Positions 1 to 64,000 of a DNA stretch of 64,000 nucleotides are shown here, piece after piece. The stretch is from Rhizobium acidisoli (lineage in GTDB: Bacteria; Pseudomonadota; Alphaproteobacteria; Rhizobiales; Rhizobiaceae): assembly GCF_002531755.2 (NCBI RefSeq), contig NZ_CP034999.1, forward strand, positions 124,001 through 188,000, in the 5' to 3' direction. Positions within the stretch are counted from its first letter, which is position 1. Each line of letters opens with the position of its first letter. The notes under the pieces were generated by a model. It saw only the letters and a program-made list of their open reading frames with translations. It searched no databases and was not told the origin of the DNA. The position numbers and the translations under genes were made by a program.

Positions 1-1
1 A

Positions 2-346
2 ACTACGCAGCTCGAAATGAATCCGAACCTCTACTTCAGCGAAGGCCAGCTCTCGGCATTGAGCGTCGCAGCTTTAATGGCTGCGAGCACCACATTCGGG
101 TGGTCACGGTGGCGGGCCCTCCTGCTAGACGATCCTCTCCAGCACAACGACGTGATTCATGCCAGCGCTTTCATGGACTTGCTACGCCAAATGGTCCGCG
201 AGCTTGGCTATCAGGTCATTCTCTCCACGCACGATAGCGCTGAAGCGGAATTTCTAGGCCGGAAGTGCCGCAGCGCCGGTATTCCCTATCACGTTCACGA
301 ACTTGCGCCTCACGGTGACAACGGCCTAATCTCTAAGGTCGCCTAG
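2..346 (+). CDS. C-terminal part of an SMC/ABC-type ATPase (5' end outside window)
   Basis: The reading frame is open from the first bases of the window, so the start lies upstream. The visible 114 residues carry the ABC signature in the form FSEGQLSALS and then a Walker B stretch LLLDDPLQHND. They end in a D-loop/switch region (LSTHDSAEAEF), the usual order in the C-terminal lobe of SMC- or RecN-like ATPases. Such proteins act on DNA, often in repair or defence. The N-terminal Walker A and any coiled coil are not in view, so the exact family cannot be named. Confidence 0.75.
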   Translation, partial: TTQLEMNPNLYFSEGQLSALSVAALMAASTTFGWSRWRALLLDDPLQHNDVIHASAFMDLLRQMVRELGYQVILSTHDSAEAEFLGRKCRSAGIPYHVHELAPHGDNGLISKVA

Positions 347-442
347 GCGAATAAGACGATCGAGGGGAGTCCGAGTGACACGTCGAGCGCAACGTAGTTG
401 TCAAAAACGTCGCCGATCAGTTGCCGTTACCCAAAGGTATTT

Positions 443-1354
443 TCAAAACAGGAACGAGAAAGTGTTTTTTGCACCCTTTTCAATCAACGAATGGACATAA
501 CTACCCTTTTTTTCCACAAGGGCACTAACGTAATTGTTTTCGGCGAGCCAGCTCTTGTAGCCTTTGATGGACGGGCCGCCAAGATTGATCGCGAACTCGT
601 GGCCATGATATGAAAATATGAAAAATATTTCCGGGTGACCCGTGAGAAGTAGATCATAACCGAACCCAAACTGAACCCACTTGCCTGTGCTCCATCAACG
701 TGTCTTCCGGGAAGTATGCCCGGTAATGATAGGGCCAATCGTCGAAATTGTTGCCGTACCTAGCCCACTCCCGAATGTTGTCGTAGTGCTCCGTTGCGAT
801 CATTTCTAAAGCAAATTCGGTCCCAGAAACTAAGTCAAATCTCGCAAAAATCGCCTCAAGAGCCATTTTTGCCAAGAACCGAGACATCTCCTTTTGCGGT
901 GGTCACCATCGGAAAAACATAAACATTTTTTCGAATGAAGAGGGCGTCAAGTCGCCTCAGACGCTCGAATTCCGATTTCTGACTATCTTTGGTGACTTCC
1001 AGCCTTCCCGATCTTTTGTCCAACCGCATGCCTACTTCGACGTCGGTGCCCATTGCATACCCTTTCACAAAAGGTATTTTTCGACGCTTGGTAGGTATTT
1101 GAAACTTCCCGCGAATATTTTTGAAACGATATGTGGCTCAAGATCGGAGCCTCTACGCTATGGGAAAAATAATTATTACATGGGTCGCAAACAATACCCT
1201 TGGGGAGGAGATGTCTACCGGATAAATTACCTAAAGATTCCGGAATTATATGCTCCACGCTACGGAAAGCCACGTGAGACTTCCTGCAAAATATGCATAT
1301 ATCTGCCTTCGTCAAAACCATCTCGTAAAGTGATCGCATATCAACGCTTCGCAC
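443..1354 (-). pseudogene. HNH endonuclease gene broken by three frameshifts
   Basis: The N-terminal frame shows an HNH-type zinc-finger nuclease: CIFC, then SVEHIIPESLGN, then GIVCDPCNNYFS. The homologous text then moves to another frame near 1085 (KIPFVKGYAMGTDVEV), to a third near 885 (RFLAKMALEAIF), and back near 670 (HGHEFAINLGGPSIKGY). It ends at a TGA at 443-445. Each shift is in the same direction. All three frames read as plausible protein in turn, so this is one decayed gene. The function would have been DNA cleavage, perhaps in defence or mobility. Sequencing error cannot be excluded without reads. Confidence 0.7.
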
Positions 1355-1367
1355 AACTCTGGTAACT

Positions 1368-2449
1368 GCTCTAGCTGTGAGCTTCCAATAGGTTGTCCAT
1401 TCGATCCGTACCGGGAAAGCTGAGGTTGTCGAAGCTTCAGTGATTCTCGGGGGACCGAATGGACATCCATATGAATGCCCGCCTCACGCCGCTCAGTCGA
1501 GCGGTAATTGCGCACCGCGTGCTGATGGAAGGACAGCGACCGATGGCCGTCGCTGCGGCTTTCGGCGTCTGCGTGAAGACCGTCTATAAGTGGGTAAGGC
1601 GCTATCGACGGGAGGGCGAGGCCGGTCTCAATGATCGCAGTTCCCGACCGCACCGCCTGTATCATCCGACGCCGCAGGCCACCGCCGTCCAGATCGAGGC
1701 GTTACGCCGCCTGCGCATGACCGGCCAACACATCGCCAAGGAGACGGGTGTCTCGCCGGCCACAGTCAGCCGCATCCTCAAGCGCCTTGGCCTGAACAAG
1801 CTCAAGGCCTTGGCCCCGGCCGAGCCGGTGCGGCGCTACGAACGCGACCAGCCCGGCGAACTCATCCATCGACATCAAGAAACTCGGCAAATTCAACCGA
1901 ACCGGCCACCGCATCACCGGCGATCGCACCGGCCAGAGCAACAGCCGCGGCATCGGCTGGGAATACGTCCATCTGGCCATCGACGACCACTCACGCCTGG
2001 CCTATTTGGAAATATTACCCAACGAGACGCGACGCTCCTGTCTGCGCTTTCTCTTCAATGCCATGCGCTTCTTCAAGTCAAGGTCCAGCGCGTCATGACC
2101 GACAACGGCACAAGCTTCCGTTCCCATCGATACGCCAAGGCGCTGCGGCGGCTCAGCATCAAACACATCCGCACCAAACCCTATACGCCGAAGACAAATG
2201 GTAAGGCCGAACGCCTCGTCCAGACCGCACTGCGCGAATGGGCATATGCCAAGGCCTACGAAACCTCGCAGCAGCGCGCCGCCGACCTGCCGCTCTGGCT
2301 CCACCGTTACAATTGGCATCGCCCGCACGGCAGCCTACAATCCAAACCGCCCGTCAGTAGACTCGGCCTGATCGAGGACAACCTGTTGAGGCTCCACATC
2401 TAGCCCTGTCCGCTTCATTGCTCCCACAAGGTTTCCCTCAGCCTAGAGC
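1368..2449 (+). mobile_element. IS481-family insertion sequence, probably inactive
   Basis: The transposase gene at 1459-2403 is flanked by similar inverted ends: GCTCTAGCTGTGAG near 1368 and, read inward from 2449, GCTCTAGGCTGAGG. These ends are tentative and no target duplication was identified. The element lies between the decayed HNH gene and an IS256-type element. Confidence 0.4.
1459..2403 (+). pseudogene. IS481-family transposase with two compensating frameshifts
   Basis: The first 130 residues are a helix-turn-helix DNA-binding region (NARLTPLSRAVIAHRV, ETGVSPATVSRILKRLGLNKL) typical of IS481 transposases. From about 1865 to 2085 the correct catalytic text lies in another frame (IDIKKLGKF, then AIDDHSRLAYLEILPNE). 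The original frame resumes at TDNGTSFRSHR and NGKAERLVQTALREW. The long open frame is therefore misleading: its middle is out of frame, and two of the three catalytic acidic residues lie in or next to that segment. The enzyme is expected to be dead. Confidence 0.8.
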
Positions 2450-2572
2450 TCTATGAGATACTTGAAGCAGTCGACTCACCTATACCAAGATTAGCCACCG
2501 CAGATGAGGATTCGTCAAATTATGCCGGACAGCTTCCAACCCTCGAAAAGCCTTGTTAATTTTGGCGTCGAT

Positions 2573-3862
2573 CGTGTCCACGGGAGTGGTGTAGCTGACG
2601 GCTGATTGCCGTGCTTTCCGACTTGGGTCGGAGGGGATATCAGCGTGCCACAGCGGGCAGACTGATTTGGGGATCATCGCTCATTTGGGCCATCGTCTCA
2701 AGTGTCAGATACCTGGCACGCTGGACGGCCCATTCATCATTCTGTTCGAGCAGCAGTGCGCCGACGAGACGGACGATCGCTTCGTCGTTCGGAAAGATGC
2801 CGACGACCTCGGTGCGTCGCTTGATTTCGCCGTTGAGACGCTCGATTGGATTCGTCGAGTGTAGCTTTGCCCGGTGCTCTTTCGGGAAGGTCATGTAGGC
2901 GAGCACGTCCTCTTCAGCGTCGTCCATGATGGTGGCAAGCTTCGGCACTTTCGGCCTGATTTGGTCGGCGACACTGCGCCATTGTGCGCTTGCTGCCTCC
3001 GGGTTCTCCTGGGCAAAGGCCGTCGCGATGAAGGCGGATACGACCCGCCTGCCGCTCTTTCCAGCATGCGCGAGCACGTTCCTCATGAAGTGAACCCGGC
3101 ACCGCTGCCATATCGCATTGAGAACCTTGGAAACGGCAGCCTTGATGCCCTCATGTGCATCAGAGACAACCAACTTCACCCCGCGTAGACCGCGGCGCGT
3201 CAGCCTGCGAAGGAATTCCGTCCAGATCGGTTCGGCCTCCGAGGTGGCAACTTCCATACCCAGGACCTCGCGCCGACCATCGCTGTTGACACCCACCGCG
3301 ATGATGACGGCGACTGAGACGATGCGGCCGCCACGCCCGACCTTGAGATAGGTCGCGTCCACCCAGACGTACGGCCACTCACCTTCAATCGGCCTGTCGA
3401 GGAACGCCTTCACTTTGACGTCGGCTCACCTAGCTTTTGGAGATGCCAGACATGCCCATGGCCTTGACCAGGTCGTCGACAGAACGGGTCGAGATTCCCT
3501 GGATATACGCTTCCTGGATAACGGCCGTCAGAGCCTTTTCCGCCATGCGGCGCGGTTCAAGGAAGCTCGGAAAGTAGCTGCCTTTGCGCAGCTTCGGGAT
3601 GCGAAGCTCGACCGTGCCAGCTCGCGTTTCCCAATCGCGGTCACGGTATCCGTTGCGTTGGGCTAGCCGCATGGGGTTCTTCTCGCCGAACTCTGCACCC
3701 GTAGCCGAGCCTACTTCCAGCTCCATCAGCCGCTCGGCCGCAAAGCCGATCATCTCGCGCAATAAATCTGCATCCGCGCTCTTCTCAACAAGCGAACGCA
3801 CGTTCATCATGTCATTGGTCATCGGTGGTCTTCCGTCAGGTTGGTCTTGAACAACCCGACCC
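2573..3862 (-). mobile_element. IS256-family (mutator type) element, inactive
   Basis: The element carries one transposase gene on the minus strand, split into two pieces. The ends share only a short CTGACGG-type inverted match (near 2597 and near 3835), so the boundaries are approximate. Confidence 0.45.
2640..3822 (-). pseudogene. IS256-family transposase with nonsense codon and internal deletion
   Basis: The N-terminal piece (3822-3430) contains [23 protein letters not shown], usual for mutator-type transposases. It stops at a TAG just after GMSGISKS, where the family normally has a glutamine (CAG). After the TAG about 20 bases of the family pattern are missing and the frame changes. The rest (3413-2640) shows the catalytic region WPYVWVDATYLKVGR, LVVSDAHEGIKAAV and STNPIERLNGEIKRR. 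The two lesions at one place make reversion by a single change impossible. Confidence 0.85.
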
Positions 3863-3869
3863 TAGCGGA

Positions 3870-4536
3870 AAACACTGATGGCCGCCCGCAAACAGCGCAA
3901 CGAGAAGCGCGCGGGCACTCGGCTTTGCTATCTCCCGCCACCTACACCACGTGCTGGGACATGATCGATAATTGTCGTTGGGCTGCGGCCTCCATATCAT
4001 GATCGCACAGGCCAGTGCCGTGTCGGATTCTTCACACATATGTCCAATACCTGACGTAGTTCTATGCTTTGAAGTCAGATAGGGCCTCCGGCGTTGACGC
4101 CGAAGATGGCCCTTGGAATTCGGGTGACAACGTTGCGAGAGTTGTGATCGCGTTGCGGGCAACCTGGCTTTTTAGCTTTTTAGAATTGATGGTTAGGCTA
4201 AAAGTTCTCTTGGAAGCCAGCTTTGTAGCTGCCTCTTCATAGCGTTGAATAGGATGTCTCGACCACAGTGGGATTTCCGGCTACCTTGATGATCAGGCAC
4301 TCGCGCTGTGAGGATTAGTTTTAACTGCGCCACCGACCCTGTTCGGGCGATTTCTTGGTGTCAGCAGGCCCTGAGGGGTATATCGGTCACGTGTGTTCCC
4401 TTTGCCTTAGCGCCGGCCACCTGACCGCTTCGCCTGATGTACACATGGCATGCAGGAACACAGAAAGCTTTCGCGAACACCGCAACACTTGCCTTGCGGC
4501 GCGCATGGATTCCCTTTCGAAGGAAATAGTACGATT
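3870..4536. other. Intergenic region without a recognisable gene
   Basis: I see no protein family and no clear RNA gene here. The right end leads into the -24/-12 promoter of the lectin gene. Confidence 0.5.
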
Positions 4537-4551
4537 TGGCACATACCTTGC
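4537..4551 (+). promoter_or_regulatory. Sigma-54 (-24/-12) promoter of the lectin gene
   Basis: The sequence TGGCACATACCTTGC matches the RpoN consensus TGGCACRNNNNTTGCW exactly, with GG and GC at the required spacing. Transcription would start near 4563, about 80 bases before the lectin ATG at 4646. I found no TGT-N10-ACA NifA site in the 200 bases upstream, so the activator is unknown. Confidence 0.7.
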
Positions 4552-4645
4552 TCAGACCACGGTGAAGGCTCACACACCCGAGTGTGTCACACCGTCGGGC
4601 GGAGACCTGCCTTCACGAAGCCAACAAATCAACAGGAGGCAAGAA

Positions 4646-5098
4646 ATGGGACAGTACGTAATCGAGTTTAAACAGAATCCAGACTTCGTGCTCGGGGTTG
4701 ACGACCAGAAGGAGGGCGCTAAGGTTGTACTCCGCGAAAAAGACTCGACGGTTTATCGCCACGCTCTCTGGGATCTGAACTCTGATAGTGGCGCAATCAC
4801 GTTGAACTCGAGCGCTGGCAATCTGGCGATTGGATCCGATCGCCTTGACCCACAAGCTCAGCTTTCGCTCAAGGTTTACAACCCCACCGACGAGAAGCAG
4901 CGATGGGAGTTGCTCAAGAAACCAGGCTTCATCCTTAGCAACGGCGACAACCGGCTGTGCATTGACAACGACGCTCGTGGAACGAGTACCGGCAATCGGA
5001 TCTGGCTATTCCAGTTTAACGGCTCGCCTGCTCAACAATGGAATTTCGTCTCTCTTTCGAATAGGCTCATGTCGACCTTTCAAGAGGCTGCCGAGTAA
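4646..5098 (+). CDS. Ricin-type beta-trefoil lectin domain protein
   Basis: This 150-residue protein consists of one beta-trefoil carbohydrate-binding domain. The typical repeats are visible as ALWDLN, then KQRWELL, then AQQWNFV (QxW-type motifs), plus CIDNDARGTSTGNRIWLFQFNG. I chose the ATG at 4646 because AGGAGG precedes it and because the sigma-54 promoter lies inside the longer upstream reading frame. No signal peptide is visible, so the protein may act in the cytoplasm or leave by another route. The sugar ligand cannot be inferred. RpoN control suggests expression under nitrogen-limited or symbiotic conditions. Confidence 0.8.
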   Translation: MGQYVIEFKQNPDFVLGVDDQKEGAKVVLREKDSTVYRHALWDLNSDSGAITLNSSAGNLAIGSDRLDPQAQLSLKVYNPTDEKQRWELLKKPGFILSNGDNRLCIDNDARGTSTGNRIWLFQFNGSPAQQWNFVSLSNRLMSTFQEAAE

Positions 5099-5400
5099 TC
5101 CTCGAGCATCGGGTTGGCCGAATCTTCGATAGCTCCCCTGCGGCCGCCAAAATTCCAATCGCGCAAAACCTGCAAGGAGATGCAGGGGCACCTTCGGGGG
5201 CCTCTGTTTCAACGGCTCTGCGGCGGCTCGGCCGTCTCCCTGATCAAGGAAGCTATGACGGCTGGCGAAATCATCTGGGCACATGCCTTCAAAATGCCTG
5301 CTCCTACCCGATATCGAACACCGGACAACCAAGCCGAAAACATCCCTGGACCAATGGCTAGGCCGAGATGATGAACCGGACGATCAGGAGCTACCGTCGA

Positions 5401-5576
5401 ACGCTGTCCCTGCGAGCCACGAGCAACTCCGCCAGCACCTTGCTGACTTCGTCTCAGCTCATGATTTCGGTCACCGCCTCAAAACCCTGAAAGGCCTCAC
5501 ACCCCACGAATACATTTGCAAATGCTAGACAAACGAGCCTGAACAACTCAGTCCAATCCATCAATTTCCGGGCTAA
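5401..5576 (+). pseudogene. 3' remnant of an integrase-core transposase (IS481-like)
   Basis: The residues LRQHLADFVSAHDFGHRLKTLKGL followed by TPHEYICKC are the typical C-terminal end of rhizobial integrase-core transposases. A TAG at 5526-5528 replaces the expected tryptophan codon. Family-like text (TNEPEQLSPIHQFPG) continues in frame to the TAA at 5574-5576. No upstream catalytic part is present. Confidence 0.7.
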
Positions 5577-6053
5577 ACATCTAAAGGATCAGCGCCGATG
5601 CCTTCCACAAACGATCTGATCACCTTGCGTTGAACGCTTGTTTTCATCGTTCCTGGATGCAGGCCAGCCCGTTTTCTCTGTGATACAGACCTTGTCGCCG
5701 CTGCCGAGATCCGCCGTCAGTCGCGTGGCGACGACCGCCTCAAGATATTGCGACCGCTGCGACTTTCATAGTTACCCGGGTCCGACACGTCCTGCCCGTT
5801 CTACCAACACGATCGATCGACAGCCCGCTGGTCGGCACGGCTGGGGTAGCCGCCGGAGCCGTGATCGGTGGCGCCCTACCTTTGAACCGGCCCATATCTT
5901 CCGACGGCCTGGAGGCTTTTAAGGACATGAGAACGTTCCTCACCTTAACCGCAGGGAACAACGCGTCATGGCGCTATTAGAAGCCTGCGGGACGCTATTG
6001 GATTGATCGAGACAAAGAGGATTCCCATTTGCCTGCATATGCGACGATCTTGC
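5577..6053. other. Region without a recognisable gene
   Basis: Short open frames exist on both strands but none resembles a known family. One plus-strand stretch near 5780-5960 is hydrophobic and glycine-rich, with no start or ribosome-binding site that I trust. The segment sits between two transposase remnants. Confidence 0.4.
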
Positions 6054-6413
6054 ATGCGCTCAGGTATCACATTTGAGGTTTCCTCTGCCGACCGGGTTCG
6101 GCTGAACGCAATCATCTCGGCAGGCAGTTCGCCGCAAAAGCATGTCTGGCGAGCGAAGATCATCTGATTCGGCGACGAAGGCCCGGAAGCGGCCGCGATC
6201 ATGGAGGCGACGGCTAAGTCGAAGACCTGCGTCTGACGTTGGCAGGAGCGCATTATGACGGAAGGTATAGACGGCGTTTTGCCGCAACAAGAGCCGGCCG
6301 CCCGGCACTGCGCCGCTCAAGGGTGACCTTGTCGACGGCGTTGTTACTCTGACGCAGGAGCCGCCCACGCAGGAAGCCGCACGTTCCTGCCATGGCAAAG
6401 GCTGTGGAATTGC
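6054..6413 (+). pseudogene. 5' remnant of an IS630-family transposase
   Basis: The text SSADRVRLNAIISAGSSPQK and VWRAKII matches the N-terminus of IS630 transposases. A TGA follows, then the homology continues (EAAAIMEATAKSKTCV). It reappears in other frames as MTEGIDGVL and as PPGTAPLKGDLVDGVVTLTQ with GKGCGIAAS. At least two stops and several frame changes are present, and the DDE catalytic domain is missing. It is a fossil only. Confidence 0.65.
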
Positions 6414-6509
6414 GGCATCCTCACTTCGTTCCGACATCATGTTCCTGGTTGACCGCCGTCGAGTGCTGGTCCAGACGCTCCCCCACCACAAAGCAAAGAT
6501 CGGAGGCGA

Positions 6510-6959
6510 CTAGTCGCCTCCGATCGGCGCCTCACAGCTCATCGTCGTCGAACACGAGGCCCGCTTCCTCGCGGCCGATGCGCCAATCCGACCTGCGGCG
6601 AAGTGGGCGGCATCCGATGAAGAGCCCTGGTGGGCCGCTGGATCGCCAACCACCGTAACCGGCACGAACATCGCCTGCTGCGTGCAGACCTTGGCCGAGC
6701 GACCCGAGGTCAGCCCGGCATCCCGACGCCAAACATTCAGCAAACCACGATTGACGCCCCAGCGCCGAGCAACGGCCGAGATGTTCACATCAGGTTCCGC
6801 GCTTTCCGCAAGGATGCGCGCCTTCTCCTCGTCAGTCCAATTCCGCCGCTGGCGGCGACCGCTGATGACCTCGATCCGACGATATTTTCCCTCATGCCTG
6901 ACTTCATGCATGCCTTCATCCATGACTTCAAGCATGGCATCAGCGCGATCTCCAACCAT
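6510..6959 (-). pseudogene. IS66-family accessory gene tnpA (OrfA), isolated
   Basis: The N-terminal region EGKYRRIEVISGRRQRRNWT, then ARILAESAEPDVNISAVARRWGVNRGLLNVWRR, is a helix-turn-helix of the IS66 OrfA type. The C-terminal third no longer resembles the family, and no tnpB or tnpC follows downstream on this strand. A possible element end (GTGAGCGCTACGAACAG on the minus strand) lies near 7025-7045. It is a remnant that cannot transpose alone. Confidence 0.65.
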
Positions 6960-7269
6960 CCCGTTCCGCTCCTATCGGTGAAAGGAGCTTATCTCCCGGC
7001 CTCGATCACAAAAGGAAAGGTGGGCTGTTCGTAGCGCTCACACTCAAGCTCCTGAACGATCCATGCACCAAAGCCGGCCTAAAGATGTCTTTGCTAAGCT
7101 TGAGTGCTGTCGCGCTATTCACCTGCCAGCTTTGCCTCTTCTGCGACTGCGGTTTACGCACTAAGCCGGGGTCGCCGTCACTCAGTTGACGTGCATCATC
7201 ATGCGGCCTGGGCGTGGTGGTGTCGATCGCCTCAATCGAGCGGAAGCCGCGTTGCGCTGATGCAGACCA

Positions 7270-7285
7270 TGTCCGGTGCCCGACA
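7270..7285 (+). promoter_or_regulatory. NifA-type upstream activator site 1
   Basis: TGTCCGGTGCCCGACA is an exact TGT-N10-ACA match. It lies about 98 bases before the predicted start of transcription from the -24/-12 promoter at 7350, within the normal range for NifA sites. Confidence 0.7.
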
Positions 7286-7287
7286 AA

Positions 7288-7303
7288 TGTTTGGCATGCA
7301 ACA
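7288..7303 (+). promoter_or_regulatory. NifA-type upstream activator site 2
   Basis: TGTTTGGCATGCAACA is a second exact TGT-N10-ACA match, 18 bases after the first and about 80 bases before the predicted transcription start. Two sites this close, both upstream of a sigma-54 promoter, are unlikely by chance. Confidence 0.72.
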
Positions 7304-7349
7304 TATCCGCTTCGGCCAAGCCCGTTGTATTTATAAGAGGGTTTTTCTT

Positions 7350-7364
7350 TGGCACGAATAATGC
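7350..7364 (+). promoter_or_regulatory. Sigma-54 (-24/-12) promoter of the radical SAM peptide operon
   Basis: TGGCACGAATAATGC has the invariant GG and GC pairs at exact spacing. The only departure from the consensus is ATGC in place of TTGC. Transcription would start near 7376, leaving a leader of about 70 bases before the first start codon. With the two upstream sites this predicts NifA/RpoN control and so expression under low oxygen, for example in nodules. Confidence 0.75.
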
Positions 7365-7446
7365 TTCGGCTATCCGGAGACCCGTGAACCCGCTCATCAC
7401 GCGGAGTCAAAATGATAGCTCAATCTCGCGTTCGGAGTGAGCCTAC

Positions 7447-9375
7447 GTGGTAAAGCAAGCCCAGACAGAGTTACTCCGTGTTGACACGCTTTCGCAAATC
7501 GGCCTCGGAACGTGGCCAATGTCGGGCAATGACGGCATGCTAGGCTATGGTGGAGCAACAATGCGTGACGCCGCTGTGCTACTCGATCTGGCAGGCGATT
7601 TAGGCATCAAGCTGATCGATACAGCAACGGCATATGGCGATGGGCTGATCGAACGCGTGCTTAGCGAAACGGCTAGTCTGCATCGCTACGATTTCAACAT
7701 CGTGACCAAGTGTGGATGGGATACGGGGACGGGATGCTTTCTGGACAACGCTTCGGCCATTGCCAGGCAGCTCGACGTGTCTCTTACCAGATTTTCGGCG
7801 TATTCACCTCCAACGGTTCTCCTTCATTCGCCCCCGCCGGAACTACTCTCACGAGCTGAGCTTCTCGCCCCACTTGTGGAATACAAACGCAGCGGCGACA
7901 TCAAGGCACTCGGCGTCTCCGTACGTTTCTACGAAGATGCCGCGACCCTGCTCGACTTCGATGAGATTGAGGTTGTGCAACTTCCATATAATCCCGTCAT
8001 CGCGGCAGACGGAACTGACCTGATTGAGCGGCTGGCGGCGGCTGGTAAACGGCTGATGGCCCGGGAAGTTCTTATGAATGGGCTTTTCACGAATCGCTAC
8101 CCGGACGGCCATCGCTTTCCCGCTGACGATATGCGCGCTACGTGGCCTTTGTCGTTACGCAGTCGGGTAGAGGCTTTCAGGCGAGATTGGAGGCAGTTTC
8201 GACGCGATGGTGAAAGCACCCTTTCCTTCGCCATACGCTTCGCCTTTGACCGCTCCGAATTTGAAATGGTTATTGTCGGTGCGCGTACGCGTGTGCAAGT
8301 GGAAGCGCTTGCCGCGGTCGTGCGAAGCCATTCGAGTTTGCATCCTTCACCAAAACTTAGGAAAGAGGAAAGACCTATGGCAGAACCAACCGGTAGCAGC
8401 CCGCAATTCCCGCGGATGGGCTTTTCGGCAAGCCCCAATATGGCAATGTCCCCGCGTGGGGCGTTCGCCGTCACTCCGAACATGGCAATGTCCCCGCGTG
8501 GGGCGTTCGCCGTCACTCCGAACATGGCAATGTCCCCGCGTGGGGCGTTCGCCGTCACTCCGAACATGGCAATGTCCCCGCGTGGGGCGTTCGCCGTCAC
8601 TCCGAACATGGCAATGTCCCCGCGTGGGGCGTTCGCCGTCACTCCGAACATGGCAATGTCCCCGCGTGGGGCGTTCGCCGTCACTCCGAACATGGCAATG
8701 TCCCCGCGTGGGGCGTTCGCCGTCACTCCGAACATGGCAATGTCCCCGCGTGGGGCGTTCGCCGTCACTCCGAACATGGCAATGTCCCCGCGTGGGGCGT
8801 TCGCCGTCACTCCGAACATGGCAATGTCCCCGCGTGGGGCGTTCGCCGTCACTCCGAACATGGCAATGTCCCCGCGTGGGGCGTTCGCCGTCACTCCGAA
8901 CATGGCAATGTCCCCGCGTGGGGCGTTCGCCGTCACTCCGAACAGTACGTTCGGCGATGCAGCCGCAATTCCGCACACGGGATCCGTCGGCCCCTCCCCC
9001 TTTTATAGTCTGATGACCATGGCCGAAATGATGCCCCCATTCATAATAGAGGCCATTTTGCGGGAACTCGACATCACGATGCCTCAACGCAAGACGGACA
9101 TTTACTACGAAGAAGACGACGTCGTGCATATCCGCCGTTCGGGCTTGCAATATACGCTTTGGCCCCCGGCTAGCCTCTTTTGGAGCGCAATGGGAAAGGT
9201 CAAGACGACGGACATCATAACGGACATTGCTGAGAAGCTCGGCAGCCCCGATAGAAAAGAGCTCCGCCTTGTTATCGGAGATTTTCTGCTAAGTGCAGCG
9301 CTAAGCGATCTCGTCATCCTCTATCCTGAAGATATTTCAAAGGAAAACCTATCACCGCAAAAACCAGAGAGCTGA
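7447..9375 (+). CDS. Aldo/keto reductase fused to 12-repeat candidate precursor and RRE-like domain
   Basis: The 642-residue frame has three parts. Residues 1-310 are an aldo/keto reductase with the complete catalytic tetrad D58, Y63 (DTATAY), K88 and H127. Residues 331-498 are twelve identical copies of NMAMSPRGAFAVTP. A degenerate unit (FPRMGFSASP) stands just before the array. Residues about 555-635 resemble a PqqD-like leader-recognition fold (ASLFWSAMGK, then an acidic helical region ending LSDLVIL); this last call is tentative. The start codon is GTG. A ribosome-binding site and ATG at 8377 could also make the repeat-plus-tail protein alone. Three radical SAM genes follow at once, so the repeats are the likely substrate. 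The reductase may act on the modified peptide. Confidence 0.75.
   Translation: MVKQAQTELLRVDTLSQIGLGTWPMSGNDGMLGYGGATMRDAAVLLDLAGDLGIKLIDTATAYGDGLIERVLSETASLHRYDFNIVTKCGWDTGTGCFLDNASAIARQLDVSLTRFSAYSPPTVLLHSPPPELLSRAELLAPLVEYKRSGDIKALGVSVRFYEDAATLLDFDEIEVVQLPYNPVIAADGTDLIERLAAAGKRLMAREVLMNGLFTNRYPDGHRFPADDMRATWPLSLRSRVEAFRRDWRQFRRDGESTLSFAIRFAFDRSEFEMVIVGARTRVQVEALAAVVRSHSSLHPSPKLRKEERPMAEPTGSSPQFPRMGFSASPNMAMSPRGAFAVTPNMAMSPRGAFAVTPNMAMSPRGAFAVTPNMAMSPRGAFAVTPNMAMSPRGAFAVTPNMAMSPRGAFAVTPNMAMSPRGAFAVTPNMAMSPRGAFAVTPNMAMSPRGAFAVTPNMAMSPRGAFAVTPNMAMSPRGAFAVTPNMAMSPRGAFAVTPNSTFGDAAAIPHTGSVGPSPFYSLMTMAEMMPPFIIEAILRELDITMPQRKTDIYYEEDDVVHIRRSGLQYTLWPPASLFWSAMGKVKTTDIITDIAEKLGSPDRKELRLVIGDFLLSAALSDLVILYPEDISKENLSPQKPES
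8365..8379 (+). promoter_or_regulatory. Internal ribosome-binding site and start for the repeat protein
   Basis: GAGGAAAGACCTATG places a purine-rich ribosome-binding site before an in-frame ATG at 8377-8379, exactly where the reductase domain ends. Translation from here would give a 332-residue protein made of the repeat array and the C-terminal domain. The reductase frame has no stop before it, so fused and separate products are both possible. Confidence 0.5.
8437..8940 (+). repeat. Twelve perfect tandem copies of a 42-bp coding repeat
   Basis: The array is exactly 504 bases, twelve units of 42. All units are identical except that the first begins AAT and the others AAC. Each encodes NMAMSPRGAFAVTP. 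There is no cysteine, tryptophan or tyrosine; each unit offers one F, one R, one N, one S, one T, two P and two M. Third-position identity across all copies points to recent expansion or continued homogenisation. Copy number in an assembly may be collapsed or strain-variable. Confidence 0.97.
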
Positions 9376-9381
9376 AAAAAT

Positions 9382-10818
9382 ATGCTACAACCGGCGACCA
9401 TCCAGGCGCTAAGCCGACGCGATACCGGTGGGATCACATGGGACGAGGTAGCGGAGATTGCGCTGCCCGCAGGCCCCTTAGCTCTCCAAGTCAGCCTCGG
9501 CGACATCGAGGGCGAAATCTATGCGCAATGGGAGTTTGAGCCTAGCCTCGGCGGCAGCATCGGGCAGCTGCGGATCGATTTGTCGACGTTGGACCATACA
9601 AGCGTCGTACTTACCGGATCGCAAGCCAATCCGGTAGCGCGGGATTTCACAGGAGCCCGCCTGCCGCGACCCGGAGCTAGTCTGGCGCTGTTCGTCGAAA
9701 ACCGTGCTGTCTCGCCGGCCATCAGGCGGATGATCTCGGTGACCTGCGGTGAGAGCGCGTTCGTCCATTGGCAACAAACGCTCACCCCGCCAGCGCAATG
9801 GTTCTATGTCGAGATCACCAACATCTGCAATCTCAAATGCCCTTTCTGTCCCAGCAAGGACCTACTGCGACCCCGCCAGCACATGAGCCTGGCTCTAGCG
9901 GAGACCGTATTTCGGAAAATTGCCGATTACATCGCCGCTCAGTCTCTGGGCGAAGCCTATGTACAGTTCCGACCTATGGTCTTCCTGCATGTCATGGGCG
10001 AGCCGGTTCTGCATCCACGTTTGCAAAGGGTGGTGCAGCTCGCTCATGAAGCGGGACTGGCTGTGGCGGTTTTCACTAATGTGACGATGATCAACAGGCA
10101 GAATATAGGCAAACTGATTGAGGCTGCGCCGGAACTGGTGACGCTGAGCGTCAATACCCCCACTGAGTTAGGTTATGCCAAGCTCGGCACGAAAGACACA
10201 TTAAATGACCAGCACGAGCGGGTGAAATCCTATCTCCGTGAGCGGGCTGAAGCAGGCAGCTTCAAAACTGCGGTCGACATCCAATATATGTCGTCGAAAG
10301 GCGACAACGTACGCGGCGAAGGCTTGGTGCAATCTACCCAAGATGTATGGCGGCTCTTCAGGCGCTGGCTCGCAATCAATCGTTCTATACATCGCCACCA
10401 AAACGTCTCATTCCGTAGCTTGCCGCGGCTCCAGATGGTCGACATGGCGAATCCACTGTCGCCGCACCTCGATCCGAGCTTCCGCATTCCCTTGGGGTAT
10501 GGCGTCAATTTGACGATCAAGACAGCTTGCTCATTCGGCAACGTTACTCTGCCTAAAGGGCGGAAGGTCCGGCCGACGCGATTTGGACAATGTCCCTACA
10601 ACAGCCCGTTTCAGCAGATGGTCGTATTTGTAGATGGCTCAGTCTCATTCTGTAATCTTGATTACGAAAATACCGTCAATCTTGGAGACCTGTCAAAGCA
10701 GAGTATAGAGGCGCTCTGGAACGGAACTCGTATGACACGAACTCGAAACTGTATGGCCGCTGGCATTCTCAACGAGCCAGTCTGTCAGAGATGCCTTGGC
10801 GTGGTAGCGCCAAGCTAA
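9382..10818 (+). CDS. Radical SAM/SPASM peptide-modifying enzyme
   Basis: The 478-residue protein has the radical SAM cluster motif CNLKCPFC (C149, C153, C156). A C-terminal SPASM region follows, with cysteines in CPYN, FCNLDY, NCMAAG and VCQRC that would bind auxiliary iron-sulfur clusters. The first 140 residues are a separate beta-rich domain that I do not recognise; it may bind the substrate. SPASM enzymes typically form C-C, thioether or epimerised products on ribosomal peptides. The gene begins 6 bases after the repeat protein, so the two are surely one operon. Its substrate is probably the repeat array. Confidence 0.85.
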   Translation: MLQPATIQALSRRDTGGITWDEVAEIALPAGPLALQVSLGDIEGEIYAQWEFEPSLGGSIGQLRIDLSTLDHTSVVLTGSQANPVARDFTGARLPRPGASLALFVENRAVSPAIRRMISVTCGESAFVHWQQTLTPPAQWFYVEITNICNLKCPFCPSKDLLRPRQHMSLALAETVFRKIADYIAAQSLGEAYVQFRPMVFLHVMGEPVLHPRLQRVVQLAHEAGLAVAVFTNVTMINRQNIGKLIEAAPELVTLSVNTPTELGYAKLGTKDTLNDQHERVKSYLRERAEAGSFKTAVDIQYMSSKGDNVRGEGLVQSTQDVWRLFRRWLAINRSIHRHQNVSFRSLPRLQMVDMANPLSPHLDPSFRIPLGYGVNLTIKTACSFGNVTLPKGRKVRPTRFGQCPYNSPFQQMVVFVDGSVSFCNLDYENTVNLGDLSKQSIEALWNGTRMTRTRNCMAAGILNEPVCQRCLGVVAPS

Positions 10819-10834
10819 GAAGGGAGTACCGAGT

Positions 10835-12337
10835 ATGGTCGATCTTGCCTTCATCAGCCCGCCGACCCCATCGCCCGCGGAACATTCCGAATACTCTGTA
10901 ATGGCGCCGCCCCTTGGGATAGGCTATCTCGCCGCCATGCTACGCAACGCTGGCCACACAGTCGAGGCGATTGATTTAGCTGTGAGCCACAATCCCGTTC
11001 CAGACATGATCGACTTCTTACGGCGCACGCAGCCAAAAATCATGGGCTTTTATTTGCTGACACAGAACTACTACCTCACGCAGAAATTGTTGAAACTCGC
11101 GAAGGTGCAGTGCCCGGATACAATTGCATGGGCAGGCGGACCGCATGTTAGTTATGAGTATGAGCACGCACTGCGCGGAGCAGGCTTTGACGTGGTATTC
11201 ATTTTCGAAGCCGAGTACTCCTCCGTAGAAGTCGCGAACGTGCAACTGCGCGGCGAGGGCAAGCTCAAGAATATCGCCGGGATTGCCTTTCTCGAAGAAG
11301 ACGGAACGCTGATCAAGACGCCGACGCGCGAACGGGAGCGCACGCTCGATGCGCTTCCCTATCCCGCGCGGGACCTGTTCTCGATAAACCGGTATCTGCG
11401 CCCCGGCACCATTATGTCGAGCCGCGGCTGCCCCCTGAAATGCATTTTTTGCGTCGCCTCCACCTTCGAGGACGCCTACAGGTATCGGAGCCCTGAGAAC
11501 GTATTTGGCGAGATTAAGCATATGTACAATACATGGGGCGTCAACGACTTTTATTTCGTCGATAACGTATTCACAACACATCGCGGCCGCGCGCGCAAAA
11601 TCGCCCAGATGATTCGCGAATCTGGCCTGCCGGTCGGCTGGTATTGCGTCTCGCGGGTCGACTACGTAACCCCGCAGCTGATGCAGGACCTCGCCTCTGG
11701 CAATTGCTACCGCATTGAGCTGGGCGTGGAATCTGCCGATCTTGGAGTGATCGACAACATGAAGAAACATATCAAAATTGATCAGGTCCGCCGCGCTGCC
11801 GACATTATTCTCAATCTTGGGATGCAGCCTATGTTCACGTTTCAGGTCGGCCATCCGGACGATACACCCAAATCGATGGAGGCGACGATAAAGCTGATGC
11901 GCGAAATGCGCGAACAAGGCGCCGGCACCTACCTCTCGATCACGACGCCTTACCCGGGTACGCCCCTTTATCTGGGGCTCGAGAAGTACGGGGTAACTCT
12001 TGAGACGCAAGACTGGGAAGACTACCGCTGGAGCAATCCCACTTATTCTACCAAGAACTTTAAACGCGACTATCTTCGTCGAGCGGTTTTCGAGGAGGCC
12101 CAAGCACTCACCGAAGCGATTATGGCGGGAAAGCTAAAAGACCCGCCATCCGCGCCTTGGCTGCGCTTCGGAAAGCATCCGAACGGGTATGTACCGCCCC
12201 GACCGAGCAACAAAAGGGATCCCGGCACTTTGCGTATCGAAGAGCGGCAATCGGAGACACCGAGCCGTACGGTCAGATTGCCTGTCCTGCAAATCAAGCG
12301 TGATTCGCTCCGCCGGAAAGAAAGATCGCCTTGTTAA
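10835..12337 (+). CDS. B12-binding-type (class B) radical SAM enzyme
   Basis: The 500-residue protein has an N-terminal Rossmann-like cobalamin-binding domain (GIGYLAAMLRNAGHTVEAIDLA, then WAGGPHVSYEYE). A radical SAM core follows with RGCPLKCIFC (C199, C203, C206). The lower-axial histidine motif DxHxxG is absent, as is common in this class. Members methylate unreactive carbons or do cyclisations. A basic C-terminal tail of about 90 residues is extra. A good ribosome-binding site (AAGGGAG) precedes the ATG. In this operon it would add a second chemistry to the same peptide. Confidence 0.85.
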   Translation: MVDLAFISPPTPSPAEHSEYSVMAPPLGIGYLAAMLRNAGHTVEAIDLAVSHNPVPDMIDFLRRTQPKIMGFYLLTQNYYLTQKLLKLAKVQCPDTIAWAGGPHVSYEYEHALRGAGFDVVFIFEAEYSSVEVANVQLRGEGKLKNIAGIAFLEEDGTLIKTPTRERERTLDALPYPARDLFSINRYLRPGTIMSSRGCPLKCIFCVASTFEDAYRYRSPENVFGEIKHMYNTWGVNDFYFVDNVFTTHRGRARKIAQMIRESGLPVGWYCVSRVDYVTPQLMQDLASGNCYRIELGVESADLGVIDNMKKHIKIDQVRRAADIILNLGMQPMFTFQVGHPDDTPKSMEATIKLMREMREQGAGTYLSITTPYPGTPLYLGLEKYGVTLETQDWEDYRWSNPTYSTKNFKRDYLRRAVFEEAQALTEAIMAGKLKDPPSAPWLRFGKHPNGYVPPRPSNKRDPGTLRIEERQSETPSRTVRLPVLQIKRDSLRRKERSPC

Positions 12338-13410
12338 TGACGGTACCTTTGCCAAGCCACCTTTTCGTTGAAGTGACGAGCAACTGCAATCTCGCTTGCC
12401 CGCATTGCTATATCGAAGCCGGTGATGGTCGCCAGCGGCAGCTCAGCTATGAGACGGTCGAAGCCGCAATCGGGGAATTCAAGGAGACGGGCGGCGTCCG
12501 TTTTACGCTGAGCGGTGGAGAGCCGACATTGCACGAACGCTGGCGCGACATCCTTTCGGCTGCGCTGAAAGCCGGCCTTGCCACAGAGATCATCACCAAC
12601 GGCACGCGTTTTCTCGACAAGGATCTCGATTTCCTAACAGACAACCCGATCGCCATCGATATTAGCCTCGAGGCGGCAAACGCAACAACCCATGACGCGA
12701 TCCGTGGTAAGGGATCATTCGCTACAACAACAGAAACAATCGAGCGTTTGCTCACACGTCGCCTCGGTCACCGCATTACCCTGTGCTTTTCGCCAATGCA
12801 GCACAATTGCAACGAACTCCAAGCTGTGTTCGACTGGGCCGAGCGCCACGCGATCAAACGCGTATACATCTCCCTACTTGAGAACCGCGGCCGCGCCAAG
12901 CGACAGGGAGACGGCTTCGCGCCGACGGTATCGCAAAAGCAGGCGCTGATCGCAGACTTGGTCACGGTCATGGCGCGCCCGCGGACGACGGAAGTCGAGG
13001 CGCCAAACCTTCGCTTTTTCCCTGAGCGCCTTCTCGGCAGTGTGTCAGTCGCCGAACCGATTGACCGGACCCTCCGGATGACCCCCGATGGCGAGCTGTT
13101 CTTCACGGCCTACCTCGACGCAGACCCTTTCAGGCTCGGCCGCTACCTGCCCGGAAATCTCGCTGTCGCCTGGAGCTCAGATAAGGTGAAAAGCGCGTTC
13201 CTCGCCTGCAAGAGTCGCGTCATTCTGATGCCTGAGTGCCGGCAATGCTGGATCTACGAACTTTGCCAGGGCGGCAGTGCAATGTTTGCCTGGAATAAGG
13301 CGAAAGGCTTTTTCGACGTTGATAGCTATTGCGCGCCCAAACGCGCCTATGTCGAAGCCACACTTAGGAGCGCGAATCATGGCGTCTTTACGTCTCAAGC
13401 TGTCTTTTGA
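12337..13410 (+). CDS. Second radical SAM/SPASM enzyme
   Basis: The start ATG overlaps the stop of the B12 enzyme gene (TAATG), which indicates translational coupling. The 357-residue protein has CNLACPHC (C17, C21, C24) near its N-terminus and the SAM-binding motif SGGEPTLH. A SPASM-like C-terminus follows with CKSRVI, CRQCWIYELC and YCAPKR. It has no N-terminal extra domain, unlike the first SPASM enzyme. It most likely modifies the repeat peptide or a neighbouring residue. Confidence 0.85.
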   Translation: MTVPLPSHLFVEVTSNCNLACPHCYIEAGDGRQRQLSYETVEAAIGEFKETGGVRFTLSGGEPTLHERWRDILSAALKAGLATEIITNGTRFLDKDLDFLTDNPIAIDISLEAANATTHDAIRGKGSFATTTETIERLLTRRLGHRITLCFSPMQHNCNELQAVFDWAERHAIKRVYISLLENRGRAKRQGDGFAPTVSQKQALIADLVTVMARPRTTEVEAPNLRFFPERLLGSVSVAEPIDRTLRMTPDGELFFTAYLDADPFRLGRYLPGNLAVAWSSDKVKSAFLACKSRVILMPECRQCWIYELCQGGSAMFAWNKAKGFFDVDSYCAPKRAYVEATLRSANHGVFTSQAVF

Positions 13411-13690
13411 AACTGGGCTGTTGATTAAAGGATTTGCTGTCAAAGCCGGCCTGCCGGAGGACATGCCGCTAAGAATCGACATCATCGGAGGTGCCGATTC
13501 AGGCTTTGCTTACGAACTTTATTTCGACAGGCCCGGAGATGGCGATATCGTAATTTCCACGGGGGGGCGGCAACTGGCAGTTTCGCCGGACGTTGCATAC
13601 TATCTTGATGGAAGCACAATCGACTGGGTGGCGAGCGAAAACGGCAGCGGTTTCTATATTGATAATCCTAACGAACCGGATAAGACCTGA
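13379..13690 (+). CDS. IscA/HesB-fold protein lacking all cluster cysteines
   Basis: The 103-residue protein follows the A-type iron-sulfur carrier fold: LRIDIIGGADSGFAYELYF, then SPDVAYYLDGSTIDWV, then GSGFYIDNPN. The first conserved cysteine (normally GGCSG) is D40. The protein ends at NPNEPDKT, before the usual CGCG pair. It therefore cannot bind a cluster in the usual way. The start overlaps the preceding gene by 32 bases. Candidate roles are a scaffold for the radical SAM enzymes or a peptide-binding partner; both are inference. Confidence 0.75.
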   Translation: MASLRLKLSFETGLLIKGFAVKAGLPEDMPLRIDIIGGADSGFAYELYFDRPGDGDIVISTGGRQLAVSPDVAYYLDGSTIDWVASENGSGFYIDNPNEPDKT

Positions 13691-13977
13691 TGGCCAATGA
13701 CCTCAGCTTAGTAATCATCCAGTAAAAGTACGCGTATGCGGCTAGGCGGCGTTGTCACGTTTTTTGAAATGTGGCCACGTGAGCCGACACGGCGCTTTTC
13801 AGGCAGGCCGTGCACTTACGGCTTCCCACGCGGCCATGGCCTGGCGTCGATGGGTTCGAATTTGTACTGCGGAGCGGTTGGTCTGGGATGCATCCTTGTA
13901 CCGTAGATTTAGTTGCACAACATGAAGACGAACCATCCGAGCGGCCGGTGCGTTATCAAGCGAACGAGCAGGAGGAA
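13691..13977. other. Intergenic region after the peptide operon
   Basis: No gene and no clear terminator hairpin with a T-run were seen here. Confidence 0.4.
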
Positions 13978-14334
13978 ATGTTGGCTTCCGAGATCGAACT
14001 GAAGCTGGAACTCACACCCGAAGCTGTCGAGGCCGCTATTGGTTCCGGCCTGCTTGGCGAACCGACGAGTATCCTTCAGCAAACATCGACATATTTCGAT
14101 ACGGCAGATCGAAAACTATTCGACCGCGGCTTCACCCTCCGCATCCGGAAGACCGGAAATAGTCTCATCCAGACAGTGAAGGCCACCGGGGAAAGTGCGT
14201 CGCTGTTTGCCCGGTCGGAACTGCGGGCGTCGGTCACTGCTGGCCACAAAATGGATGACGAGTTTTCCCTGCCGTTGTCCCGCCTCCGCCCATGCGCGGG
14301 GTGCAAGTTCCCGTTGCGGTGGTCCAAGATCTGA
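13978..14334 (+). pseudogene. Truncated CYTH-domain (triphosphatase-like) gene
   Basis: From the ATG at 13978, preceded by AGGAGG, the protein begins EIELKLELTPEAVEAA, the ExExK signature of CYTH enzymes that hydrolyse inorganic triphosphate. STYFDTADRKLFDRGFTLRI, TVKATG and ARSELR follow. After about 85 residues the family pattern is lost and the frame stops at 119 residues, while intact members are 200 to 500 residues. It is probably a broken gene. Confidence 0.65.
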
Positions 14335-14398
14335 TCGCCTGCGCCTCCCACGTGAACCACGGGGGTCATCCGTCAACGCCGAACCACAGCCGTGCAGT

Positions 14399-15025
14399 TC
14401 AGCACTCATCTAGATACATCCGGCATGCCAGCAGTAATTTTCCGATGGCTGCTAGATGCCTGTCCCGTTGCGGCAAATCGAAATGCTCCTGTATCGTCAC
14501 GGGATAAGCCCAAGGTATATGGACAAACAGGGCCTTCGCGGTCGACGCCACTTCGTCTAAGCGTCTAAGTACGCGGTAATAGATATAGTTACAGACGTAG
14601 TCGCCCGCGTTGTTCGACACGCAATAGGGGATGCCAGCCACCGCCAGCTGCGCTCCGACACGTTCAAGATTGACAGAGGTCCCGTATGCGCGGGGGCCGC
14701 CATCGACAATCGCGACTCCACTGCGAACCTCGCCGCGATTGTCCGCTACGCCACAATCGGCTACGTTGATGGCAAAGCGCTCAAGCTTAAGCCTATCTGT
14801 CGACACAGACAGGCCAAGCATTAGGATTAGATCTGCGTCCAGGGCGAGATCGAGGCTTCGCTCTAGCCAGTTGTCGACTCCCGCGTATGAAGTTGGAAGG
14901 ACCGAAAACTCGATCAGATCGAACAGGTCGTTTGGGGGATGCCGTCTTAGGCTTTTCAAAATCTCTTCGGATGGGTTAAACGGAAGCCCGGCAAACGCGT
15001 CGAATCCGGTCACCAGCGCTTTCAT
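14399..15025 (-). CDS. pcp: Pyrrolidone-carboxylate (pyroglutamyl) peptidase
   Basis: The 208-residue protein has the C15 cysteine peptidase triad in order: glutamate in LERFAINVADC, cysteine in SNNAGDYVCNYIYY and histidine in LFVHIPWA. It also has the typical N-terminus VTGFDAFAG and the stretch FNPSEEIL. It removes N-terminal pyroglutamate from peptides in the cytoplasm. The ATG at 15025 was chosen because GGAGGGAT lies just before it. The length is normal for the family. It stands alone and faces the CYTH remnant, and nothing here links it to the neighbouring peptide operon except distance. Confidence 0.9.
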   Translation of the reverse strand: MKALVTGFDAFAGLPFNPSEEILKSLRRHPPNDLFDLIEFSVLPTSYAGVDNWLERSLDLALDADLILMLGLSVSTDRLKLERFAINVADCGVADNRGEVRSGVAIVDGGPRAYGTSVNLERVGAQLAVAGIPYCVSNNAGDYVCNYIYYRVLRRLDEVASTAKALFVHIPWAYPVTIQEHFDLPQRDRHLAAIGKLLLACRMYLDEC

Positions 15026-15185
15026 TGCGGATCCCTCCGGAAACAATCTCTTCGCTCGACTGCTCGGTTCCCCCAATCCTTCGCCCACGTGGACCGTTGC
15101 AGCAGGCGGGCTCGCGCTCCCGCATCAAGGTCGAGTCGGGTGGCCTCGTGTTTCACACGGCTCAATCCGAACTTAGGGCAGAGCA

Positions 15186-15722
15186 TCAATGGTCTGACCG
15201 ACCGGAAATAATCGTCCAGCTCTTGATCCGCGCAGGTGCATATATGCCCCTAACCTCCGCACGTGCAAGGAGTTCCAACATCTCTATCTGCAACTCAGGC
15301 GCCTGAATATTAAAGATGGCGTCCTCGATCTCCACAAATCTCACACCGGAGGCTATTCCGTCTACCGCGAGGATATCCAGCCAAGCCTTGACCAAGGTAA
15401 TTCGAATGCCGCAAAAGTGTTGCACGAAGTCGGCCTGCTCCCCCAAGGCGAGCCAAGCTGCCGCTTTGTCCGCGTTTCCGAGGAGCGCCCTATTCACGGC
15501 GATCGCATGCACCATTTCTGCGGTGCATGGCGCAGTCACCGCCCGGGGCTTGATCCATGCTCGTTCGTGGTACTGCACAGTCTTTTCATGGTCCTGCTCG
15601 ATCGCTGATAGCTCTCCGCAGAGCGCCATGTAGAGAGACTCGTGTTCGTTATTCATGCAGAGTTTCTGCATCCCGCGAAGGAGTTCGCGAGCTTCATCCA
15701 GTCTCAGCTCGCAACAGGTCAA
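15186..15722 (-). CDS. TPR-like helical protein, probably truncated at the 5' end
   Basis: The 178 residues are almost all helical and contain TPR-like pairs (LYMALCGELSAIEQDHEKTVQYH, then MVHAIAVNRALLGNADKAAAWLALGEQ). I do not recognise a family. The 5' end abuts an IS66 transposase fragment, so the start given may be artificial and the original gene may have been longer. Proteins with such repeats usually mediate protein contacts. Confidence 0.45.
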   Translation of the reverse strand: MTCCELRLDEARELLRGMQKLCMNNEHESLYMALCGELSAIEQDHEKTVQYHERAWIKPRAVTAPCTAEMVHAIAVNRALLGNADKAAAWLALGEQADFVQHFCGIRITLVKAWLDILAVDGIASGVRFVEIEDAIFNIQAPELQIEMLELLARAEVRGIYAPARIKSWTIISGRSDH

Positions 15723-15957
15723 CGCAGTCCGCCATGACAGAGCGAGAGATGTCTATTCCCAGCCGGTCGTACATCTCGGATAGGCGGTAGAGAGGGATAT
15801 GATCGTCGAATTTGGCGACCATGATATGGGCGAGCAATCCCGGTCCGGGCTTGCCGCGTTCGATCGGCAGGGTCGGCATCTGACCCGCTACCGTCGTGTC
15901 GCACTCCCTGCAGATCATGCGCTTTTGCGTTAGCCTTTTAGAAGACGAAAGGACATA
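15697..15957 (-). pseudogene. Internal fragment of an IS66-family transposase (TnpC)
   Basis: The stretch MICRECDTTVAGQMPTLPIE, then GKPGPGLLAHIMVAKFDDHIPLYRLSEMY, is characteristic of the zinc-finger and linker region of IS66 transposases. Neither the N-terminal nor the catalytic region is present. The fragment is the junction between the TPR-like gene and the decayed gene to its right. Confidence 0.75.
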
Positions 15958-15960
15958 CTC

Positions 15961-16740
15961 AGATCGTGGCGTCAGGGAGACTACACTCTCGACGCGCGCG
16001 AGTTCCCGACCATGTTCGTAAATGAACATGGTTCCATGGACGTGGCCAGGGTCGAGGGCTGGGTGGTTCTGACTCAAACATGCGATATCGTGAACTTCGC
16101 TGAAGGACGCGATCTTGTTGCTGTTGCACCATTAGTCAAAGCCAAGCTGGGCTTGATGCAGGCCGTTGCCAAAGGCACGACGCCCGCTGCGGCCCAACTT
16201 GAGAACTCGCCGGGGAGAACCTCGTTGTTGACCTGACGAAACTCTGTGCCGTCCAAAAGAAGGCCCTTGCAGGCATGAGACGCGCCATAGGCTTCAATAG
16301 CGATGAAACACGCTGCACGTTCGCTCAGACCTTGGAGTCGGTACGGCCGCTTCGCATTTCCCGACGCCCTGGATTGATGGACCCTTAATTGCGATCCGCA
16401 ACCAATCGAAGGACAAGCATAAAAGGAATTCTGATTCTGGGCGAGTTTACAGATCGCTTCGTTGCATTCGAGTCTCAGCATCTCCTGATTTCAATACAAG
16501 AGGGGCTGAGATCCAGTTTCTTGCGGTGCTTGACGAAGAAGCACGGCTCGAGGCTACGACAACGGAGATAAAGAAGAACTCGACTCCGTCGCAGCGTCTT
16601 CGAAGTTCAATTGGCCGGAAGAATTTGAGCGCGCCGTTCCGCTTTTTAGGGTCGTGACACCGGACTCCATTAGCGCTCGCGAGTGGTTTACCAGCCAGCA
16701 AATTGATCTTGATTTCCTCTCTCCCCTCAAAGATTCCTGA
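15961..16740 (+). pseudogene. Decayed gene of an uncharacterised QTCDIV-motif protein
   Basis: Coherent protein text occurs in three frames in succession: QGDYTLDAREFPTMF and GWVVLTQTCDIVNFAEGRDL, then ENLVVDLTKLCAVQKKALAG and YGRFAFPDAL, then FNWPEEFERAVPLFRVVTPD and SQQIDLDFLSPLKDS to a TGA at 16740. I recall the QTCDIV pattern from hypothetical bacterial proteins of unknown function. The 5' end is cut by the IS66 fragment. Several frameshifts make it non-functional. Confidence 0.55.
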
Positions 16741-17088
16741 GCGGAGGCGGAAAACATGTGCCGCAATTACGCTTGAATCATTATGCGATCTTCGTGGCCT
16801 AAACCGTGAACGCCATAGCAACCAGCCGGACGCTAGCCTCGGCAACTCTCGCCGTGCCAGAACCGTTGCCCCCCTAGGTCAGTGGCGTAAGCATATTTAT
16901 CGAACTGCCTTTGACACTAGGAATATACATGGTCCTATGGAAAGCCGTTCGGCATGTCACCTGAGATGGTTCGCCATAATCGTCGAGATGAAAAAGTAAG
17001 AATGATCGTATCCTTCGCGTGTTCAGGGTCCCGTTCGCCGCTCCAAGTGAAAGCCCGCTTCAGCGATTTGTCGCGTCGGATGACGGGA
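16741..17088. other. Region without a recognisable gene
   Basis: Nothing that I can assign. The right end joins the decayed start of an IS66 tnpB. Confidence 0.4.
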
Positions 17089-17565
17089 TCAATCGCAAGA
17101 TAGCCCCGCTTGATAGTCGGATGGCCACTCTTGCCGTGTCGGGATCGGGATCATCGCAGTGTCTCCAGCCCGCGCAGGATTCGCAGCAGCGCATCGACGT
17201 CGACGTCTGTCGACAAGGACGCGCCGGCCGTTTGCGCTCCGCACCTCCATGCGACGGCTACCCACTACCGGAGTCGATGGAGCCGACACGGGCGTAGGCA
17301 CGTCCGGTGTGATCAGCGCGGGCACGAAGCCCTCGATCCGATTGCTGCCAAGATTGCCGGCCTGCGCCAACTGCCGCCAGCGGTACAGTTGTGCGCGGGA
17401 AACCCCATGCTTCTGCGCCGTCGCGGAAACCTGGCGACCATCGCCAGAAAAGCCTTCCTCGAGAATTTTGAGCTTGGCCGCGGCGGTAAAGCGCCGCCGA
17501 CGCCCTGGGTCGATGATTTCAAGCCGGCTCACCGGTGTCCGAAAACTGTCCATATGCCTGTCCAT
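17089..17565 (-). pseudogene. IS66-family tnpA (OrfA) with frameshift, plus start of tnpB
   Basis: The OrfA helix-turn-helix is intact (RRRRFTAAAKLKILEEGFSG, then VSATAQKHGVSRAQLYRWRQL). Near 17215 the frame shifts: the expected end (DVDALLRILRGLETLR) lies in another frame and stops at TGA. The beginning of tnpB (MIPIPT) overlaps that stop as usual but loses homology within a few codons. The element is therefore a broken left end. Confidence 0.7.
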
Positions 17566-17678
17566 AGCGACAAAACGACAGATTCATCCCACGCGCTCAA
17601 GGCGGCGCATCCTCGGATGCTCACTTTTGTCCGGAAAGCTTGCCGTTTTGGCCGCATTAAACTCATCAAATAGGATTT

Positions 17679-17708
17679 GCGCCGCGCGGACGAGCACGCG
17701 GCGCTTTT
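17679..17708 (+). terminator. Rho-independent terminator
   Basis: GCGCCGCG and CGCGGCGC form a perfect 8-bp stem with a 10-base loop, followed by TTTT. It would stop plus-strand transcription coming from the left and separates that region from the avidin gene. Confidence 0.65.
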
Positions 17709-17807
17709 ATTCGGCAGGGAAAGCAGCTTCGTCTAAGCCTTTGGCCTTATTCGATGAATTCTTGCTCCACAATCTCCGACGGGCCAGCGCCGGCAGGGCA
17801 GAGGAGA

Positions 17808-18275
17808 TTAGTCCTTCAAGAGGCTTTTGTTCTCAGTCGTCGGCACGTACTGGAAAGTGTCTTGTCCTTGCTCAATGGCCGGTCCGGAGCCGCCTTCGTA
17901 AGCGAGGTTCCAGCTCGTAACTATCTCAGTGTTGTTGCCGTTGACCTGTGCGTAGCCGGTCCATCCGGTTGCGGAATTGCAGTTTTCCGTCGAATTGTTC
18001 CAGCCGACCGAAAATGCGATGAACGTCCCGTTTACCCTTCCTGTTAGCGGATAGGGCGAGTTCTGGCATCCGGTGCCCTGTGCTCTGTTTACATATTGGC
18101 CGGAGACATTTCCGAACGAGTCGACTTGAATGATCATCGTCGAGCCGGACCGGTTCTGCCAACTGCTGGAAGCCGATGCGATGCTTGAAAAATCCTTGAA
18201 GTTGCTTGCATCGAAAGCAAGAGCTGAGGTTGCTACAGCAAACACAAGTGCTGCAACTGCAGTAGTACGGATCAT
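17808..18275 (-). CDS. Secreted avidin-family biotin-binding protein (rhizavidin)
   Basis: The 155-residue protein begins with a clear signal peptide (MIRTTAVAALVFAVATSALA). An avidin barrel follows: SSWQNRSGSTMIIQVDSFGN, TGRVNGTFIAFSVGWNN, GWTGYAQVNG and TEIVTSWNLAYEGG. Two cysteines (GTGCQN, ENCNS) can form a disulfide. From memory it is nearly identical to rhizavidin, the dimeric avidin of R. etli. The ATG at 18275 has a perfect AGGAGG before it. It would bind free biotin outside the cytoplasm, either to deprive competitors or to regulate biotin, which matters in these biotin-dependent bacteria. Confidence 0.95.
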   Translation of the reverse strand: MIRTTAVAALVFAVATSALAFDASNFKDFSSIASASSSWQNRSGSTMIIQVDSFGNVSGQYVNRAQGTGCQNSPYPLTGRVNGTFIAFSVGWNNSTENCNSATGWTGYAQVNGNNTEIVTSWNLAYEGGSGPAIEQGQDTFQYVPTTENKSLLKD

Positions 18276-18390
18276 GGTTTTTCCTCCTGATGTGCGCCGA
18301 CCGTCGGCGATCGTACCGAAGGTTGCATATAATCTCGTAATAATCAATCAATCCGAGTAGCAATTTACCGGGTTGAGAAACCCGAAAGAC

Positions 18391-18416
18391 GGGCCGCGCC
18401 TTGCGCGGCGCGGCCC
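18391..18416. terminator. GC-rich perfect hairpin upstream of the avidin gene
   Basis: GGGCCGCGC and GCGCGGCCC form a perfect 9-bp stem around an 8-base loop. There is no T-run, so it could be a terminator remnant or another structural element. Confidence 0.4.
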
Positions 18417-18487
18417 GAGAACGAGCATCGGGAGTGAAGACTTACACCATGCAAATTACGAACGGGATAGCGCAACGCTAATATCTT

Positions 18488-18644
18488 GACCATCATTAAA
18501 ACGGACAAACTGCATGGCCGCAACCCCGAGAGCTACCTCACGGACGTCCTAACCCAGATCAAAGATTCACCGGTAGATAGGCTTGAAGACCTGTTGCCGT
18601 GGAATATGCTCCCGACGGTCTCCACTGCGCAAAAGGCCGCCTGA
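18488..18644 (+). pseudogene. C-terminal fragment of an IS66-family transposase
   Basis: TDKLHGRNPESYLTDVLTQI, then PVDRLEDLLPWN, is the characteristic end of IS66 TnpC proteins. Only about 50 residues remain. Confidence 0.75.
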
Positions 18645-18742
18645 TGGCTCGTTCGATGCATATCTGCACGATCGAAGACGTCGCCACCATGACCGGCGAG
18701 AACCTCGAACTGCTCAGAGAGATCGTATCCATCCGAGCAGGG
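18644..18742 (+). pseudogene. Short fragment of a small rhizobial hypothetical protein
   Basis: The ATG overlaps the IS66 stop (TGATG). The residues MHICTIEDVATMTGENLELL, then REIVS, match the N-terminus of a small protein that I recall next to IS66 copies in rhizobia. The fragment is cut at about 33 residues by the IS6 remnant. The function is unknown. Confidence 0.4.
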
Positions 18743-19010
18743 CCGCGGGATTTTGGGCGCCGCGCGTTGTCACCAAGCGCTCCGACCGAACGACGGCGTA
18801 TGTCGTTGGCGAAGGCTCGGCCGAACTTCTCCGCCCACGGTCGGATCGTTTGATGCGAGACAATGATCCCGCGGGCTGCCAGCATGTCCTCGACCATCCG
18901 TAGGCTGAGAGGAAAGCGGAAATACAGCCGAACGGCATGAGCGATCACCTCGGCGGGAAAGCGATGCGACGGTAAAGCGGATCACGGTGTGTCATAGCCC
19001 GTGATCGGAC
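18743..19010 (-). pseudogene. N-terminal fragment of an IS6-family transposase
   Basis: FPAEVIAHAVRLYFRFPLSL, then RMVEDMLAARGIIVSHQTI and FANDIRRRSVG, is the conserved N-terminal region of IS6/IS26-type transposases. The first codons and the catalytic domain are missing. Confidence 0.8.
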
Positions 19011-19064
19011 ATCGAAATCGAATTTCCGTTAGTTTACGATGCCATCTCCTCACCTGACGGTTGG

Positions 19065-19376
19065 GTGTTGCCGCCCTCGAGTGGCGAAATCGCATTGCTT
19101 GACATTCCTATCAGGGCGTCTGACGTTCGCGTTGGCATGATGGGCGTTGGTGAAACCCCGCTGCGGCTTGAAGAGATCGAGGGCATCATCGAGGGGACGG
19201 ATGTTTCCGAGCCGGTTCTCGATACGGTGGCGGATCGCCTGGCTGGAATCCTCACGCCCAGCACGGATATCCATGCCTCTGCAGATTACCGCAGGCATCT
19301 CTCAGGCGTCCTTGCCAAACGGGCCCTTCGCGCCGCCTGGAGCCGCGCGAACCACGAAAGGCTTCAAGCGAGATGA
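19065..19376 (+). pseudogene. C-terminal fragment of a molybdenum hydroxylase FAD subunit (CoxM-like)
   Basis: VRVGMMGVGETPLRLEEIEG, then DIHASADYRRHLSGVLAKRALR, is the usual end of the FAD-binding subunit of CO dehydrogenase/xanthine dehydrogenase-type enzymes. Only about 100 of some 280 residues remain, cut on the left by the IS6 fragment. It overlaps the next gene by 4 bases, as in intact operons of this kind. Confidence 0.75.
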
Positions 19377-19851
19377 GTGAGAAGACGATCACCGTTAGCG
19401 TCAACGGAGCGTATATGACGCGCACGATCGAAGCACGAACGCTGCTGAGCGACTTCCTGCGCCAGGACCTTTGCCTGACCGGAACCCATGTCGGGTGCGA
19501 ACATGGCGTTTGCGGTGCCTGCACCGTCATTCTCGATGGAAGGAGCGCACGCTCCTGTCTGACGCTTGCAGTGCAGGCGACGGGAGCGAAATCGAAACCA
19601 TCGAAGGCCAGGGAAGCGTCGATAAACTCGGACGAATCCAAGAAGCGTTCCGCCAGCATCATGGCCTGCAATGCGGATTTTGTACGCCCGGTTTCATCGT
19701 GGCGATCATCGACCTTCTTCGCCACCATCCGCTGGAAACCGATGAGAAGATCAGGGAAGCGCTGTCGGGGAACATCTGTCGCTGTACGGGATATGAAAAC
19801 ATCGTCAATGCCGTCCGCGAACTGGCTAGGGAGAGAGGACCTCTGAGATGA
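19373..19851 (+). pseudogene. 2Fe-2S subunit of a molybdenum hydroxylase (CoxS-like), frameshifted
   Basis: The first half shows the plant-type cluster motif GCEHGVCGACTVILDG. Near 19575 the frame shifts and the second half continues in another frame with GLQCGFCTPGFIVAI and GNICRCTGYENIV, the second 2Fe-2S motif. Both halves are complete, so one indel inactivated the gene. It would have carried electrons from the molybdenum centre to the FAD subunit. Confidence 0.85.
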
Positions 19852-20609
19852 AGATGCATTTTCTTGAAGGCGGCCGGCTCCGTATGCGCCGGTCCATCTA
19901 CGTCCCCGGGGCACCGAAGGAAGAAGCGATCGAGTTGCCGGTTCACGCCACCCTGGTGCGCCATCCCCAAGGCAACGCGCTGTTCGACAGCGGATGCAGT
20001 CCGGAGGCCGCCATCGATCCAGGCGCGCGATGGGGCGGGTTAAGCAAGGTTATGACTCCGATCTTTTCACCAGAGCGGACGGTCGTTCATCAGTTGAAGA
20101 CTCTTGGTCTAGATCCCGAGGACATAGATGTTGTGATCTGTTCACATCTCCATCCCGATCATTGCGGCTGCAACTCGTACTTTCGGCGCGCAACGATCCT
20201 CTGCCACGAAGCGGAGGCGCAGGCCGCCACGGCAAGCGATGCAGAAAATCAAGGCTATCTTCGAGGAGAATGGGACCAGCCCCAGGGTTTCCAGACCTTC
20301 AATGCGGAGCATGACGTCTTTGACGACGGGCGCATCGTCTTACTGCCGATGCCGGGTCATACCCCCGGAATGACCGTCGCCCGTGTCGAGCTGGAAAAAG
20401 ATGGTTCATTTATACTCGCTTCAGATGCTGCGCCGCTCCAGGCGAACGTCGACACCGGTATCGCTCCAAGAAATACTTGGAACAACGAGCTGGCCGCAGA
20501 GGCACTCGCTTGCCTGAAAGCTCTTCGGGAGCGGGGAGCTACCATCATTTCCGGCCACGACGACGCGCAGTGGCAAGGGTTGCGAAAGGATGTGGAGTTC
20601 TACGAATGA
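19848..20609 (+). CDS. Metallo-beta-lactamase-fold hydrolase, N-acyl homoserine lactonase-like
   Basis: The intact 253-residue protein has SHLHPDHCG (H100, H102, D104, H105) and the second metal ligands in PGHTPG and LASDAA, the order typical of AHL lactonases of the AttM/AiiB type. It would open lactone rings in the cytoplasm, so quorum signals or other lactones are candidate substrates. It overlaps the coxS-like gene by 4 bases and the coxL-like gene by 4 bases, so it was part of that operon. It is the only member without a lesion. Confidence 0.8.
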   Translation: MKMHFLEGGRLRMRRSIYVPGAPKEEAIELPVHATLVRHPQGNALFDSGCSPEAAIDPGARWGGLSKVMTPIFSPERTVVHQLKTLGLDPEDIDVVICSHLHPDHCGCNSYFRRATILCHEAEAQAATASDAENQGYLRGEWDQPQGFQTFNAEHDVFDDGRIVLLPMPGHTPGMTVARVELEKDGSFILASDAAPLQANVDTGIAPRNTWNNELAAEALACLKALRERGATIISGHDDAQWQGLRKDVEFYE

Positions 20610-21726
20610 GCCAGCAGGACCACTCCGTCCAGCTGCGGCCCAAACTTGTCGCAAGCGGGTCAAGCGCACCGAAGATCCACGTCTGCTGACGGGTGTTGGT
20701 CAGTATGTCGATGACATGGCGCCGGCCCGTATGTTGCATATCGCACTGCGACGCTCCGACCAGCCACATGCCCGAATCTTGAACATCGATGTCGGCGATG
20801 CGTTCTCGGTGCCCGGCGTCGTCGCGATCTATGACGCGAGCGACCTGGAAGGAGAGATCAAACCTGCCATACCGACCTCGCGTATGCCTGGTTATTACGC
20901 CACCCCCCTATGGCCACTTGCACGCGGGAAGGTTCGATATGTAGGCGAGCCGGTCGTCGCCATTGTGGCGGAAAGCCGGTACGCGGCGGAAGACGCGCTT
21001 GAACATATCAGTATCAAGTACGAGCCACTGCCCTTCGCTATCAATGCGGTCAAGGACGATGCACCCCTCCTGCATGAGGAGGCAGGCACCAACACGATCA
21101 TCCGCCGCGAGTTCAAGCGTGGCGACGTCGACGCGGCGTTCCAAGGATGCAGCGGTCACCGTGAAAGGCAAGTTCCGGATGACGCGGAAGACCGCGGCTG
21201 CCATGGAGAACCGGTCCTATCTCGCCGAATGGGAGAGCCGGAAACAATCGCTCACGCTACACGTCCTCCAATATTCCGGGCGTGATCCGCGATGTGCTTT
21301 CGGGCTGCCTCGGCCTCCCAGGAAACACGCATGCGCGTCGTCGCCCCCGATGTGGGAGGCAGCTTCGGCGGCAAGGGCTCGCTCTACGGCGAAGAAATCC
21401 TTGTCTGTGCGCTGGCACGAAAGCTGAAGCGGCCGATCAAGTTCATCAGCGATCGACTGAAAGATCTTTCCGCGACCAGTCAGGCCTTCGACGAACTGAT
21501 CGAGGCCGAGCTGGCGGTATCGTCCATACCGAAGCAAATCTGCCGAATAATATCGGCGGCTTTCGCGGCATGGGCGAAGGCGGCACGATCGGCGCGCCGG
21601 CGGCGATCGCAAGCGCCGTCTCGGACGCGCTTTCTCACCTCGGCGTGTCGGTAGAACGCTGCCAGTTACTCCAGAGCGCATTTTCCAGATGCTTCGCCAT
21701 AAGAGACTGTTCCCCGATGCGCCGGA
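20606..21726 (+). pseudogene. Molybdopterin-binding large subunit (CoxL-like), deleted and frameshifted
   Basis: The text RTEDPRLLTGVGQYVDD, YVGEPVVAIVAESRYAAEDAL and MRVVAPDVGGSFGGKGSLYG marks the large subunit of xanthine/CO dehydrogenase-type enzymes. Coherent text changes frame at about 20660, 21145 and 21290. It then jumps from TSQAFDELIEAEL straight to the C-terminal NNIGGFRGMGEGG, so several hundred residues are deleted. The enzyme is lost. In intact form it would hydroxylate an N-heterocycle or similar substrate. Confidence 0.85.
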
Positions 21727-21777
21727 TTGACCCCGAACATCGCGTTTTTTGGAAACCCCTTTGGGACAAGAGACCCT

Positions 21778-22347
21778 TCAAAGGTCAAATGGGTACCTCA
21801 GGATATAGTCGGTGTCCTTGGAGGAGATGGGCTTCTTGCACTCGGAGCAGACCACAATGGCGGAAAAATCCTGCCCGCAGGCCTTATGCCGAAGCCGCAT
21901 CGGTGGCTTGCCATCTGAGAGCCACCTGTCTCCCCAAGCCATCATGACGAGCATGGGCTTGTACAGATCGAGGCCGATTTCCGTAAAGCGATACTCGAAG
22001 CGTTCGCCCGCATTATAGGGAACTTTGCGCAATACCCCTGCCTGTACGAGCCGGGCGAGACGGTCCGCGAGAATGTTGGTCGCAATGCCGAGATTCTCCC
22101 GCATTTCCTCGAAGCGGCGAACACCGAACCAGCCTTCTCTCAGAATGAGGAAGCTCCAACGATCGCCAATGATCGCGAGCGTCCGCGCGACGGAGCATGG
22201 CCGCACTCTTTCCAAAAGTGTCGAATCTGAGCTTCTGCGAGATGTCGGGCGCGTCTCGACCGGAGCATACCCCGCGCCCGGTCCGTCGCGAGGCGCAACT
22301 TCTTTAGAATCAACTGTAGCGGGGCTTCGTTGCCCCCTGTCAACCAC
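21778..22347 (-). CDS. HxlR-family regulator, downstream domain
   Basis: The winged helix is clear: CSVARTLAIIGDRWSFLILR, then GVRRFEEMRENLGIATNILADRL. The C-terminus HKACGQDFSAIVVCSECKK looks like a zinc-binding tail. The first 50 residues in this frame do not resemble the family and overlap the upstream HxlR frame by about 200 bases. Proteins with two HxlR domains in one chain exist, so this may be the second half of such a gene after a frameshift. Confidence 0.6.
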   Translation of the reverse strand: MVDRGQRSPATVDSKEVAPRDGPGAGYAPVETRPTSRRSSDSTLLERVRPCSVARTLAIIGDRWSFLILREGWFGVRRFEEMRENLGIATNILADRLARLVQAGVLRKVPYNAGERFEYRFTEIGLDLYKPMLVMMAWGDRWLSDGKPPMRLRHKACGQDFSAIVVCSECKKPISSKDTDYILRYPFDL

Positions 22348-22697
22348 TTGTCGCCGAACTCCGTGAGCGAAAGCATCGTCGGAAAAAGATCTTTACCTCG
22401 GAGGGTTAGAAAATACTGTTGCCCCGGCTCGTTGGGCCGCTTTCCGGTGCTGAGGATCTCATTTGCCACAAGGCTCGAGAGTCGGGACGAAAGCGTTTGC
22501 CGTGGAATTCCCAAACGCTCCTGAAATTTGTCGAACCGACGCACACCGAAATAGGCTTCTCGAAGAATCAAGAAGTTCCAGGTCTCGAAAACAATTTCCA
22601 TGGTCCGACGAACCGATGATTGCCGCTGCATTAACAGGGGTTTTTCAACATCGGGTGAGGACGCAATGTTCATGGGCAGCTTTATAAAATTGTTCAT
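22140..22697 (-). CDS. HxlR-family regulator, upstream domain with frameshifted tail
   Basis: The first 120 residues form an HxlR winged helix (SSVRRTMEIVFETWNFLILR, then GVRRFDKFQERLGIPRQTLSSRL). The last 60 residues are arginine-rich and out of frame with the second HxlR domain, which begins below them. I suspect one original two-domain gene spanning 22697-21778 with a frameshift near 22290. HxlR proteins usually sense small molecules and control a divergent or adjacent operon. Confidence 0.55.
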   Translation of the reverse strand: MNNFIKLPMNIASSPDVEKPLLMQRQSSVRRTMEIVFETWNFLILREAYFGVRRFDKFQERLGIPRQTLSSRLSSLVANEILSTGKRPNEPGQQYFLTLRGKDLFPTMLSLTEFGDKWLTGGNEAPLQLILKKLRLATDRARGMLRSRRARHLAEAQIRHFWKECGHAPSRGRSRSLAIVGASSF

Positions 22698-22979
22698 CGG
22701 ACGAGGCCGAATTGATGATGGTTCACACTATAGATAAGGCATCAGGTCTAATATTGAAAGCTTCGGACCCATAAGAAACGGCGATCCGATCGCAGGCGAT
22801 AAGCCAGAAAGAAGGTCTGCAGGTACTCACACAATAATCTTGTCATCAGGTGCGGCGTGACCGCATTAAACACCCGCGGCAACTGGCACTGACGCTCACG
22901 CCTTAGCCTCAAGGCGCCGGTGGGGCTCCGTCTGGGAAGACCTGCAGCACCGCTGGCGCTCGCGCTCTTGGGGAGGAAG

Positions 22980-23379
22980 GTCAACCAACCTAGACGTTGC
23001 ATTAATCAGAGCGACGAACTCGCCGGTGAAACCAAGTCCGTAGGTGGCGACATACGTGCGATCGGCGCAAGGAGCGCTGGTCATGCTGGCCGACATGCCG
23101 TGGGTTTCAACAGCTGACATAAACTCGCTTATTGAGGCTTTCTTTGCTCATCGTTGTCGACCGATTATTGTCGCGACCTGCGGGAGCGTTCGCGGGAATC
23201 CCGTGATCCTTCCCAGGTCTCTCTTGGGCGAGGTCGCCAATCTTAAGGGCGACCTTGGAGCACGAAATATTATCCGAGGCTCCAATCTGCCGGTCGTAGA
23301 AGTCGATATCGGTCCCTCAGCATTGCACGATGTCGACACAATGGAAGCATTGGTCGCAGCTGGCGGTATCGTATCCTGA
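22980..23379 (+). pseudogene. MocA/MobA-like nucleotidyltransferase, 5'-truncated
   Basis: GALVMLADMPWVSTADINSL, then GNPVILPRSLLGEVANLKGD and DVDTMEALVAAGG, is the C-terminal two thirds of molybdenum-cofactor cytidylyl- or guanylyltransferases. A TAG interrupts the frame just upstream (after ATNSPVKPSP) and no N-terminal GGxSxRMG loop is found. Its loss fits the loss of the molybdenum hydroxylase genes to the left, which would have needed this cofactor. Confidence 0.75.
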
Positions 23380-23691
23380 TCCTCAGCAACAGCGAAAGTT
23401 GTTTGTCGCCACCTTGTCCCGGAACTCACGTATTGAGAACGAGGAGCCGAGGGACATCACAATAGCGGCGACGGCCAGATCTACGGCGCTTTGTCTATGC
23501 CAGATCCACGGACAACTGCACATCATAACCGACTTCGGCGGTAGAACATATGGCTCGCCAGCGGACAGTTCCGCATTGCCCAAAGATCTATATCATTTGC
23601 TAGATGAGTCCACAAAAGCTCACAGACAGGGCAACAGGATTCAGTCACATTGTCGGTATATTAATGAATTCCAAAAATCGAGAGCAAACCA

Positions 23692-24930
23692 ATGTCCCGA
23701 CCTCTTTCGCGTCCGCGCGACCGGATTTCCGTACTTCTGCTTGAAGGGATCAGTCAGAGCGCGGTGGACTACTTTTCGTCATCAGGCTACGTCAATCTCA
23801 CGCATCTGCCGAAGGCTCTGGATGACAAGGATCTTAAAAGTCATATAGCCGAAGCACATATTGTAGGAATTCGCTCACGCACGTATCTGACAGAGGAAAT
23901 CTTCAGATCGGCTAAGAAGCTCATGGCCGTCGGCTGTTTTTCTGTGGGGACAAATCAGGTCGATCTGGATGCGGCCCGCCGACGCGGGATACCCGTGTTC
24001 AACGCTCCCTATTCAAATACGCGCTCGGTCGCCGAGCTTGTGATCGGTGAGATCATCATGCTGACCAGGCGGATCTTCCCGCGTTCGGCTTCGGCTCATG
24101 AAGGCGGATGGGAAAAATCTGCCGTCGGCAGTCGTGAGGTGCGCGGGAAAACGCTGGGCATCGTTGGCTATGGCAATATCGGTTCGCAGCTTGGCGTTCT
24201 TGCGGAAAGTATGGGCATGAACGTGCGCTATTTCGATCCCTCGGACAAGCTTCGCCACGGCAATACAGAATCGATGGCGACGCTCGGGGCACTGCTCGAA
24301 ATCTCAGATTATGTGACGATGCATGTTCCAGAGACCAGTGCAACGCGAAACATGATCACTGAGGCTGAACTGCGCCGAATGAAAAAGGGAGCCGTTTTTA
24401 TCAACAATTCCCGCGGGACCGTGGTCGATCTTGAGGCGCTTGCGACGGTTTTGAAAGAAGGGCATCTCGCAGGCGCGGCTGTGGACGTGTTCCCGAAAGA
24501 GCCGGCATCCAATAAAGAACTTTTCAAGACGCCGCTACAGGGTTTGGACAATGTAATTCTGACGCCACATATTGGCGGCTCAACCGAAGAAGCCCAGGAG
24601 CGCATCGGAGGGGAAGTCTCAAGGAAGCTCGTCGAATATTCGGACGTCGGTTCGACGCTGGGCGCGGTCAATTTTCCCCAGGTTCAACTGCCTCCGCGAC
24701 CGAACGGCACACGTTTCATCCATGTTCATGAAAATCGCCCTGGCATCTTGAACAGTTTGAATATGATTTTTTCGTCCCGCGGACTGAATATCGTCGGCGA
24801 ATTCCTGCAGACCTACGGCGAGATGGGTTATGTGGTGATTGAGGCCGAGAGCATTGGCCAGAGAGCGGATGACATCCTTGATGAGATTCGCCAGATTCCG
24901 GGAACGATACGCGCTCGATTGCTTTACTGA
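23692..24930 (+). CDS. serA: D-3-phosphoglycerate dehydrogenase with ACT domain
   Basis: The 412-residue protein has the full NAD-binding core (GKTLGIVGYGNIGSQLG). Catalytic residues sit in NSRGTVVD, AAVDVFPKEP and LTPHIGGSTEEAQ, and a C-terminal ACT domain (HENRPGILNSLNMIFSSRGLN) is the usual serine sensor. This is the enterobacterial-type length. It catalyses the first step of serine synthesis. A plasmid copy beside dead insertion sequences is probably a second copy to a chromosomal gene. The ATG at 23692 follows GAGAGCAAACC, a modest ribosome-binding site. Confidence 0.92.
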   Translation: MSRPLSRPRDRISVLLLEGISQSAVDYFSSSGYVNLTHLPKALDDKDLKSHIAEAHIVGIRSRTYLTEEIFRSAKKLMAVGCFSVGTNQVDLDAARRRGIPVFNAPYSNTRSVAELVIGEIIMLTRRIFPRSASAHEGGWEKSAVGSREVRGKTLGIVGYGNIGSQLGVLAESMGMNVRYFDPSDKLRHGNTESMATLGALLEISDYVTMHVPETSATRNMITEAELRRMKKGAVFINNSRGTVVDLEALATVLKEGHLAGAAVDVFPKEPASNKELFKTPLQGLDNVILTPHIGGSTEEAQERIGGEVSRKLVEYSDVGSTLGAVNFPQVQLPPRPNGTRFIHVHENRPGILNSLNMIFSSRGLNIVGEFLQTYGEMGYVVIEAESIGQRADDILDEIRQIPGTIRARLLY

Positions 24931-25062
24931 CCCGGTGGATTGTGCGTCATTTCACTTTGGCCTGAACGTTTGCGAATTCACGCCTTAGAGCCCGATTTAA
25001 AAGAAGTTGAGCGATAACAGGCAGTTGTGATTCCTATTGGTGCTAAATCAAATGAGGTTTCG

Positions 25063-25634
25063 ATGAGCTGGACTGCTATCGCTCGCCGTGGGCATGACCG
25101 AGACGTACTTCGTTTTCCAAGTGATTTGAAGGACCGGGAATGGGCGTTGATCAAACCGCTGATCCCGCCAGCGCGTCGTGTCGGGCGGCGTCGGACGACG
25201 AATATGCGCTCGGTCGTGGAGGCGATCCTCTATATCGCCTCGAGCGGCTGCCAATGGCGCATGCTGCCGGGCGATTTTCCGCCGGTTTCGACAGTGCGCG
25301 GTTATTTTTATGCTTGGCGCGCGATCGGACTGTGGCAGAGCATCAACCAGCTTCTGGTGATGGCGGCGCGGGAAATCGAGGGACGGGAGGCGCAACCGAC
25401 GGCGGGGATTATCGACAGCCAAAGCGTCAAGACCACGGAAAGCGGCGGAATATCCGGCTATGATGCAAGAAGATTAAGGGCCGCAAGCGTCAGATTGTCA
25501 CCGATACGCTTGGATTTCTGATCTTCGTGTTCATCCATGCTGCCGACATACAGGATCGCGACGGCGCACCCCATGTCCTCAAGGCGATCCGCCGCCGTTT
25601 TCCGTGGCTGCGCCACATGTCACTGGCGGCGTGA
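25063..25634 (+). pseudogene. IS5-family transposase, frameshifted and 3'-truncated
   Basis: FPSDLKDREWALIKPLIPPA, then ILYIASSGCQWRMLPGDFPP and TAGIIDSQSVKTTESGG, is typical of IS5 (IS1031-type) transposases. After GYDA the frame shifts, and KGRKRQIVTDTLGFLIFVFI with FPWLRHM continues in another frame to a TGA at 25634. The last third, with the final catalytic residue, is missing. Confidence 0.85.
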
Positions 25635-26336
25635 CTGCAACACCAAGTGCGACCAGTCCACCGGGCCCTTAAAGTGCATCCTTGACCGGAAACGTGTCTT
25701 AACCGTAGTGGTGAAGCCGCGCCTGATGCCGCCGGCTGTTCAAAAAGGGAAAGCACCAGCCCTACCGAAACCCTCTTCTGGTATCTACTGCAATGGACTT
25801 GTAATCGACAACGGGCAGGCCTTTTAAACTATGTTCGACACGCCCGGACTAACGACTTTCAGCGGATCGTTGCCATGTATATCTATGACAATTTCGTCAT
25901 CGATATAGATATCGATATCGCATAACTCAATGCGCGAGCAGGATGAGTTGGAAATGTTTAGCTAACTGACTGAAGCGTTACGTGCCGCATCCCTCGAATT
26001 ACATGGCACGGGTTCCAATGAACGTGCCCGGCCAGCCACATAACTGCTCGTCCGAAGGTTTCGACAGCTCGCCGGACGTTAGCGTTGGTCAGGATGAGAA
26101 GCCCATGTGGGGTTCTCTTGAAAATGAAAATTGCCACCGGACTGTCCGGAAAACGGCGCATGGGTCGCTATAATCGCAGGGCGCTGATCGGACAGTAATG
26201 CAACTTCCAGCGTGGAGAAGCGTGTTGCCTGCAGCCAAACGTCATAATCCGGCTTCCCTTCGGAATATGACCTTTCCCGCGAACGCTCGGCAAGATAGTA
26301 CTCGACAAAGTACCCGTCGGCATTCTACTTAGTGAC
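25635..26336. other. Intergenic region without a recognisable gene
   Basis: No family was recognised. A short run of overlapping palindromes (ATCGATATAGATATCGATAT) lies near 25898. The right end carries the -24/-12 promoter of the metallopeptidase. Confidence 0.4.
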
Positions 26337-26351
26337 TGGCACGGTTGTTGC
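26337..26351 (+). promoter_or_regulatory. Sigma-54 (-24/-12) promoter of the metallopeptidase gene
   Basis: TGGCACGGTTGTTGC matches TGGCACRNNNNTTGC exactly. Transcription would start near 26363, leaving a leader of about 27 bases before the ATG at 26390. No exact TGT-N10-ACA site was found upstream. Confidence 0.7.
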
Positions 26352-26389
26352 GTCGTCTCACGAAAGACAGCCGTTAACGAGAGGTCACG

Positions 26390-27304
26390 ATGATTGACGT
26401 ATGCTCGATGGGGATCGTGTTGTGCGGTGGGTACCTTCTTGCTGCATCCGCAGGCAGACTCGGCGGCGCTGAGAATGTTTTATCTGACTCGCCATTGTCC
26501 GCGGCTGATGTATCGAGTTTCGAGACTTTCATAGTTCGCAGCCCACCGACATCACTCAATCTGGATCCATTTTATGCCAAATATGCTGACGCAGCGGGCA
26601 TACCTATTATTTCGTCTAACAAGGTTCCAGACACGGCACTATTGATCTCACGTGACATTGTCCTCTACATGTTGTCAGAACGCCGTGATGTCCGCGATGC
26701 TTTAATCCAGGCTGGAGCGCGGGTGGGCGTCATGGCAATTGACGAGACGACGACTGATATTCCCGAGCAGCGGGATTGGAAGAAGCCTCTTCCCGATGAT
26801 CCACGTCTCACCCCTGACGAGCGGCGGGATTACGCCAACACGATCGGCAAGATGACTGCCCGAGACTACTGGGCACAAAGGGCGCGCGGCATGGGCGGGC
26901 TCTACACTACGGGAGCTGTGGAGAATTTGATGGGCGTGCCGGGCACGCGGTATTACGGCGGGAACATTCTTGTTCACGAATTCTCACATAATATTTTCTA
27001 CGCGCTGCGCACGGTAGATCCTGATCTCGTTGCACGAGTTGAACGTGCCTATTCGCACGCCTACGAGAAAGGCCTCTGGGCGTGTTCCTATATGGAGAAC
27101 AACGTCGATGAGTATTGGGCCGAGGGCACGCGATTTTGGTTCAATACGAACTTGGCTTACAGCCGAGGCAATCTCACCATTGCCACATCAGAAGATTTCG
27201 AGGCTCACGATCCAAGCCTCTATAATATCATGGCCGAAGTCTACCGCCATGACCACCACATTCTGGCGGATGTCTATTACCGGCATTCGGCGAAGTCGCA
27301 GTAA
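26390..27304 (+). CDS. Secreted HExxH-type zinc metallopeptidase-like protein
   Basis: The 304-residue protein starts with a hydrophobic leader (MGIVLCGGYLLAASAG), probably a signal peptide. The motif VHEFSHNIFY gives HExxH, and the downstream NNVDEYWAEGTRFW offers a glutamate in the place expected for a third zinc ligand, so it resembles a gluzincin. The region between (DARDYWAQRARGMGG-like text) is unassigned. I do not recognise a named family. The ribosome-binding site is CGAGAGG. The sigma-54 promoter directly upstream predicts expression together with nitrogen-fixation or stress genes, and the product probably acts in the periplasm or outside. Confidence 0.65.
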   Translation: MIDVCSMGIVLCGGYLLAASAGRLGGAENVLSDSPLSAADVSSFETFIVRSPPTSLNLDPFYAKYADAAGIPIISSNKVPDTALLISRDIVLYMLSERRDVRDALIQAGARVGVMAIDETTTDIPEQRDWKKPLPDDPRLTPDERRDYANTIGKMTARDYWAQRARGMGGLYTTGAVENLMGVPGTRYYGGNILVHEFSHNIFYALRTVDPDLVARVERAYSHAYEKGLWACSYMENNVDEYWAEGTRFWFNTNLAYSRGNLTIATSEDFEAHDPSLYNIMAEVYRHDHHILADVYYRHSAKSQ

Positions 27305-27458
27305 TGTCCTTTGGTATTGACTGCCGGCCTCATGCTGCAATCCCGCTGGAGACCCGAACTATCGCTGATCGTCCGTGATTTGTCAGAGCCAGCTGGTCGC
27401 GCGGGTCCAGAACAATCCAACGTTTTGAAAACGATATTTTTGCGAAATCATATTAAAG

Positions 27459-28376
27459 TTACCCGCACCAAGGCCTTGGAGTTGGGGGGCAACCGGTCGC
27501 TCCGCATACAAAGGGAACGGCGAGGCCCTCACTGATCAAGATTTGCCCGACGTCGCGACCGTCAACCTCAAGCTTGCCGCAACTCCGACCGTAATTGCAT
27601 TTCTTGGTCCCTTGGGTGCCGGGCTTACACGAACACGCGACCAAGCTAACGTTGGTCGACGCCGCGTGGCCTACCAGTTCCCGCAGCCGCTCAGAGGCAC
27701 GGTTCCCTAGCTTGGCCTCGTTTGAACACATCGGCTCGAACTTCTCCGGCGTATTGAAGCCAACTAACCTCACTCGTGTCCCATTGTTCAAACGTATTGT
27801 GTCTCCGTCGGTGATCGTGAAATTCGCTCTACCTTTTGAAGTCGGAGATGGCACATTGGTCACGGTACTTGGTTCACTTGGAGTCTGAATATTGCCGACG
27901 TTGCCGCCGAAAAAGCTGGCGATCAAGCCGACGACGAGGATGCATCCGATTACAATCAGCAAGCTGTCTCGCCCCGCACCAGAGACTGAGCGAAAAGGAT
28001 AGCGTGGGCGAAAGGGATTCCGGCTCCGGAAAGGATTTCTCGGGCGGAGCGGATTGCCGAGAGGGAAAGGATTGCGTCGGCGTGATGTTCGAAGGAGCGG
28101 CGCCCGTGGTGAATTTATTTCGCTCACAGGCTCTTGGCGCGGCTGACGTGGAAGTGTTCCGGCTTGAGAGATCACTTCGAATTTCGGCGACTGCTCGTGC
28201 GTGAGACGTTTCAGTATCGCGAATTGTTTTTCACTCACCTTTGTCCGGACCCCATAGCGGCCCAACTTCTCGCGCATGTCGCTTAGAAACTGTCGCTGCC
28301 ATTCTGCTGCACGTCCATCCTGGAGTACCTCGCCAATGCGCCGCCGGAGGTAGGCAATATCTTGCTCGCTCAGCAT
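27459..28376 (-). CDS. Membrane-anchored thermonuclease-like (SNase) protein
   Basis: The C-terminal 130 residues form a staphylococcal-nuclease fold: FTITDGDTIRLNNGTRVRLV, then GFNTPE, and RASERLRELV. The nuclease arginine and acidic residues are present in part. One membrane segment (LLIVIGCILVVGLIASFFGG) at about residue 150 separates it from a basic N-terminal region with repeated RNPF-type motifs. It is longer than the usual 150 to 200 residues. The nuclease would face the periplasm. Six cysteines in the nuclease part (SLVACSCKPGTQGTKKC) are unusual. Confidence 0.75.
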   Translation of the reverse strand: MLSEQDIAYLRRRIGEVLQDGRAAEWQRQFLSDMREKLGRYGVRTKVSEKQFAILKRLTHEQSPKFEVISQAGTLPRQPRQEPVSEINSPRAPLLRTSRRRNPFPLGNPLRPRNPFRSRNPFRPRYPFRSVSGAGRDSLLIVIGCILVVGLIASFFGGNVGNIQTPSEPSTVTNVPSPTSKGRANFTITDGDTIRLNNGTRVRLVGFNTPEKFEPMCSNEAKLGNRASERLRELVGHAASTNVSLVACSCKPGTQGTKKCNYGRSCGKLEVDGRDVGQILISEGLAVPFVCGATGCPPTPRPWCG

Positions 28377-28915
28377 ATCCTGCCCTGATGCGACCTAAAC
28401 AGAGCAACTACGCTAAGTTGCAATGCTTAAAATTTGCCCAACCGCCTGGCCCAAAACGGCGGGGCGCATACGGCAGGCACAATCAAGGCTCACTGAGCAC
28501 ACGGGGCCCTCGACCCGTCGATCCCGGACGACTGCGCACGTTCGACAGAGGGGATCGTCGCGGCGTGGTCATCGATACGGGGTGTGAATGGTATGTGATG
28601 ACGGACACCGGTCGCTCCGATAGGTATCAAGGATCAAACGAACCTTGACCGTCGGCCAGCGTGCGCTCGAGCGCACCAACACGATCGCGCAAGAAGCAGC
28701 AGACGAGGAACGTCGCCGCCGCGAGGAGAAGACCGACGGCTGCGCAGGCTTAGGCTCGCAGCGGCCGGGGCGACGCCGCAGAAGTAAACAGAGGGAATCC
28801 CAATCGCGATTCCACCTAAAATCATCCCGCTCTAGCGTTTTCGCGCATAATTCGCAGTTCAGCCTGACTCGCAATATCTGTTCTCCATTGCGAGGGTCAT
28901 ACCTCGATGCAATCG
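28377..28915. other. Intergenic region without a recognisable gene
   Basis: Only short unassigned open frames occur on both strands. One minus-strand frame near 28820 begins with a hydrophobic stretch (MILGGIAIGIPSVYFCGV), but I cannot support it as a gene. Confidence 0.35.
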
Positions 28916-29827
28916 TCAAGCAGCCCGATCTGTCAAAGCCGCGACTATCTCTTCCAGCGCAAATCTCAGGCCATCACTCAGCTTTCGATCTTTTTGCCAG
29001 ATGACGACGTAGTGATATATTGCCCCTGGCTGAAATCGGCGGAACGCGACGCCGAAGTCAGCATATTCTCTCGCGATGATCTCGTTCGTAATCGAAACGC
29101 CGATCCCTGCCATGACATAGCCAATGTCGTGGCCATTGGCGTCATATTCCACGGCGATGTCAGGAGGGGTTCCCATATATCGAAGGGCATTGACGCTCAT
29201 TTGGTGAGAGGCAAATTGCGGGTCGATGTCGATGATCGCCTCACTAGCAAGATCTTCCGCAGTGACAAGCTGCTGTGCCGCAAATCGATGGTTGGCCGGA
29301 AAAAGACATACGTTGGTGGCCGAGCCGACCGGCATCCAATCAAGGATGCGCTCGTCAAGAGGCAATCGGGAGATGCCAAGATCCGAGCGGCCGCTTAACA
29401 CGTGATCTGCGATCTGCTGATACGTTCCTGCTTTCACCTGGACAGCGTAAGAGCGGCTCCTCTCCCGGATCCCTTTGACCACCTTCGGCAAAGTAGCAAA
29501 GGAGAAAGCACTTGGCGCTGCGATGCCGATCATTCGAGTATCATTGTTCCGCAGGAAGTCGATTGAGGGCCCAATCCGATCAAGTCCGGCGAACGCCGCA
29601 TCGATTGTGCGTAGAAATTCCCATGCCTTGACGGTTGGTATCAACCTGTTGTTTTCCCGGCGGAAGAGCGCGAAGCCGACAGTCTCCTCTAGCTGCTTGA
29701 TGTTCTGGCTGACCGCCGGCTGGGTTATTCGCAACATCTGCGCTGCAAGCCTTTCCGAGCCGGCGCGCATGACCTCCCGCAATATTTGAAGGTGGCGGAT
29801 CTTCACTCCGGAGTCGGTGATGTCCAT
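28916..29827 (-). CDS. LysR-type transcriptional regulator
   Basis: The N-terminal helix-turn-helix is typical (LQILREVMRAGSERLAAQML, then RITQPAVSQNIKQLEE). A substrate-binding domain fills the rest of the 303 residues. I chose the ATG at 29827 since the family begins a few residues before IRHLQIL; a longer frame starts at 29914. It is divergent from the amino acid uptake operon at 30040, the classic position for its activator (as OccR and NocR for opine uptake). The inducer is unknown. Confidence 0.85.
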   Translation of the reverse strand: MDITDSGVKIRHLQILREVMRAGSERLAAQMLRITQPAVSQNIKQLEETVGFALFRRENNRLIPTVKAWEFLRTIDAAFAGLDRIGPSIDFLRNNDTRMIGIAAPSAFSFATLPKVVKGIRERSRSYAVQVKAGTYQQIADHVLSGRSDLGISRLPLDERILDWMPVGSATNVCLFPANHRFAAQQLVTAEDLASEAIIDIDPQFASHQMSVNALRYMGTPPDIAVEYDANGHDIGYVMAGIGVSITNEIIAREYADFGVAFRRFQPGAIYHYVVIWQKDRKLSDGLRFALEEIVAALTDRAA

Positions 29828-30039
29828 GGCCGAAATCTCAATAGTGATAGAGCGACGCGCCTCATAAGTAGCGCTTATTGAAACTTCCTGAATCTTATAA
29901 ATTGACGACGGCAAGTCAAAGTATATTTTTGAAATACGGTGAACTGATAGCGCCGGTTAAACCGATATATCCAATCTACCCCCGGTTAAATTCTGGCAAC
30001 GCCATAGTATATGTTGGGATAGTACCTTTCATGATTTAG

Positions 30040-30735
30040 GTGCGCTCGCGAGCATATTGGAGAACTGCAGTGTATGCATTTGCGGATCAATTTTTATTCG
30101 GCTTGAGAAACACACTTTTAGTGTTTGCCTTGAGCTGCGTTCTCGGGACCCTATTAGGTTTGCTTATTGCCGTTTTCCGCAACTCAACCCGCAAGTCGGT
30201 TTCATCGTGCATGCGTGCCTACACGGGCATCATCCGGGGTGTTCCGGAACTTCTGATCATCCTCCTGACTTATTTCGGCGGAACCGCCTTTTTGAGCGCG
30301 ATTGCCGGTGGCTACATCGAAATCAATGCATTTGCGGCCGGTGTCGCGGCATTGACCGTCGTGTTCAGTGGGTACGCAGCGGAAATATTCCGTGGTGCGA
30401 TCAACGCGGTTGCACCAGGCCAACGCGAGGCTGCAGCGGCGCTCGGGCTTTCGAACTCGCAGATTTGGTTTCTGATCATCATTCCCCAGATGATCCCGAT
30501 TGCTCTGCCGGCATTCTGTAACCTTTGCATCTCCTTGATAAAGGATACATCGCTGATTTCTGTCGTCGGGCTGACGGACGTCATGCGCGTCGCCTATATT
30601 GGGGCGGGCTCACTGCGCGCTCCGCTCTCCTTCTATCTCGCAGCGTCGGCAATCTACCTCGCCCTCACAAGCCTGTCGCTTCTTTCGTTCCGGCTATTGG
30701 AGCGCCGCTACTCGCTCTCAGCAATGAAAGGCTGA
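30040..30735 (+). CDS. Polar amino acid/opine ABC transporter permease (HisQ-like)
   Basis: The 231-residue protein has about five membrane segments and the permease signature loop EIFRGAINAVAPGQREAAAALGLSNSQIW. This EAA-type loop contacts the ATPase. The GTG start is uncertain; another GTG lies at 30070. It forms the inner-membrane channel with the next gene. Similar pairs carry histidine, octopine and nopaline. Confidence 0.9.
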   Translation: MRSRAYWRTAVYAFADQFLFGLRNTLLVFALSCVLGTLLGLLIAVFRNSTRKSVSSCMRAYTGIIRGVPELLIILLTYFGGTAFLSAIAGGYIEINAFAAGVAALTVVFSGYAAEIFRGAINAVAPGQREAAAALGLSNSQIWFLIIIPQMIPIALPAFCNLCISLIKDTSLISVVGLTDVMRVAYIGAGSLRAPLSFYLAASAIYLALTSLSLLSFRLLERRYSLSAMKG

Positions 30736-30739
30736 GGCG

Positions 30740-31489
30740 ATGAGCATAACCATCGCGCTCGAAGCGTTTCTCACCCTTCCCCGCGGCCTTCTTCTCACTT
30801 TGGTTCTGACATTCGCATCGCTTGCCGCAGGCTTCGTCGTCTCGGTCCCGCTCGCCTTCCTACGGGCATCATCAAATCCGTGGGCTTCCGCGCCCGTGCT
30901 GGCATATACCTATGCGTTCCGCGGCACGCCGCTGCTGGTTCAGCTTTTCCTGATTTACTATGGGATTGGCCAGCTTTCCCTCGTCCGCCAAAGCTTTCTA
31001 TGGGCCGTGATGCGAGAGCCATTCTGGTGCGCCTTCATTGCTTTCACCCTGAACAGCGCCGCCCATACGACAGAAGTTCTGCGCGGCGGGATCCAGGCGG
31101 TCCCGCGTGGGCAGATTGAAGCGGCCAAAGCCTTGGGCCTTTCCCGTTTCCACACTGCCCGTCTTATCGTGTTCCCTTTGACCCTCAGGATCGCTCTTCC
31201 CGCCTACGCAAATGAGGTGGTTGGAATGCTGAAGGCAAGCTCCCTCGCAAGCACCATCACACTGCTTGAGGTGACAGGGCTGGCCCGGCAGCTGGTGTCG
31301 GAGACATTCGCCCCATACGAGGTCTTCATTGCCGCGGGGGCTTTCTACCTGCTGCTTACCCTCTTGATCACGCAAGGGTTCCAGATCCTGGAGACGCGTT
31401 GGACGCCGACGGCAAACCGTCCACCGCCGGCGCAACCTATACCTCGAAGAGCGAACGGAAAGCCGCCTCTCGCCTCGGCTGAAACTTGA
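30740..31489 (+). CDS. Polar amino acid/opine ABC transporter permease (HisM-like)
   Basis: This 249-residue partner permease carries the EAA loop TEVLRGGIQAVPRGQIEAAKALGLSRFHTARL and several membrane segments. It starts 4 bases after the first permease gene ends. Its C-terminal tail is proline- and arginine-rich. Together the two would form a heterodimer. Confidence 0.9.
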   Translation: MSITIALEAFLTLPRGLLLTLVLTFASLAAGFVVSVPLAFLRASSNPWASAPVLAYTYAFRGTPLLVQLFLIYYGIGQLSLVRQSFLWAVMREPFWCAFIAFTLNSAAHTTEVLRGGIQAVPRGQIEAAKALGLSRFHTARLIVFPLTLRIALPAYANEVVGMLKASSLASTITLLEVTGLARQLVSETFAPYEVFIAAGAFYLLLTLLITQGFQILETRWTPTANRPPPAQPIPRRANGKPPLASAET

Positions 31490-31546
31490 CGCCAGCCCAC
31501 ATCCCGGACGCCAACAATCAAACTCAGCAATGAAAGGAACATCGTC

Positions 31547-32389
31547 GTGAAACGAACACTTCTGCTTGCCCTGTCTCTTGTCGTCTGCGCCAACAACGCG
31601 GGAGCAATGGACAGGAAGACACTGACAATCGCCTCTGAAGGTGCTTCGCCGCCCTGGAATGCCATCACCCCCCAAGGGGAGCTCGCCGGCTTTGACATCG
31701 ACGTCGGCCGCGATCTTTGCCGGAGGATGAAGTTCGAGTGCACTTTCGTGCCTCAGGACTGGGACGGAATCATACCGGCGCTCACCGTTGGAAAGTTCGA
31801 TGCCATCATGTCGGGGATGGCGATAACTGAGAAGCGGAAGAAATCGATCGCTTTTTCCAAGCCCTACGCCGGAGGTTTCAACCAACTCGTCATACGTAAA
31901 GATCTCAATCTTCCGCCCACGGATACGTCGGCCGAGCTCGACCTCACAACTATCGACCCTGAAAAGCAGGCAAAGATCGAGGAGCTTCGAGCCGCTCTCA
32001 ACGGCAGAACTTTAGGCGTATTGCGATCATCGAATTCGGAAGCGGTGCTCAATGAACTGTTCGGAAAGGTCGCGACGATCAGGAGCTACGATTCCCAGGA
32101 CAACATGCATCTCGATCTCGTAGCTGAGCGCATCGATGGCGGCCTTGCCGACTATTTCACCTGGAAGGCCTTTCTCGACAGCATGGATGGCGGGATTGCA
32201 ACGCTCTACGGCCCGCAGCTCTCCGGTGGCCTGTGGGGCCCGGGGGTCGGGGTCGGACTTCGGCAAGACGACGGCGAACTCGTTGCGGCATTCGATAGTG
32301 CCATCGAGGCGGCGACGAGCGACGGAACCTTGAAGCAGCTGAGCGAGCAATGGTTCAAGATCGATGTTTCGCCGCAGACATCGCACTAG
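31547..32389 (+). CDS. Periplasmic amino acid-binding protein (HisJ/OccT-like)
   Basis: The 280-residue protein has a signal peptide (MKRTLLLALSLVVCANNAGA) and the family core GASPPWNAITPQGELAGFDI, then FVPQDWDGIIPALTVGKFDA, IMSGMAITEKRKK and a C-terminal SDGTLKQLSEQWFKIDV. It would deliver the ligand to the permeases. The binding pocket shows the arginine of amino acid binders in the MAITEKRKK region. The ligand is not predictable; opine-type ligands are possible given the LysR arrangement. Confidence 0.9.
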   Translation: MKRTLLLALSLVVCANNAGAMDRKTLTIASEGASPPWNAITPQGELAGFDIDVGRDLCRRMKFECTFVPQDWDGIIPALTVGKFDAIMSGMAITEKRKKSIAFSKPYAGGFNQLVIRKDLNLPPTDTSAELDLTTIDPEKQAKIEELRAALNGRTLGVLRSSNSEAVLNELFGKVATIRSYDSQDNMHLDLVAERIDGGLADYFTWKAFLDSMDGGIATLYGPQLSGGLWGPGVGVGLRQDDGELVAAFDSAIEAATSDGTLKQLSEQWFKIDVSPQTSH

Positions 32390-32430
32390 ACACTGGCTCT
32401 ACGACACGCATTCCCCCGAAGCCATAGCGC

Positions 32431-33705
32431 GTGAGCAGTCGGCAGTCCCAAAGATCGAAGGTAGACCACATGTCCGCACCCTTTTCCATTGCTGTCACCG
32501 GCCAGTCGCTCATCCGTCATGATCTTCGAGCGATCGGCGATCCACGGCTCGCTGAGATCGCCGAGATCCTCAAAGCAAGCGATGTTGCCTTCACCAATCT
32601 CGAGACGACTATCTATGGTCGTCATGGTGGATGGCCGCTGAAAGGCGGCTATTTCGGCGCTGCAACGCCGGATGTCTTGGCCGCGTTGAAGGAGCTCGGT
32701 TTCAATAGCCTGGCTCTGGCAAACAACCATGCTTTCGATCTTGGACCGCCGGGGATCCTCTCGACGCTGGAGGAGGTTGCGGCACACAATTTCCTGCATG
32801 CCGGCATCGGCCACAACAAGCATCACGCTTCCACGGCACAGAGAATGACGTTCGGATCCCGAAATGTTGCGCTGATTGCCATGGATGCCGGGCCAGGCCC
32901 GTCTTTCATGTACGCCGAGGACGCAACTGAGGGCAGGATAGCAAGGCCCGGCATCAATAGTCTGAAGGTCTCCAGGGTATTCGACCTGGAAGCGGGAACA
33001 TTCAACTTGCTTCGCTCCATTCAGGACCGTCTTCTAAGTTCGCCCTTGGAGCGCGCGAATTATGCCCAGCCGGAGGATCCGCCTGATCTTCATGGCCAAG
33101 ACGAAATTGATTTCTATGGAACCGTGTTTCGCAGATCAGATGAGACGGCTCGCCGCATCGTCATGGACCGGCACAGCGCCTCGGCTCACCTTTCGGCGAT
33201 CGCGGAAGAAGCGGGCCGCGACACACTCGTCATCGTGTATTTGCATCATCACCATTGGGAGCCGAACTGGCAGCAAGTCCCCGCCTGGGTCCGAGAATTT
33301 GCGCACGATTGCGTGAACGCGGGCGCGGGCCTCTTTGTCAGCCATGGCGCTCCGGTCCTTCAAGCGGTCGAGATATATCGGAATACGCCGATTTTCTACG
33401 GCCTTGGCAACTTCCTCTTCCATACGGAAAAGGACGAACAGGAATGGAGCCCGCCGGAGGTGTGGAGGAGCGTCATCGCGACCTGCAATTTTGAATCTAG
33501 CGGACGGCTGGAAAATGTGCGCTTGCGTCCCATTGTGATCGGTGGAACCGAGGCATTATCGAATCCTGCACGCGATCGCCTCCCCTTCCCTGTGCTTGCC
33601 GATGGCGGAACGGCGGCAGATATCCTTGACGATCTTGCCGACCGCAGTGCCGGTTTTGGCACTGTGCTTGACCGAGAGAAGAACGTCGGCCAGATCGTTT
33701 TTTAG
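32431..33705 (+). CDS. CapA-like metallophosphoesterase-fold protein
   Basis: The 424-residue protein shows the CapA pattern: SIAVTGQSLIRHD, SDVAFTNLETTIYG, LALANNHAFDLG, VIVYLHHHHWEPN and SHGAPVLQAVEIYRN with PIFYGLGNFLFH. CapA proteins are linked to poly-gamma-glutamate. More distant members are enzymes of unknown substrate. The ATG at 32470 is a good alternative start. It follows the binding-protein gene by about 40 bases, so it belongs to the uptake operon and may act on the imported compound. It has no signal peptide, unlike membrane-anchored CapA, which supports a cytoplasmic role. Confidence 0.75.
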   Translation: MSSRQSQRSKVDHMSAPFSIAVTGQSLIRHDLRAIGDPRLAEIAEILKASDVAFTNLETTIYGRHGGWPLKGGYFGAATPDVLAALKELGFNSLALANNHAFDLGPPGILSTLEEVAAHNFLHAGIGHNKHHASTAQRMTFGSRNVALIAMDAGPGPSFMYAEDATEGRIARPGINSLKVSRVFDLEAGTFNLLRSIQDRLLSSPLERANYAQPEDPPDLHGQDEIDFYGTVFRRSDETARRIVMDRHSASAHLSAIAEEAGRDTLVIVYLHHHHWEPNWQQVPAWVREFAHDCVNAGAGLFVSHGAPVLQAVEIYRNTPIFYGLGNFLFHTEKDEQEWSPPEVWRSVIATCNFESSGRLENVRLRPIVIGGTEALSNPARDRLPFPVLADGGTAADILDDLADRSAGFGTVLDREKNVGQIVF

Positions 33706-33782
33706 ATGCGGAATAAACCTGCAGTGCGCGACGAGAACTTTACGAACGCTGACCAATTTGCGGCCGCGCTCTTGTTGTCTTT

Positions 33783-34268
33783 TCATGGGGAAACGTCCTT
33801 GTGTTCTTCCATCTCTTCATCGACAATCGAGCTGACGAGGGCAACGACCCGGCTGCGCACACGCGGAGAAAGGAGCAAAACGTCGTCTATCAGACGCCGT
33901 CCCTCCGCCGTGGAAATGTAGGCAATCTTCTCATCGATCTCTGTTATGAATTGCTGGCCCTGAGTGGTTTCGGGATCTGGAAGGCCTTCGAAAAATCTCG
34001 AAACAGGGATCTTGAGGCAATTGGCAAGCTCGTAGAGCATCGAAGCGCTGACGCGGTTCTTGCCGCTTTCATATTTTTGCACCTGCTGTAAGCTGACCCC
34101 GATGCCGGCGCCAAGATCCCCCAGGGACACATTCGACTGCATTCGGCGGATACGGATTTGCTGTCCGACATGCCGATCGACCGGATGCACCAACTCGCGC
34201 GCTACATTCGACTGTTCGGCTTGCGCAGGCCTCGAAGTCCGGACCTGTGCTGCTGCATAGCGCTTCAT
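33783..34268 (-). CDS. XRE-family transcriptional regulator
   Basis: The Cro/CI-type helix-turn-helix is clear (VGQQIRIRRMQSNVSLGDLG, then GVSLQQVQKYESGKNRVSAS). The C-terminal 60 residues are helical. The ATG at 34268 (MKRYAAAQV) was preferred over the first ATG of the frame, although the ribosome-binding site is weak in both cases. A strongly folded region lies 130 to 240 bases upstream. Its targets are unknown. Confidence 0.75.
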   Translation of the reverse strand: MKRYAAAQVRTSRPAQAEQSNVARELVHPVDRHVGQQIRIRRMQSNVSLGDLGAGIGVSLQQVQKYESGKNRVSASMLYELANCLKIPVSRFFEGLPDPETTQGQQFITEIDEKIAYISTAEGRRLIDDVLLLSPRVRSRVVALVSSIVDEEMEEHKDVSP

Positions 34269-34400
34269 GGTGAACACCCCGATGGAGAGTTTCACGCGGT
34301 GCGCCCCCGCGGAATAACTCGCTCAACCCACTGATCGGGGAGTTAGAACACCGTACGAGACGGCCCTATGGCCTTTAGTTCCGAGGAACCTGGACATACG

Positions 34401-34510
34401 CCACAGGCTCCTCGACCGAAGGTCAAGGAGTGTGGTGCCGAATCGGCCGGCACCAACCGCTCGTAGGGGGTTCTAATCCCCAAGGCAGCGCGTACTGCCT
34501 CGCTGCGAGC
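34401..34510. ncRNA. Candidate structured RNA or complex terminator
   Basis: Three adjoining foldable units are visible. Unit one (34401-34435) pairs CCACA, CTCCT and GACC with GGTC, AGGAG and TGTGG. Unit two (34434-34453) pairs GGTGCCG with CGGCACC. Unit three is a three-way junction: GCTCG (34459) closes with CGAGC (34510) around GGGG-TTCTAAT-CCCC and AGGCAG-CGCGTA-CTGCCT hairpins. The strand is not decided. It could be a leader of the XRE gene, a 3' structure of the gene at 34650, or an independent RNA. Confidence 0.5.
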
Positions 34511-34649
34511 GCCTAGTTGAAATCCGCCCGCCGCGCAACCGAATTCTTTACAAAATTCAATAGCTTCGCTTTACGCGCGGACACTTGTCTCAAGAGCGAG
34601 AGGTCACGCTTCGGGCGGTAAAGTGGTCAGAAAACCAAAGGAGGTGCGA

Positions 34650-36056
34650 TCAGCGGAACGCCCATTGCCAGGATTGTCTGCCCACTCTCCCTGAGGAATA
34701 GGCCACCGCAAGCTCCGCCCATAGGAGGTCCTGGGTGAAGCTGGAAAGGGGCCCGCAAGCGTCGATAATGCTCATCTTGCCGAACTGCTCGAGAAGCGTT
34801 TCAATTCCCCCACGGCTAAAAGCATTCAACAGCGAAAACGGCTCGCACGGAGAGGAGATGATGCGATGGCCCCAAACCCCCGGCCGTTCGTCCTTTGACA
34901 GTGCGTTGAGAAGCTGTGTGTCATAACGGTTGCTCCTCAACGCCTCGCAGAATGCCCGGCGCATCAACGGATAATAGATCGTATGCCGGCTTCCACCCAG
35001 GACACGCACGCCAGGCAGGATCGAAGTTACGATGAACATCAGCAGAAGATTCGGAACGATCCGGCCAGTTTTCAAGGCCTCGACAAGACTTGCTGGCGAG
35101 AATTCAACAAGGACATCTTCGGTCGCCTTCGACCGGAGGACTTGGCCATCCAGCCAAAGCGGAACAAGCCGCCCTTCAATGCAGCCCCAGAAAAAATGCG
35201 TAGAGTTTTTCAGCCAGCCTCGCCAAGCCGTGTCAGCGAGTTGATCGATGCAATGGATGAGGCGCATCGCGAATGATCGGTCCTCGATCAACGAGACTCG
35301 CAGCCAGGACCGGCCATCGGAAAGGTGATCCGCGACCAGATCGGCAACGTCGGTATCGTCAAGCTGAAGAAAATCGACCTGGCTGTCAGAATACCGCTTC
35401 CAGAGGCAAAGATTTGCCGCTTTGATCGCCTCTGCCGCCGACTGGAATTCGCCGCGAGGCAAAAGGTCTCGCAAGCACGAAATTGCCTCCGAGTCGTGAC
35501 CGGGCCTGTCGACGTTTTGAAGATGGAACCTGTAGCAGCCGTTTCTGCCAAGAATGCTGTAGGGGATCATTTTGCTGCGCGACAGGCCGAAGACATTGAC
35601 TGCATCGCCATCGACGTGGAGCCAGGCCGGACCCTTGCGACCGCGTTCTACGAACTTCACTGTCGAGCAAGCGTAGGAGATATAGGATGTCCTGCCATGC
35701 GCGCGAAGTCCCATCAGGGAGAACAGATGGGTGTAAAATGCGTCAGGCTCGATCAACAGGTGGAGGTGGGGGCCACACTGCAGCACCGGAGCGACTTCGA
35801 TTTCGGTTTGAAAGCGCGATGCGGCTTCTGCTGAATAACCCTGACGTTGCGCGACGGCCGCCACGCGTGACCGCAATAAAGACATTGCCTGGCTTCGCGC
35901 GACGCACCCCGATCGATCCGATCCAACCGAGAAGGCCGCCTTTGCGTAGTCGTTCAGCGTTGCCTGCTCAAACTGACGCAACCAAGGGAATAATTCAAAA
36001 ATGAGGGCCAACACCTCACCTTTTGAAACCAGGTCACTATTGGGCGACGTCTCCAT
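34650..36056 (-). CDS. Uncharacterised 468-residue protein
   Basis: I do not recognise this protein. It has no signal peptide and no membrane segment. Cysteines are scattered and no motif of a known enzyme family is certain; the region CGPHLHLLIEPDAFYTHLFS with GLRAHGR recalls siderophore-synthetase text only loosely. The gene starts 2 bases after the MFS gene stops, so the two form an operon, with the 468-residue protein second. This suggests a biosynthetic partner of an exporter. Confidence 0.6.
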   Translation of the reverse strand: METSPNSDLVSKGEVLALIFELFPWLRQFEQATLNDYAKAAFSVGSDRSGCVARSQAMSLLRSRVAAVAQRQGYSAEAASRFQTEIEVAPVLQCGPHLHLLIEPDAFYTHLFSLMGLRAHGRTSYISYACSTVKFVERGRKGPAWLHVDGDAVNVFGLSRSKMIPYSILGRNGCYRFHLQNVDRPGHDSEAISCLRDLLPRGEFQSAAEAIKAANLCLWKRYSDSQVDFLQLDDTDVADLVADHLSDGRSWLRVSLIEDRSFAMRLIHCIDQLADTAWRGWLKNSTHFFWGCIEGRLVPLWLDGQVLRSKATEDVLVEFSPASLVEALKTGRIVPNLLLMFIVTSILPGVRVLGGSRHTIYYPLMRRAFCEALRSNRYDTQLLNALSKDERPGVWGHRIISSPCEPFSLLNAFSRGGIETLLEQFGKMSIIDACGPLSSFTQDLLWAELAVAYSSGRVGRQSWQWAFR

Positions 36057-36058
36057 TC

Positions 36059-37315
36059 TCAGACGAACCGCCTTTCCACCGGCGCTCCCCGATCCATGTT
36101 AAAGTGAAAGAAGAGCGCGACGGTCACCATCAGCGCCCCGAAGAGGCCGAAAATCCCCGAAGGTGGAATTGCGTCTCCGATCGTCCCGATGGTGCCATAT
36201 GCAAGAAGCCCTATCGAAACACAGATCGTGTGGATCTGGCTTCGCGCCCGCCCCAACATGTCAATCGAAACAGTCGATTGAACCCGTACATCGATCAGGA
36301 TCCGCGTGACATTGTAGCAGAAGCCGAGCAACACCAGTTGAACGAGCGCGGACAAAAAGCTCTGGAAAACCGGAAAGCCCAACAGAACAATGCCAGCGAG
36401 CGCCGACTGGAAGAGGATGCTTTGTCGTCGCAAACGCGCCCTTCGGAGAAGAAGGGTTGAACAGCCCGCAATCGAACCGAGGGCCCAACCTGCCTCGAGA
36501 TAACCGAACTCTAGCGCCGACCCCTTGAGTTCACGGGTGACATATGCGGCGCCCAACACACTCACAAGCATGCCCATCGCATAGGTCAGCGCATACATGA
36601 CGGCGATGGTCTTCAGTGTGTGAACGGCGAAGGTCGTCGGCAACAGATCCATCCGACGAATGCTCTTTGCCTGCAAATCCGATCGAGAACGAGAAAGCGG
36701 CTGTCGGCCGAGCAGTGCCAGCAGCCCCAACAGTGATAGGCCGAAAAAGGCGCTGGGCAGGATCGACGTCAGATTCATCCCGATGGCGGTTAAGCTGTAC
36801 CCGGTGACGATGGCGGCGATGAGATTGCCCGCCTGCATCGCAATATAAGACGCCGAGTTGAATGGAGTGAGGTTCTTAGGACGCACGATGTCTGGAATGA
36901 TGGCCTGCAGCGCAGTCGAATAGGTTCTGTCGATGAACGCGAAGATGGTCCACGATAGGCAAAGAACACTAAGTGGGTCACCGAACGACAGACCAATGCC
37001 CGTTGAAAATATGAGGATCAACCTTGATAAATCGCAAGCGATACAGACGAAGCGACGATCAAATCGATCAACTAGAACGCCGCCAACGTTGCTGGTGAGC
37101 AACTCGGCGGCACTGCCGAGCGCCAAAAGGATAGCAAGAGCGCTCGCGCTCTTGCTGACATCTGTCGCAACCCATGCCGCCAGCACGAAGTAGACATTCC
37201 GGCCAGTGGCCGACGCCAGAACACAGAAGAGATAGATGCCGCGAGAGGCATAACACCCTATGCCGCTGCTTTTTGTTGCGCCCACTTCATCCACACTCCC
37301 TACTGGCAGGTTCAT
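36059..37315 (-). CDS. MFS transporter
   Basis: The 418-residue protein has about twelve membrane segments and the MFS loop motif GGVLVDRFDRRFV between the second and third. It resembles the exporters of the EntS group that pump siderophores or other small products. The ATG at 37315 has a weak ribosome-binding site. It is followed directly by the uncharacterised gene at 36056 and lies next to an AraC-type regulator, which probably controls it. Confidence 0.8.
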   Translation of the reverse strand: MNLPVGSVDEVGATKSSGIGCYASRGIYLFCVLASATGRNVYFVLAAWVATDVSKSASALAILLALGSAAELLTSNVGGVLVDRFDRRFVCIACDLSRLILIFSTGIGLSFGDPLSVLCLSWTIFAFIDRTYSTALQAIIPDIVRPKNLTPFNSASYIAMQAGNLIAAIVTGYSLTAIGMNLTSILPSAFFGLSLLGLLALLGRQPLSRSRSDLQAKSIRRMDLLPTTFAVHTLKTIAVMYALTYAMGMLVSVLGAAYVTRELKGSALEFGYLEAGWALGSIAGCSTLLLRRARLRRQSILFQSALAGIVLLGFPVFQSFLSALVQLVLLGFCYNVTRILIDVRVQSTVSIDMLGRARSQIHTICVSIGLLAYGTIGTIGDAIPPSGIFGLFGALMVTVALFFHFNMDRGAPVERRFV

Positions 37316-37386
37316 GGGGACATGCTATTCTTCTGAAGAGCTGGCGGCTTTCACGAATTTGATATTATCTCTAGTTCAGAACCAGG

Positions 37387-38271
37387 CTACTCCTTCCAGA
37401 GCGCCCGGTACTCGGCAGGGGAAAATCCCGTCTCTCGGCGAAATCTGGTCGAGAGGTGGCTCCCGCTGGAGTAGCCACAGGCGATGGCGATCTCGGTCAC
37501 GCTGATCGCAGTCGTGCGGAGAAGGTCGGTCACGCGTTCAAGACGGCGTTGGTTATAGAAGCCATAGGGCGTCGAGCCTTGCGACTGCTTGAAAGCGCGG
37601 GAAAAATGCTCGTAGGTCAATCCCGCCTCTTCAGCCAGAGCGCGCACGCTTGGAGGTCGATCGATGTGAGCTTCAATCCGCCCTATCACGCGCTTGAGAA
37701 CGGTAGGCGACAATCCTCCTCGAGACAATCTGCCAGATGTGCCGGAGCGGCGCTGCAGAAGTCCGAAGATAGCCGCGAGATGCCCTTCCACGATCACACT
37801 CCCCATGGAATCGTCGTGTGAAAGTTCTCCGGCAATCTGCCGCGCCAAGCATTGGATCGGCAGATCTCTAAATCCAAGCTCCGGACGCAAGGTGCCGACG
37901 CGCGGCAGCTTAGTCGTGAGGTTTGAAAAAAAATCCTGCGTCATGGTTATCATAAGATAACAACCCTCAGCATCCCCTTCATCCCAACCGCTCCAATGGC
38001 AACCGGGCGGAATGTAAACAAGCGAGCCGTCTGGACGCGGACTGAACTCGACTCTTCGTCCGTCCAGAAAGTTTTCGCCGGATGCCGCCGTACCCCTTAT
38101 GTTGAGGAAGATCAGGTGGTCATCCGCGACAACGTCGATAACCTGTCGCCCGAGACTGCGCCGGCGAACGACATCTGCGCGGGCATGGCTCCAATGGCCT
38201 TGCTGGTGAAGGATGATCTCCCCTTGTGACTTCTTCATCCTCTCGGGGTGAATTGATGGAATGATCCCCAC
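37387..38271 (-). CDS. AraC-family transcriptional regulator
   Basis: The C-terminal 100 residues are a double helix-turn-helix (SVRALAEEAGLTYEHFSRAF, then SVTEIAIACGYSSGSHLSTRFRRETGFSPAEYR). The N-terminal part is a cupin-like effector domain (GSLVYIPPGCHWSGWD). The start given is GTG; an ATG at 38238 is equally plausible. It is divergent from the methyltransferase gene at 38527, with paired direct repeats between them that may be its operator. Confidence 0.85.
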   Translation of the reverse strand: MGIIPSIHPERMKKSQGEIILHQQGHWSHARADVVRRRSLGRQVIDVVADDHLIFLNIRGTAASGENFLDGRRVEFSPRPDGSLVYIPPGCHWSGWDEGDAEGCYLMITMTQDFFSNLTTKLPRVGTLRPELGFRDLPIQCLARQIAGELSHDDSMGSVIVEGHLAAIFGLLQRRSGTSGRLSRGGLSPTVLKRVIGRIEAHIDRPPSVRALAEEAGLTYEHFSRAFKQSQGSTPYGFYNQRRLERVTDLLRTTAISVTEIAIACGYSSGSHLSTRFRRETGFSPAEYRALWKE

Positions 38272-38358
38272 TCGACAGCTGCTCCCTTGAAAAACCGGCG
38301 TGGTAGCGACCCTACCTCACCCCAAGTTGTCAACAAGCCAGGCTTTAACCTCAGGTCG

Positions 38359-38378
38359 AATTTCATGTCAATTTCATG
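38359..38378 (+). promoter_or_regulatory. Direct-repeat operator candidate
   Basis: AATTTCATG occurs twice, 11 bases apart (38359-38367 and 38370-38378), in the divergent region between the AraC-type gene and the methyltransferase gene. One-turn-spaced direct repeats are typical of AraC-family binding sites. Confidence 0.45.
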
Positions 38379-38526
38379 AAAACCAATCAAAATCGTGGAT
38401 GCGAAAACATGATGTTCGCGATCATCTTCTGCCGACATCATCGCTGACGGCACAATCTTTTCGGGATGCGCGATTTCCTCCTGAATCCCAAAAACGCGAT
38501 GGTGCGAGAGAAAGGCAGGCTTTCGC

Positions 38527-39540
38527 ATGCGTGAATTTGCCGACTTCATTGAGGAGTGCGACCGCGCCCCTCGTCTTAACGAGCTTACTGAGTTTTTTTC
38601 GACGACCGCATCCGGTGAGGCCGGAATGCCTATCCGTCCGCCTGAGCTCGATCGCCGCTTGTTCCCAGTGGACATGACGTTCAGGCGCTTTTCAGCCCTT
38701 CATCCGCTGCGCCAAGGTCCGTTTGATAAGCACTACTTGAGCAGCATACCCTACCGGCTCGAAGAAGAGTGCCGTTTAGGCAGCGCGATCCTCAAATACG
38801 CGCGGGCCAGAAAGGGTCAACTGCAGCTCTACACGCTAGGTACAGCCGAAGGGACGATGGCTCGTGTGATCGGCGAACTTGGTAATGGCAGGATAGAAAC
38901 ACTGTCCTGCAGTCCCAACGTCGAGAACCTCAGAAGCTTCTATGCCTATGGCGTTCCTCCTCACGCCATGTTTTTTCACGGACCATTTCATCATTTGACA
39001 TCGCAAAGGGTCCAAGAAGACGTGGAGCTCCGAAAGTTTGGCAGCGGTTTCGATATCATCCTCGAGGACACGACTTTCCAGATGTATTCGCCAAATCGCT
39101 TCGATCAGATCCGTTTCGTCTCGCAGCATCTCAAGACCAACGGGCTCTTCATGTTCGTCGAGAAGTTCAGGCATGAAGACGACGAGGAATATCGGCGGCG
39201 GGAACGCCAGAAGGACCATAGCTTCAAAGCTCGCTTCTTCAGCGCGTCAGATATTCGCGCGAAGGAAGACACGGTGCTGACGCGAATGGATCGAAACGAA
39301 GTCACCCTTTCGGAGATGAGCGAAACACTACGCCGGTTCTTTGGACACTCATTCGTCACCTGGAACAGCGGCAATTTCTACACGCTTGTCTCCAGCAACA
39401 GTCAGCAGAATCTCGACCTGTTCCTATCGAAGCTGTCCCCACCCGCGATTCCGGCAGAATATGTCTATGCGGACCTTCCTTACCGCCTTTACCCGGAATC
39501 CGAAGCACGGCGGCTATCGGGGCGATCCTGGACCCTTTAG
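38527..39540 (+). CDS. Probable SAM-dependent methyltransferase
   Basis: The 337-residue protein has a Rossmann-type stretch (LYTLGTAEGTMARVIGELGN, then ETLSCSPNVENL). It continues with FDIILEDTTFQMYS and LKTNGLFMFVEKFRHED, consistent with class I methyltransferases. The N-terminal 90 residues are not recognised. An E.RR-rich segment near residue 220 is highly charged. The neighbours (AraC regulator, MFS exporter) suggest that it tailors a small molecule. Confidence 0.6.
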   Translation: MREFADFIEECDRAPRLNELTEFFSTTASGEAGMPIRPPELDRRLFPVDMTFRRFSALHPLRQGPFDKHYLSSIPYRLEEECRLGSAILKYARARKGQLQLYTLGTAEGTMARVIGELGNGRIETLSCSPNVENLRSFYAYGVPPHAMFFHGPFHHLTSQRVQEDVELRKFGSGFDIILEDTTFQMYSPNRFDQIRFVSQHLKTNGLFMFVEKFRHEDDEEYRRRERQKDHSFKARFFSASDIRAKEDTVLTRMDRNEVTLSEMSETLRRFFGHSFVTWNSGNFYTLVSSNSQQNLDLFLSKLSPPAIPAEYVYADLPYRLYPESEARRLSGRSWTL

Positions 39541-39703
39541 CGGCTCCTCATCTTCACCGTCGCGTGAGCGCAACTGCGTCACGTCTTCACGAGCCTCAAC
39601 TGGAACAACGTTCGCGTCAGCAGAAAGCGCTCCATCACGTTGAGCAGCCCTCAGCGCTTTGCCATCTCGAAAAGCCTTTTTTCTCCAAACAGGCAGGAAC
39701 AGC

Positions 39704-40174
39704 ATGAAGAAATCGATTGGCGAAGTCCGTCACTTCGTTGAGCTGAGCCCGCCGGGCAACGCGCATCTGGTCCTGCCACGAGCGCCATCATTCGCGGGTG
39801 AGGAAGATGTTCCAAAGTGCGTACACGTCGCCGAAGCGTGTGTCGCTATCTCGCGCACGCAGCACGTTGCCGACAAGATCTGCACGCAAATCGAGGACTT
39901 CTACCAATCCCTCGTCTCCGTGGGACCTGACAGGTTTCTAGCTTTCGAAGGTGGAGGCGCGATCATAAGGCCGACTAGTGAAAGCTTGTTCTTCAGGGTC
40001 TCAGCGCGAGACCACGTCACCTTCTGTGGCATCCGCGCGCTGTTGGAAGCAGGCTTGTTTCTGGCCACGTCCGTGTCCGAGGGGGCTATAGAGTGGCGTC
40101 ACGCAGACGACACGCGATCTGGTGAGACCTGCAATCGCCTCCACAACGACCGCTGCGGAAGCGACGAACAATAG
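39704..40174 (+). CDS. Uncharacterised 156-residue protein
   Basis: The ATG at 39704 follows CAGGAACAGC, a fair ribosome-binding site. The protein has no recognised domain. The stretch HLVLPRAPSFAGEEDVPKCV has no counterpart I know. It lies about 160 bases downstream of the methyltransferase gene and in the same direction, so it may be cotranscribed. Confidence 0.45.
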   Translation: MKKSIGEVRHFVELSPPGNAHLVLPRAPSFAGEEDVPKCVHVAEACVAISRTQHVADKICTQIEDFYQSLVSVGPDRFLAFEGGGAIIRPTSESLFFRVSARDHVTFCGIRALLEAGLFLATSVSEGAIEWRHADDTRSGETCNRLHNDRCGSDEQ

Positions 40175-40279
40175 CTTCGTCCAACTTCGCCACCCAAAGG
40201 AAAATCGATCTCGGGACAATCAGGTCGTAGTGCTTTTCCAATCTACCAACCATTTCGTCACCCCGCTTTTCTTCGAGTC

Positions 40280-43200
40280 TCAGAGGTTGATGCCGCGAGC
40301 GCGGCTAGCAGCCCTTTGGCGCCGCTCCGCTATGATCTGCTCACTGCTCTGCAGACGGACAGTCTGCTGCAGGACCTTCAACCGCTCCTGCATCGCCGCG
40401 AAAGCTCGGCGCTGCGGTGGCGGCACGCGGTTGACAAGATCCTTGTCACCTCGGACGAGGGCATTGCGACCAAAGCGCTCGTCGAGCGCCCGGCTGACGG
40501 CCGCAAACTCCCGGCCAATGCCCTGCTCGAGGGAAGCGGCGGAAACACTCAGCTTCCTGCTGTCCTTCCTCACCTCGACCGTCAGGTGCGCCAACGCCTC
40601 TTCCGCAGCTTTCGAAAGAGCTGGAATGGCAACCGCCATGCGCCGCCGTTCGTCCGTGATAGCCTGGCGTTCGGAATCGAGGGCATTGAGGTAGGCCGCA
40701 CCGAGCGCGCGCAGACGCGCTGCAGCTTCCGGCACGGTCCGCGTCGCCTCTTTCCGCTCTCGGCCAGAGGCCAGCATCCGGTCTACGAGACGGTCGGAAC
40801 CGCGCAAGGCCGCGTAGGCCGCCGGGTCATTGGCCATAGCGGCAGCGATGCGATCGGCGGCAAAACCTTTCCCGAGCAAATCTTCGACCTTATCGACGGC
40901 GCCGGCCGGATCGCGCCATATCATGTATGCCGCTTCGGCCAGTACCGCGCGCCGCTGGCGATAGAGAGGCGAAGCAAGAGCACGAGATCGGGCCTCGTCG
41001 TCGACAGGAACCTTGAACTCGGTGACGGCGGCAAACATGGGCGGCATGATGATTTTCTCCTTCCCTGGCTCGTTGCTCAAATCGGCACTCGCGCCGGCGA
41101 TGACCTTCGAACGATCCCGACGCTCGGCGAGGTGCTGCTCTTCCGCAAAGCGCCGCACGGCTTCGAACAGCCGCATTAGCTTTCCGTGCCGTTTGTCCGT
41201 GAGATCCTCCGGCATACGCTCGGCGATGTTGCGTTCCACGATATCATCCGCCTTCGAGGTGAAGGCGCTCCAGCCGAAACGGGCGGTCAGCGCTTCGCTG
41301 ACGGCCTTAATCTCCTGCACGACCGAGCGATCCTTGGCGGCAAGCGCGAAAGCCGTCTTGTAGGCATCGTCACCGCCGTGTGCGCGCACCGCCTCGATCT
41401 CGAGGAGGCGCGCCATCGCTCGTTCGGATAGCGCCGGGATCGACAATGACATATGCGCACGCCGCCGATGCTCCCGGTCGCGGAACCGTTCGGGTCCCTT
41501 GCGAAACTCCGCCGCGTGGGCGCGGGCCAGCGGCAGCAGTTCCACCAGGGCCGCCATCGCCACGCTGCGCTCGTTGCGGGCGGCTCGCCCATCGACAATC
41601 AGTTCGGAACCACGCAGCCGGCCAAGCCGATTCGGTGCTGCGGCAAGGTCGTCGGCGAACTCGCGCGGTGCGATGCCGGGATTCGATGCTAGCGCATTGA
41701 GAGCAACAAGCGCGGCATCCGGGTCGCGATAGACCTTCTCGAGCAGCGGCCGCAGGACCGCTTCCCGCTCCTTCCAGGCCGGGGATGACAGTTGCGCCAG
41801 CCGCACATCCTCGTCAACGCTCCGGAATAAGGCGGTGGCCGGCGGGATCAGATAGCGTGTTTCAGCAGCACTTGCGCCCGAGACGGAGTGGGATGCAGTT
41901 CGCGCGTCACTGGATGTCGCTTCGACCATCGTCTGGCTCCGTTCTTCATTGTAGGCGACCCGCCGTTCCCGCTCGATGGCAAAGCCGAGCGCCACGCTTG
42001 CCCTCTCCCAGAGCTTCGCCACCTGCTCCCTCTTCTCGGCAATCCACGCCCAGCGCCGGGACAGGCTTTCCTCCATCTCGGCTGCGGCAAGCGAGAGATG
42101 ATCGAGCCCGCGGCGCCGGGCGAAGTCGTTCGCGTGTGCGCGGTAACTGGCCTCGCTCTCAAAATCGAGCGTCGTCGTCTTGGCACCGGAGCGCGACAAG
42201 CGTTCGACGAGCGGATTGAAGAGTTCCGGCCGATGACTTTCCCGCTCGATGCGCTCCTGTCGTGCGCTAGCGGTCTCGACCTGGCTGGCTGTCCAGACGT
42301 TGCGATCGACCTCCCTCTCCTCGTAATGCTTGTGACCTGTCTTCTCGTCGACAACGGCAATCTGGACCTTGACCCGCTCGACACCATCCTTTCTGAGCAT
42401 CACGGTGTCGCCTTCCTGGATGCCGGCCTCCTCGAGTGCCTTCGGCAGGCTCACGCCCCAAAGCCGATGGACGGTTCCGTCGTCCGCCCTGACGTCGGCA
42501 TAAGGGCTGTCGTCGGCATCCTCGTCATCAGGCCGGAATTTGGCTTGGCCGGTTTCGACAAGCTCGCCGGTGACACCCGCGGCGTGATCGACACGCGCCT
42601 TGCGTCCCCATTCAGGTTTTGCCGCAAAATCTTCTTTGGCCGCATAAAGATCGACGCGGTCGCGATGCCTCGTCATCGACACATAGGTCAGATGCTGGTC
42701 CATCATCCCGGTTGCCAGCACGAAGGTGCGATCGACGGTAGCACCCTGCGACTTGTGGATCGTTGCGGCATAGCCGTGATCGACATGGCGATAGCTGTCT
42801 TCGCTGAAGGCGAGCTTGCGGCCGTTGTCGAGCAGAACCGAAAGCAGCGGATCTCCACGCTTGTCGCCGGTGGAGACGACGGTGCCGAGCATGCCGTTCT
42901 TCACATACTGCGGCCCGGAGTGCTTGGCGCGCGGCTCAAGGAAGCGGGCGTTCTCCAGGAAGATGATGCGGTCGCCGGCGGCAAATTCCCGTGCGCCCCG
43001 CTCGCTCCGGAAGCTTCGGCTTTCACTGAGCGCTCCCTCCTGCGTCATCACCGATCGCAGCGCCTCGTTCAACTTGCGAACATCGTCGTTGGTGTGGGCG
43101 AGCACCAGCAGTTCATCACCGCGAAGGTGGCCATCCCCGCCCTCAGACGTTGATCGCTCTACTGCCTCTCTGCGCGCAACCGCCCAGTCGGAGACGATCC

Positions 43201-44965
43201 GATCGATCGTTTCCTCGCGTGACCCTGCCTCGACCAGATGGCCATGGCGGGCATAGGCGTCTAGGCCCTTCTCGACTTCGCCGCGGGCAAACAGCCGCGA
43301 GGCGCTACGTGCCCAGGCCTCACGCTGGCGGCGCACGCCGGCAAGCTCGGCAAAGCCGATGCGTTCGGTAATTGCCCGGAAGGCGGCACCGGCCTGGATC
43401 GGCTGCAGCTGCATCGCATCGCCGACCAGCACGACCTTTACCTCAGCCTCCTCGGCAATCTTCAGCACACGGGCCATCTGCTGCGAGGCCACCATGCCGG
43501 CCTCGTCGATCACCAGCACATCACCGCGATGGAGCGTGTCGCGCCCATTGGCCCAGGCCAGTTCCCAGGAGGCAAGTGTCCGCGACGTGATGCCGGAACT
43601 GTCTTGCAGCCCTTCTGCGGCCTTGCCGGCAAGGGCTGCACCGATCACCCTGTGTCCCTCGCCCTCCCAGGCAAGACGCGCGGCAGCAAGCAGCGTCGAT
43701 TTGCCGGCGCCGGCAAGGCCTACAATAGCGGCAATGCCATCATCACCGGTGACATGACGGACAGCATCGACCTGCTCTGCATCGAGCCGAAACGGATTCT
43801 TAGGATCGCCGCTCTCGATGCTCTCCACGCGTTCGATCGCCACCGTCACATTCCGCTCGGAAACGCCGAAGCCGCGACGCTCCGACAAAACCCGCGCCGA
43901 CTGCGCCATGTCGTATTCGATGCGCAGCATCTCCCGCGTCGTAAACATCGCGGACTCCGACACCTTTCCTGTCTCTGCCTCGATCTCCTGCGGCTTCAGC
44001 ATGACCAGCTGGTCCGACGCCATCAGCCTGGCGCGGATGTTGGCAAAATCGGTGGGATCGTCGACATAACGGTGCAGCGCCCTGGCGATATCCCTCTCGT
44101 CGAAGGTAGAGCGTTCATTGCCGAGCTGCTTCAGCAAAAGCTCCGGCTCTGCCAGCAGCCGGTCGGCCATCTCCTGGCGGCGGGCGAGATCAGCCGGCGC
44201 GAAGTGGAGTTCCCTGCCCTTCCTCGCCAGGGCCGCCTTCTCCGGCCCGAGATGTTTTTGCGCGATGCCGTCGAGGCCCTGTTCGGCATAGGAGCGACCG
44301 TCGAGGCGGATGTCATGTCCGGCAAGGGCCAGGTGCCGATTGGCCGTTTCCGCCCAGGCGATCTTCCAGGCGTTCAATGTTTCTTTGTCGCCGGCCCAGA
44401 CTTTGTAGATGATCTTGCCGTTCGGGCGATCTGGCGTGACGACGCGCAGCGGCTTGCCATCCTCACCAAGCACTGGAATTTTCTTCGCCCCGAGCCCCTC
44501 CTCCGTCAGCGGCCGCAGCGTCGTCATCAGATGGATGTGCGGGTTACCGTCCTTGTCGTGATAAACCCAATCGGCGATCATCCCTCTCGACGTCAGAGTG
44601 TCGCGAACGAACTCGCGCACCAGCGCGATATTCTCCGCCCGCGTCAGCTCCTCCGGCAGTGCGATGATCAGCTCGCGGGCGAGCTGTGCATCTCCCCGCT
44701 TCTCGAAGGCGTCGACGGCATTCCAAAACACTTCGCTGGCCTTGCTGACGGACTGACCTGATATCGCCGACCGCAGCCAATCCGGGATTTCATCCGGCAG
44801 CGCCAGTTCCTCATGCATCAGTTCACCCGCTCCGCCGCGATAGCTGAACGACGTTCCCGCCTGCTCGTCCATCATCCGGGCCCGGTGACGATAGGCCGCC
44901 GCCGAGACGATGCTGCGTCCCGCTCCCCTGCTAATCACCTGCGCTCTGACGAACATGATCGCCAC
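40280..44965 (-). CDS. traA: TraA conjugative relaxase/helicase
   Basis: The 1,561-residue protein has the MobA/MobL-type relaxase domain at its start (IMFVRAQVISRGAGRSIVSA, then HIHLMTTLRPL with the metal-binding histidines). A RecD/TraI-type helicase with Walker A GLAGAGKSTLLAAA and Walker B VLVIDEAGMVAS follows. The long C-terminus is of the type found in symbiotic-plasmid TraA proteins. The start was set at the GTG of VAIMFVRAQ, where family members begin, rather than at the first codon of the frame. TraA nicks oriT and leads the strand into the recipient. It is divergent from traCDG, with oriT between. Confidence 0.95.
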   Translation of the reverse strand: MAIMFVRAQVISRGAGRSIVSAAAYRHRARMMDEQAGTSFSYRGGAGELMHEELALPDEIPDWLRSAISGQSVSKASEVFWNAVDAFEKRGDAQLARELIIALPEELTRAENIALVREFVRDTLTSRGMIADWVYHDKDGNPHIHLMTTLRPLTEEGLGAKKIPVLGEDGKPLRVVTPDRPNGKIIYKVWAGDKETLNAWKIAWAETANRHLALAGHDIRLDGRSYAEQGLDGIAQKHLGPEKAALARKGRELHFAPADLARRQEMADRLLAEPELLLKQLGNERSTFDERDIARALHRYVDDPTDFANIRARLMASDQLVMLKPQEIEAETGKVSESAMFTTREMLRIEYDMAQSARVLSERRGFGVSERNVTVAIERVESIESGDPKNPFRLDAEQVDAVRHVTGDDGIAAIVGLAGAGKSTLLAAARLAWEGEGHRVIGAALAGKAAEGLQDSSGITSRTLASWELAWANGRDTLHRGDVLVIDEAGMVASQQMARVLKIAEEAEVKVVLVGDAMQLQPIQAGAAFRAITERIGFAELAGVRRQREAWARSASRLFARGEVEKGLDAYARHGHLVEAGSREETIDRIVSDWAVARREAVERSTSEGGDGHLRGDELLVLAHTNDDVRKLNEALRSVMTQEGALSESRSFRSERGAREFAAGDRIIFLENARFLEPRAKHSGPQYVKNGMLGTVVSTGDKRGDPLLSVLLDNGRKLAFSEDSYRHVDHGYAATIHKSQGATVDRTFVLATGMMDQHLTYVSMTRHRDRVDLYAAKEDFAAKPEWGRKARVDHAAGVTGELVETGQAKFRPDDEDADDSPYADVRADDGTVHRLWGVSLPKALEEAGIQEGDTVMLRKDGVERVKVQIAVVDEKTGHKHYEEREVDRNVWTASQVETASARQERIERESHRPELFNPLVERLSRSGAKTTTLDFESEASYRAHANDFARRRGLDHLSLAAAEMEESLSRRWAWIAEKREQVAKLWERASVALGFAIERERRVAYNEERSQTMVEATSSDARTASHSVSGASAAETRYLIPPATALFRSVDEDVRLAQLSSPAWKEREAVLRPLLEKVYRDPDAALVALNALASNPGIAPREFADDLAAAPNRLGRLRGSELIVDGRAARNERSVAMAALVELLPLARAHAAEFRKGPERFRDREHRRRAHMSLSIPALSERAMARLLEIEAVRAHGGDDAYKTAFALAAKDRSVVQEIKAVSEALTARFGWSAFTSKADDIVERNIAERMPEDLTDKRHGKLMRLFEAVRRFAEEQHLAERRDRSKVIAGASADLSNEPGKEKIIMPPMFAAVTEFKVPVDDEARSRALASPLYRQRRAVLAEAAYMIWRDPAGAVDKVEDLLGKGFAADRIAAAMANDPAAYAALRGSDRLVDRMLASGRERKEATRTVPEAAARLRALGAAYLNALDSERQAITDERRRMAVAIPALSKAAEEALAHLTVEVRKDSRKLSVSAASLEQGIGREFAAVSRALDERFGRNALVRGDKDLVNRVPPPQRRAFAAMQERLKVLQQTVRLQSSEQIIAERRQRAASRARGINL

Positions 44966-44989
44966 TGGCGTCTCCAGACTGGCCCAAGC

Positions 44990-45020
44990 ACGTCGCGACA
45001 GCGACGTATATTGCGCCCTC
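44990..45020 (+). other. oriT with predicted nick site
   Basis: A perfect inverted repeat ACGTCGC-GACA-GCGACGT (44990-45007) is followed by ATATTGCGCCCTC, like the RSF1010/Ti-plasmid arrangement where a hairpin precedes TAAGTGCG|CCCT. The nick is therefore predicted on the plus strand between 45015 and 45016. Since the 5' end leads, the sequence to the right enters first. Confidence 0.8.
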
Positions 45021-45074
45021 AAACAGATCGGACCGAAGGGCCGATGCCGCTTTTCTGGTTGCACGGTAGCGCAT

Positions 45075-45102
45075 TTTACTATTTTATTCTAGTTAGTATA
45101 AT
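45075..45102 (+). promoter_or_regulatory. Sigma-70-type promoter of traCDG
   Basis: TTTACT (45075) and TATAAT (45097) are separated by 16 bases and lie 37 bases before the traC ATG. Confidence 0.6.
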
Positions 45103-45138
45103 CGCACCTTCGACATCAAAGCAGAAAAGGAACCAGGA

Positions 45139-45426
45139 ATGGCGACAAAATCATCGATTTCCGATCTCGACGCCCAGATCGAAAAGCTGCGCGAACGCAA
45201 ACGATTGTTGATAGTTAAATCGGCCGAGCGGTTTGCCCGCGCCGCGACCAGAACCGGGCTGGCGGAGATGGAGATCGCCGACGAGGAGGTCGATCGGATC
45301 ATCGAGGAAATCGCCGCGCGATTTCGGAAGGGGGAAAGGAAAGGCGCCGCTGGCCCCACTCCTCAAACGCGTCGACCAGCAGATAGCGGCGCTGGAGCGC
45401 AGGGGCAGGTTCCAAATGACGGCTGA
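45139..45426 (+). CDS. traC: TraC conjugal transfer protein
   Basis: The 95-residue protein begins with a coiled-coil stretch ([20 protein letters not shown]) typical of TraC of Ti-type plasmids and then has an acidic middle. It acts at the relaxosome. GAACCAGGA precedes the ATG. It overlaps traD by 11 bases. Confidence 0.85.
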
Positions 45427-45655
45427 CCGCAAGCGCGACACGCGCGAAAAGATCCTGCTCGGCGGGATCGTCGTCAAAGCCGGGCTATCGAAGGCGGATC
45501 GGGCGTTCCTGCTCGGCGGCCTCATAGAAATGGCAAGGCTCGTCCCAGGCTCCATCGAGCATCGGCGGCTGCGCGATATCGGCGAAGAGGCTTTCAAGGT
45601 CCCCTCGCTGAGGAACGGTTCATCGCATCTCGAGGAGAAAGTAAGATGGGCCTAA
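45416..45655 (+). CDS. traD: TraD conjugal transfer protein
   Basis: The ATG at 45416 gives a 79-residue protein ([20 protein letters not shown], then [20 protein letters not shown]) that matches TraD of Ti-type plasmids. It overlaps both neighbours, traC and traG, so the three are translationally coupled. It is an accessory relaxosome protein. Confidence 0.85.
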
Positions 45656-47565
45656 GAGGGAAACCGCATCCGAGCCTGTTACTCGTTTTGGTACCGATCG
45701 CCGTCACCACGATCACAATCTACATTGTTGGCTGGCGATGGCCGGGACTCGCCGCCGGCATGTCCGGGAAGATAGAACACTGGTTCCTGCGCGCAGCACC
45801 TGTGCCGCCTCTACTGTTCGGACCTCTTGCCGGACTTCTGACAGTTTGGGCCTTGCCGCTGCATCGGCGAAGGCCGGTCGCCATGGCAAGCCTTTTGTGT
45901 TTTCTCGGTGTTGCCGCGTTCTATGCGCTGCGCGAATTCGGCCGGCTTGCACCTGCTGTCCAGGCCGAAGTGATCACATGGGATCGAGCGCTGTCCTATC
46001 TTGATATGGTCGCAGTCATCGCCGCCGTCGCCGGCTTCATGGCAGTGGCGATGTCGGCCCGCATCTCCGTCGTCGTCCCAGATGAAATAAAACGTGCCCG
46101 GCGTGGAATATTTGGAGATGCCGATTGGCTGCCCATGACGGCAGCAGGAAAACTGTTTCCGCCGGAAGGGGAAATCGTCGTCGGTGAGCGCTATCGGGTC
46201 GACAAGGAAATCGTCCATGCGCTTCCCTTCGATGCAAACGATCGTAGCACCTGGGGACAGGGCGGGAAGGCGCCATTGCTCACCTACAGACAGGACTTCG
46301 ATTCCACCCATATGCTGTTTTTCGCGGGATCGGGCGGATACAAGACCACCAGCAACGTCGTCCCGACGGCGCTGCGCTATAGCGGGCCGTTGATCTGCCT
46401 CGATCCCTCCACCGAGGTCGCACCAATGGTGGCCGAACACCGAGCCCGCGCCCTCAAGCGCGAGGTCATGGTGCTCGATCCGACGAACCCGATCATGGGC
46501 TTCAACGTGCTCGACGGGATCGAAGCATCCAAGCAAAAGGAAGAGGACATCGTCGGCATTGCCCATATGCTGCTGTCGGAAAGCCTTCGCTTCGAAAGCT
46601 CGACGGGATCCTACTTCCAGAACCAGGCGCACAACCTCCTGACCGGTCTGCTCGCCCATGTGATGCTCTCGCCCGAATATGAGGGCCGGCGAAGCTTGCG
46701 CAGTCTCCGCCAGATCGTTTCCGAACCGGAGCCCTCGGTGCTCGCTATGCTGCGCGACATTCAGGAGCATTCCGGTTCGGCCTTCATCCGCGAAACGCTC
46801 GGCGTCTTCACCAACATGACGGAGCAGACGTTTTCGGGCGTCTATTCCACAGCATCGAAGGATACCCAGTGGCTGTCGCTCGACAGCTATGCCGCGCTCG
46901 TCTGCGGCAATGCCTTCAAATCGAGTGATATCGTTTCGGGCAAGAAGGACGTCTTCCTCAACATCTCCGCATCGATCCTGCGCTCCTATCCGGGCATCGC
47001 TCGTGTGATCATCGGCTCGCTCATCAACGCCATGGTGCAGGCCGACGGCGCCTTCCAGCGCCGGGCGCTGTTCATGCTCGATGAGGTCGATCTTCTTGGC
47101 TACATGAGGGTGCTCGAGGAGGCGCGCGACCGCGGCCGCAAGTACGGCATCTCGATGATGTTGATGTACCAGTCGGTCGGGCAGTTGGAGCGGCATTTCG
47201 GGAAGGATGGCGCGACGTCATGGATCGATGGCTGCGCTTTCGCCTCCTACGCAGCGATCAAGGCGCTCGACACGGCGCGCAACGTCTCTGCGCAATGTGG
47301 CGAGATGACGGTGGAGGTGAAGGGCAGTTCCCGCAACATCGGCTGGGACACGAAGAACAATGCATCCAGGAGATCCGAGAACGTCAACTTGCAGCGCCGG
47401 CCGCTGATCATGCCGCACGAGATCACCCAGTCGATGAGGAAGGACGAGCAGATCATCATCGTCCAGGGGCATAGTCCGATCCGCTGCGGCCGGGCGATCT
47501 ACTTCCGGCGAAAGGAGATGGATCAGGCAGCGAAGGTCAATCGTTTCGTCAAACCGGTGCTATGA
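45646..47565 (+). CDS. traG: TraG type IV coupling protein
   Basis: The 639-residue protein has N-terminal membrane segments and Walker A GSGGYKTT. Walker B is [14 protein letters not shown]. This is the VirD4/TraG pattern. It couples the relaxosome to the mating channel and pumps DNA with ATP. Length is normal. The virB genes further right supply the channel. Confidence 0.95.
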
Positions 47566-47573
47566 TCGTGGTT

Positions 47574-47843
47574 TTATGAGCGGCCCACCTCGTCCTCGCC
47601 GGCATAGGCGTCGACGGTGTTTTCGAGTTCGGCAAAAAGCTCGTCGGGCATCGTTTCGATAGTGCCGACGGTGCGTCGGTCTGCCTGCCTGATCAGTTGC
47701 TGATAATCTTCGATATTGAGGAGAACCAGCCGGGGTTTGTTCCGCTGGGTGATCGTCACCGGATGACGCAGCGCCTCGGCGATGATGTCGCCGGATTTAC
47801 GTGAGAGGTCACTGGTTGAATACGTCCCGCTTGGCTTCGGCAT
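47574..47843 (-). CDS. Phd/YefM-type antitoxin without a toxin gene beside it
   Basis: The 89-residue protein (YSTSDLSRKSGDIIAEALRH, then PVTITQRNKPRLVLLN) is a Phd/YefM antitoxin. The ATG at 47843 was chosen since the family starts there. It faces the end of traG 8 bases away, so no toxin gene follows. It may act as a repressor or as an anti-addiction factor. Confidence 0.75.
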   Translation of the reverse strand: MPKPSGTYSTSDLSRKSGDIIAEALRHPVTITQRNKPRLVLLNIEDYQQLIRQADRRTVGTIETMPDELFAELENTVDAYAGEDEVGRS

Positions 47844-47953
47844 ATGGGCTTCCTTGTTGCTATCGCTGGGATTTACAGCGCTTACAACATTACTGCGATT
47901 GTTGTGAAACTTCGCAGCCGTCCTTCCTCGGCTCACTTGAGGGCCATCGGCAA

Positions 47954-47984
47954 CTGAGAGGCAACCTCGTCTGTCGCCTCTCAG
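47954..47984. terminator. Perfect hairpin between the antitoxin gene and the 160-residue protein gene
   Basis: CTGAGAGGC and GCCTCTCAG form a 9-bp stem around 13 bases. It lies just after the stop of the minus-strand gene at 48002 and may end its transcript, although no T-run follows. Confidence 0.4.
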
Positions 47985-48001
47985 TATGTGAGATGGTGCT
48001 G

Positions 48002-48484
48002 CTACCACCATGACCAAACGGCGCGCCCCGCATAGACCGGGATGCGAGTTGCCAACGTGATATCCTTGATGATCGGCGCCAGCGAGCCGAGTTCGTCCGC
48101 AATCAGCGCAACGAGCTCAGGATAGTTGATATCGACGCCAGTGTCGTCGGCAGCCCAAGCGGTCATCCAATCGCCGCCGTTGACGCGGAATTCACGCGTG
48201 TCGTAATCAAATTCGAGTTCGTCCAGCAGATTGATAGTGAAGCGCCCGAAAATCTCGATCTCGCCCTCCAGCTGATATTCGGCGAATTCATCCTCCCCGA
48301 TGAGAACACTTCGTTCCAATTCCATGATGACGCGGATCCGATCGATTGCCGCGTCGAGCCCCTCAACCAGGCGATCGTGAAGCTCTCGCGAAAAATCGCT
48401 GTCGCAGCCGAAGCGGTTTGCCAGGACGACGAGCCGGAAGCCGGCAAGCTTGGTGTAGAGCATGAGGTTCTGATCGGTTGTCAC
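48002..48484 (-). CDS. Uncharacterised 160-residue leading-region protein
   Basis: I chose the GTG at 48484 because AAGGAG precedes it. The acidic protein (VVLANRFGCDSDFSRELHDR, then FGRFTINLLDELEFDYDTRE) has no domain I can name. A long inverted repeat lies 57 bases upstream of the start. Its place in the leading region beside DUF736 and other plasmid genes suggests a role in establishment after transfer. Confidence 0.6.
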   Translation of the reverse strand: MTTDQNLMLYTKLAGFRLVVLANRFGCDSDFSRELHDRLVEGLDAAIDRIRVIMELERSVLIGEDEFAEYQLEGEIEIFGRFTINLLDELEFDYDTREFRVNGGDWMTAWAADDTGVDINYPELVALIADELGSLAPIIKDITLATRIPVYAGRAVWSWW

Positions 48485-48540
48485 AATGTGATCTCCTTCA
48501 TCTTGATGACGGAGTTCGGCCACTCTGTTGCAAAGAGGGG

Positions 48541-48641
48541 TCAAGGACCGCGGAACGCGGCTCGCAAGCGGGGGAACCGATTTTTCCAGAGCGCAGTGAA
48601 ACGCAGCAGCGGAAAAATTGGGGGAGACGCGCCGTCCTTGA
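48541..48641. repeat. Long imperfect inverted repeat A (leading region)
   Basis: TCAAGGAC (48541) pairs with GTCCTTGA (48634-48641), and CCGATTTTTCC (48577) with GGAAAAATTGG (48611), leaving an inner loop of about 23 bases. It shares sequence with repeat B at 49584. It lies 57 bases before the minus-strand start at 48484. Confidence 0.75.
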
Positions 48642-48987
48642 CGCCGGATTTGCTGGAGTAAAATTGGACGTCAGAGAGAGAAGAGACCCGCGGACCCGAA
48701 GGGGACGCGACCGTTTCCGGCGTGAGCCGGCAGCAGGTGTCGAGGATAGAACCCCGCCCTGCGGCTGGGCAATTCGCTCACGTCATTCCGCGAGAGGGGG
48801 CGTGACCGGAGGCGCAGACGGTGTTCGGGCTCCGTGAGCGGAGCGAATAGCACCCGGCCGGCGATTGGCCGGCTCGCCCAAATCCATGATCTTCGGCTTC
48901 GACGATCATCACAAAAATGAATCGGTGTGGGCCGATCGATTCATAAGTGTCGTTAGACGCAAAAGCTGGAAGAGGCGACTCTCCGTC
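48642..48987. other. Intergenic region without a recognisable gene
   Basis: GC-rich sequence with no supported gene. Confidence 0.35.
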
Positions 48988-49293
48988 ATGCTCACTCAAC
49001 CCTATCAGCTCTACATCGAACGCACGGACGCGACGAAAAACATGGCGCGCTTCTACGCGCTCGCAATCGAACCGACGTTGTTCGGTACACCTTGCCTGAC
49101 GCGGCGATGGGGACGCATCGGAACGATCGGACAAGCCATGGTGCATCACTTCGACAGAGAGGAGGATGCAGTCCGTATGTTCCTCGAACTTCTCCGATCA
49201 AAACGGGCGCGCGGCTATAGGCCGAACACAAATGCCGGACGGGAACCCATGGTCCGGGCTGTCCGCGGAAGTCTTCCTGGTCCTTGCCGGTGA
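48988..49293 (+). CDS. WGR-domain protein
   Basis: The 101-residue protein is a WGR domain: YQLYIERTDATKNMARFYAL, then RRWGRIGTIGQAMVHHFDRE. WGR domains bind nucleic acid ends or other ligands in PARP-type proteins; as single-domain proteins they are common on rhizobial plasmids. The ATG at 48988 is where the family starts. Confidence 0.75.
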   Translation: MLTQPYQLYIERTDATKNMARFYALAIEPTLFGTPCLTRRWGRIGTIGQAMVHHFDREEDAVRMFLELLRSKRARGYRPNTNAGREPMVRAVRGSLPGPCR

Positions 49294-49357
49294 TTATCGG
49301 AGTGAAGCGCAGCTTCGGGTCGACGCGCCGGCCCAGGCGAGGAGGCAAACGCCGCCC

Positions 49358-49525
49358 TCAGAAGGGTGGCGCGGCGTCGATGGCGCCCTCCTGCTCGGCG
49401 ATCGCTACCCTCAGTTCGGCCCGAGCGATCTCCAGCTCCGCTTCGATCTGGCGGCGCTCAGCCGGATCGGCGTTCCTGAGCTCGGCCCGCAGTTCCTCAA
49501 CCTGAATTTCGAGTGCAATCGTCAT
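49358..49525 (-). CDS. 55-residue coiled-coil miniprotein
   Basis: The frame starts with AGGAG some nine bases upstream of the ATG at 49525 (another ATG lies at 49534). It encodes MTIALEIQVEELRAELRNAD, then PAERRQIEAELEIARAELRV and AIAEQEGAIDAAPPF, and ends at a TGA at 49358-49360. It is almost entirely one amphipathic helix with heptad-like L/A/I spacing. The function is unknown. A long inverted repeat (49584-49691) lies just upstream, as with its neighbours. It is shorter than many gene finders allow. Confidence 0.65.
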   Translation of the reverse strand: MTIALEIQVEELRAELRNADPAERRQIEAELEIARAELRVAIAEQEGAIDAAPPF

Positions 49526-49583
49526 CGTCGTCATCTCCTGAAATGTGAAAGATGACGCCCGGGGTCGTGAGGATCGGGCCGGG

Positions 49584-49691
49584 TCAAGGATCGCGTCAGC
49601 GACCGGCGGAGCCGGCGAGCGGAGGAACCGATTTTCTGACGGTGCCCTTCAGGGCGCCGGCTGAAAATTGGAGGGGCCGCGAAGTCCTTGA
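49584..49691. repeat. Long imperfect inverted repeat B (leading region)
   Basis: TCAAGGA (49584) pairs with TCCTTGA (49685-49691), and AACCGATTTTC (49625) with GAAAATTGG (49663), with a GC-rich inner hairpin. It is a relative of repeat A at 48541. It lies 59 bases before the start of the 55-residue gene on the minus strand. Confidence 0.75.
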
Positions 49692-49767
49692 GGCGGCACG
49701 AGCCTCACGGCAGACTTCAAGTATCTGAGCAGACAGGGTCCTTGGTCTCGCGTGGCACGACAGGAGG

Positions 49768-49798
49768 ATTGAAAGCGGGCTCGATGCCCGCTTTCAAT
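49768..49798. terminator. Perfect 13-bp hairpin
   Basis: ATTGAAAGCGGGC and GCCCGCTTTCAAT form a perfect stem around TCGAT. It lies 73 bases after the stop of the DUF736 gene and probably ends that minus-strand transcript. Confidence 0.6.
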
Positions 49799-49870
49799 CC
49801 CGCTATTGCGCGCAAAACTTGAGATACGGCGAAGCCGGCCCCGATTGCTCGGGGCCGCTCGCTTTGTTCT

Positions 49871-50194
49871 TCAGTTCGGGCTGTTCCAGAGGATCACCTT
49901 CTTGCTCGGATCGCCGCCGGGTGCCGGTGCGAGATTGCCGAAGATCACACCGATCTCGGGGGCCTCAAGCTTCACTGAGAGGTATTCCTCGCCGGTCTGC
50001 CGCGCGATGCGGTTCCAGGCGGCGCCGATCTCGAAGCCCGTCTTGCGGTGGATGACGCGGTAGTCGGGCGCTTCTTCGCTTGCCTTGCTGGCATTTGGGA
50101 CGATGGCGATCGGGGCGTTGACCCGGATCGTGGCGAAGACGCCTTCGAGGATGCCGTCGGTCTTCTGCGTGAGCGTTGCGATCGTGGTGGCCAT
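49871..50194 (-). CDS. DUF736 family protein
   Basis: The 107-residue protein (MATTIATLTQKTDGILEGVF, then FATIRVNAPIAIVP and YRVIHRKTGFEIGAAW) is a DUF736 protein, very common on proteobacterial plasmids and integrative elements. The start has AAGGAGA before it. The function is not established; it is often near ParB-, DUF2493- and ArdC-type genes in leading regions. A long inverted repeat lies 80 bases upstream. Confidence 0.9.
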   Translation of the reverse strand: MATTIATLTQKTDGILEGVFATIRVNAPIAIVPNASKASEEAPDYRVIHRKTGFEIGAAWNRIARQTGEEYLSVKLEAPEIGVIFGNLAPAPGGDPSKKVILWNSPN

Positions 50195-50275
50195 GGTTGT
50201 TGTCTCCTTCGGTTGCTCGGGACCATTCCCGATGGCGCACGAAGAGACGGCCGACCTGCTGCGGTCAGCTCGCCT

Positions 50276-50342
50276 GAAAATTTTGCAAAATTCTATTTTC
50301 CACCAGGACAAACGAACCGAAATCGAATTTTGCAAAAATTTC
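50276..50342. repeat. Long inverted repeat C with embedded palindromes, upstream of DUF736
   Basis: The left arm (50276-50300) and right arm (50319-50342) are inverted copies of each other, 17 of 18 identical over the core, around an 18-base loop. Each arm contains AATTTTGCAAAA, and the left one is a perfect palindrome AATTTTGCAAAATT. It can act either as a hairpin or as a pair of operators. Confidence 0.75.
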
Positions 50343-50800
50343 GGGCGAGTCTTACCCCTTCAGGGGTTGGCCGCAAAAGCAGGCGGTCGTCTATACGAGC
50401 GACATAAAACGGGAATGGTTCGGGGCAATCGAAGGCTGCGACAAACCATCATGGCCCCCCGGTCCAAGCACTGGGGGATATTGACCGCGCACTCCACGGA
50501 CGCTTCGCCCGCATGTCGATCAACATAATACCCTCGCCCGCTCCCGGCTGCGGCAGGCTGTGAGCACCTCGATAGCATTTCTGCTGATCGGCGAGGTCGC
50601 CGCAGCACCGCATTGCCGTCTGCAGACGCTCCAATCCCGGGTGAAGCTGTTCACGCGGGCGTCGAATGAGTGATCTTCCCCAAACGTGCCCGCTCCCAAG
50701 CACCTGAGCCGCCGATGGGTCGCCAGGTACATCGCCATTGGCAAACACGCAACCGGAACGGTCTGAGCCGGCTTCATCCGCGGAGCCAAGCTCGGTGAGA
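50343..50800. other. Intergenic region without a recognisable gene
   Basis: No supported gene between repeat C and the toxin gene. Confidence 0.4.
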
Positions 50801-51199
50801 TCACCAGGCAACAGGATCGGAGCAAGTCACAAACGGAATGCCATAAAGCGCGACATTTTGATCGTCCGAAACCAAATACGCTCCCTCCGCCACGGCTTGC
50901 GCCATGAGCAGATGATCGAAAGGATCGCGGTGATGAAGTGGAAGAGCAGCGAGAACGATAAGATGCGCGTCCGAGATATCCAGCCGGTCGAAACCTTGAT
51001 CCGGCAAAATCGCAACAATCTCTTCGATATCGGCATCAAGTTTGCCGATGCGCAGCTTCACAGTGATTTCCCAAAGGGAGACAGCACTGACGAGGACATC
51101 ATTCTCGGGATCGCCGATAAGGCGACGCGCATGGTTCCCTAGCTTCTCGTCGTCGTTCAGCCACCACAGCAAGGCATGTGTATCGAGCAGCAGCCTCAC
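50801..51199 (-). CDS. PIN-domain toxin (VapC-like)
   Basis: The 132-residue protein has the PIN acidic residues in LLLDTHALLWWL, VSAVSLWEITVK and HRDPFDHLL with a closing LVSDD. PIN toxins cleave RNA. It overlaps the upstream antitoxin gene by 4 bases. Confidence 0.9.
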   Translation of the reverse strand: MRLLLDTHALLWWLNDDEKLGNHARRLIGDPENDVLVSAVSLWEITVKLRIGKLDADIEEIVAILPDQGFDRLDISDAHLIVLAALPLHHRDPFDHLLMAQAVAEGAYLVSDDQNVALYGIPFVTCSDPVAW

Positions 51200-51462
51200 G
51201 TCCCGTCTTCCATGGACTTCAGAACATCCGCCGGCAGACCATCGAAGTCATCGGCAACTTTGATCTTTCCGCGCAACGCGCCTGGTTTCCGCATGACGAC
51301 GCCGGCTGACGGCGGGCCGATTTCGGCGACAACCTTGTGATGCGACGTCAGGACGAACCGCTGGCCGTCTTCGACCTGCTTGAGGAAAGACGTCAGGTTG
51401 CCGCGAAATTCCCGCACGCCGACACGGCGGGGAGATGGTATCTGCTGCCGAGATTGGGTCAT
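51196..51462 (-). CDS. Phd/YefM-type antitoxin of the PIN toxin
   Basis: The 88-residue protein (VGVREFRGNLTSFLKQVEDG, then QRFVLTSHHKVVAEI) is a Phd-type antitoxin. The ATG at 51462 follows the most likely ribosome-binding site (AACGGAG). It represses its own operon and neutralises the toxin, so the pair stabilises the plasmid. Confidence 0.85.
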   Translation of the reverse strand: MTQSRQQIPSPRRVGVREFRGNLTSFLKQVEDGQRFVLTSHHKVVAEIGPPSAGVVMRKPGALRGKIKVADDFDGLPADVLKSMEDGT

Positions 51463-51546
51463 GGCGAAGCTCCGTTTCAACGGCAAATGTGTACACAATT
51501 TTTACGAAATGCAAGCATCTCCTTCAGCCGTATGGACAGATGGCGC

Positions 51547-52475
51547 TTACGCGCCATCTCCCGCCGCTTGCCAAACGGAGATGCCAAGTCGGCGGGCCTT
51601 GTCGGCCAGATTGCCGGGGAAGATGACGACGCCAGCCGGCATGACCGAGAGCATGTCGTCATTTGCGGCGGAACGGTGCGGCCTTGGCGTGCTTCGTCCA
51701 GTTCGGCTTGAAGGCGATCTGTATCACCTTGCGCGCTTCTGCCCAGCAGGCAGCGATACGTTCGGCGCCCTTCGGCGAGCCGCCGTGCAGCAGCACCATG
51801 TCGGGATATTTAGCGAGGGCTTGATCGAGTTTCGCCCAGATTCGTTCGTGATCATTGTAGTCGATGCCGCCGCCGGAGGCGATCTTGGTGCCTGCCGGGA
51901 TCAGCACTTCGGTCTCGGCGCGCCGGCGGGCGGATAGAAAGTCTCTGGAGTCGATCATCGCCGCGGTCATGTTGGCGTGGCTGACCTTGGAGCCCGTCCG
52001 CGGCCGCTATGCCGAGCCGCATTGGCTTCGAAGAGGTCGCCCGCATAGGCGTGCATGAACTCGAAGGCATTGCGGCGCTCAAGCAGCGTGATGCCTTCGG
52101 CAACGAGGCGCTCCAACTCGACACTCTTGACCTCCGAGCCGTCCTGCTCGCGCTGACCGTTGCGTTGGCTATCCTCATTACGCTGAAGCTCAAACGCTGG
52201 ATGCGCTCGCCGGCGCGGTGGAAGAGATTGACCGTCGACCACAGGAGGTCTTCGAGATCGGGCTCCAGGCGGGTATCGCCGAGCATTTCGAATAGAGCAT
52301 CGAACATGGCGGTCAGCGCCGACTGGACGACCGGCTCCTCCGGCAGCGGACGCGGGTCCGGTTCATCCTGGAAGGGGCGATGGCCGTAGATCTGCATCTC
52401 GTAGATGAAACGGTCGGTTGGGGACGAGGCGGGGCGGGGCTCGAAGGCGTCGTCGATGGGAAGACTTAGGTTCAT
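51547..52475 (-). pseudogene. DUF2493 (SLOG-type) protein gene with three frameshifts
   Basis: The N-terminal part (FIYEMQIYGHRPFQDEPDPR, then LEDLLWSTVNLFHRAGERIQR) is in one frame. The middle (VELERLVAEGITLLERRNAF) is in a second, and the DUF2493 core (IPAGTKIASGGGIDYNDHER, then MVLLHGGSPKGAERIAACWA) is in a third. One extra A near 51670 puts the end (NDDMLSVMPAGVVIFPGNLA) in another frame. Intact members are common on rhizobial plasmids next to DUF736 genes. Confidence 0.8.
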
Positions 52476-52583
52476 GATGGTCTCCGTCGGATTTGGGCCG
52501 CGCCTCTCGCGGCCTGACGGCGATCCCTGTCCACGCGGCAGACGGGCCGGAACCGCGGCGCCTGACGCCGCGGCCCAGCGAAG

Positions 52584-52689
52584 CGCCGGGCGGCGGAAGG
52601 AAGGTTTCTTGCTGTGCCAGGAATGGCGGGCCGCACGCGGCCTAAGCCAGGGGAAGAAACCTGAGCGACCCGCTGAAGGCCCGCCCGCC
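52584..52689. repeat. GC-rich inverted repeat D upstream of the DUF2493 gene
   Basis: GGTTTCTT (52603) pairs with AAGAAACC (52654-52661), and GC-rich flanks (GCGCCGGGCGGCGG on the left, CCGCCCGCCGC on the right) are partly complementary. It lies about 110 bases before the minus-strand start at 52475. The sequence differs from repeats A to C but the layout is the same. Confidence 0.5.
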
Positions 52690-52806
52690 GCATGGTAAGG
52701 GTCGCCTCTCGGCAGGCCCGCGGGCGGGCGCCCACCCGTGCGGCGACCGGCAGAGACCGGCCATCCTGTAGGCCCTCACGCCCTCACCTTCCCCGTCCGG
52801 CTCGAT

Positions 52807-53067
52807 CATGCGGGCAGAAAGGCCAGAGCGTTTTCCAGAACGAGCTGCGCCCTGAGATTAGCGATGAGCCGTTCCGGACTGAGCCGGCGCAGATCCTCGT
52901 TGAAGTCGCCGAGCTCCGGGGCAAGCACTAGCGGCAGGATCCCCAGCGCCTGGGCGCGGCAGCTCAATCCCTCGATACGTGCCGGCCGGCCGCATCGGCG
53001 TCAGCTGCGATGTAGAGACGCCGGCAGCCATTGGGCAGTCGGAAGGCGGCAAGGTGATTGGCGGTTC
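52807..53067 (-). pseudogene. C-terminal remnant of a toprim-domain (primase-like) protein
   Basis: HLAAFRLPNGCRRLYIAADA, then DAAGRH, is the end of a toprim domain. A TGA follows, and the last part (LSCRAQALGILPLVLAPELG, then DFNEDLRRLS) continues in another frame to a stop near 52807. The N-terminal part with the primase core is missing. Confidence 0.65.
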
Positions 53068-53102
53068 AGCGCCGGCCGGCTCGAAGGGCTGGGTAGCACG
53101 CG

Positions 53103-53181
53103 ATTAGAACTCACTTTATGCTGGCGCAGCCTCTACATTTTGACGGGCTGACTTCTAATCAACGCACCGTTGACTTCTAAT
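53103..53181. repeat. Three copies of an 11-bp motif, one inverted
   Basis: TGACTTCTAAT occurs at 53149 and 53171, exactly 22 bases apart. An inverted copy with one mismatch (ATTAGAACTCA) is at 53103. The inverted pair can form a hairpin; the direct pair is spaced two helical turns, like operator sites. It lies between the toprim remnant and the DUF1173 gene. Confidence 0.6.
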
Positions 53182-53367
53182 TATCATGATCGTTAATTTT
53201 AATTTTTGGAGGCTGGAATGCACGTTCCTGCCTATGGCGTTGAAATCGGCCCCAGCGGCCGTAACATTTACATACTAACTATTTTGCGCTAGTAAAGTCC
53301 GCGAAGCTCATGCTACGCCTTCCTTTTACGGTTCGATCAGCCTTTGGTCAGGCAAGGGAGGAACGAC

Positions 53368-54558
53368 GTGCGACAGTTTTTGATCGGCAACCAGGCGTTC
53401 GACGACAGTTCTCCAGAGTTTCTGCCGCAGCTCGAACGCGCTTACGAACAGAAGCTCAGGCCACTTTGCCAGTGCCGGCAACCGCCGGTGCCGATGTACA
53501 TTGCCCGGATGGATGGCCAATTCCTGATCAAACGCATGCCGCTCTCAGGCCGGCAGCATGATCCCGGCTGCTCGTCTTACGACCCGCCGTATGAGCTATC
53601 CGGCCTCGGGCCGTTGATCGGCAACGCCATCCAAATCGACGCGGCGACCGGTGCGGCAACGCTGAAACTCGATTTTTCGCTGTCGAAACGAGGGGGCCGA
53701 TCGACGTCGACATCGCCTTCGGAGCCGTCGGAGACTGTGCGAAGCGAGCCCAAGAAGCTCTCGCTCAGGGCGATGCTCCATTATCTCTGGGACATGGGGG
53801 AGCTGACGGAATGGACCTCGCTATGGGCCGGGAAACGCGGCTGGGGGCGCGTGCGCAGCAGTCTGGTGAACGCGGCAAAGCAGATGATCGTCCGCGGCGG
53901 CCCTCTCAGCGATATCTTGTTTGTCCCGGAAGTGTTTCATCAGGACGACAAAGAGGGGATTTCAGCGCGGCGTGCGGCTATGTTGGCCGGCGCCCAGTTA
54001 ACCGGTCCCGGTCCGCGGAAACTGATGATGACCGTCGGAGAGGTAAAGGAATTTTCCTCAGCGCGCGATGGCCAGAAGATGCTGGTGCGCCACCTGCCTT
54101 TCCCCTTCATGCTCGATGAGGGTGCGTGGAAACGGTTGAATGCCCGATATGAAACCGAACTGGAACTGTGGCGATCCAACGAGGGGTTTCATCTCATCGT
54201 CATCGCCACGTTCGGCATTTCGGGAGCGGGGATAGCTTCGGTCGAGGAAGTGGCGCTGATGGTGGTCAACGAGAACTGGATCCCGTTCGAAACCATCCAT
54301 GAACAGCGTCTCCTGGAGCGGCTCTCAAGCCTGAAGCGAAGGAGCGTGAAAGGACTCCGGTTCGATCTTTCGCGCGACCAGCCGATTGCCTCCGTGACCT
54401 TACCGGAGGCAAAGCCAGCGCCGATCGCCATGTTCATCGTTCCGACGAAGGCCGACGAAGACTATGACGTTGCACTGAATGAGATGATCGCCGCGAGAGC
54501 CGAGATGACGCCGTGGATCTGGCGTGTGGCCGAAGGCGAAATGCCGCGGCTGCCATGA
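53368..54558 (+). CDS. DUF1173 family protein
   Basis: The 396-residue protein (GTG start at 53368, after AGGGAGG) is a DUF1173 protein. It has an N-terminal cysteine cluster (LCQCRQPPVPMYIARMDGQF, then KRMPLSGRQHDPGCSSYDP) that may bind zinc, and a long alpha/beta rest. DUF1173 genes are typical of plasmid backbones in rhizobia and agrobacteria. The function is unknown. It is on the plus strand, unlike its leading-region neighbours. Confidence 0.8.
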   Translation: MRQFLIGNQAFDDSSPEFLPQLERAYEQKLRPLCQCRQPPVPMYIARMDGQFLIKRMPLSGRQHDPGCSSYDPPYELSGLGPLIGNAIQIDAATGAATLKLDFSLSKRGGRSTSTSPSEPSETVRSEPKKLSLRAMLHYLWDMGELTEWTSLWAGKRGWGRVRSSLVNAAKQMIVRGGPLSDILFVPEVFHQDDKEGISARRAAMLAGAQLTGPGPRKLMMTVGEVKEFSSARDGQKMLVRHLPFPFMLDEGAWKRLNARYETELELWRSNEGFHLIVIATFGISGAGIASVEEVALMVVNENWIPFETIHEQRLLERLSSLKRRSVKGLRFDLSRDQPIASVTLPEAKPAPIAMFIVPTKADEDYDVALNEMIAARAEMTPWIWRVAEGEMPRLP

Positions 54559-55070
54559 TCCACACCAGCCTCCTTGGTCAGCGACGTAGACGCCCTAAAA
54601 GGAAGCCATCGCCCGGGCGATCTCGACTGCGTGAAGCTATATCCCGGTCAAATCGGCCCAGAGAACTCTCTGCCATTTCTGCATAGCTGCACTGCACAAA
54701 AAATGTTTTACCAGGCGGTCAAAATATGAGCATATTGCCTCCAGTTGATGCAGTCGATGGTTTTCCTCCCAGTGCCATCGTATCAGCTGTTCCCCTCTGG
54801 AGGTTATTGACCTTCACACCTTAAAGGGCCCTGGTTTTCCAGCGGCCCTATTTTTCTGCATAGTTGGTGAGGCGGCCCCTTTGCATTGCACGATCACATC
54901 GGAAGCGGAGCGCTTGCCGTTGGCGGTAACCCACGCTTCAAGTTGGCGGGTCGAGCTCGTTCGCCGCGCGCTCCTATGGCACCCGGAAATCGGAGATGGA
55001 AAGCGGAAGATATTTCAGTTATTGCAGTTATGAGCGACTTGCCCTATATACATGGTCAGAGGTGTTCGCC
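54559..55070. other. Intergenic region without a recognisable gene
   Basis: No supported gene. The right end must hold the promoter of the toxin-antitoxin pair, but I see no clear boxes. Confidence 0.4.
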
Positions 55071-55517
55071 ATGACCAGCCATGTTCTTCAATTTACCAAG
55101 TTGTCGGATCGCGACCGCAAGGCCGTCGCGCCTATGCCAAATCTGGCGGAGGGCGACCAACTGGAACTACGGATTCGCCGTGAAGGTGGACAACTTCAAA
55201 CCCTTTCTCTCCCAGCCTCGGCTCTCGCGCCTGTCGAGGCACTCCTCGATCATCTGTTGCGCGGCAAGCGTGTTGCCGTGCTCACGGAAGATCAGGAATT
55301 GAGCCCGACCGACGCCTCCACCATCCTCGGCATCTCACGTCCTCTCGTGGTGCTGCGCATGGATCGCGGCGATCTGCCCTTCCGCTATGTCGGCAAGCAC
55401 CGCCGAGCCAAGTTGAAGGATGTTCTCGCGCTCAAGGCCAAGCTCGATGCTCGCCAGAAAAGCCTCGACGCGCTGGCCGAGGACACAGAGGATCTGACCG
55501 TCAATCATGGCCTCTAA
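55071..55517 (+). CDS. Helix-turn-helix (excisionase-type) antitoxin
   Basis: The 148-residue protein has a MerR/excisionase-type helix-turn-helix in its second half (ELSPTDASTILGISRPLVVL, then PFRYVGKHRRAKLKDVL). The ATG at 55071 gives the family start. It overlaps the PIN gene by 11 bases, so the two form a toxin-antitoxin pair, the antitoxin first. Confidence 0.8.
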   Translation: MTSHVLQFTKLSDRDRKAVAPMPNLAEGDQLELRIRREGGQLQTLSLPASALAPVEALLDHLLRGKRVAVLTEDQELSPTDASTILGISRPLVVLRMDRGDLPFRYVGKHRRAKLKDVLALKAKLDARQKSLDALAEDTEDLTVNHGL

Positions 55518-56085
55518 GCCGCCTGTCGCGGTCTATGATGCCTGCGTCCTCTACCCTTTCCATTTGCGTAATGTCTTGGTCCAGTGTGCTTTCGACGGTC
55601 TCGTCGACGCACGCTGGACCGACGACATCCACGCCGAGTGGATTCGCAATCTGGCCATCGGCTCACCCGAGATACCCTTCTCCCGTCTGGAAGCGACCCG
55701 TGATCGGATCAAGGAAGTTTTGCCCGATGCCGATGTCGGCAACCACCGAATTCTCATCCCCGACCTCTCGCTACCGGATCCGGATGATCGTCATGTTTTA
55801 GCTGCAGCCATCGCCGGAAAGGCTTCTGTGATTGTCACGTGGAATCTAAAGGATTTCCCAGCCGCGGACCTTCGGCCTCATGGGGTGGCCTGCGCATCGC
55901 CAGACAATTTCCTCGTGGGCCTCCATTCCACCTTTTCGAGCGCATTGATCGACAGCATCAGGCGCGCCCGGTTGAATTTGCGGAAGACGGTGCCGGCGGT
56001 TCACGAATTCATTGATGCACTGGACCATCAGGGGCTCCGCGCGTTTTCAGTGGTCCTGCGTGACAAGGCCGCACAATTGGACTGA
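55507..56085 (+). CDS. PIN-domain toxin
   Basis: The 192-residue protein has the PIN pattern: VAVYDACVLYPFHLRNVLVQ, then WTDDIHAEWIRNL, LPDPDDRHVLAAAIAGKAS and IVTWNLKDF. It is an RNase toxin of the longer PIN type that pairs with excisionase-type antitoxins. The coupling by overlap is typical. It lies just before the end of the virB operon, which runs in the opposite direction. Confidence 0.85.
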   Translation: MASKPPVAVYDACVLYPFHLRNVLVQCAFDGLVDARWTDDIHAEWIRNLAIGSPEIPFSRLEATRDRIKEVLPDADVGNHRILIPDLSLPDPDDRHVLAAAIAGKASVIVTWNLKDFPAADLRPHGVACASPDNFLVGLHSTFSSALIDSIRRARLNLRKTVPAVHEFIDALDHQGLRAFSVVLRDKAAQLD

Positions 56086-56128
56086 CGGTCGAGACCAACA
56101 GAATTGTTAGAGGCCCGGACGCAACCTG

Positions 56129-57157
56129 TTAAGCTCGATCCGACGAAGAGCGGCCGAGGTCAGTCGTGGCGTCTCGATAGTAGATCTCGCTCACCCGAAA
56201 CCGGCCGTCGATCCGCTTGCATTGGATGATGATGTCGACCGCGATCGTCAACATCTCGCGGATGTCGTGCCGTTCGAGGTCCCCACCACCCTCCGACTCC
56301 TTGACCAGCAAAGTCAGCTGCTCAAAGGCGAGGCGGGCGGAGTCGGCATGGACCGTGGTGATGGAGCCAGGATGGCCGGAGTTGACATTGCGGATGTAGT
56401 AGAATGCCGTCCCGTCCCGCAGCTCCTGCAGCAAAATGCGGTCGGGCCGCATGCGCAGGCAGGATTCGAGCAGGTCCTTCGCGCCGACCTTGGCGAGCCC
56501 CTGCCCGCCTTTGGAGTAAAGGAGCCGAACATGGTTGGGCTGCGGGACCACCAGCTCGGGAGTGTCTTCGATCGAAATAATCCGCTCGCTTTGCGGAATG
56601 TGGCGGATCAGCGCTTTTGATAGAGTTGTTTTTCCCGACCCGGTGGCGCCGGAGATGATGATGTTCTTTCTTGCAAACACCGCCTCCCGGAGAAACGCTT
56701 TGTAGGCGCCAATGCGATAGTATTCCAACAGCCTTTGGTCCGATCGGCTCCCGTCGCCGTCGACCCGCAAAACGTCGGCGAACAATCCTCCATGATCGAG
56801 ATCCTCAAGGGTCAGCGACACGAAGGACGGCTTGCGGATGGTGATGCTGACGGTTCCCTTCGTCGTTGCCGGCGGGATGACGATCTGGATCCGCTCATCA
56901 TCCGGCAGGGTCGCCGACAGGATCGGCCGCGTCTCGTCGATCGATTGATCGGAGAAGCTCGCGACGGCGCGGGCGAGACGCATCAGCCGGTCGAACGAAA
57001 GTTCGGGCATCTCATAGGTCTGCCATCCGTCCCTACCCTCCGTGACGACCTGTCCCGGCCGGTTGACGATGACCTCATAGAGCGTCTTGTCGCGTAGGAA
57101 GCGTGATAGTGGCGAAAGCAGTTCGCGCACGACGCCGGAGTCGGCAGCTTCAGTCAT
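56129..57157 (-). CDS. virB11: VirB11 ATPase of the type IV secretion system
   Basis: The 342-residue protein has Walker A SGATGSGKTTLSKALI, the Asp box and Walker B (CLRMRPDRILLQELRDGTAF) and a His box (NSGHPGSITTVHADSA). It is a hexameric ATPase at the inner membrane that drives assembly and transport. It is the last gene of the operon seen here, 9 bases after virB10. Confidence 0.95.
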   Translation of the reverse strand: MTEAADSGVVRELLSPLSRFLRDKTLYEVIVNRPGQVVTEGRDGWQTYEMPELSFDRLMRLARAVASFSDQSIDETRPILSATLPDDERIQIVIPPATTKGTVSITIRKPSFVSLTLEDLDHGGLFADVLRVDGDGSRSDQRLLEYYRIGAYKAFLREAVFARKNIIISGATGSGKTTLSKALIRHIPQSERIISIEDTPELVVPQPNHVRLLYSKGGQGLAKVGAKDLLESCLRMRPDRILLQELRDGTAFYYIRNVNSGHPGSITTVHADSARLAFEQLTLLVKESEGGGDLERHDIREMLTIAVDIIIQCKRIDGRFRVSEIYYRDATTDLGRSSSDRA

Positions 57158-57165
57158 TGCCGAAC

Positions 57166-58341
57166 CTATTTTGTCACGAGCTTCGAGGAGGGGCTGAAAT
57201 CCCCAAGGACAGCACGGTCATAGACACGATTGCGGGGCTCAGTCACACGAAGCCGGTAGACGCTGGAGAAATCGAGATCGCGTGCGACGAAGATCGAAAC
57301 GAGCTCGCCCTGATGTTTCAAGAGCGTCGGCGGAATGTTGATCGATTGCTCGACGGCGATCGCCGCGGCCTGCTGACCGGCACTGGTGGTGTTTCGCGCT
57401 TCGACATCGCTGTCCTGCAGCCGGCTGCTGGCATAGGAACTGGCATCACCGACGATCGACAGGAGCACTGCGCTGCCAAACCGCTCCCACCAATGGGTGT
57501 CGACATAACCATCGATGCCGGCCCGGCCAAGCGCATCGGTTGCCGGCGATGCCAAAGTGATGATCACGCCTTTCGGCGTCTTCGCCCGGTTCCAAAGGGC
57601 AAACAGACGCTTTTGTCCGCGCCGAATGCCGCCGCGATATTCACCGACGATCTGCGTGCCTTTTTCCATCAGCACCACGCGGCCGTTATCTGAAAGAACG
57701 TCCCGGTTGATGACGCAGCTCGTGAACCCCGGCTGATCGGAGGAGAGCGCGGTCTCGAGAACGCAAGGAATGGACGTCCCCATAGCGACGATGAAATCGC
57801 GGTTGCCAAGCGTGCCGGCGCGCGATCCCTGCAACTGCGTCGGCGTCAGCAAGCGGTTGAAGCGCTGATCTTCGTTTTCGCCCTGCGAGGCGAAGCCGCC
57901 GGGATTGGCGCCGAGCGGCACGTAATTCGAGGCCTGATCCGACGCCTCGCCTTGATCCTGCCGCCGCGTCGCCGGCGATTTCTCGCCGCCATAGGCGATG
58001 ACCGGCGCACGGCGGGCAGCGTCGAGCAGCTTATCGTCGTCCGTGGGCGCTTGTTCTGTGACAGCGGGCGTCGGCAGTTGGACCTGCGGAAGAGGCGCTA
58101 CAGGCTGGACCGGTTCCTTCGCCGGTTCGAAATCCGATGTCTGCCGGATGACGACGCGCTCCGGCGGGGCACCGTCTGACGGCTTGTCCTGCCCTCGCAT
58201 CGACCAGAGAGCAAACGCGACAAAGACGACGATCGCCAAGGCGACAGCGCCACGTTTGAGGATCGGGTTATTGTCGAGCCGGCCGCCGGCCGACGTCTCG
58301 GCGCGCTCGCCCGGGATCTGGGTCATCTCTTCCTCGGCCAT
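57166..58341 (-). CDS. virB10: VirB10 channel protein
   Basis: The ATG at 58341 gives 391 residues with one N-terminal membrane segment (GAVALAIVVFVAFALW). A proline-rich linker and a conserved C-terminal barrel follow (GFTSCVINRDVLSDNGRVVL, then EKGTQIVGEYRGGIRRGQKR). It spans both membranes in the channel core. The start is 9 bases after virB9. Confidence 0.93.
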   Translation of the reverse strand: MAEEEMTQIPGERAETSAGGRLDNNPILKRGAVALAIVVFVAFALWSMRGQDKPSDGAPPERVVIRQTSDFEPAKEPVQPVAPLPQVQLPTPAVTEQAPTDDDKLLDAARRAPVIAYGGEKSPATRRQDQGEASDQASNYVPLGANPGGFASQGENEDQRFNRLLTPTQLQGSRAGTLGNRDFIVAMGTSIPCVLETALSSDQPGFTSCVINRDVLSDNGRVVLMEKGTQIVGEYRGGIRRGQKRLFALWNRAKTPKGVIITLASPATDALGRAGIDGYVDTHWWERFGSAVLLSIVGDASSYASSRLQDSDVEARNTTSAGQQAAAIAVEQSINIPPTLLKHQGELVSIFVARDLDFSSVYRLRVTEPRNRVYDRAVLGDFSPSSKLVTK

Positions 58342-58349
58342 GTCACCTC

Positions 58350-59207
58350 CTATTGCGCCGCGCCGGGCGGCACTTTGACGACGCGCTCGACCGATGGTGA
58401 CGTCGTGTTGGTCTCGGGATTGGTGCCGACGCGATCGTAGGCTTCGTTGAAGACGCAAAGCACGTCGCCGCCACGGCGCAGGATGAACTTGCGGCTGATC
58501 GCGTGAACGAGGACGAGATTGCCGTCGACTGACTTCGGAACCAGGCTTTCGCTGCCGTCGGAGTTTTCCATATAGATCGCCGGCATTTCCTGGTTGCCGG
58601 CAAAAGCGAAGGTGGTGACCTTGCCGTTGTCATAGACCGCTTGCGGTTCGAGCGCCTGAGATCCTTGCGCGGAATAACGCCAGTTGCGCGGTCCATAGGC
58701 TTCGTGAAGGGCAAGCACGCGATCGGCCTCACCGGCCTCCGCCGCCTGCGCGCGCGCAGCCGCTTCCTGGCGGCGCCGCTCCGCCTCATCAGCGGGATAG
58801 CGATATTTCACATAGAAATAGGTGTTCTGACCGGCTTCGACGCTGCCGTCGCGGACGGTGAGTTCCATCTGATAGCTGCGGGTCGAGCCGTCCCGTCGTG
58901 TCGTCACGACCGAGATATTCGTCACCGGCTGATTTTCCCTGGGCTTCAGGAACAGGATGTTGCCGGCCGGCGCCACTTCCCAAGCAACGCTGTTGCCAAG
59001 CGCCACATGAGCGATTTCCTCGTCGGCGGCGAATTCGATTTGCACCGAAGACCGCAGTGTGCCGACGACTTTGGTGATGTTATAGGGCTGGTAGTCGACG
59101 AAACGGATGCGGCTGTCCTGCGCGGCGCCGCGCGGCGTCTCGAGGGCGAGCGCTGCAGACGAAAACCCGGTGGCCAGGATGAGCGGAAGGAGAAAGTGCG
59201 GTCTCAA
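58350..59207 (-). CDS. virB9: VirB9 outer-membrane channel protein
   Basis: The 285-residue protein has a signal peptide (MRPHFLLPLILATGFSSAAL) and the VirB9 N-terminal (QDSRIRFVDYQPYNITKV) and C-terminal (PAIYMENSDGSESLVPKSVD) regions. It overlaps virB8 by 4 bases. It binds VirB7 and VirB10 at the outer membrane. Confidence 0.93.
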   Translation of the reverse strand: MRPHFLLPLILATGFSSAALALETPRGAAQDSRIRFVDYQPYNITKVVGTLRSSVQIEFAADEEIAHVALGNSVAWEVAPAGNILFLKPRENQPVTNISVVTTRRDGSTRSYQMELTVRDGSVEAGQNTYFYVKYRYPADEAERRRQEAAARAQAAEAGEADRVLALHEAYGPRNWRYSAQGSQALEPQAVYDNGKVTTFAFAGNQEMPAIYMENSDGSESLVPKSVDGNLVLVHAISRKFILRRGGDVLCVFNEAYDRVGTNPETNTTSPSVERVVKVPPGAAQ

Positions 59208-59875
59208 TTGATGGCCTCCGGATCGGCGCGATATTCGCTGACGACGAAGCCGAGCGGATTGGTCAGCCGGTCGGTCGAGGACATCGGAGCGTTGGCATAG
59301 GAGAAGGTCAGGGTCGTAACCCAGTGCGTGGTGCGCACCTCGTCACCGCGGGTCACGGTCCTCATATAGCGGACGGATGCCACATTGGCATTGATCAGCG
59401 AGATGGAAACAATGTTGATCCGCGACGTGGCGCTGCGGCCATAAATGTTCTGCGGGGAATCGGGATTGCTGCCGCGGTAGACAGCGGCAAATCGAGTCTG
59501 TTCCGGCTGCGTCGACAGCAAGGCGACGGTGCGGAAATTCTCCTCACCCTCGCTCCAGACGTAGCCCTCGCGGGCGCGGACATATTTGGCCGCGAAATAT
59601 TTGGTGACGGCCTCGTCGTAGGTGCCGGCGGTCGATGTCAGCGCCGAGACCACATCGACGATACCGGTGGAATTATCGACCCGCACGACGAAGGGCTCGA
59701 CGGTTTTCAAAGGCGTGAGGCCGGCAACGGCAAAGACGGAAACGGCAGCAAGCGTCCCGGCGCAAGCAGCGACGAACCAGGCAATGCGGGCGGAACGCTC
59801 GACCTGGATCATCCGGTCCTGATCGAACCGACGGGCCTTGTCGAAGTAACTTTTGAGGTTATCCGTGGTCACCAT
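59204..59875 (-). CDS. virB8: VirB8 inner-membrane scaffold
   Basis: From the ATG at 59875 (MVTTDNLKSYFDKARRFDQD) the 223-residue protein has one membrane segment (IAWFVAACAGTLAAVSVFAV) and the NTF2-like periplasmic domain. The start lies directly after the virB7 stop. Confidence 0.92.
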   Translation of the reverse strand: MVTTDNLKSYFDKARRFDQDRMIQVERSARIAWFVAACAGTLAAVSVFAVAGLTPLKTVEPFVVRVDNSTGIVDVVSALTSTAGTYDEAVTKYFAAKYVRAREGYVWSEGEENFRTVALLSTQPEQTRFAAVYRGSNPDSPQNIYGRSATSRINIVSISLINANVASVRYMRTVTRGDEVRTTHWVTTLTFSYANAPMSSTDRLTNPLGFVVSEYRADPEAIN

Positions 59876-59876
59876 G

Positions 59877-60176
59877 TCATTCGCCCTCGCATGGACGGTA
59901 GGAGCCCGCGACATCGAAATGCGCGAAAGCGGCCGGTGTGGCTGAAGATGGTTCCGCCACATAGGAGGCAGCGTGACTGGTCGGCTCAGCGGGAATGGCC
60001 CGGGTCGCCGGCTGCTCGCCTCCACTGTCCTGCCATTGCCACATGGCGCGGTTCAGCGGCCGGCGGGAATAACCATCACATTTGGGCAACGGGTGGGAAA
60101 TCGAACCGCAGCCTACGAGACCAGCGGTCAACAAAAGCGATAAAACGATACGGAGCATCCAAAAAAACCTGTTCAA
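59877..60176 (-). CDS. virB7: VirB7-type lipoprotein
   Basis: The 99-residue protein has a lipobox (LLLTAGLVGCGS) after a short hydrophobic leader and a C-terminal cysteine (PCEGE). It is longer than Agrobacterium VirB7, but its place between virB6 and virB8 fits. It would anchor VirB9 at the outer membrane. Confidence 0.75.
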   Translation of the reverse strand: MNRFFWMLRIVLSLLLTAGLVGCGSISHPLPKCDGYSRRPLNRAMWQWQDSGGEQPATRAIPAEPTSHAASYVAEPSSATPAAFAHFDVAGSYRPCEGE

Positions 60177-60197
60177 CTATCTGAAGCGTTGGGGCCG

Positions 60198-61130
60198 TCA
60201 TTCGGTCCGGCCTGGCGTCAGGCGGCGGCCGACGGAACGCGCGCCGCGGCCGACCGCTCTGACTGTGTGGGATGTCGCCCAGGCGAGCGTGCTTTCATGC
60301 GCATCGCGGGCCGCGCCGTAGCCATAGGTGAGCGACGCCCCGCCCGCCGCAAGAGCCGAAGCAATGCCGGGCAGTTGATAGAATACATAAAGAGCGGCGA
60401 CGCAAATGGCGCAGAGCGCGATCGGCCGCATCAGCACGTCGCTATAGCCTTCGATCGCCGTAAACGTCGTATCGATGCAGGTGATCAGCAGCGAGCCGAT
60501 GGCAACGACCAGCACCTGAAGGATGACGAAATTGACGAGCTGGCCGATCCAGGATTCGGTGAACCGGCGGGTCGACTGGAACATGGCGAGCGCGATGAAG
60601 ATCGGACCTATTGCCAGCACGATGGCAAGCGCCAGCCGGGCATAGAGCGAAACGATATAACCGATCGCCGCGACAAGAAAGCTTGCGCCGATAACCAGTA
60701 GGCCGCCCACGCCGGTGACGATATCGATAGGCCAGGAACCCCGCGACCATATCTCTTTGGCGCATTTCTGGCCCTTATCGAGCAGGCTGTCGAAGGTCGA
60801 TGCGCTCGGCGCCGTGCCGGAGTTCAGCGCCTGCGAGATTCCGCGCGGCAGCGCATCGAAAAAAATATTGGTGACGTAGGTCTGATAGTCGCCGGCGTTC
60901 CTCACCAGCATGACGATGATGGCGAGCTTCATCGCCCGGAAGGCAAATTCGAGGATCGGTTCCTGCACGGAGCCGCGCAGAACGAGATAACCGTAGAGCA
61001 CGACATAGAGCGTGAGTGCGGCCGTCAGCGGGCCGCTGACCCAGCTGGCGATATTGGAGGTGCCCGACGAAATGAAGTTCTCGAGCGGTGTCTTGAACTG
61101 TCCGTCGACGAAGCTGAAGACCTGATACAT
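60198..61130 (-). CDS. virB6: VirB6 polytopic membrane protein
   Basis: The ATG at 61130 gives 310 residues with about five to six membrane segments (AALTLYVVLYGYLVLRG, LVIGASFLVAAIGYIVSLYA, VLAIGPIFIALAMF and others). The start MYQVFSFVDGQFKTPLENF is typical of VirB6. It forms part of the inner-membrane channel. Confidence 0.9.
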   Translation of the reverse strand: MYQVFSFVDGQFKTPLENFISSGTSNIASWVSGPLTAALTLYVVLYGYLVLRGSVQEPILEFAFRAMKLAIIVMLVRNAGDYQTYVTNIFFDALPRGISQALNSGTAPSASTFDSLLDKGQKCAKEIWSRGSWPIDIVTGVGGLLVIGASFLVAAIGYIVSLYARLALAIVLAIGPIFIALAMFQSTRRFTESWIGQLVNFVILQVLVVAIGSLLITCIDTTFTAIEGYSDVLMRPIALCAICVAALYVFYQLPGIASALAAGGASLTYGYGAARDAHESTLAWATSHTVRAVGRGARSVGRRLTPGRTE

Positions 61131-61132
61131 CG

Positions 61133-61366
61133 TCAGCCTCCCAACGACTTGCCCATCCGCTCCAGCCGCAGCTTGCCGTCGGCTGCCTCGGCGTTGCGGC
61201 AATTGGGCTTATCGTGGAGTTCTCCGGGATTGTTACGGCATTCGCCGATAATCGTAGCGAGCAGACTATCGTCCGCCATGAGCTCATCGACGGTGTAAAT
61301 CTTATCCGCCTGTGGGGAGCAGGCCGCCAGTAAAAGCATCGCCGCGCGAGAAGGAAGCCACTTCAT
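61133..61366 (-). CDS. Small lipoprotein between virB5 and virB6 (EexN-like)
   Basis: The 77-residue protein has a lipobox (AAMLLLAACSPQ) and a tail with two cysteines (IIGECRNNPGELHDKPNCRN), the pattern of EexN-type entry-exclusion lipoproteins that sit at this place in virB-type operons. It overlaps virB5 by 4 bases. It would block entry of a like plasmid. Confidence 0.75.
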   Translation of the reverse strand: MKWLPSRAAMLLLAACSPQADKIYTVDELMADDSLLATIIGECRNNPGELHDKPNCRNAEAADGKLRLERMGKSLGG

Positions 61367-62064
61367 TTCAGCGCCGCTCCCATCGTGTCCATGCGCTTGC
61401 GCCAGTCCTCAGCCTTGCGCTGCTCATCGACCTGCACCTGAGCCTGCTGGACCATCTGCAGGCCTTGCATGCGCAGAACATCGGTTTGCAGGAAGGCGGT
61501 CTCGGCTTGGAGGCGGGCCTGCAGATCGGCGATGTCCTTGGCATCGGCGGCACTTGAGATTTTCTGGCGAAGCTCATCGATGCCGTCGATGCGCTTGGTC
61601 GCCGCATCGTAGATCTGCTGGCCGAGGCTCATCTGCCCGGCGTTCTGGTTCTGGATGCGCGACAGCTCCTGCGCATAGAAATCGTCGGCATCGGTGCGGT
61701 AGGTGGAATTGTCCTGAAGGAACTTCGAAGCGGAACTACCGAAGACGCCGCTGCCGGAACCTTTGAACAGCCCCTCGATCCCGTCGAAGTCCTGCGGAAG
61801 CGCCTTGCGGATCGACGGATCGTTCAGCAGGTTGGCGACGTCGGCCATGTTGGTGATCTTGTTCAGCGAGCCGTAGAGCTGCTGGGCTTGCTGGAGCTGC
61901 TGGTTCAAGGTGTCGAGCTGGGACTTCAGCTGCGCGATGCTCTCAATCTGCTTGGCGATCGATGTTTGATCGATGACGGGGATTCCCTGGGCCGATGCCA
62001 GCATCGCCGGCGCCAAAAGAGCGGCCGATAAAAAGAATAGACGCATCGTTCCTGTGCGGATCAT
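61363..62064 (-). CDS. virB5: VirB5 pilus-tip protein
   Basis: The 233-residue protein has a signal peptide (MRLFFLSAALLAPAMLASAQG) and a mostly helical, glutamine-rich body (LKSQLDTLNQQLQQAQQLYG). This is the VirB5 pattern. The gene overlaps virB4 by 4 bases. Confidence 0.88.
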   Translation of the reverse strand: MIRTGTMRLFFLSAALLAPAMLASAQGIPVIDQTSIAKQIESIAQLKSQLDTLNQQLQQAQQLYGSLNKITNMADVANLLNDPSIRKALPQDFDGIEGLFKGSGSGVFGSSASKFLQDNSTYRTDADDFYAQELSRIQNQNAGQMSLGQQIYDAATKRIDGIDELRQKISSAADAKDIADLQARLQAETAFLQTDVLRMQGLQMVQQAQVQVDEQRKAEDWRKRMDTMGAALK

Positions 62065-64000
62065 GCTGTCTTCCTCCTCTGGTGAAACGCGGCAAGCCAG
62101 TCCTCCCGTCCCTCGCCGATCTCCGCGCGGATGGCATCGGCAAGCTCGACATTGGCCGTCCGGCCGGAGAGGATGGCGAGTTCGTCGTCGAAGCCGTTGA
62201 GGTTCAGCTCGGCGACGACGCTATTGTGCCCCTGCTTTACGATAAACCGGCGGCTCTCGACGGAGAGCTCGCGCGAGACGAGCTCGAATTCGCGCTCAGT
62301 CAGCTTGAAGCCGTCGACATAGTCGGCGCGGTCGCCGCGCGGGTTCGGAAGAAAGATCTGGGTCGGGCACTGCTCGATGATAGTGTGGGCGATCGGCGAT
62401 ACGATGGCGTCGCGCGGGCTCTGGGTCGCAAACAGCATGAGACCGTTCTGCTTGCGGATCGTCTTGAGCTTGTTCTGGGCGAGATCACGAAAGCCTTCGT
62501 CCTGCAGCGCCTTCCAGAACTCGTCGATGACAATGATGATGCGACGCCCGTCGATCAGCTGCTCGATGCGATAGAACAGGTAGGCCATCAACGGCGTGCG
62601 GATCTCCTCATTGTCGAGGAAATCGGTCATGTCGTAGCCGATGAACCTGGCGCCGATGCCGATGTCGTCAGCCTCGTTGTCGAAGACCCAGCCGAGCGGG
62701 CCGCCCTTTTCCCATCGTCGGAGACGTGCGGCAATGCCCTCGGGATCGGTGTTGTTGAGGAACGTGCGCAGGGCGCCGATGGAGCGACGCTCCACCGGCA
62801 GGTCCGCCACCCCGTCGACCGCCAAGGCGATGTCGCGCAACTCGGTAATCGATAATTCTCCAGATGCGGGTCGCACCAGCTTGGCGATCCAGCCGGTGAG
62901 GAATACTTTGTTTTCCGCAGTGAATTCCAGTGCTTTCAACGGCGCGCAGCCGGTGGCGGCACCGTTACTGAGCGGCAGATAGGTGCCACCGGCCGCGCGT
63001 ACGAAGAGATCGGCGCCGCGGTCCTTGTCGAAGAAGACCATATGCGGATCATGCTTTTCGAGCTGCGACAGCATGAAGTTCAAGAGCACCGTCTTGCCCG
63101 CACCCGACGGGCCGCAGACGAAAGTGTTGCCGAGGTCGCCGTGGTGGAAATTGAAATAGAAGGGTGAACCGGATGCGGTCTTGAGCATGGCGACGGCCGG
63201 TCCCCACTCGTTGCCGTCCTTCTGACCTGTCGGATAGGAGTGATAGGGAGCAAGGGCTGCGAAGTTGCGCGACGTGATCGCTCCCGAGCGCGCGCGATAG
63301 CGGAAATTGCCCGGCAGTTGTGCCCACCAGGCAGCCTCGAGCCCAAGATCCTCGCGGGCGACGACCGCGCCGCCGCTGGTGAGATAGGCGCGCGCCTTCG
63401 CCATGTGATCGGTCAGTTCCTTGACCGAGGGAGCGAAGACGGCAAGCGTAAGATGATGTTCCCCAAGAACGAAGCGATTGGATTCAAGGTCGTCCATCGC
63501 CTCACCGAGTTCTTCGATCTGCGAGGCTGCCTTGTCGCCGGCACTGACCATCTGGTTCTGCTTGCGACCCATGATCGTGCGGGCATCGGCCTTTGAGGTG
63601 AAGGCGAAGGACTGCGTCAGGATGAGCTCGAAAGGTGCGGTCAGGATAGCGTCGAGCATGCCGCTGCGCGTCGTCGCCGGATATTCCTTGAAGCCGAACA
63701 TGCCGGCATAGCGGCTGTCGGCCTCGTGACGGATCTCGACGGTCTCGCGCCCGAATATCACCCGATCGGAATAGATCGCCGAGGAAATTCGTCCCTCCGT
63801 CAACGGAATCGGTTCCCGCCGCCCGCCGACGATCTGGTGGAGCACTTCGCTCGGGCCGGAGAACAGGATGCCGTCCTGTTCGTCCAGAGTGAGCAGCCTC
63901 GGCTCGAACCGCTGCAGGCCGGCGACGACATCCGCCACCCGGTCGCGCAGATGCTTCAAGGCGTGCTCGTCAAGCTCGATACCGGAGCGGCGCGCCTTGC
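62061..64000 (-). CDS. virB4: VirB4 ATPase, 5' part outside the window
   Basis: The frame is open to the window edge, so the start lies beyond 64000. The visible part has Walker A CGPSGAGKTVLLNF and Walker B RRIIIVIDEFWKALQDE, and the motif MLFATQSPRDAI, all typical of VirB4. It energises the channel and pilus assembly. virB1 to virB3 must lie further right. Confidence 0.95.
   Translation of the reverse strand, partial: KARRSGIELDEHALKHLRDRVADVVAGLQRFEPRLLTLDEQDGILFSGPSEVLHQIVGGRREPIPLTEGRISSAIYSDRVIFGRETVEIRHEADSRYAGMFGFKEYPATTRSGMLDAILTAPFELILTQSFAFTSKADARTIMGRKQNQMVSAGDKAASQIEELGEAMDDLESNRFVLGEHHLTLAVFAPSVKELTDHMAKARAYLTSGGAVVAREDLGLEAAWWAQLPGNFRYRARSGAITSRNFAALAPYHSYPTGQKDGNEWGPAVAMLKTASGSPFYFNFHHGDLGNTFVCGPSGAGKTVLLNFMLSQLEKHDPHMVFFDKDRGADLFVRAAGGTYLPLSNGAATGCAPLKALEFTAENKVFLTGWIAKLVRPASGELSITELRDIALAVDGVADLPVERRSIGALRTFLNNTDPEGIAARLRRWEKGGPLGWVFDNEADDIGIGARFIGYDMTDFLDNEEIRTPLMAYLFYRIEQLIDGRRIIIVIDEFWKALQDEGFRDLAQNKLKTIRKQNGLMLFATQSPRDAIVSPIAHTIIEQCPTQIFLPNPRGDRADYVDGFKLTEREFELVSRELSVESRRFIVKQGHNSVVAELNLNGFDDELAILSGRTANVELADAIRAEIGEGREDWLAAFHQRRKTA

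Follow-up and report, generated by a model that had tools for sequence, protein, structure and literature searches.

The 64-kb window of Rhizobium acidisoli DNA analyzed here carries five tightly packed genes, comprising three for radical SAM enzymes, one for an IscA-fold protein, and one for a protein with a perfect tandem repeat. Their arrangement raises the question of whether they constitute a pathway that modifies a ribosomal peptide and, if so, when it would be deployed. The reading that we favor, and hold to be probable with some reserve, is that genes 1 to 5 form a NifA-controlled, multi-core RiPP-type peptide-modification operon. The initial annotation had arrived at a similar view: its proposal of NifA/RpoN control agrees with the sequence evidence, its RiPP assignment is plausible, and the conserved neighborhood that it hoped to see in other genomes was not found in the samples and close relatives searched.

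Operon and promoter

Both the operon and its promoter are confirmed, and their sequence, domains, and layouts were read directly (Table 1). Genes 1 and 2 are separated by 6 bp and genes 2 and 3 by 16 bp, while genes 3 and 4 overlap by 1 bp and genes 4 and 5 by 32 bp. All five frames are intact, and the spacing is operon-like. The dense operon described in the initial annotation, along with its two TGT-N10-ACA sites and -24/-12 promoter, is present in every piece and at the coordinates given there. None of the five genes encodes a protease or an exporter. Transposase genes or their fragments lie on both sides of the operon.

Table 1. Coordinates of the operon, its promoter elements, and its domains within the window
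Feature	Position	Strand	Remarks
NifA upstream activator site (UAS) 1, TGT-N10-ACA (putative)	7270..7285	+	80 bp upstream of -24/-12 TGG
NifA UAS 2, TGT-N10-ACA (putative)	7288..7303	+	62 bp upstream of -24/-12 TGG
-24/-12 (sigma-54) promoter TTGGCACGAATAATGCT	7349..7365	+	pattern match
Gene 1, 642-aa ORF: aldo-keto reductase, linker, 12 x 14-aa repeats, C-terminal domain	7447..9375	+
Aldo-keto reductase domain	7447..8322	+	PF00248, 1.3e-29, residues 18-292
Candidate separate 332-aa precursor from internal ATG 8377	8377..9375	+	Shine-Dalgarno-like site
Candidate diverged repeat 0, SSPQFPRMGFSASP	8395..8436	+	4/14 residues as in unit
12 perfect copies of 42-bp unit	8437..8943	+	protein repeat NMAMSPRGAFAVTP, read from Asn 8437
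Candidate RRE-like segment of gene 1 C-terminal domain	9097..9306	+
Gene 2, 478 aa, SPASM/twitch radical SAM	9382..10818	+	CNLKCPFC; ~140-aa N-terminal extension
Gene 3, 500 aa, B12-binding + radical SAM	10835..12337	+	CPLKCIFC; nearest models BchE/ApyD/HpnJ
Gene 4, 357 aa, radical SAM	12337..13410	+	ATG 12337; CNLACPHC
Gene 5, 103 aa, IscA/A-type fold	13379..13690	+	no cysteine

The -24/-12 element fits the working pattern YTGGCACGNNNNWTGCW without mismatch and is one base off the strict consensus TGGCACG-N4-TTGCW, with ATGCT for TTGCW. Single TGT-N10-ACA sites are uninformative, because the window holds 8 against 6.05 expected by chance. Rarity resides instead in the combination of UAS and -24/-12 elements: TGGCA-N7-TGC with at least two UAS 30 to 200 bp upstream, a pattern picked after the site had been seen, occurs once in the window and in none of 300 dinucleotide shuffles, and when a single UAS suffices, the counts are one for the window and nine over all 300 shuffles taken together. 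By the pattern used, the two 20-kb stretches flanking the window contain no -24/-12-like site. The promoter region is single-copy in its own genome.

In the parts of the literature consulted, the NifA-RpoN regulon of rhizobia is defined by TGT-N10-ACA plus TGGCACG-N4-TTGCW (PMC3538637, PMC4999443), although the former paper prints TGT-N10-AGA for the UAS. The Mesorhizobium loti fixA promoter quoted there, TTGGCACGAATGATGCT, is one base apart from that of the operon and shares the ATGCT variant of TTGCW. The word "radical" is absent from the main text of both papers. A nifA gene scoring above the family cut-off and encoding full-length NifA lies on the same contig as the operon, and the genome's own fix-type promoter has the same UAS and -24/-12 architecture. 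Moreover, a 78.7%-identical promoter region is found on a plasmid of Sinorhizobium fredii GR64 that also carries nodD2; it keeps UAS 1 along with the entire -24/-12 element, the latter unchanged, and the second half of its UAS 2 is AGA. Because the site layout, the nifA gene on the contig, the fix-type promoter, and the GR64 promoter all agree, control of the operon by NifA and RpoN is well supported by comparison of sequences. The host replicon looks like the symbiosis plasmid of a root-nodule bacterium.

In GR64 the related promoter region precedes an S9 peptidase gene. We dropped this peptidase as a candidate for cleaving the repeats, nothing being in its favor; a search of the R. acidisoli genome for a relative at E <= 1e-20 returned none, an empty answer that carries no weight.

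Gene 1: a reductase, a repeat array, and a possible recognition domain

The initial annotation treated gene 1 as a repeat protein. The repeats stand, but a complete aldo-keto reductase precedes them in the same frame. This domain was overlooked, as were the start codon within the linker, the likeness of the C-terminus to an RRE, and the loss of every cysteine from the gene 5 product. The reductase aligns with General stress protein 69 (1pz1) at Asp, Tyr, Lys, and His, the usual AKR tetrad, so that its likely catalytic residues are kept. In the linker, ATG 8377 is a plausible internal start: the Shine-Dalgarno-like site before it scores -5.9 kcal/mol, a strength equaled or exceeded at 2 of the 69 other in-frame internal ATGs of genes 1 to 4.

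Tandem-repeat detection reports 12.0 copies of a 42-bp unit with 100% matches at 8440-8944, and 8440-8943 is exactly the unit taken twelve times in the register ATGGCA...AAC. The encoded 14-residue repeat has no Cys, Trp, Tyr, or His and a single Phe and a single Arg per unit. Four of the five other frames through the array are also open, and expansion of a perfect 42-bp array does not require selection. The segment just upstream shares P-R, F, and the final P with the unit, a likeness that 3.6% of shuffles equal, which weakly suggests a diverged repeat 0.

There are weak signs that the C-terminal domain is a RiPP recognition element (RRE). It faintly resembles PqqD, and its predicted structure displays the element order under test at a mean pLDDT of 43. 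Other results speak against an RRE. With a home-made HMMER profile of PqqD, 197 of 5000 shuffles score higher than the domain, and the part of PMC7470986 that bears on the matter words the order of RRE elements in reverse. Residues 501-642 match neither PF05402 (PqqD) nor any other Pfam family at E <= 10, Foldseek gives no match at E <= 0.001, a sequence search of the PDB finds no RRE, its top hit at E 0.047 being an unrelated protein, and a PHROGs sequence scan yields nothing of note.

Three radical SAM enzymes and a cysteine-less IscA-fold protein

Of the two SPASM enzymes initially proposed, gene 2 is borne out by Pfam (PF13186, 42.8 bits against a cut-off of 21.5; PF04055, 42.6 bits against 29.5) and has SPASM/twitch cysteines at 404, 424, 468, and 471, with further ones at 383 and 457; the structure model of its N-terminal extension is unusable (mean pLDDT 35.6). 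Gene 4, searched as a 359-aa version from TTG 12331, does not match PF13186 and owes its SPASM label to the cysteine pattern alone (291, 301, 304, 310, and 332). The B12-type enzyme was correctly identified, gene 3 possessing both a B12-binding domain and a CxxxCxxC radical SAM domain. The CxxxCxxC motifs are kept in the radical SAM genes. BchE and HpnJ, among the nearest models of gene 3, catalyze ring oxidation or rearrangement and not methylation.

None of the NCBIfam matches listed, 25 of 50 with gene 2 and 25 of 86 with gene 4, attains the cut-off of its model. The best model for gene 4 is the mycofactocin maturase, at 90.1 bits, and PqqE is matched too. Taken with the PqqD-like tinge of the C-terminal domain, these matches could be read as pointing to a PQQ- or mycofactocin-like cofactor made from a peptide, in which the array would do no more than supply a small core in quantity and the reductase would serve cofactor chemistry. 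We regard this as quite improbable: gene 4 falls far below the cut-offs of both models (265 for the maturase), and PQQ and mycofactocin use Tyr and have known precursors with one core, whereas the cores here lack Tyr and come in an array.

A different alternative is that a small molecule is the joint product of the reductase and the three radical SAM enzymes, the repeats being a tail of the reductase that serves structure or binding and is not enzymatically modified. Aldo-keto reductases and BchE/HpnJ-type B12 radical SAM enzymes do occur in small-molecule pathways, the reductase and the repeats share one frame, and the five genes include no protease or exporter. A Shine-Dalgarno-like internal start directly before the repeat part and a weakly RRE-like C-terminus count against it, as does the fact that peptides are the known or expected substrates of many SPASM-subfamily enzymes (PMC9062424, section 4). 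On balance, we deem the small-molecule explanation unlikely.

For gene 5, the IscA fold that had been recognized holds; the Pfam scan used a longer frame from 13277 and the PDB scan 13391-13687. A-type iron-sulfur carriers (IscA/ErpA) hold their cluster with conserved cysteines. The gene 5 product has Asp at the position of the HI1723 Cys and no Cys at all, which sets it apart from such carriers.

Searches for relatives

No relative of the operon turned up in the genome, plasmid, and contig searches, which covered samples or close relatives and put into practice the check for conserved neighborhoods suggested in the initial annotation. The class, order, family, and phylum sets were overlapping samples searched at strict thresholds, and in these runs the best three to four first-look candidates per genome were scored. 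Besides its own genome, which is counted in each of the genus, class, order, and phylum sets, gene 2 has no match at E <= 1e-20 in 148 genus or 385 class genomes and one in 398 phylum genomes (25% identity); with a limit of 1e-8, 14 other genomes among 397 of the order match weakly (26-35%). The phylum match is a 656-aa radical SAM ORF on a 12.7-kb contig, on which tblastn at E <= 1 detects no other operon gene, gene 4 aligning to this same ORF. Gene 3 in 394 family genomes at 1e-40, and the gene 1 C-terminal domain in 148 genus genomes at 1e-3, match their own genome only.

Among 72,556 plasmid records, no record covers 80% of the DNA query, and of the 92 matching records, the 40 listed have their best match outside the coding part. 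At the protein level, gene 2 finds matches of 21-32% identity in 13 records, all of them listed. Identities reach 31% for gene 3 (40 of 181 matches listed) and for gene 4 (25 of 298), and are 34-44% for gene 5, where A-type carriers make up most of the matches listed (25 of 145). The C-terminal domain matches nothing at E <= 1. The gene set is in none of six annotated plasmid neighborhoods inspected. On a plasmid of Smac51, ORFs resembling gene 2 (23%) and gene 3 (25%) lie roughly 5 kb from each other, surrounded by sugar and methyltransferase genes; in Rhizobium sp. T1473, gene 4 aligns with each member of a pair of neighboring radical SAM genes (30% and 21%). Genome contigs gave seven stretches, none confirmed, and in a further search one locus with 24% identity to gene 2; viral contigs gave nothing confirmed in two of the queries and at least 26 loci at 22-35% in another. 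The comparative case for the five genes belonging together does not go beyond the operon structure.

One might see in this a decaying or chance assembly in a transposon-rich plasmid stretch, with a recently expanded array, a borrowed NifA promoter, and no working pathway. The lack of relatives in the searches made, the transposases on both flanks, and a promoter region found before an S9 peptidase gene elsewhere fit such a history. Five intact frames with operon-like spacing, complete promoter elements, and preserved CxxxCxxC motifs and likely catalytic residues of the reductase argue against it, and we consider it very improbable.

Comparison with known systems

The operon has a repeated-core precursor beside a SPASM-type radical SAM gene, as expected of a multi-core radical SAM RiPP. 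In the description consulted (PMC9062424), the TVG pathway of Halomonas anticariensis (TvgA/TvgB), which makes cyclopropylglycine from Val without Cys chemistry, resembles it in its repeating core, adjacent SPASM-subfamily enzyme, and independence of Cys. There, however, the unit is TVGG rather than 14 residues, and one radical SAM enzyme is joined by a dioxygenase and two transporter/peptidase proteins; the B12 enzyme, reductase, IscA-fold protein, and NifA promoter of the operon do not figure in that description. As far as the source shows, Pbs/biphenomycin-type pathways also use a B12 radical SAM enzyme, whose targets are residues derived from Phe in a ribosomal peptide, but include an MNIO, an arginase, a hydroxylase, and a conserved FHAFRF motif, all missing from the operon (PMC12257519). 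Borosins, in the passages seen, likewise carry the core and the enzyme that modifies it on a single polypeptide (PMC7878506, PMC8429565); their enzyme is an N-methyltransferase, whereas gene 1 fuses the core to an aldo-keto reductase and may separate the parts by an internal start.

The His-Xaa-Ser (HxsABCD) system combines a repeat peptide with two radical SAM enzymes and a small accessory protein. The gene 1 unit lacks the His that defines such repeats, and the operon has a B12 enzyme and a reductase in addition. HxsB and HxsC are named in the part of PMC9062424 consulted.

A proposed pathway and its implications

From these features we infer the RiPP assignment, the recognition domain, and the product, together with the expression, recognition, chemistry, cleavage, and function of the pathway. 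NifA and sigma-54 would switch the operon on under micro-oxic or nodule nitrogen-fixing conditions, in which low oxygen would let the oxygen-sensitive radical SAM enzymes work. Gene 1 would supply the substrate, twelve identical 14-residue cores with a C-terminal domain probably recognized by the enzymes, either as one reductase fusion or also as the separate 332-aa precursor. Each core would then be modified by the products of genes 2 to 4, distinct radical SAM enzymes that include a cobalamin-dependent one, candidate sites being Phe, Val, Pro, Arg, and Ser/Thr. The lack of Cys in the core rules out thioether chemistry and makes oxidative or ring-forming chemistry likelier; since the families nearest to the B12 enzyme include the ring-acting BchE and HpnJ, a hydroxyl, a carbonyl, or a C-C bond is a reasonable guess. 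The reductase may act on a carbonyl so formed, the IscA-fold protein may be a protein-binding partner and not a cluster carrier, and release of the units would fall to a protease that none of the five genes encodes. Against this pathway count the operon and precursor found in no other genome of those searched, the want of a protease or exporter in the operon, a C-terminus that is not PF05402, the sub-cut-off NCBIfam scores, the expandability of the array, and its other open frames.

More tentatively, and with the odds against it, we suggest a RiPP pathway of new architecture, controlled along with nitrogen fixation: reductase, twelve cores, and recognition domain would share one polypeptide, and three radical SAM enzymes with a cluster-less IscA-fold partner would install Cys-free oxidative or ring-forming changes, yielding a peptide signal, metal ligand, or antimicrobial only in micro-oxic nodules. 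A search of 5.39 million open-licence full texts, outside which most subscription papers lie, gave none that connects radical SAM, NifA, and RiPP. If the proposal is true, enzyme, substrate array, and recognition domain would be joined in one reading frame, and the array would be a clean cysteine-free radical SAM substrate, with one Phe per unit in twelve copies for mass reading. The IscA fold would gain a role apart from iron-sulfur transfer. Bacteroids would make a heavily modified peptide only while NifA is active, and a contribution of the symbiosis plasmid beyond the nif, fix, and nod genes would become testable by a single knock-out.

Promoter of the operon

The operon of genes 1-5 lies behind two NifA upstream activator sites (UAS) and a -24/-12 element (see the table of features); the consensus for NifA/sigma-54 promoters is TGT-N10-ACA together with TGGCACG-N4-TTGCW (PMC4999443). 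A lone TGT-N10-ACA is uninformative, since the window contains eight such sites against 6.05 expected; rather, it is the combination of UAS and -24/-12 element that is informative. TGGCA-N7-TGC with at least two UAS 30-200 bp upstream, a post hoc search pattern, occurs once in the window and in none of 300 shuffles, and with at least one UAS in that range it again occurs once, with a total of nine occurrences over 300 shuffles. The other four -24/-12-like sites in the window lack a UAS at 30-300 bp. The host genome has the same layout at a fix-type promoter of its own, TTGGCACGAATGATGCA, whose UAS lies 82 bp upstream; the M. loti fixA promoter reads TTGGCACGAATGATGCT (PMC3538637). A Sinorhizobium fredii GR64 plasmid, on which nodD2 is also found, has a promoter region 78.7% identical over 195 bases; it keeps UAS 1 and the 17-base -24/-12 element, and its second UAS ends in AGA. 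There (8001-8500 of L003, the locus on that plasmid), the next annotated gene encodes an S9 peptidase; thus, one NifA-type promoter precedes different genes. Similar DNA matches also occur on another S. fredii plasmid and two S. americanum plasmids.

Features of the window (window coordinates)
Feature	Position	Strand	Details
UAS 1	7270		TGTCCGGTGCCCGACA
UAS 2	7288		TGTTTGGCATGCAACA
-24/-12 element	7349		TTGGCACGAATAATGCT
Gene 1	7447-9375	+	GTG start; 642 aa
Ricin-B-type lectin gene	4355-5098	+	PF00652; contains the -24/-12-like site at 4537
-24/-12-like site	4537		no UAS; in a long ORF, upstream of the lectin domain
12-bp tandem repeat	6892-6936		3.8 copies; within an HTH_Tnp_1 transposase ORF
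Pyroglutamyl peptidase	14399-15088	-	PF01470
Avidin-family protein	17808-18347	-	PF01382, 7.7e-15
-24/-12-like site	26336-26352	+	no UAS; a 304-aa ORF with no Pfam match follows after ~40 bp
MobA/MobL relaxase-helicase	40280-45064	-	1594 aa; near its end matches the Bartonella effector BID domain (PF17841)

Gene 1: a reductase, a repeat array and a C-terminal part

The initial annotation had placed a repeat protein first in the operon. Its array proved exact, but the protein is longer than first seen, with a reductase in the same frame. In order, this single frame encodes an aldo-keto reductase domain (PF00248, 1.3e-29, residues 18-292), a linker of 18 residues, a lead-in of 20, the array and, last, a C-terminal part of 142 residues. 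The usual aldo-keto reductase tetrad of Asp, Tyr, Lys and His lines up with General stress protein 69. The array consists of exactly 12 copies of a 42-bp unit (100% matches in TRF) encoding N-M-A-M-S-P-R-G-A-F-A-V-T-P, which lacks Cys, Trp, Tyr and His; without Cys, thioethers are excluded. Because the unit length is divisible by three, four of the five remaining frames across it stay open as well, which accounts for spurious ORFs predicted there; the true frame is fixed by the reductase ahead of the array and the C-terminal part behind it. Ahead of the array, ATG 8377 has a Shine-Dalgarno-like site (-5.9 kcal/mol) near those of genes 1 (-6.1) and 5 (-6.5), weaker than that of gene 3 (-8.2) and stronger than those of genes 2 (-2.9) and 4 (-3.5 or -1.2); of the other 69 ATGs that lie in frame inside genes 1-4, 2 equal or exceed it in strength. 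This makes a separate 332-aa precursor, predicted from that ATG, a real alternative to the fusion protein. A possible diverged repeat ahead of the array, SSPQFPRMGFSASP, has P-R, F and P in common with the unit; since 3.6% of shuffles reach this resemblance, it only hints at which residues matter.

Radical SAM enzymes and the IscA-fold protein

Gene 2 matches radical SAM and PF13186 models; its 140-aa N-terminal extension matched no family. Six cysteines follow the radical SAM motif, and 404, 424, 468 and 471, read by eye, fit one auxiliary cluster, as in BtrN, the sole PDB molecule matching gene 2 at E <= 0.01. Gene 3 combines B12-binding and radical SAM domains. Its model scores (BchE 138, ApyD 135, HpnJ 133, AprD4 99.9, PhpK 97 and HpnR 90.5 bits) all fall far below the cut-offs, and thus indicate a lean toward BchE, ApyD and HpnJ rather than a placement. 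A preprint counts BchE, HpnJ and PbsB among the cobalamin radical SAM enzymes that do not methylate but build or rearrange rings (PMC13142503). Gene 4 is a radical SAM protein whose top model is mycofactocin maturase (90.1 bits against a cut-off of 265) and whose best PDB matches are SkfB and PqqE. Its earlier designation as a second SPASM enzyme holds in part: Pfam detects no SPASM domain, but five cysteines have SPASM-like spacing. Gene 5 has an IscA fold (PF01521 at exactly its cut-off, 26.3 bits; PDB HI1723, 1.9e-12), yet it has no cysteines, with Asp at the position of the HI1723 Cys.

Genomic setting and distribution

The window comprises bases 124001-188000 of contig C2 (671,287 bases) in a 7.5-Mb genome of five contigs. 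The same contig encodes a full-length NifA (580880-582544; 758.7 bits, cut-off 528.85), close to ORFs that by eye resemble nifS and fixABC. Elsewhere in the window are the avidin-family protein, the relaxase and a type II/IV secretion ATPase, and the stretch around the operon matches 92 plasmid records (Rhizobium 73, Mesorhizobium 12, Sinorhizobium 6, Nitratireductor 1). We infer a rhizobial symbiosis plasmid. The avidin-family protein resembles rhizavidin. Both sides of the operon carry transposase genes or fragments, of Mutator, HTH_Tnp_1 and IS66 type. A pyroglutamyl peptidase lies 0.7 kb downstream on the opposite strand; its proximity to a peptide pathway is probably coincidence.

In searches covering samples or close relatives, no related operon was found. 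Among 148 genus genomes, gene 2 (at 1e-20) and the gene 1 C-terminal domain (at 1e-3) were each found solely in the window's own genome; thus, the operon is rare within the genus, and it may be recently acquired or fast-diverging.

Proposed pathway

At low oxygen, NifA and sigma-54 would switch the operon on. The C-terminal domain of gene 1 would bring the radical SAM enzymes and their substrate together, and these enzymes would modify the cores; the reductase may work on a carbonyl that they form or on another intermediate, and the units would be released by an unlinked protease. In reported work on Tig, a B12 enzyme accompanies a repeat precursor. TvgB and PbsB offer precedents: TvgB acts repeatedly on a TVGG array (PMC9062424), and the B12 radical SAM enzyme PbsB links Phe-derived residues (PMC12257519). 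No open-licence PMC paper combining "radical SAM", NifA and RiPP was found, nor was "aldo-keto reductase" among the matches listed from that literature; a word search of a review on the radical SAM enzymes of RiPP pathways (PMC5682303) found none of "repeat", "IscA" and "aldo".

The operon, its promoter layout, the domains and the perfect 12-copy array are shown by the sequence, which confirms and extends the observation of a radical SAM repeat operon with its promoter. Its interpretation as a NifA-controlled RiPP system is partly supported; the searches of samples or close relatives yielded no related operon. The operon is probably a multi-core radical SAM RiPP pathway, a kind already known, and stands out by its reductase-array-RRE-like (RiPP recognition element-like) frame and its NifA control.
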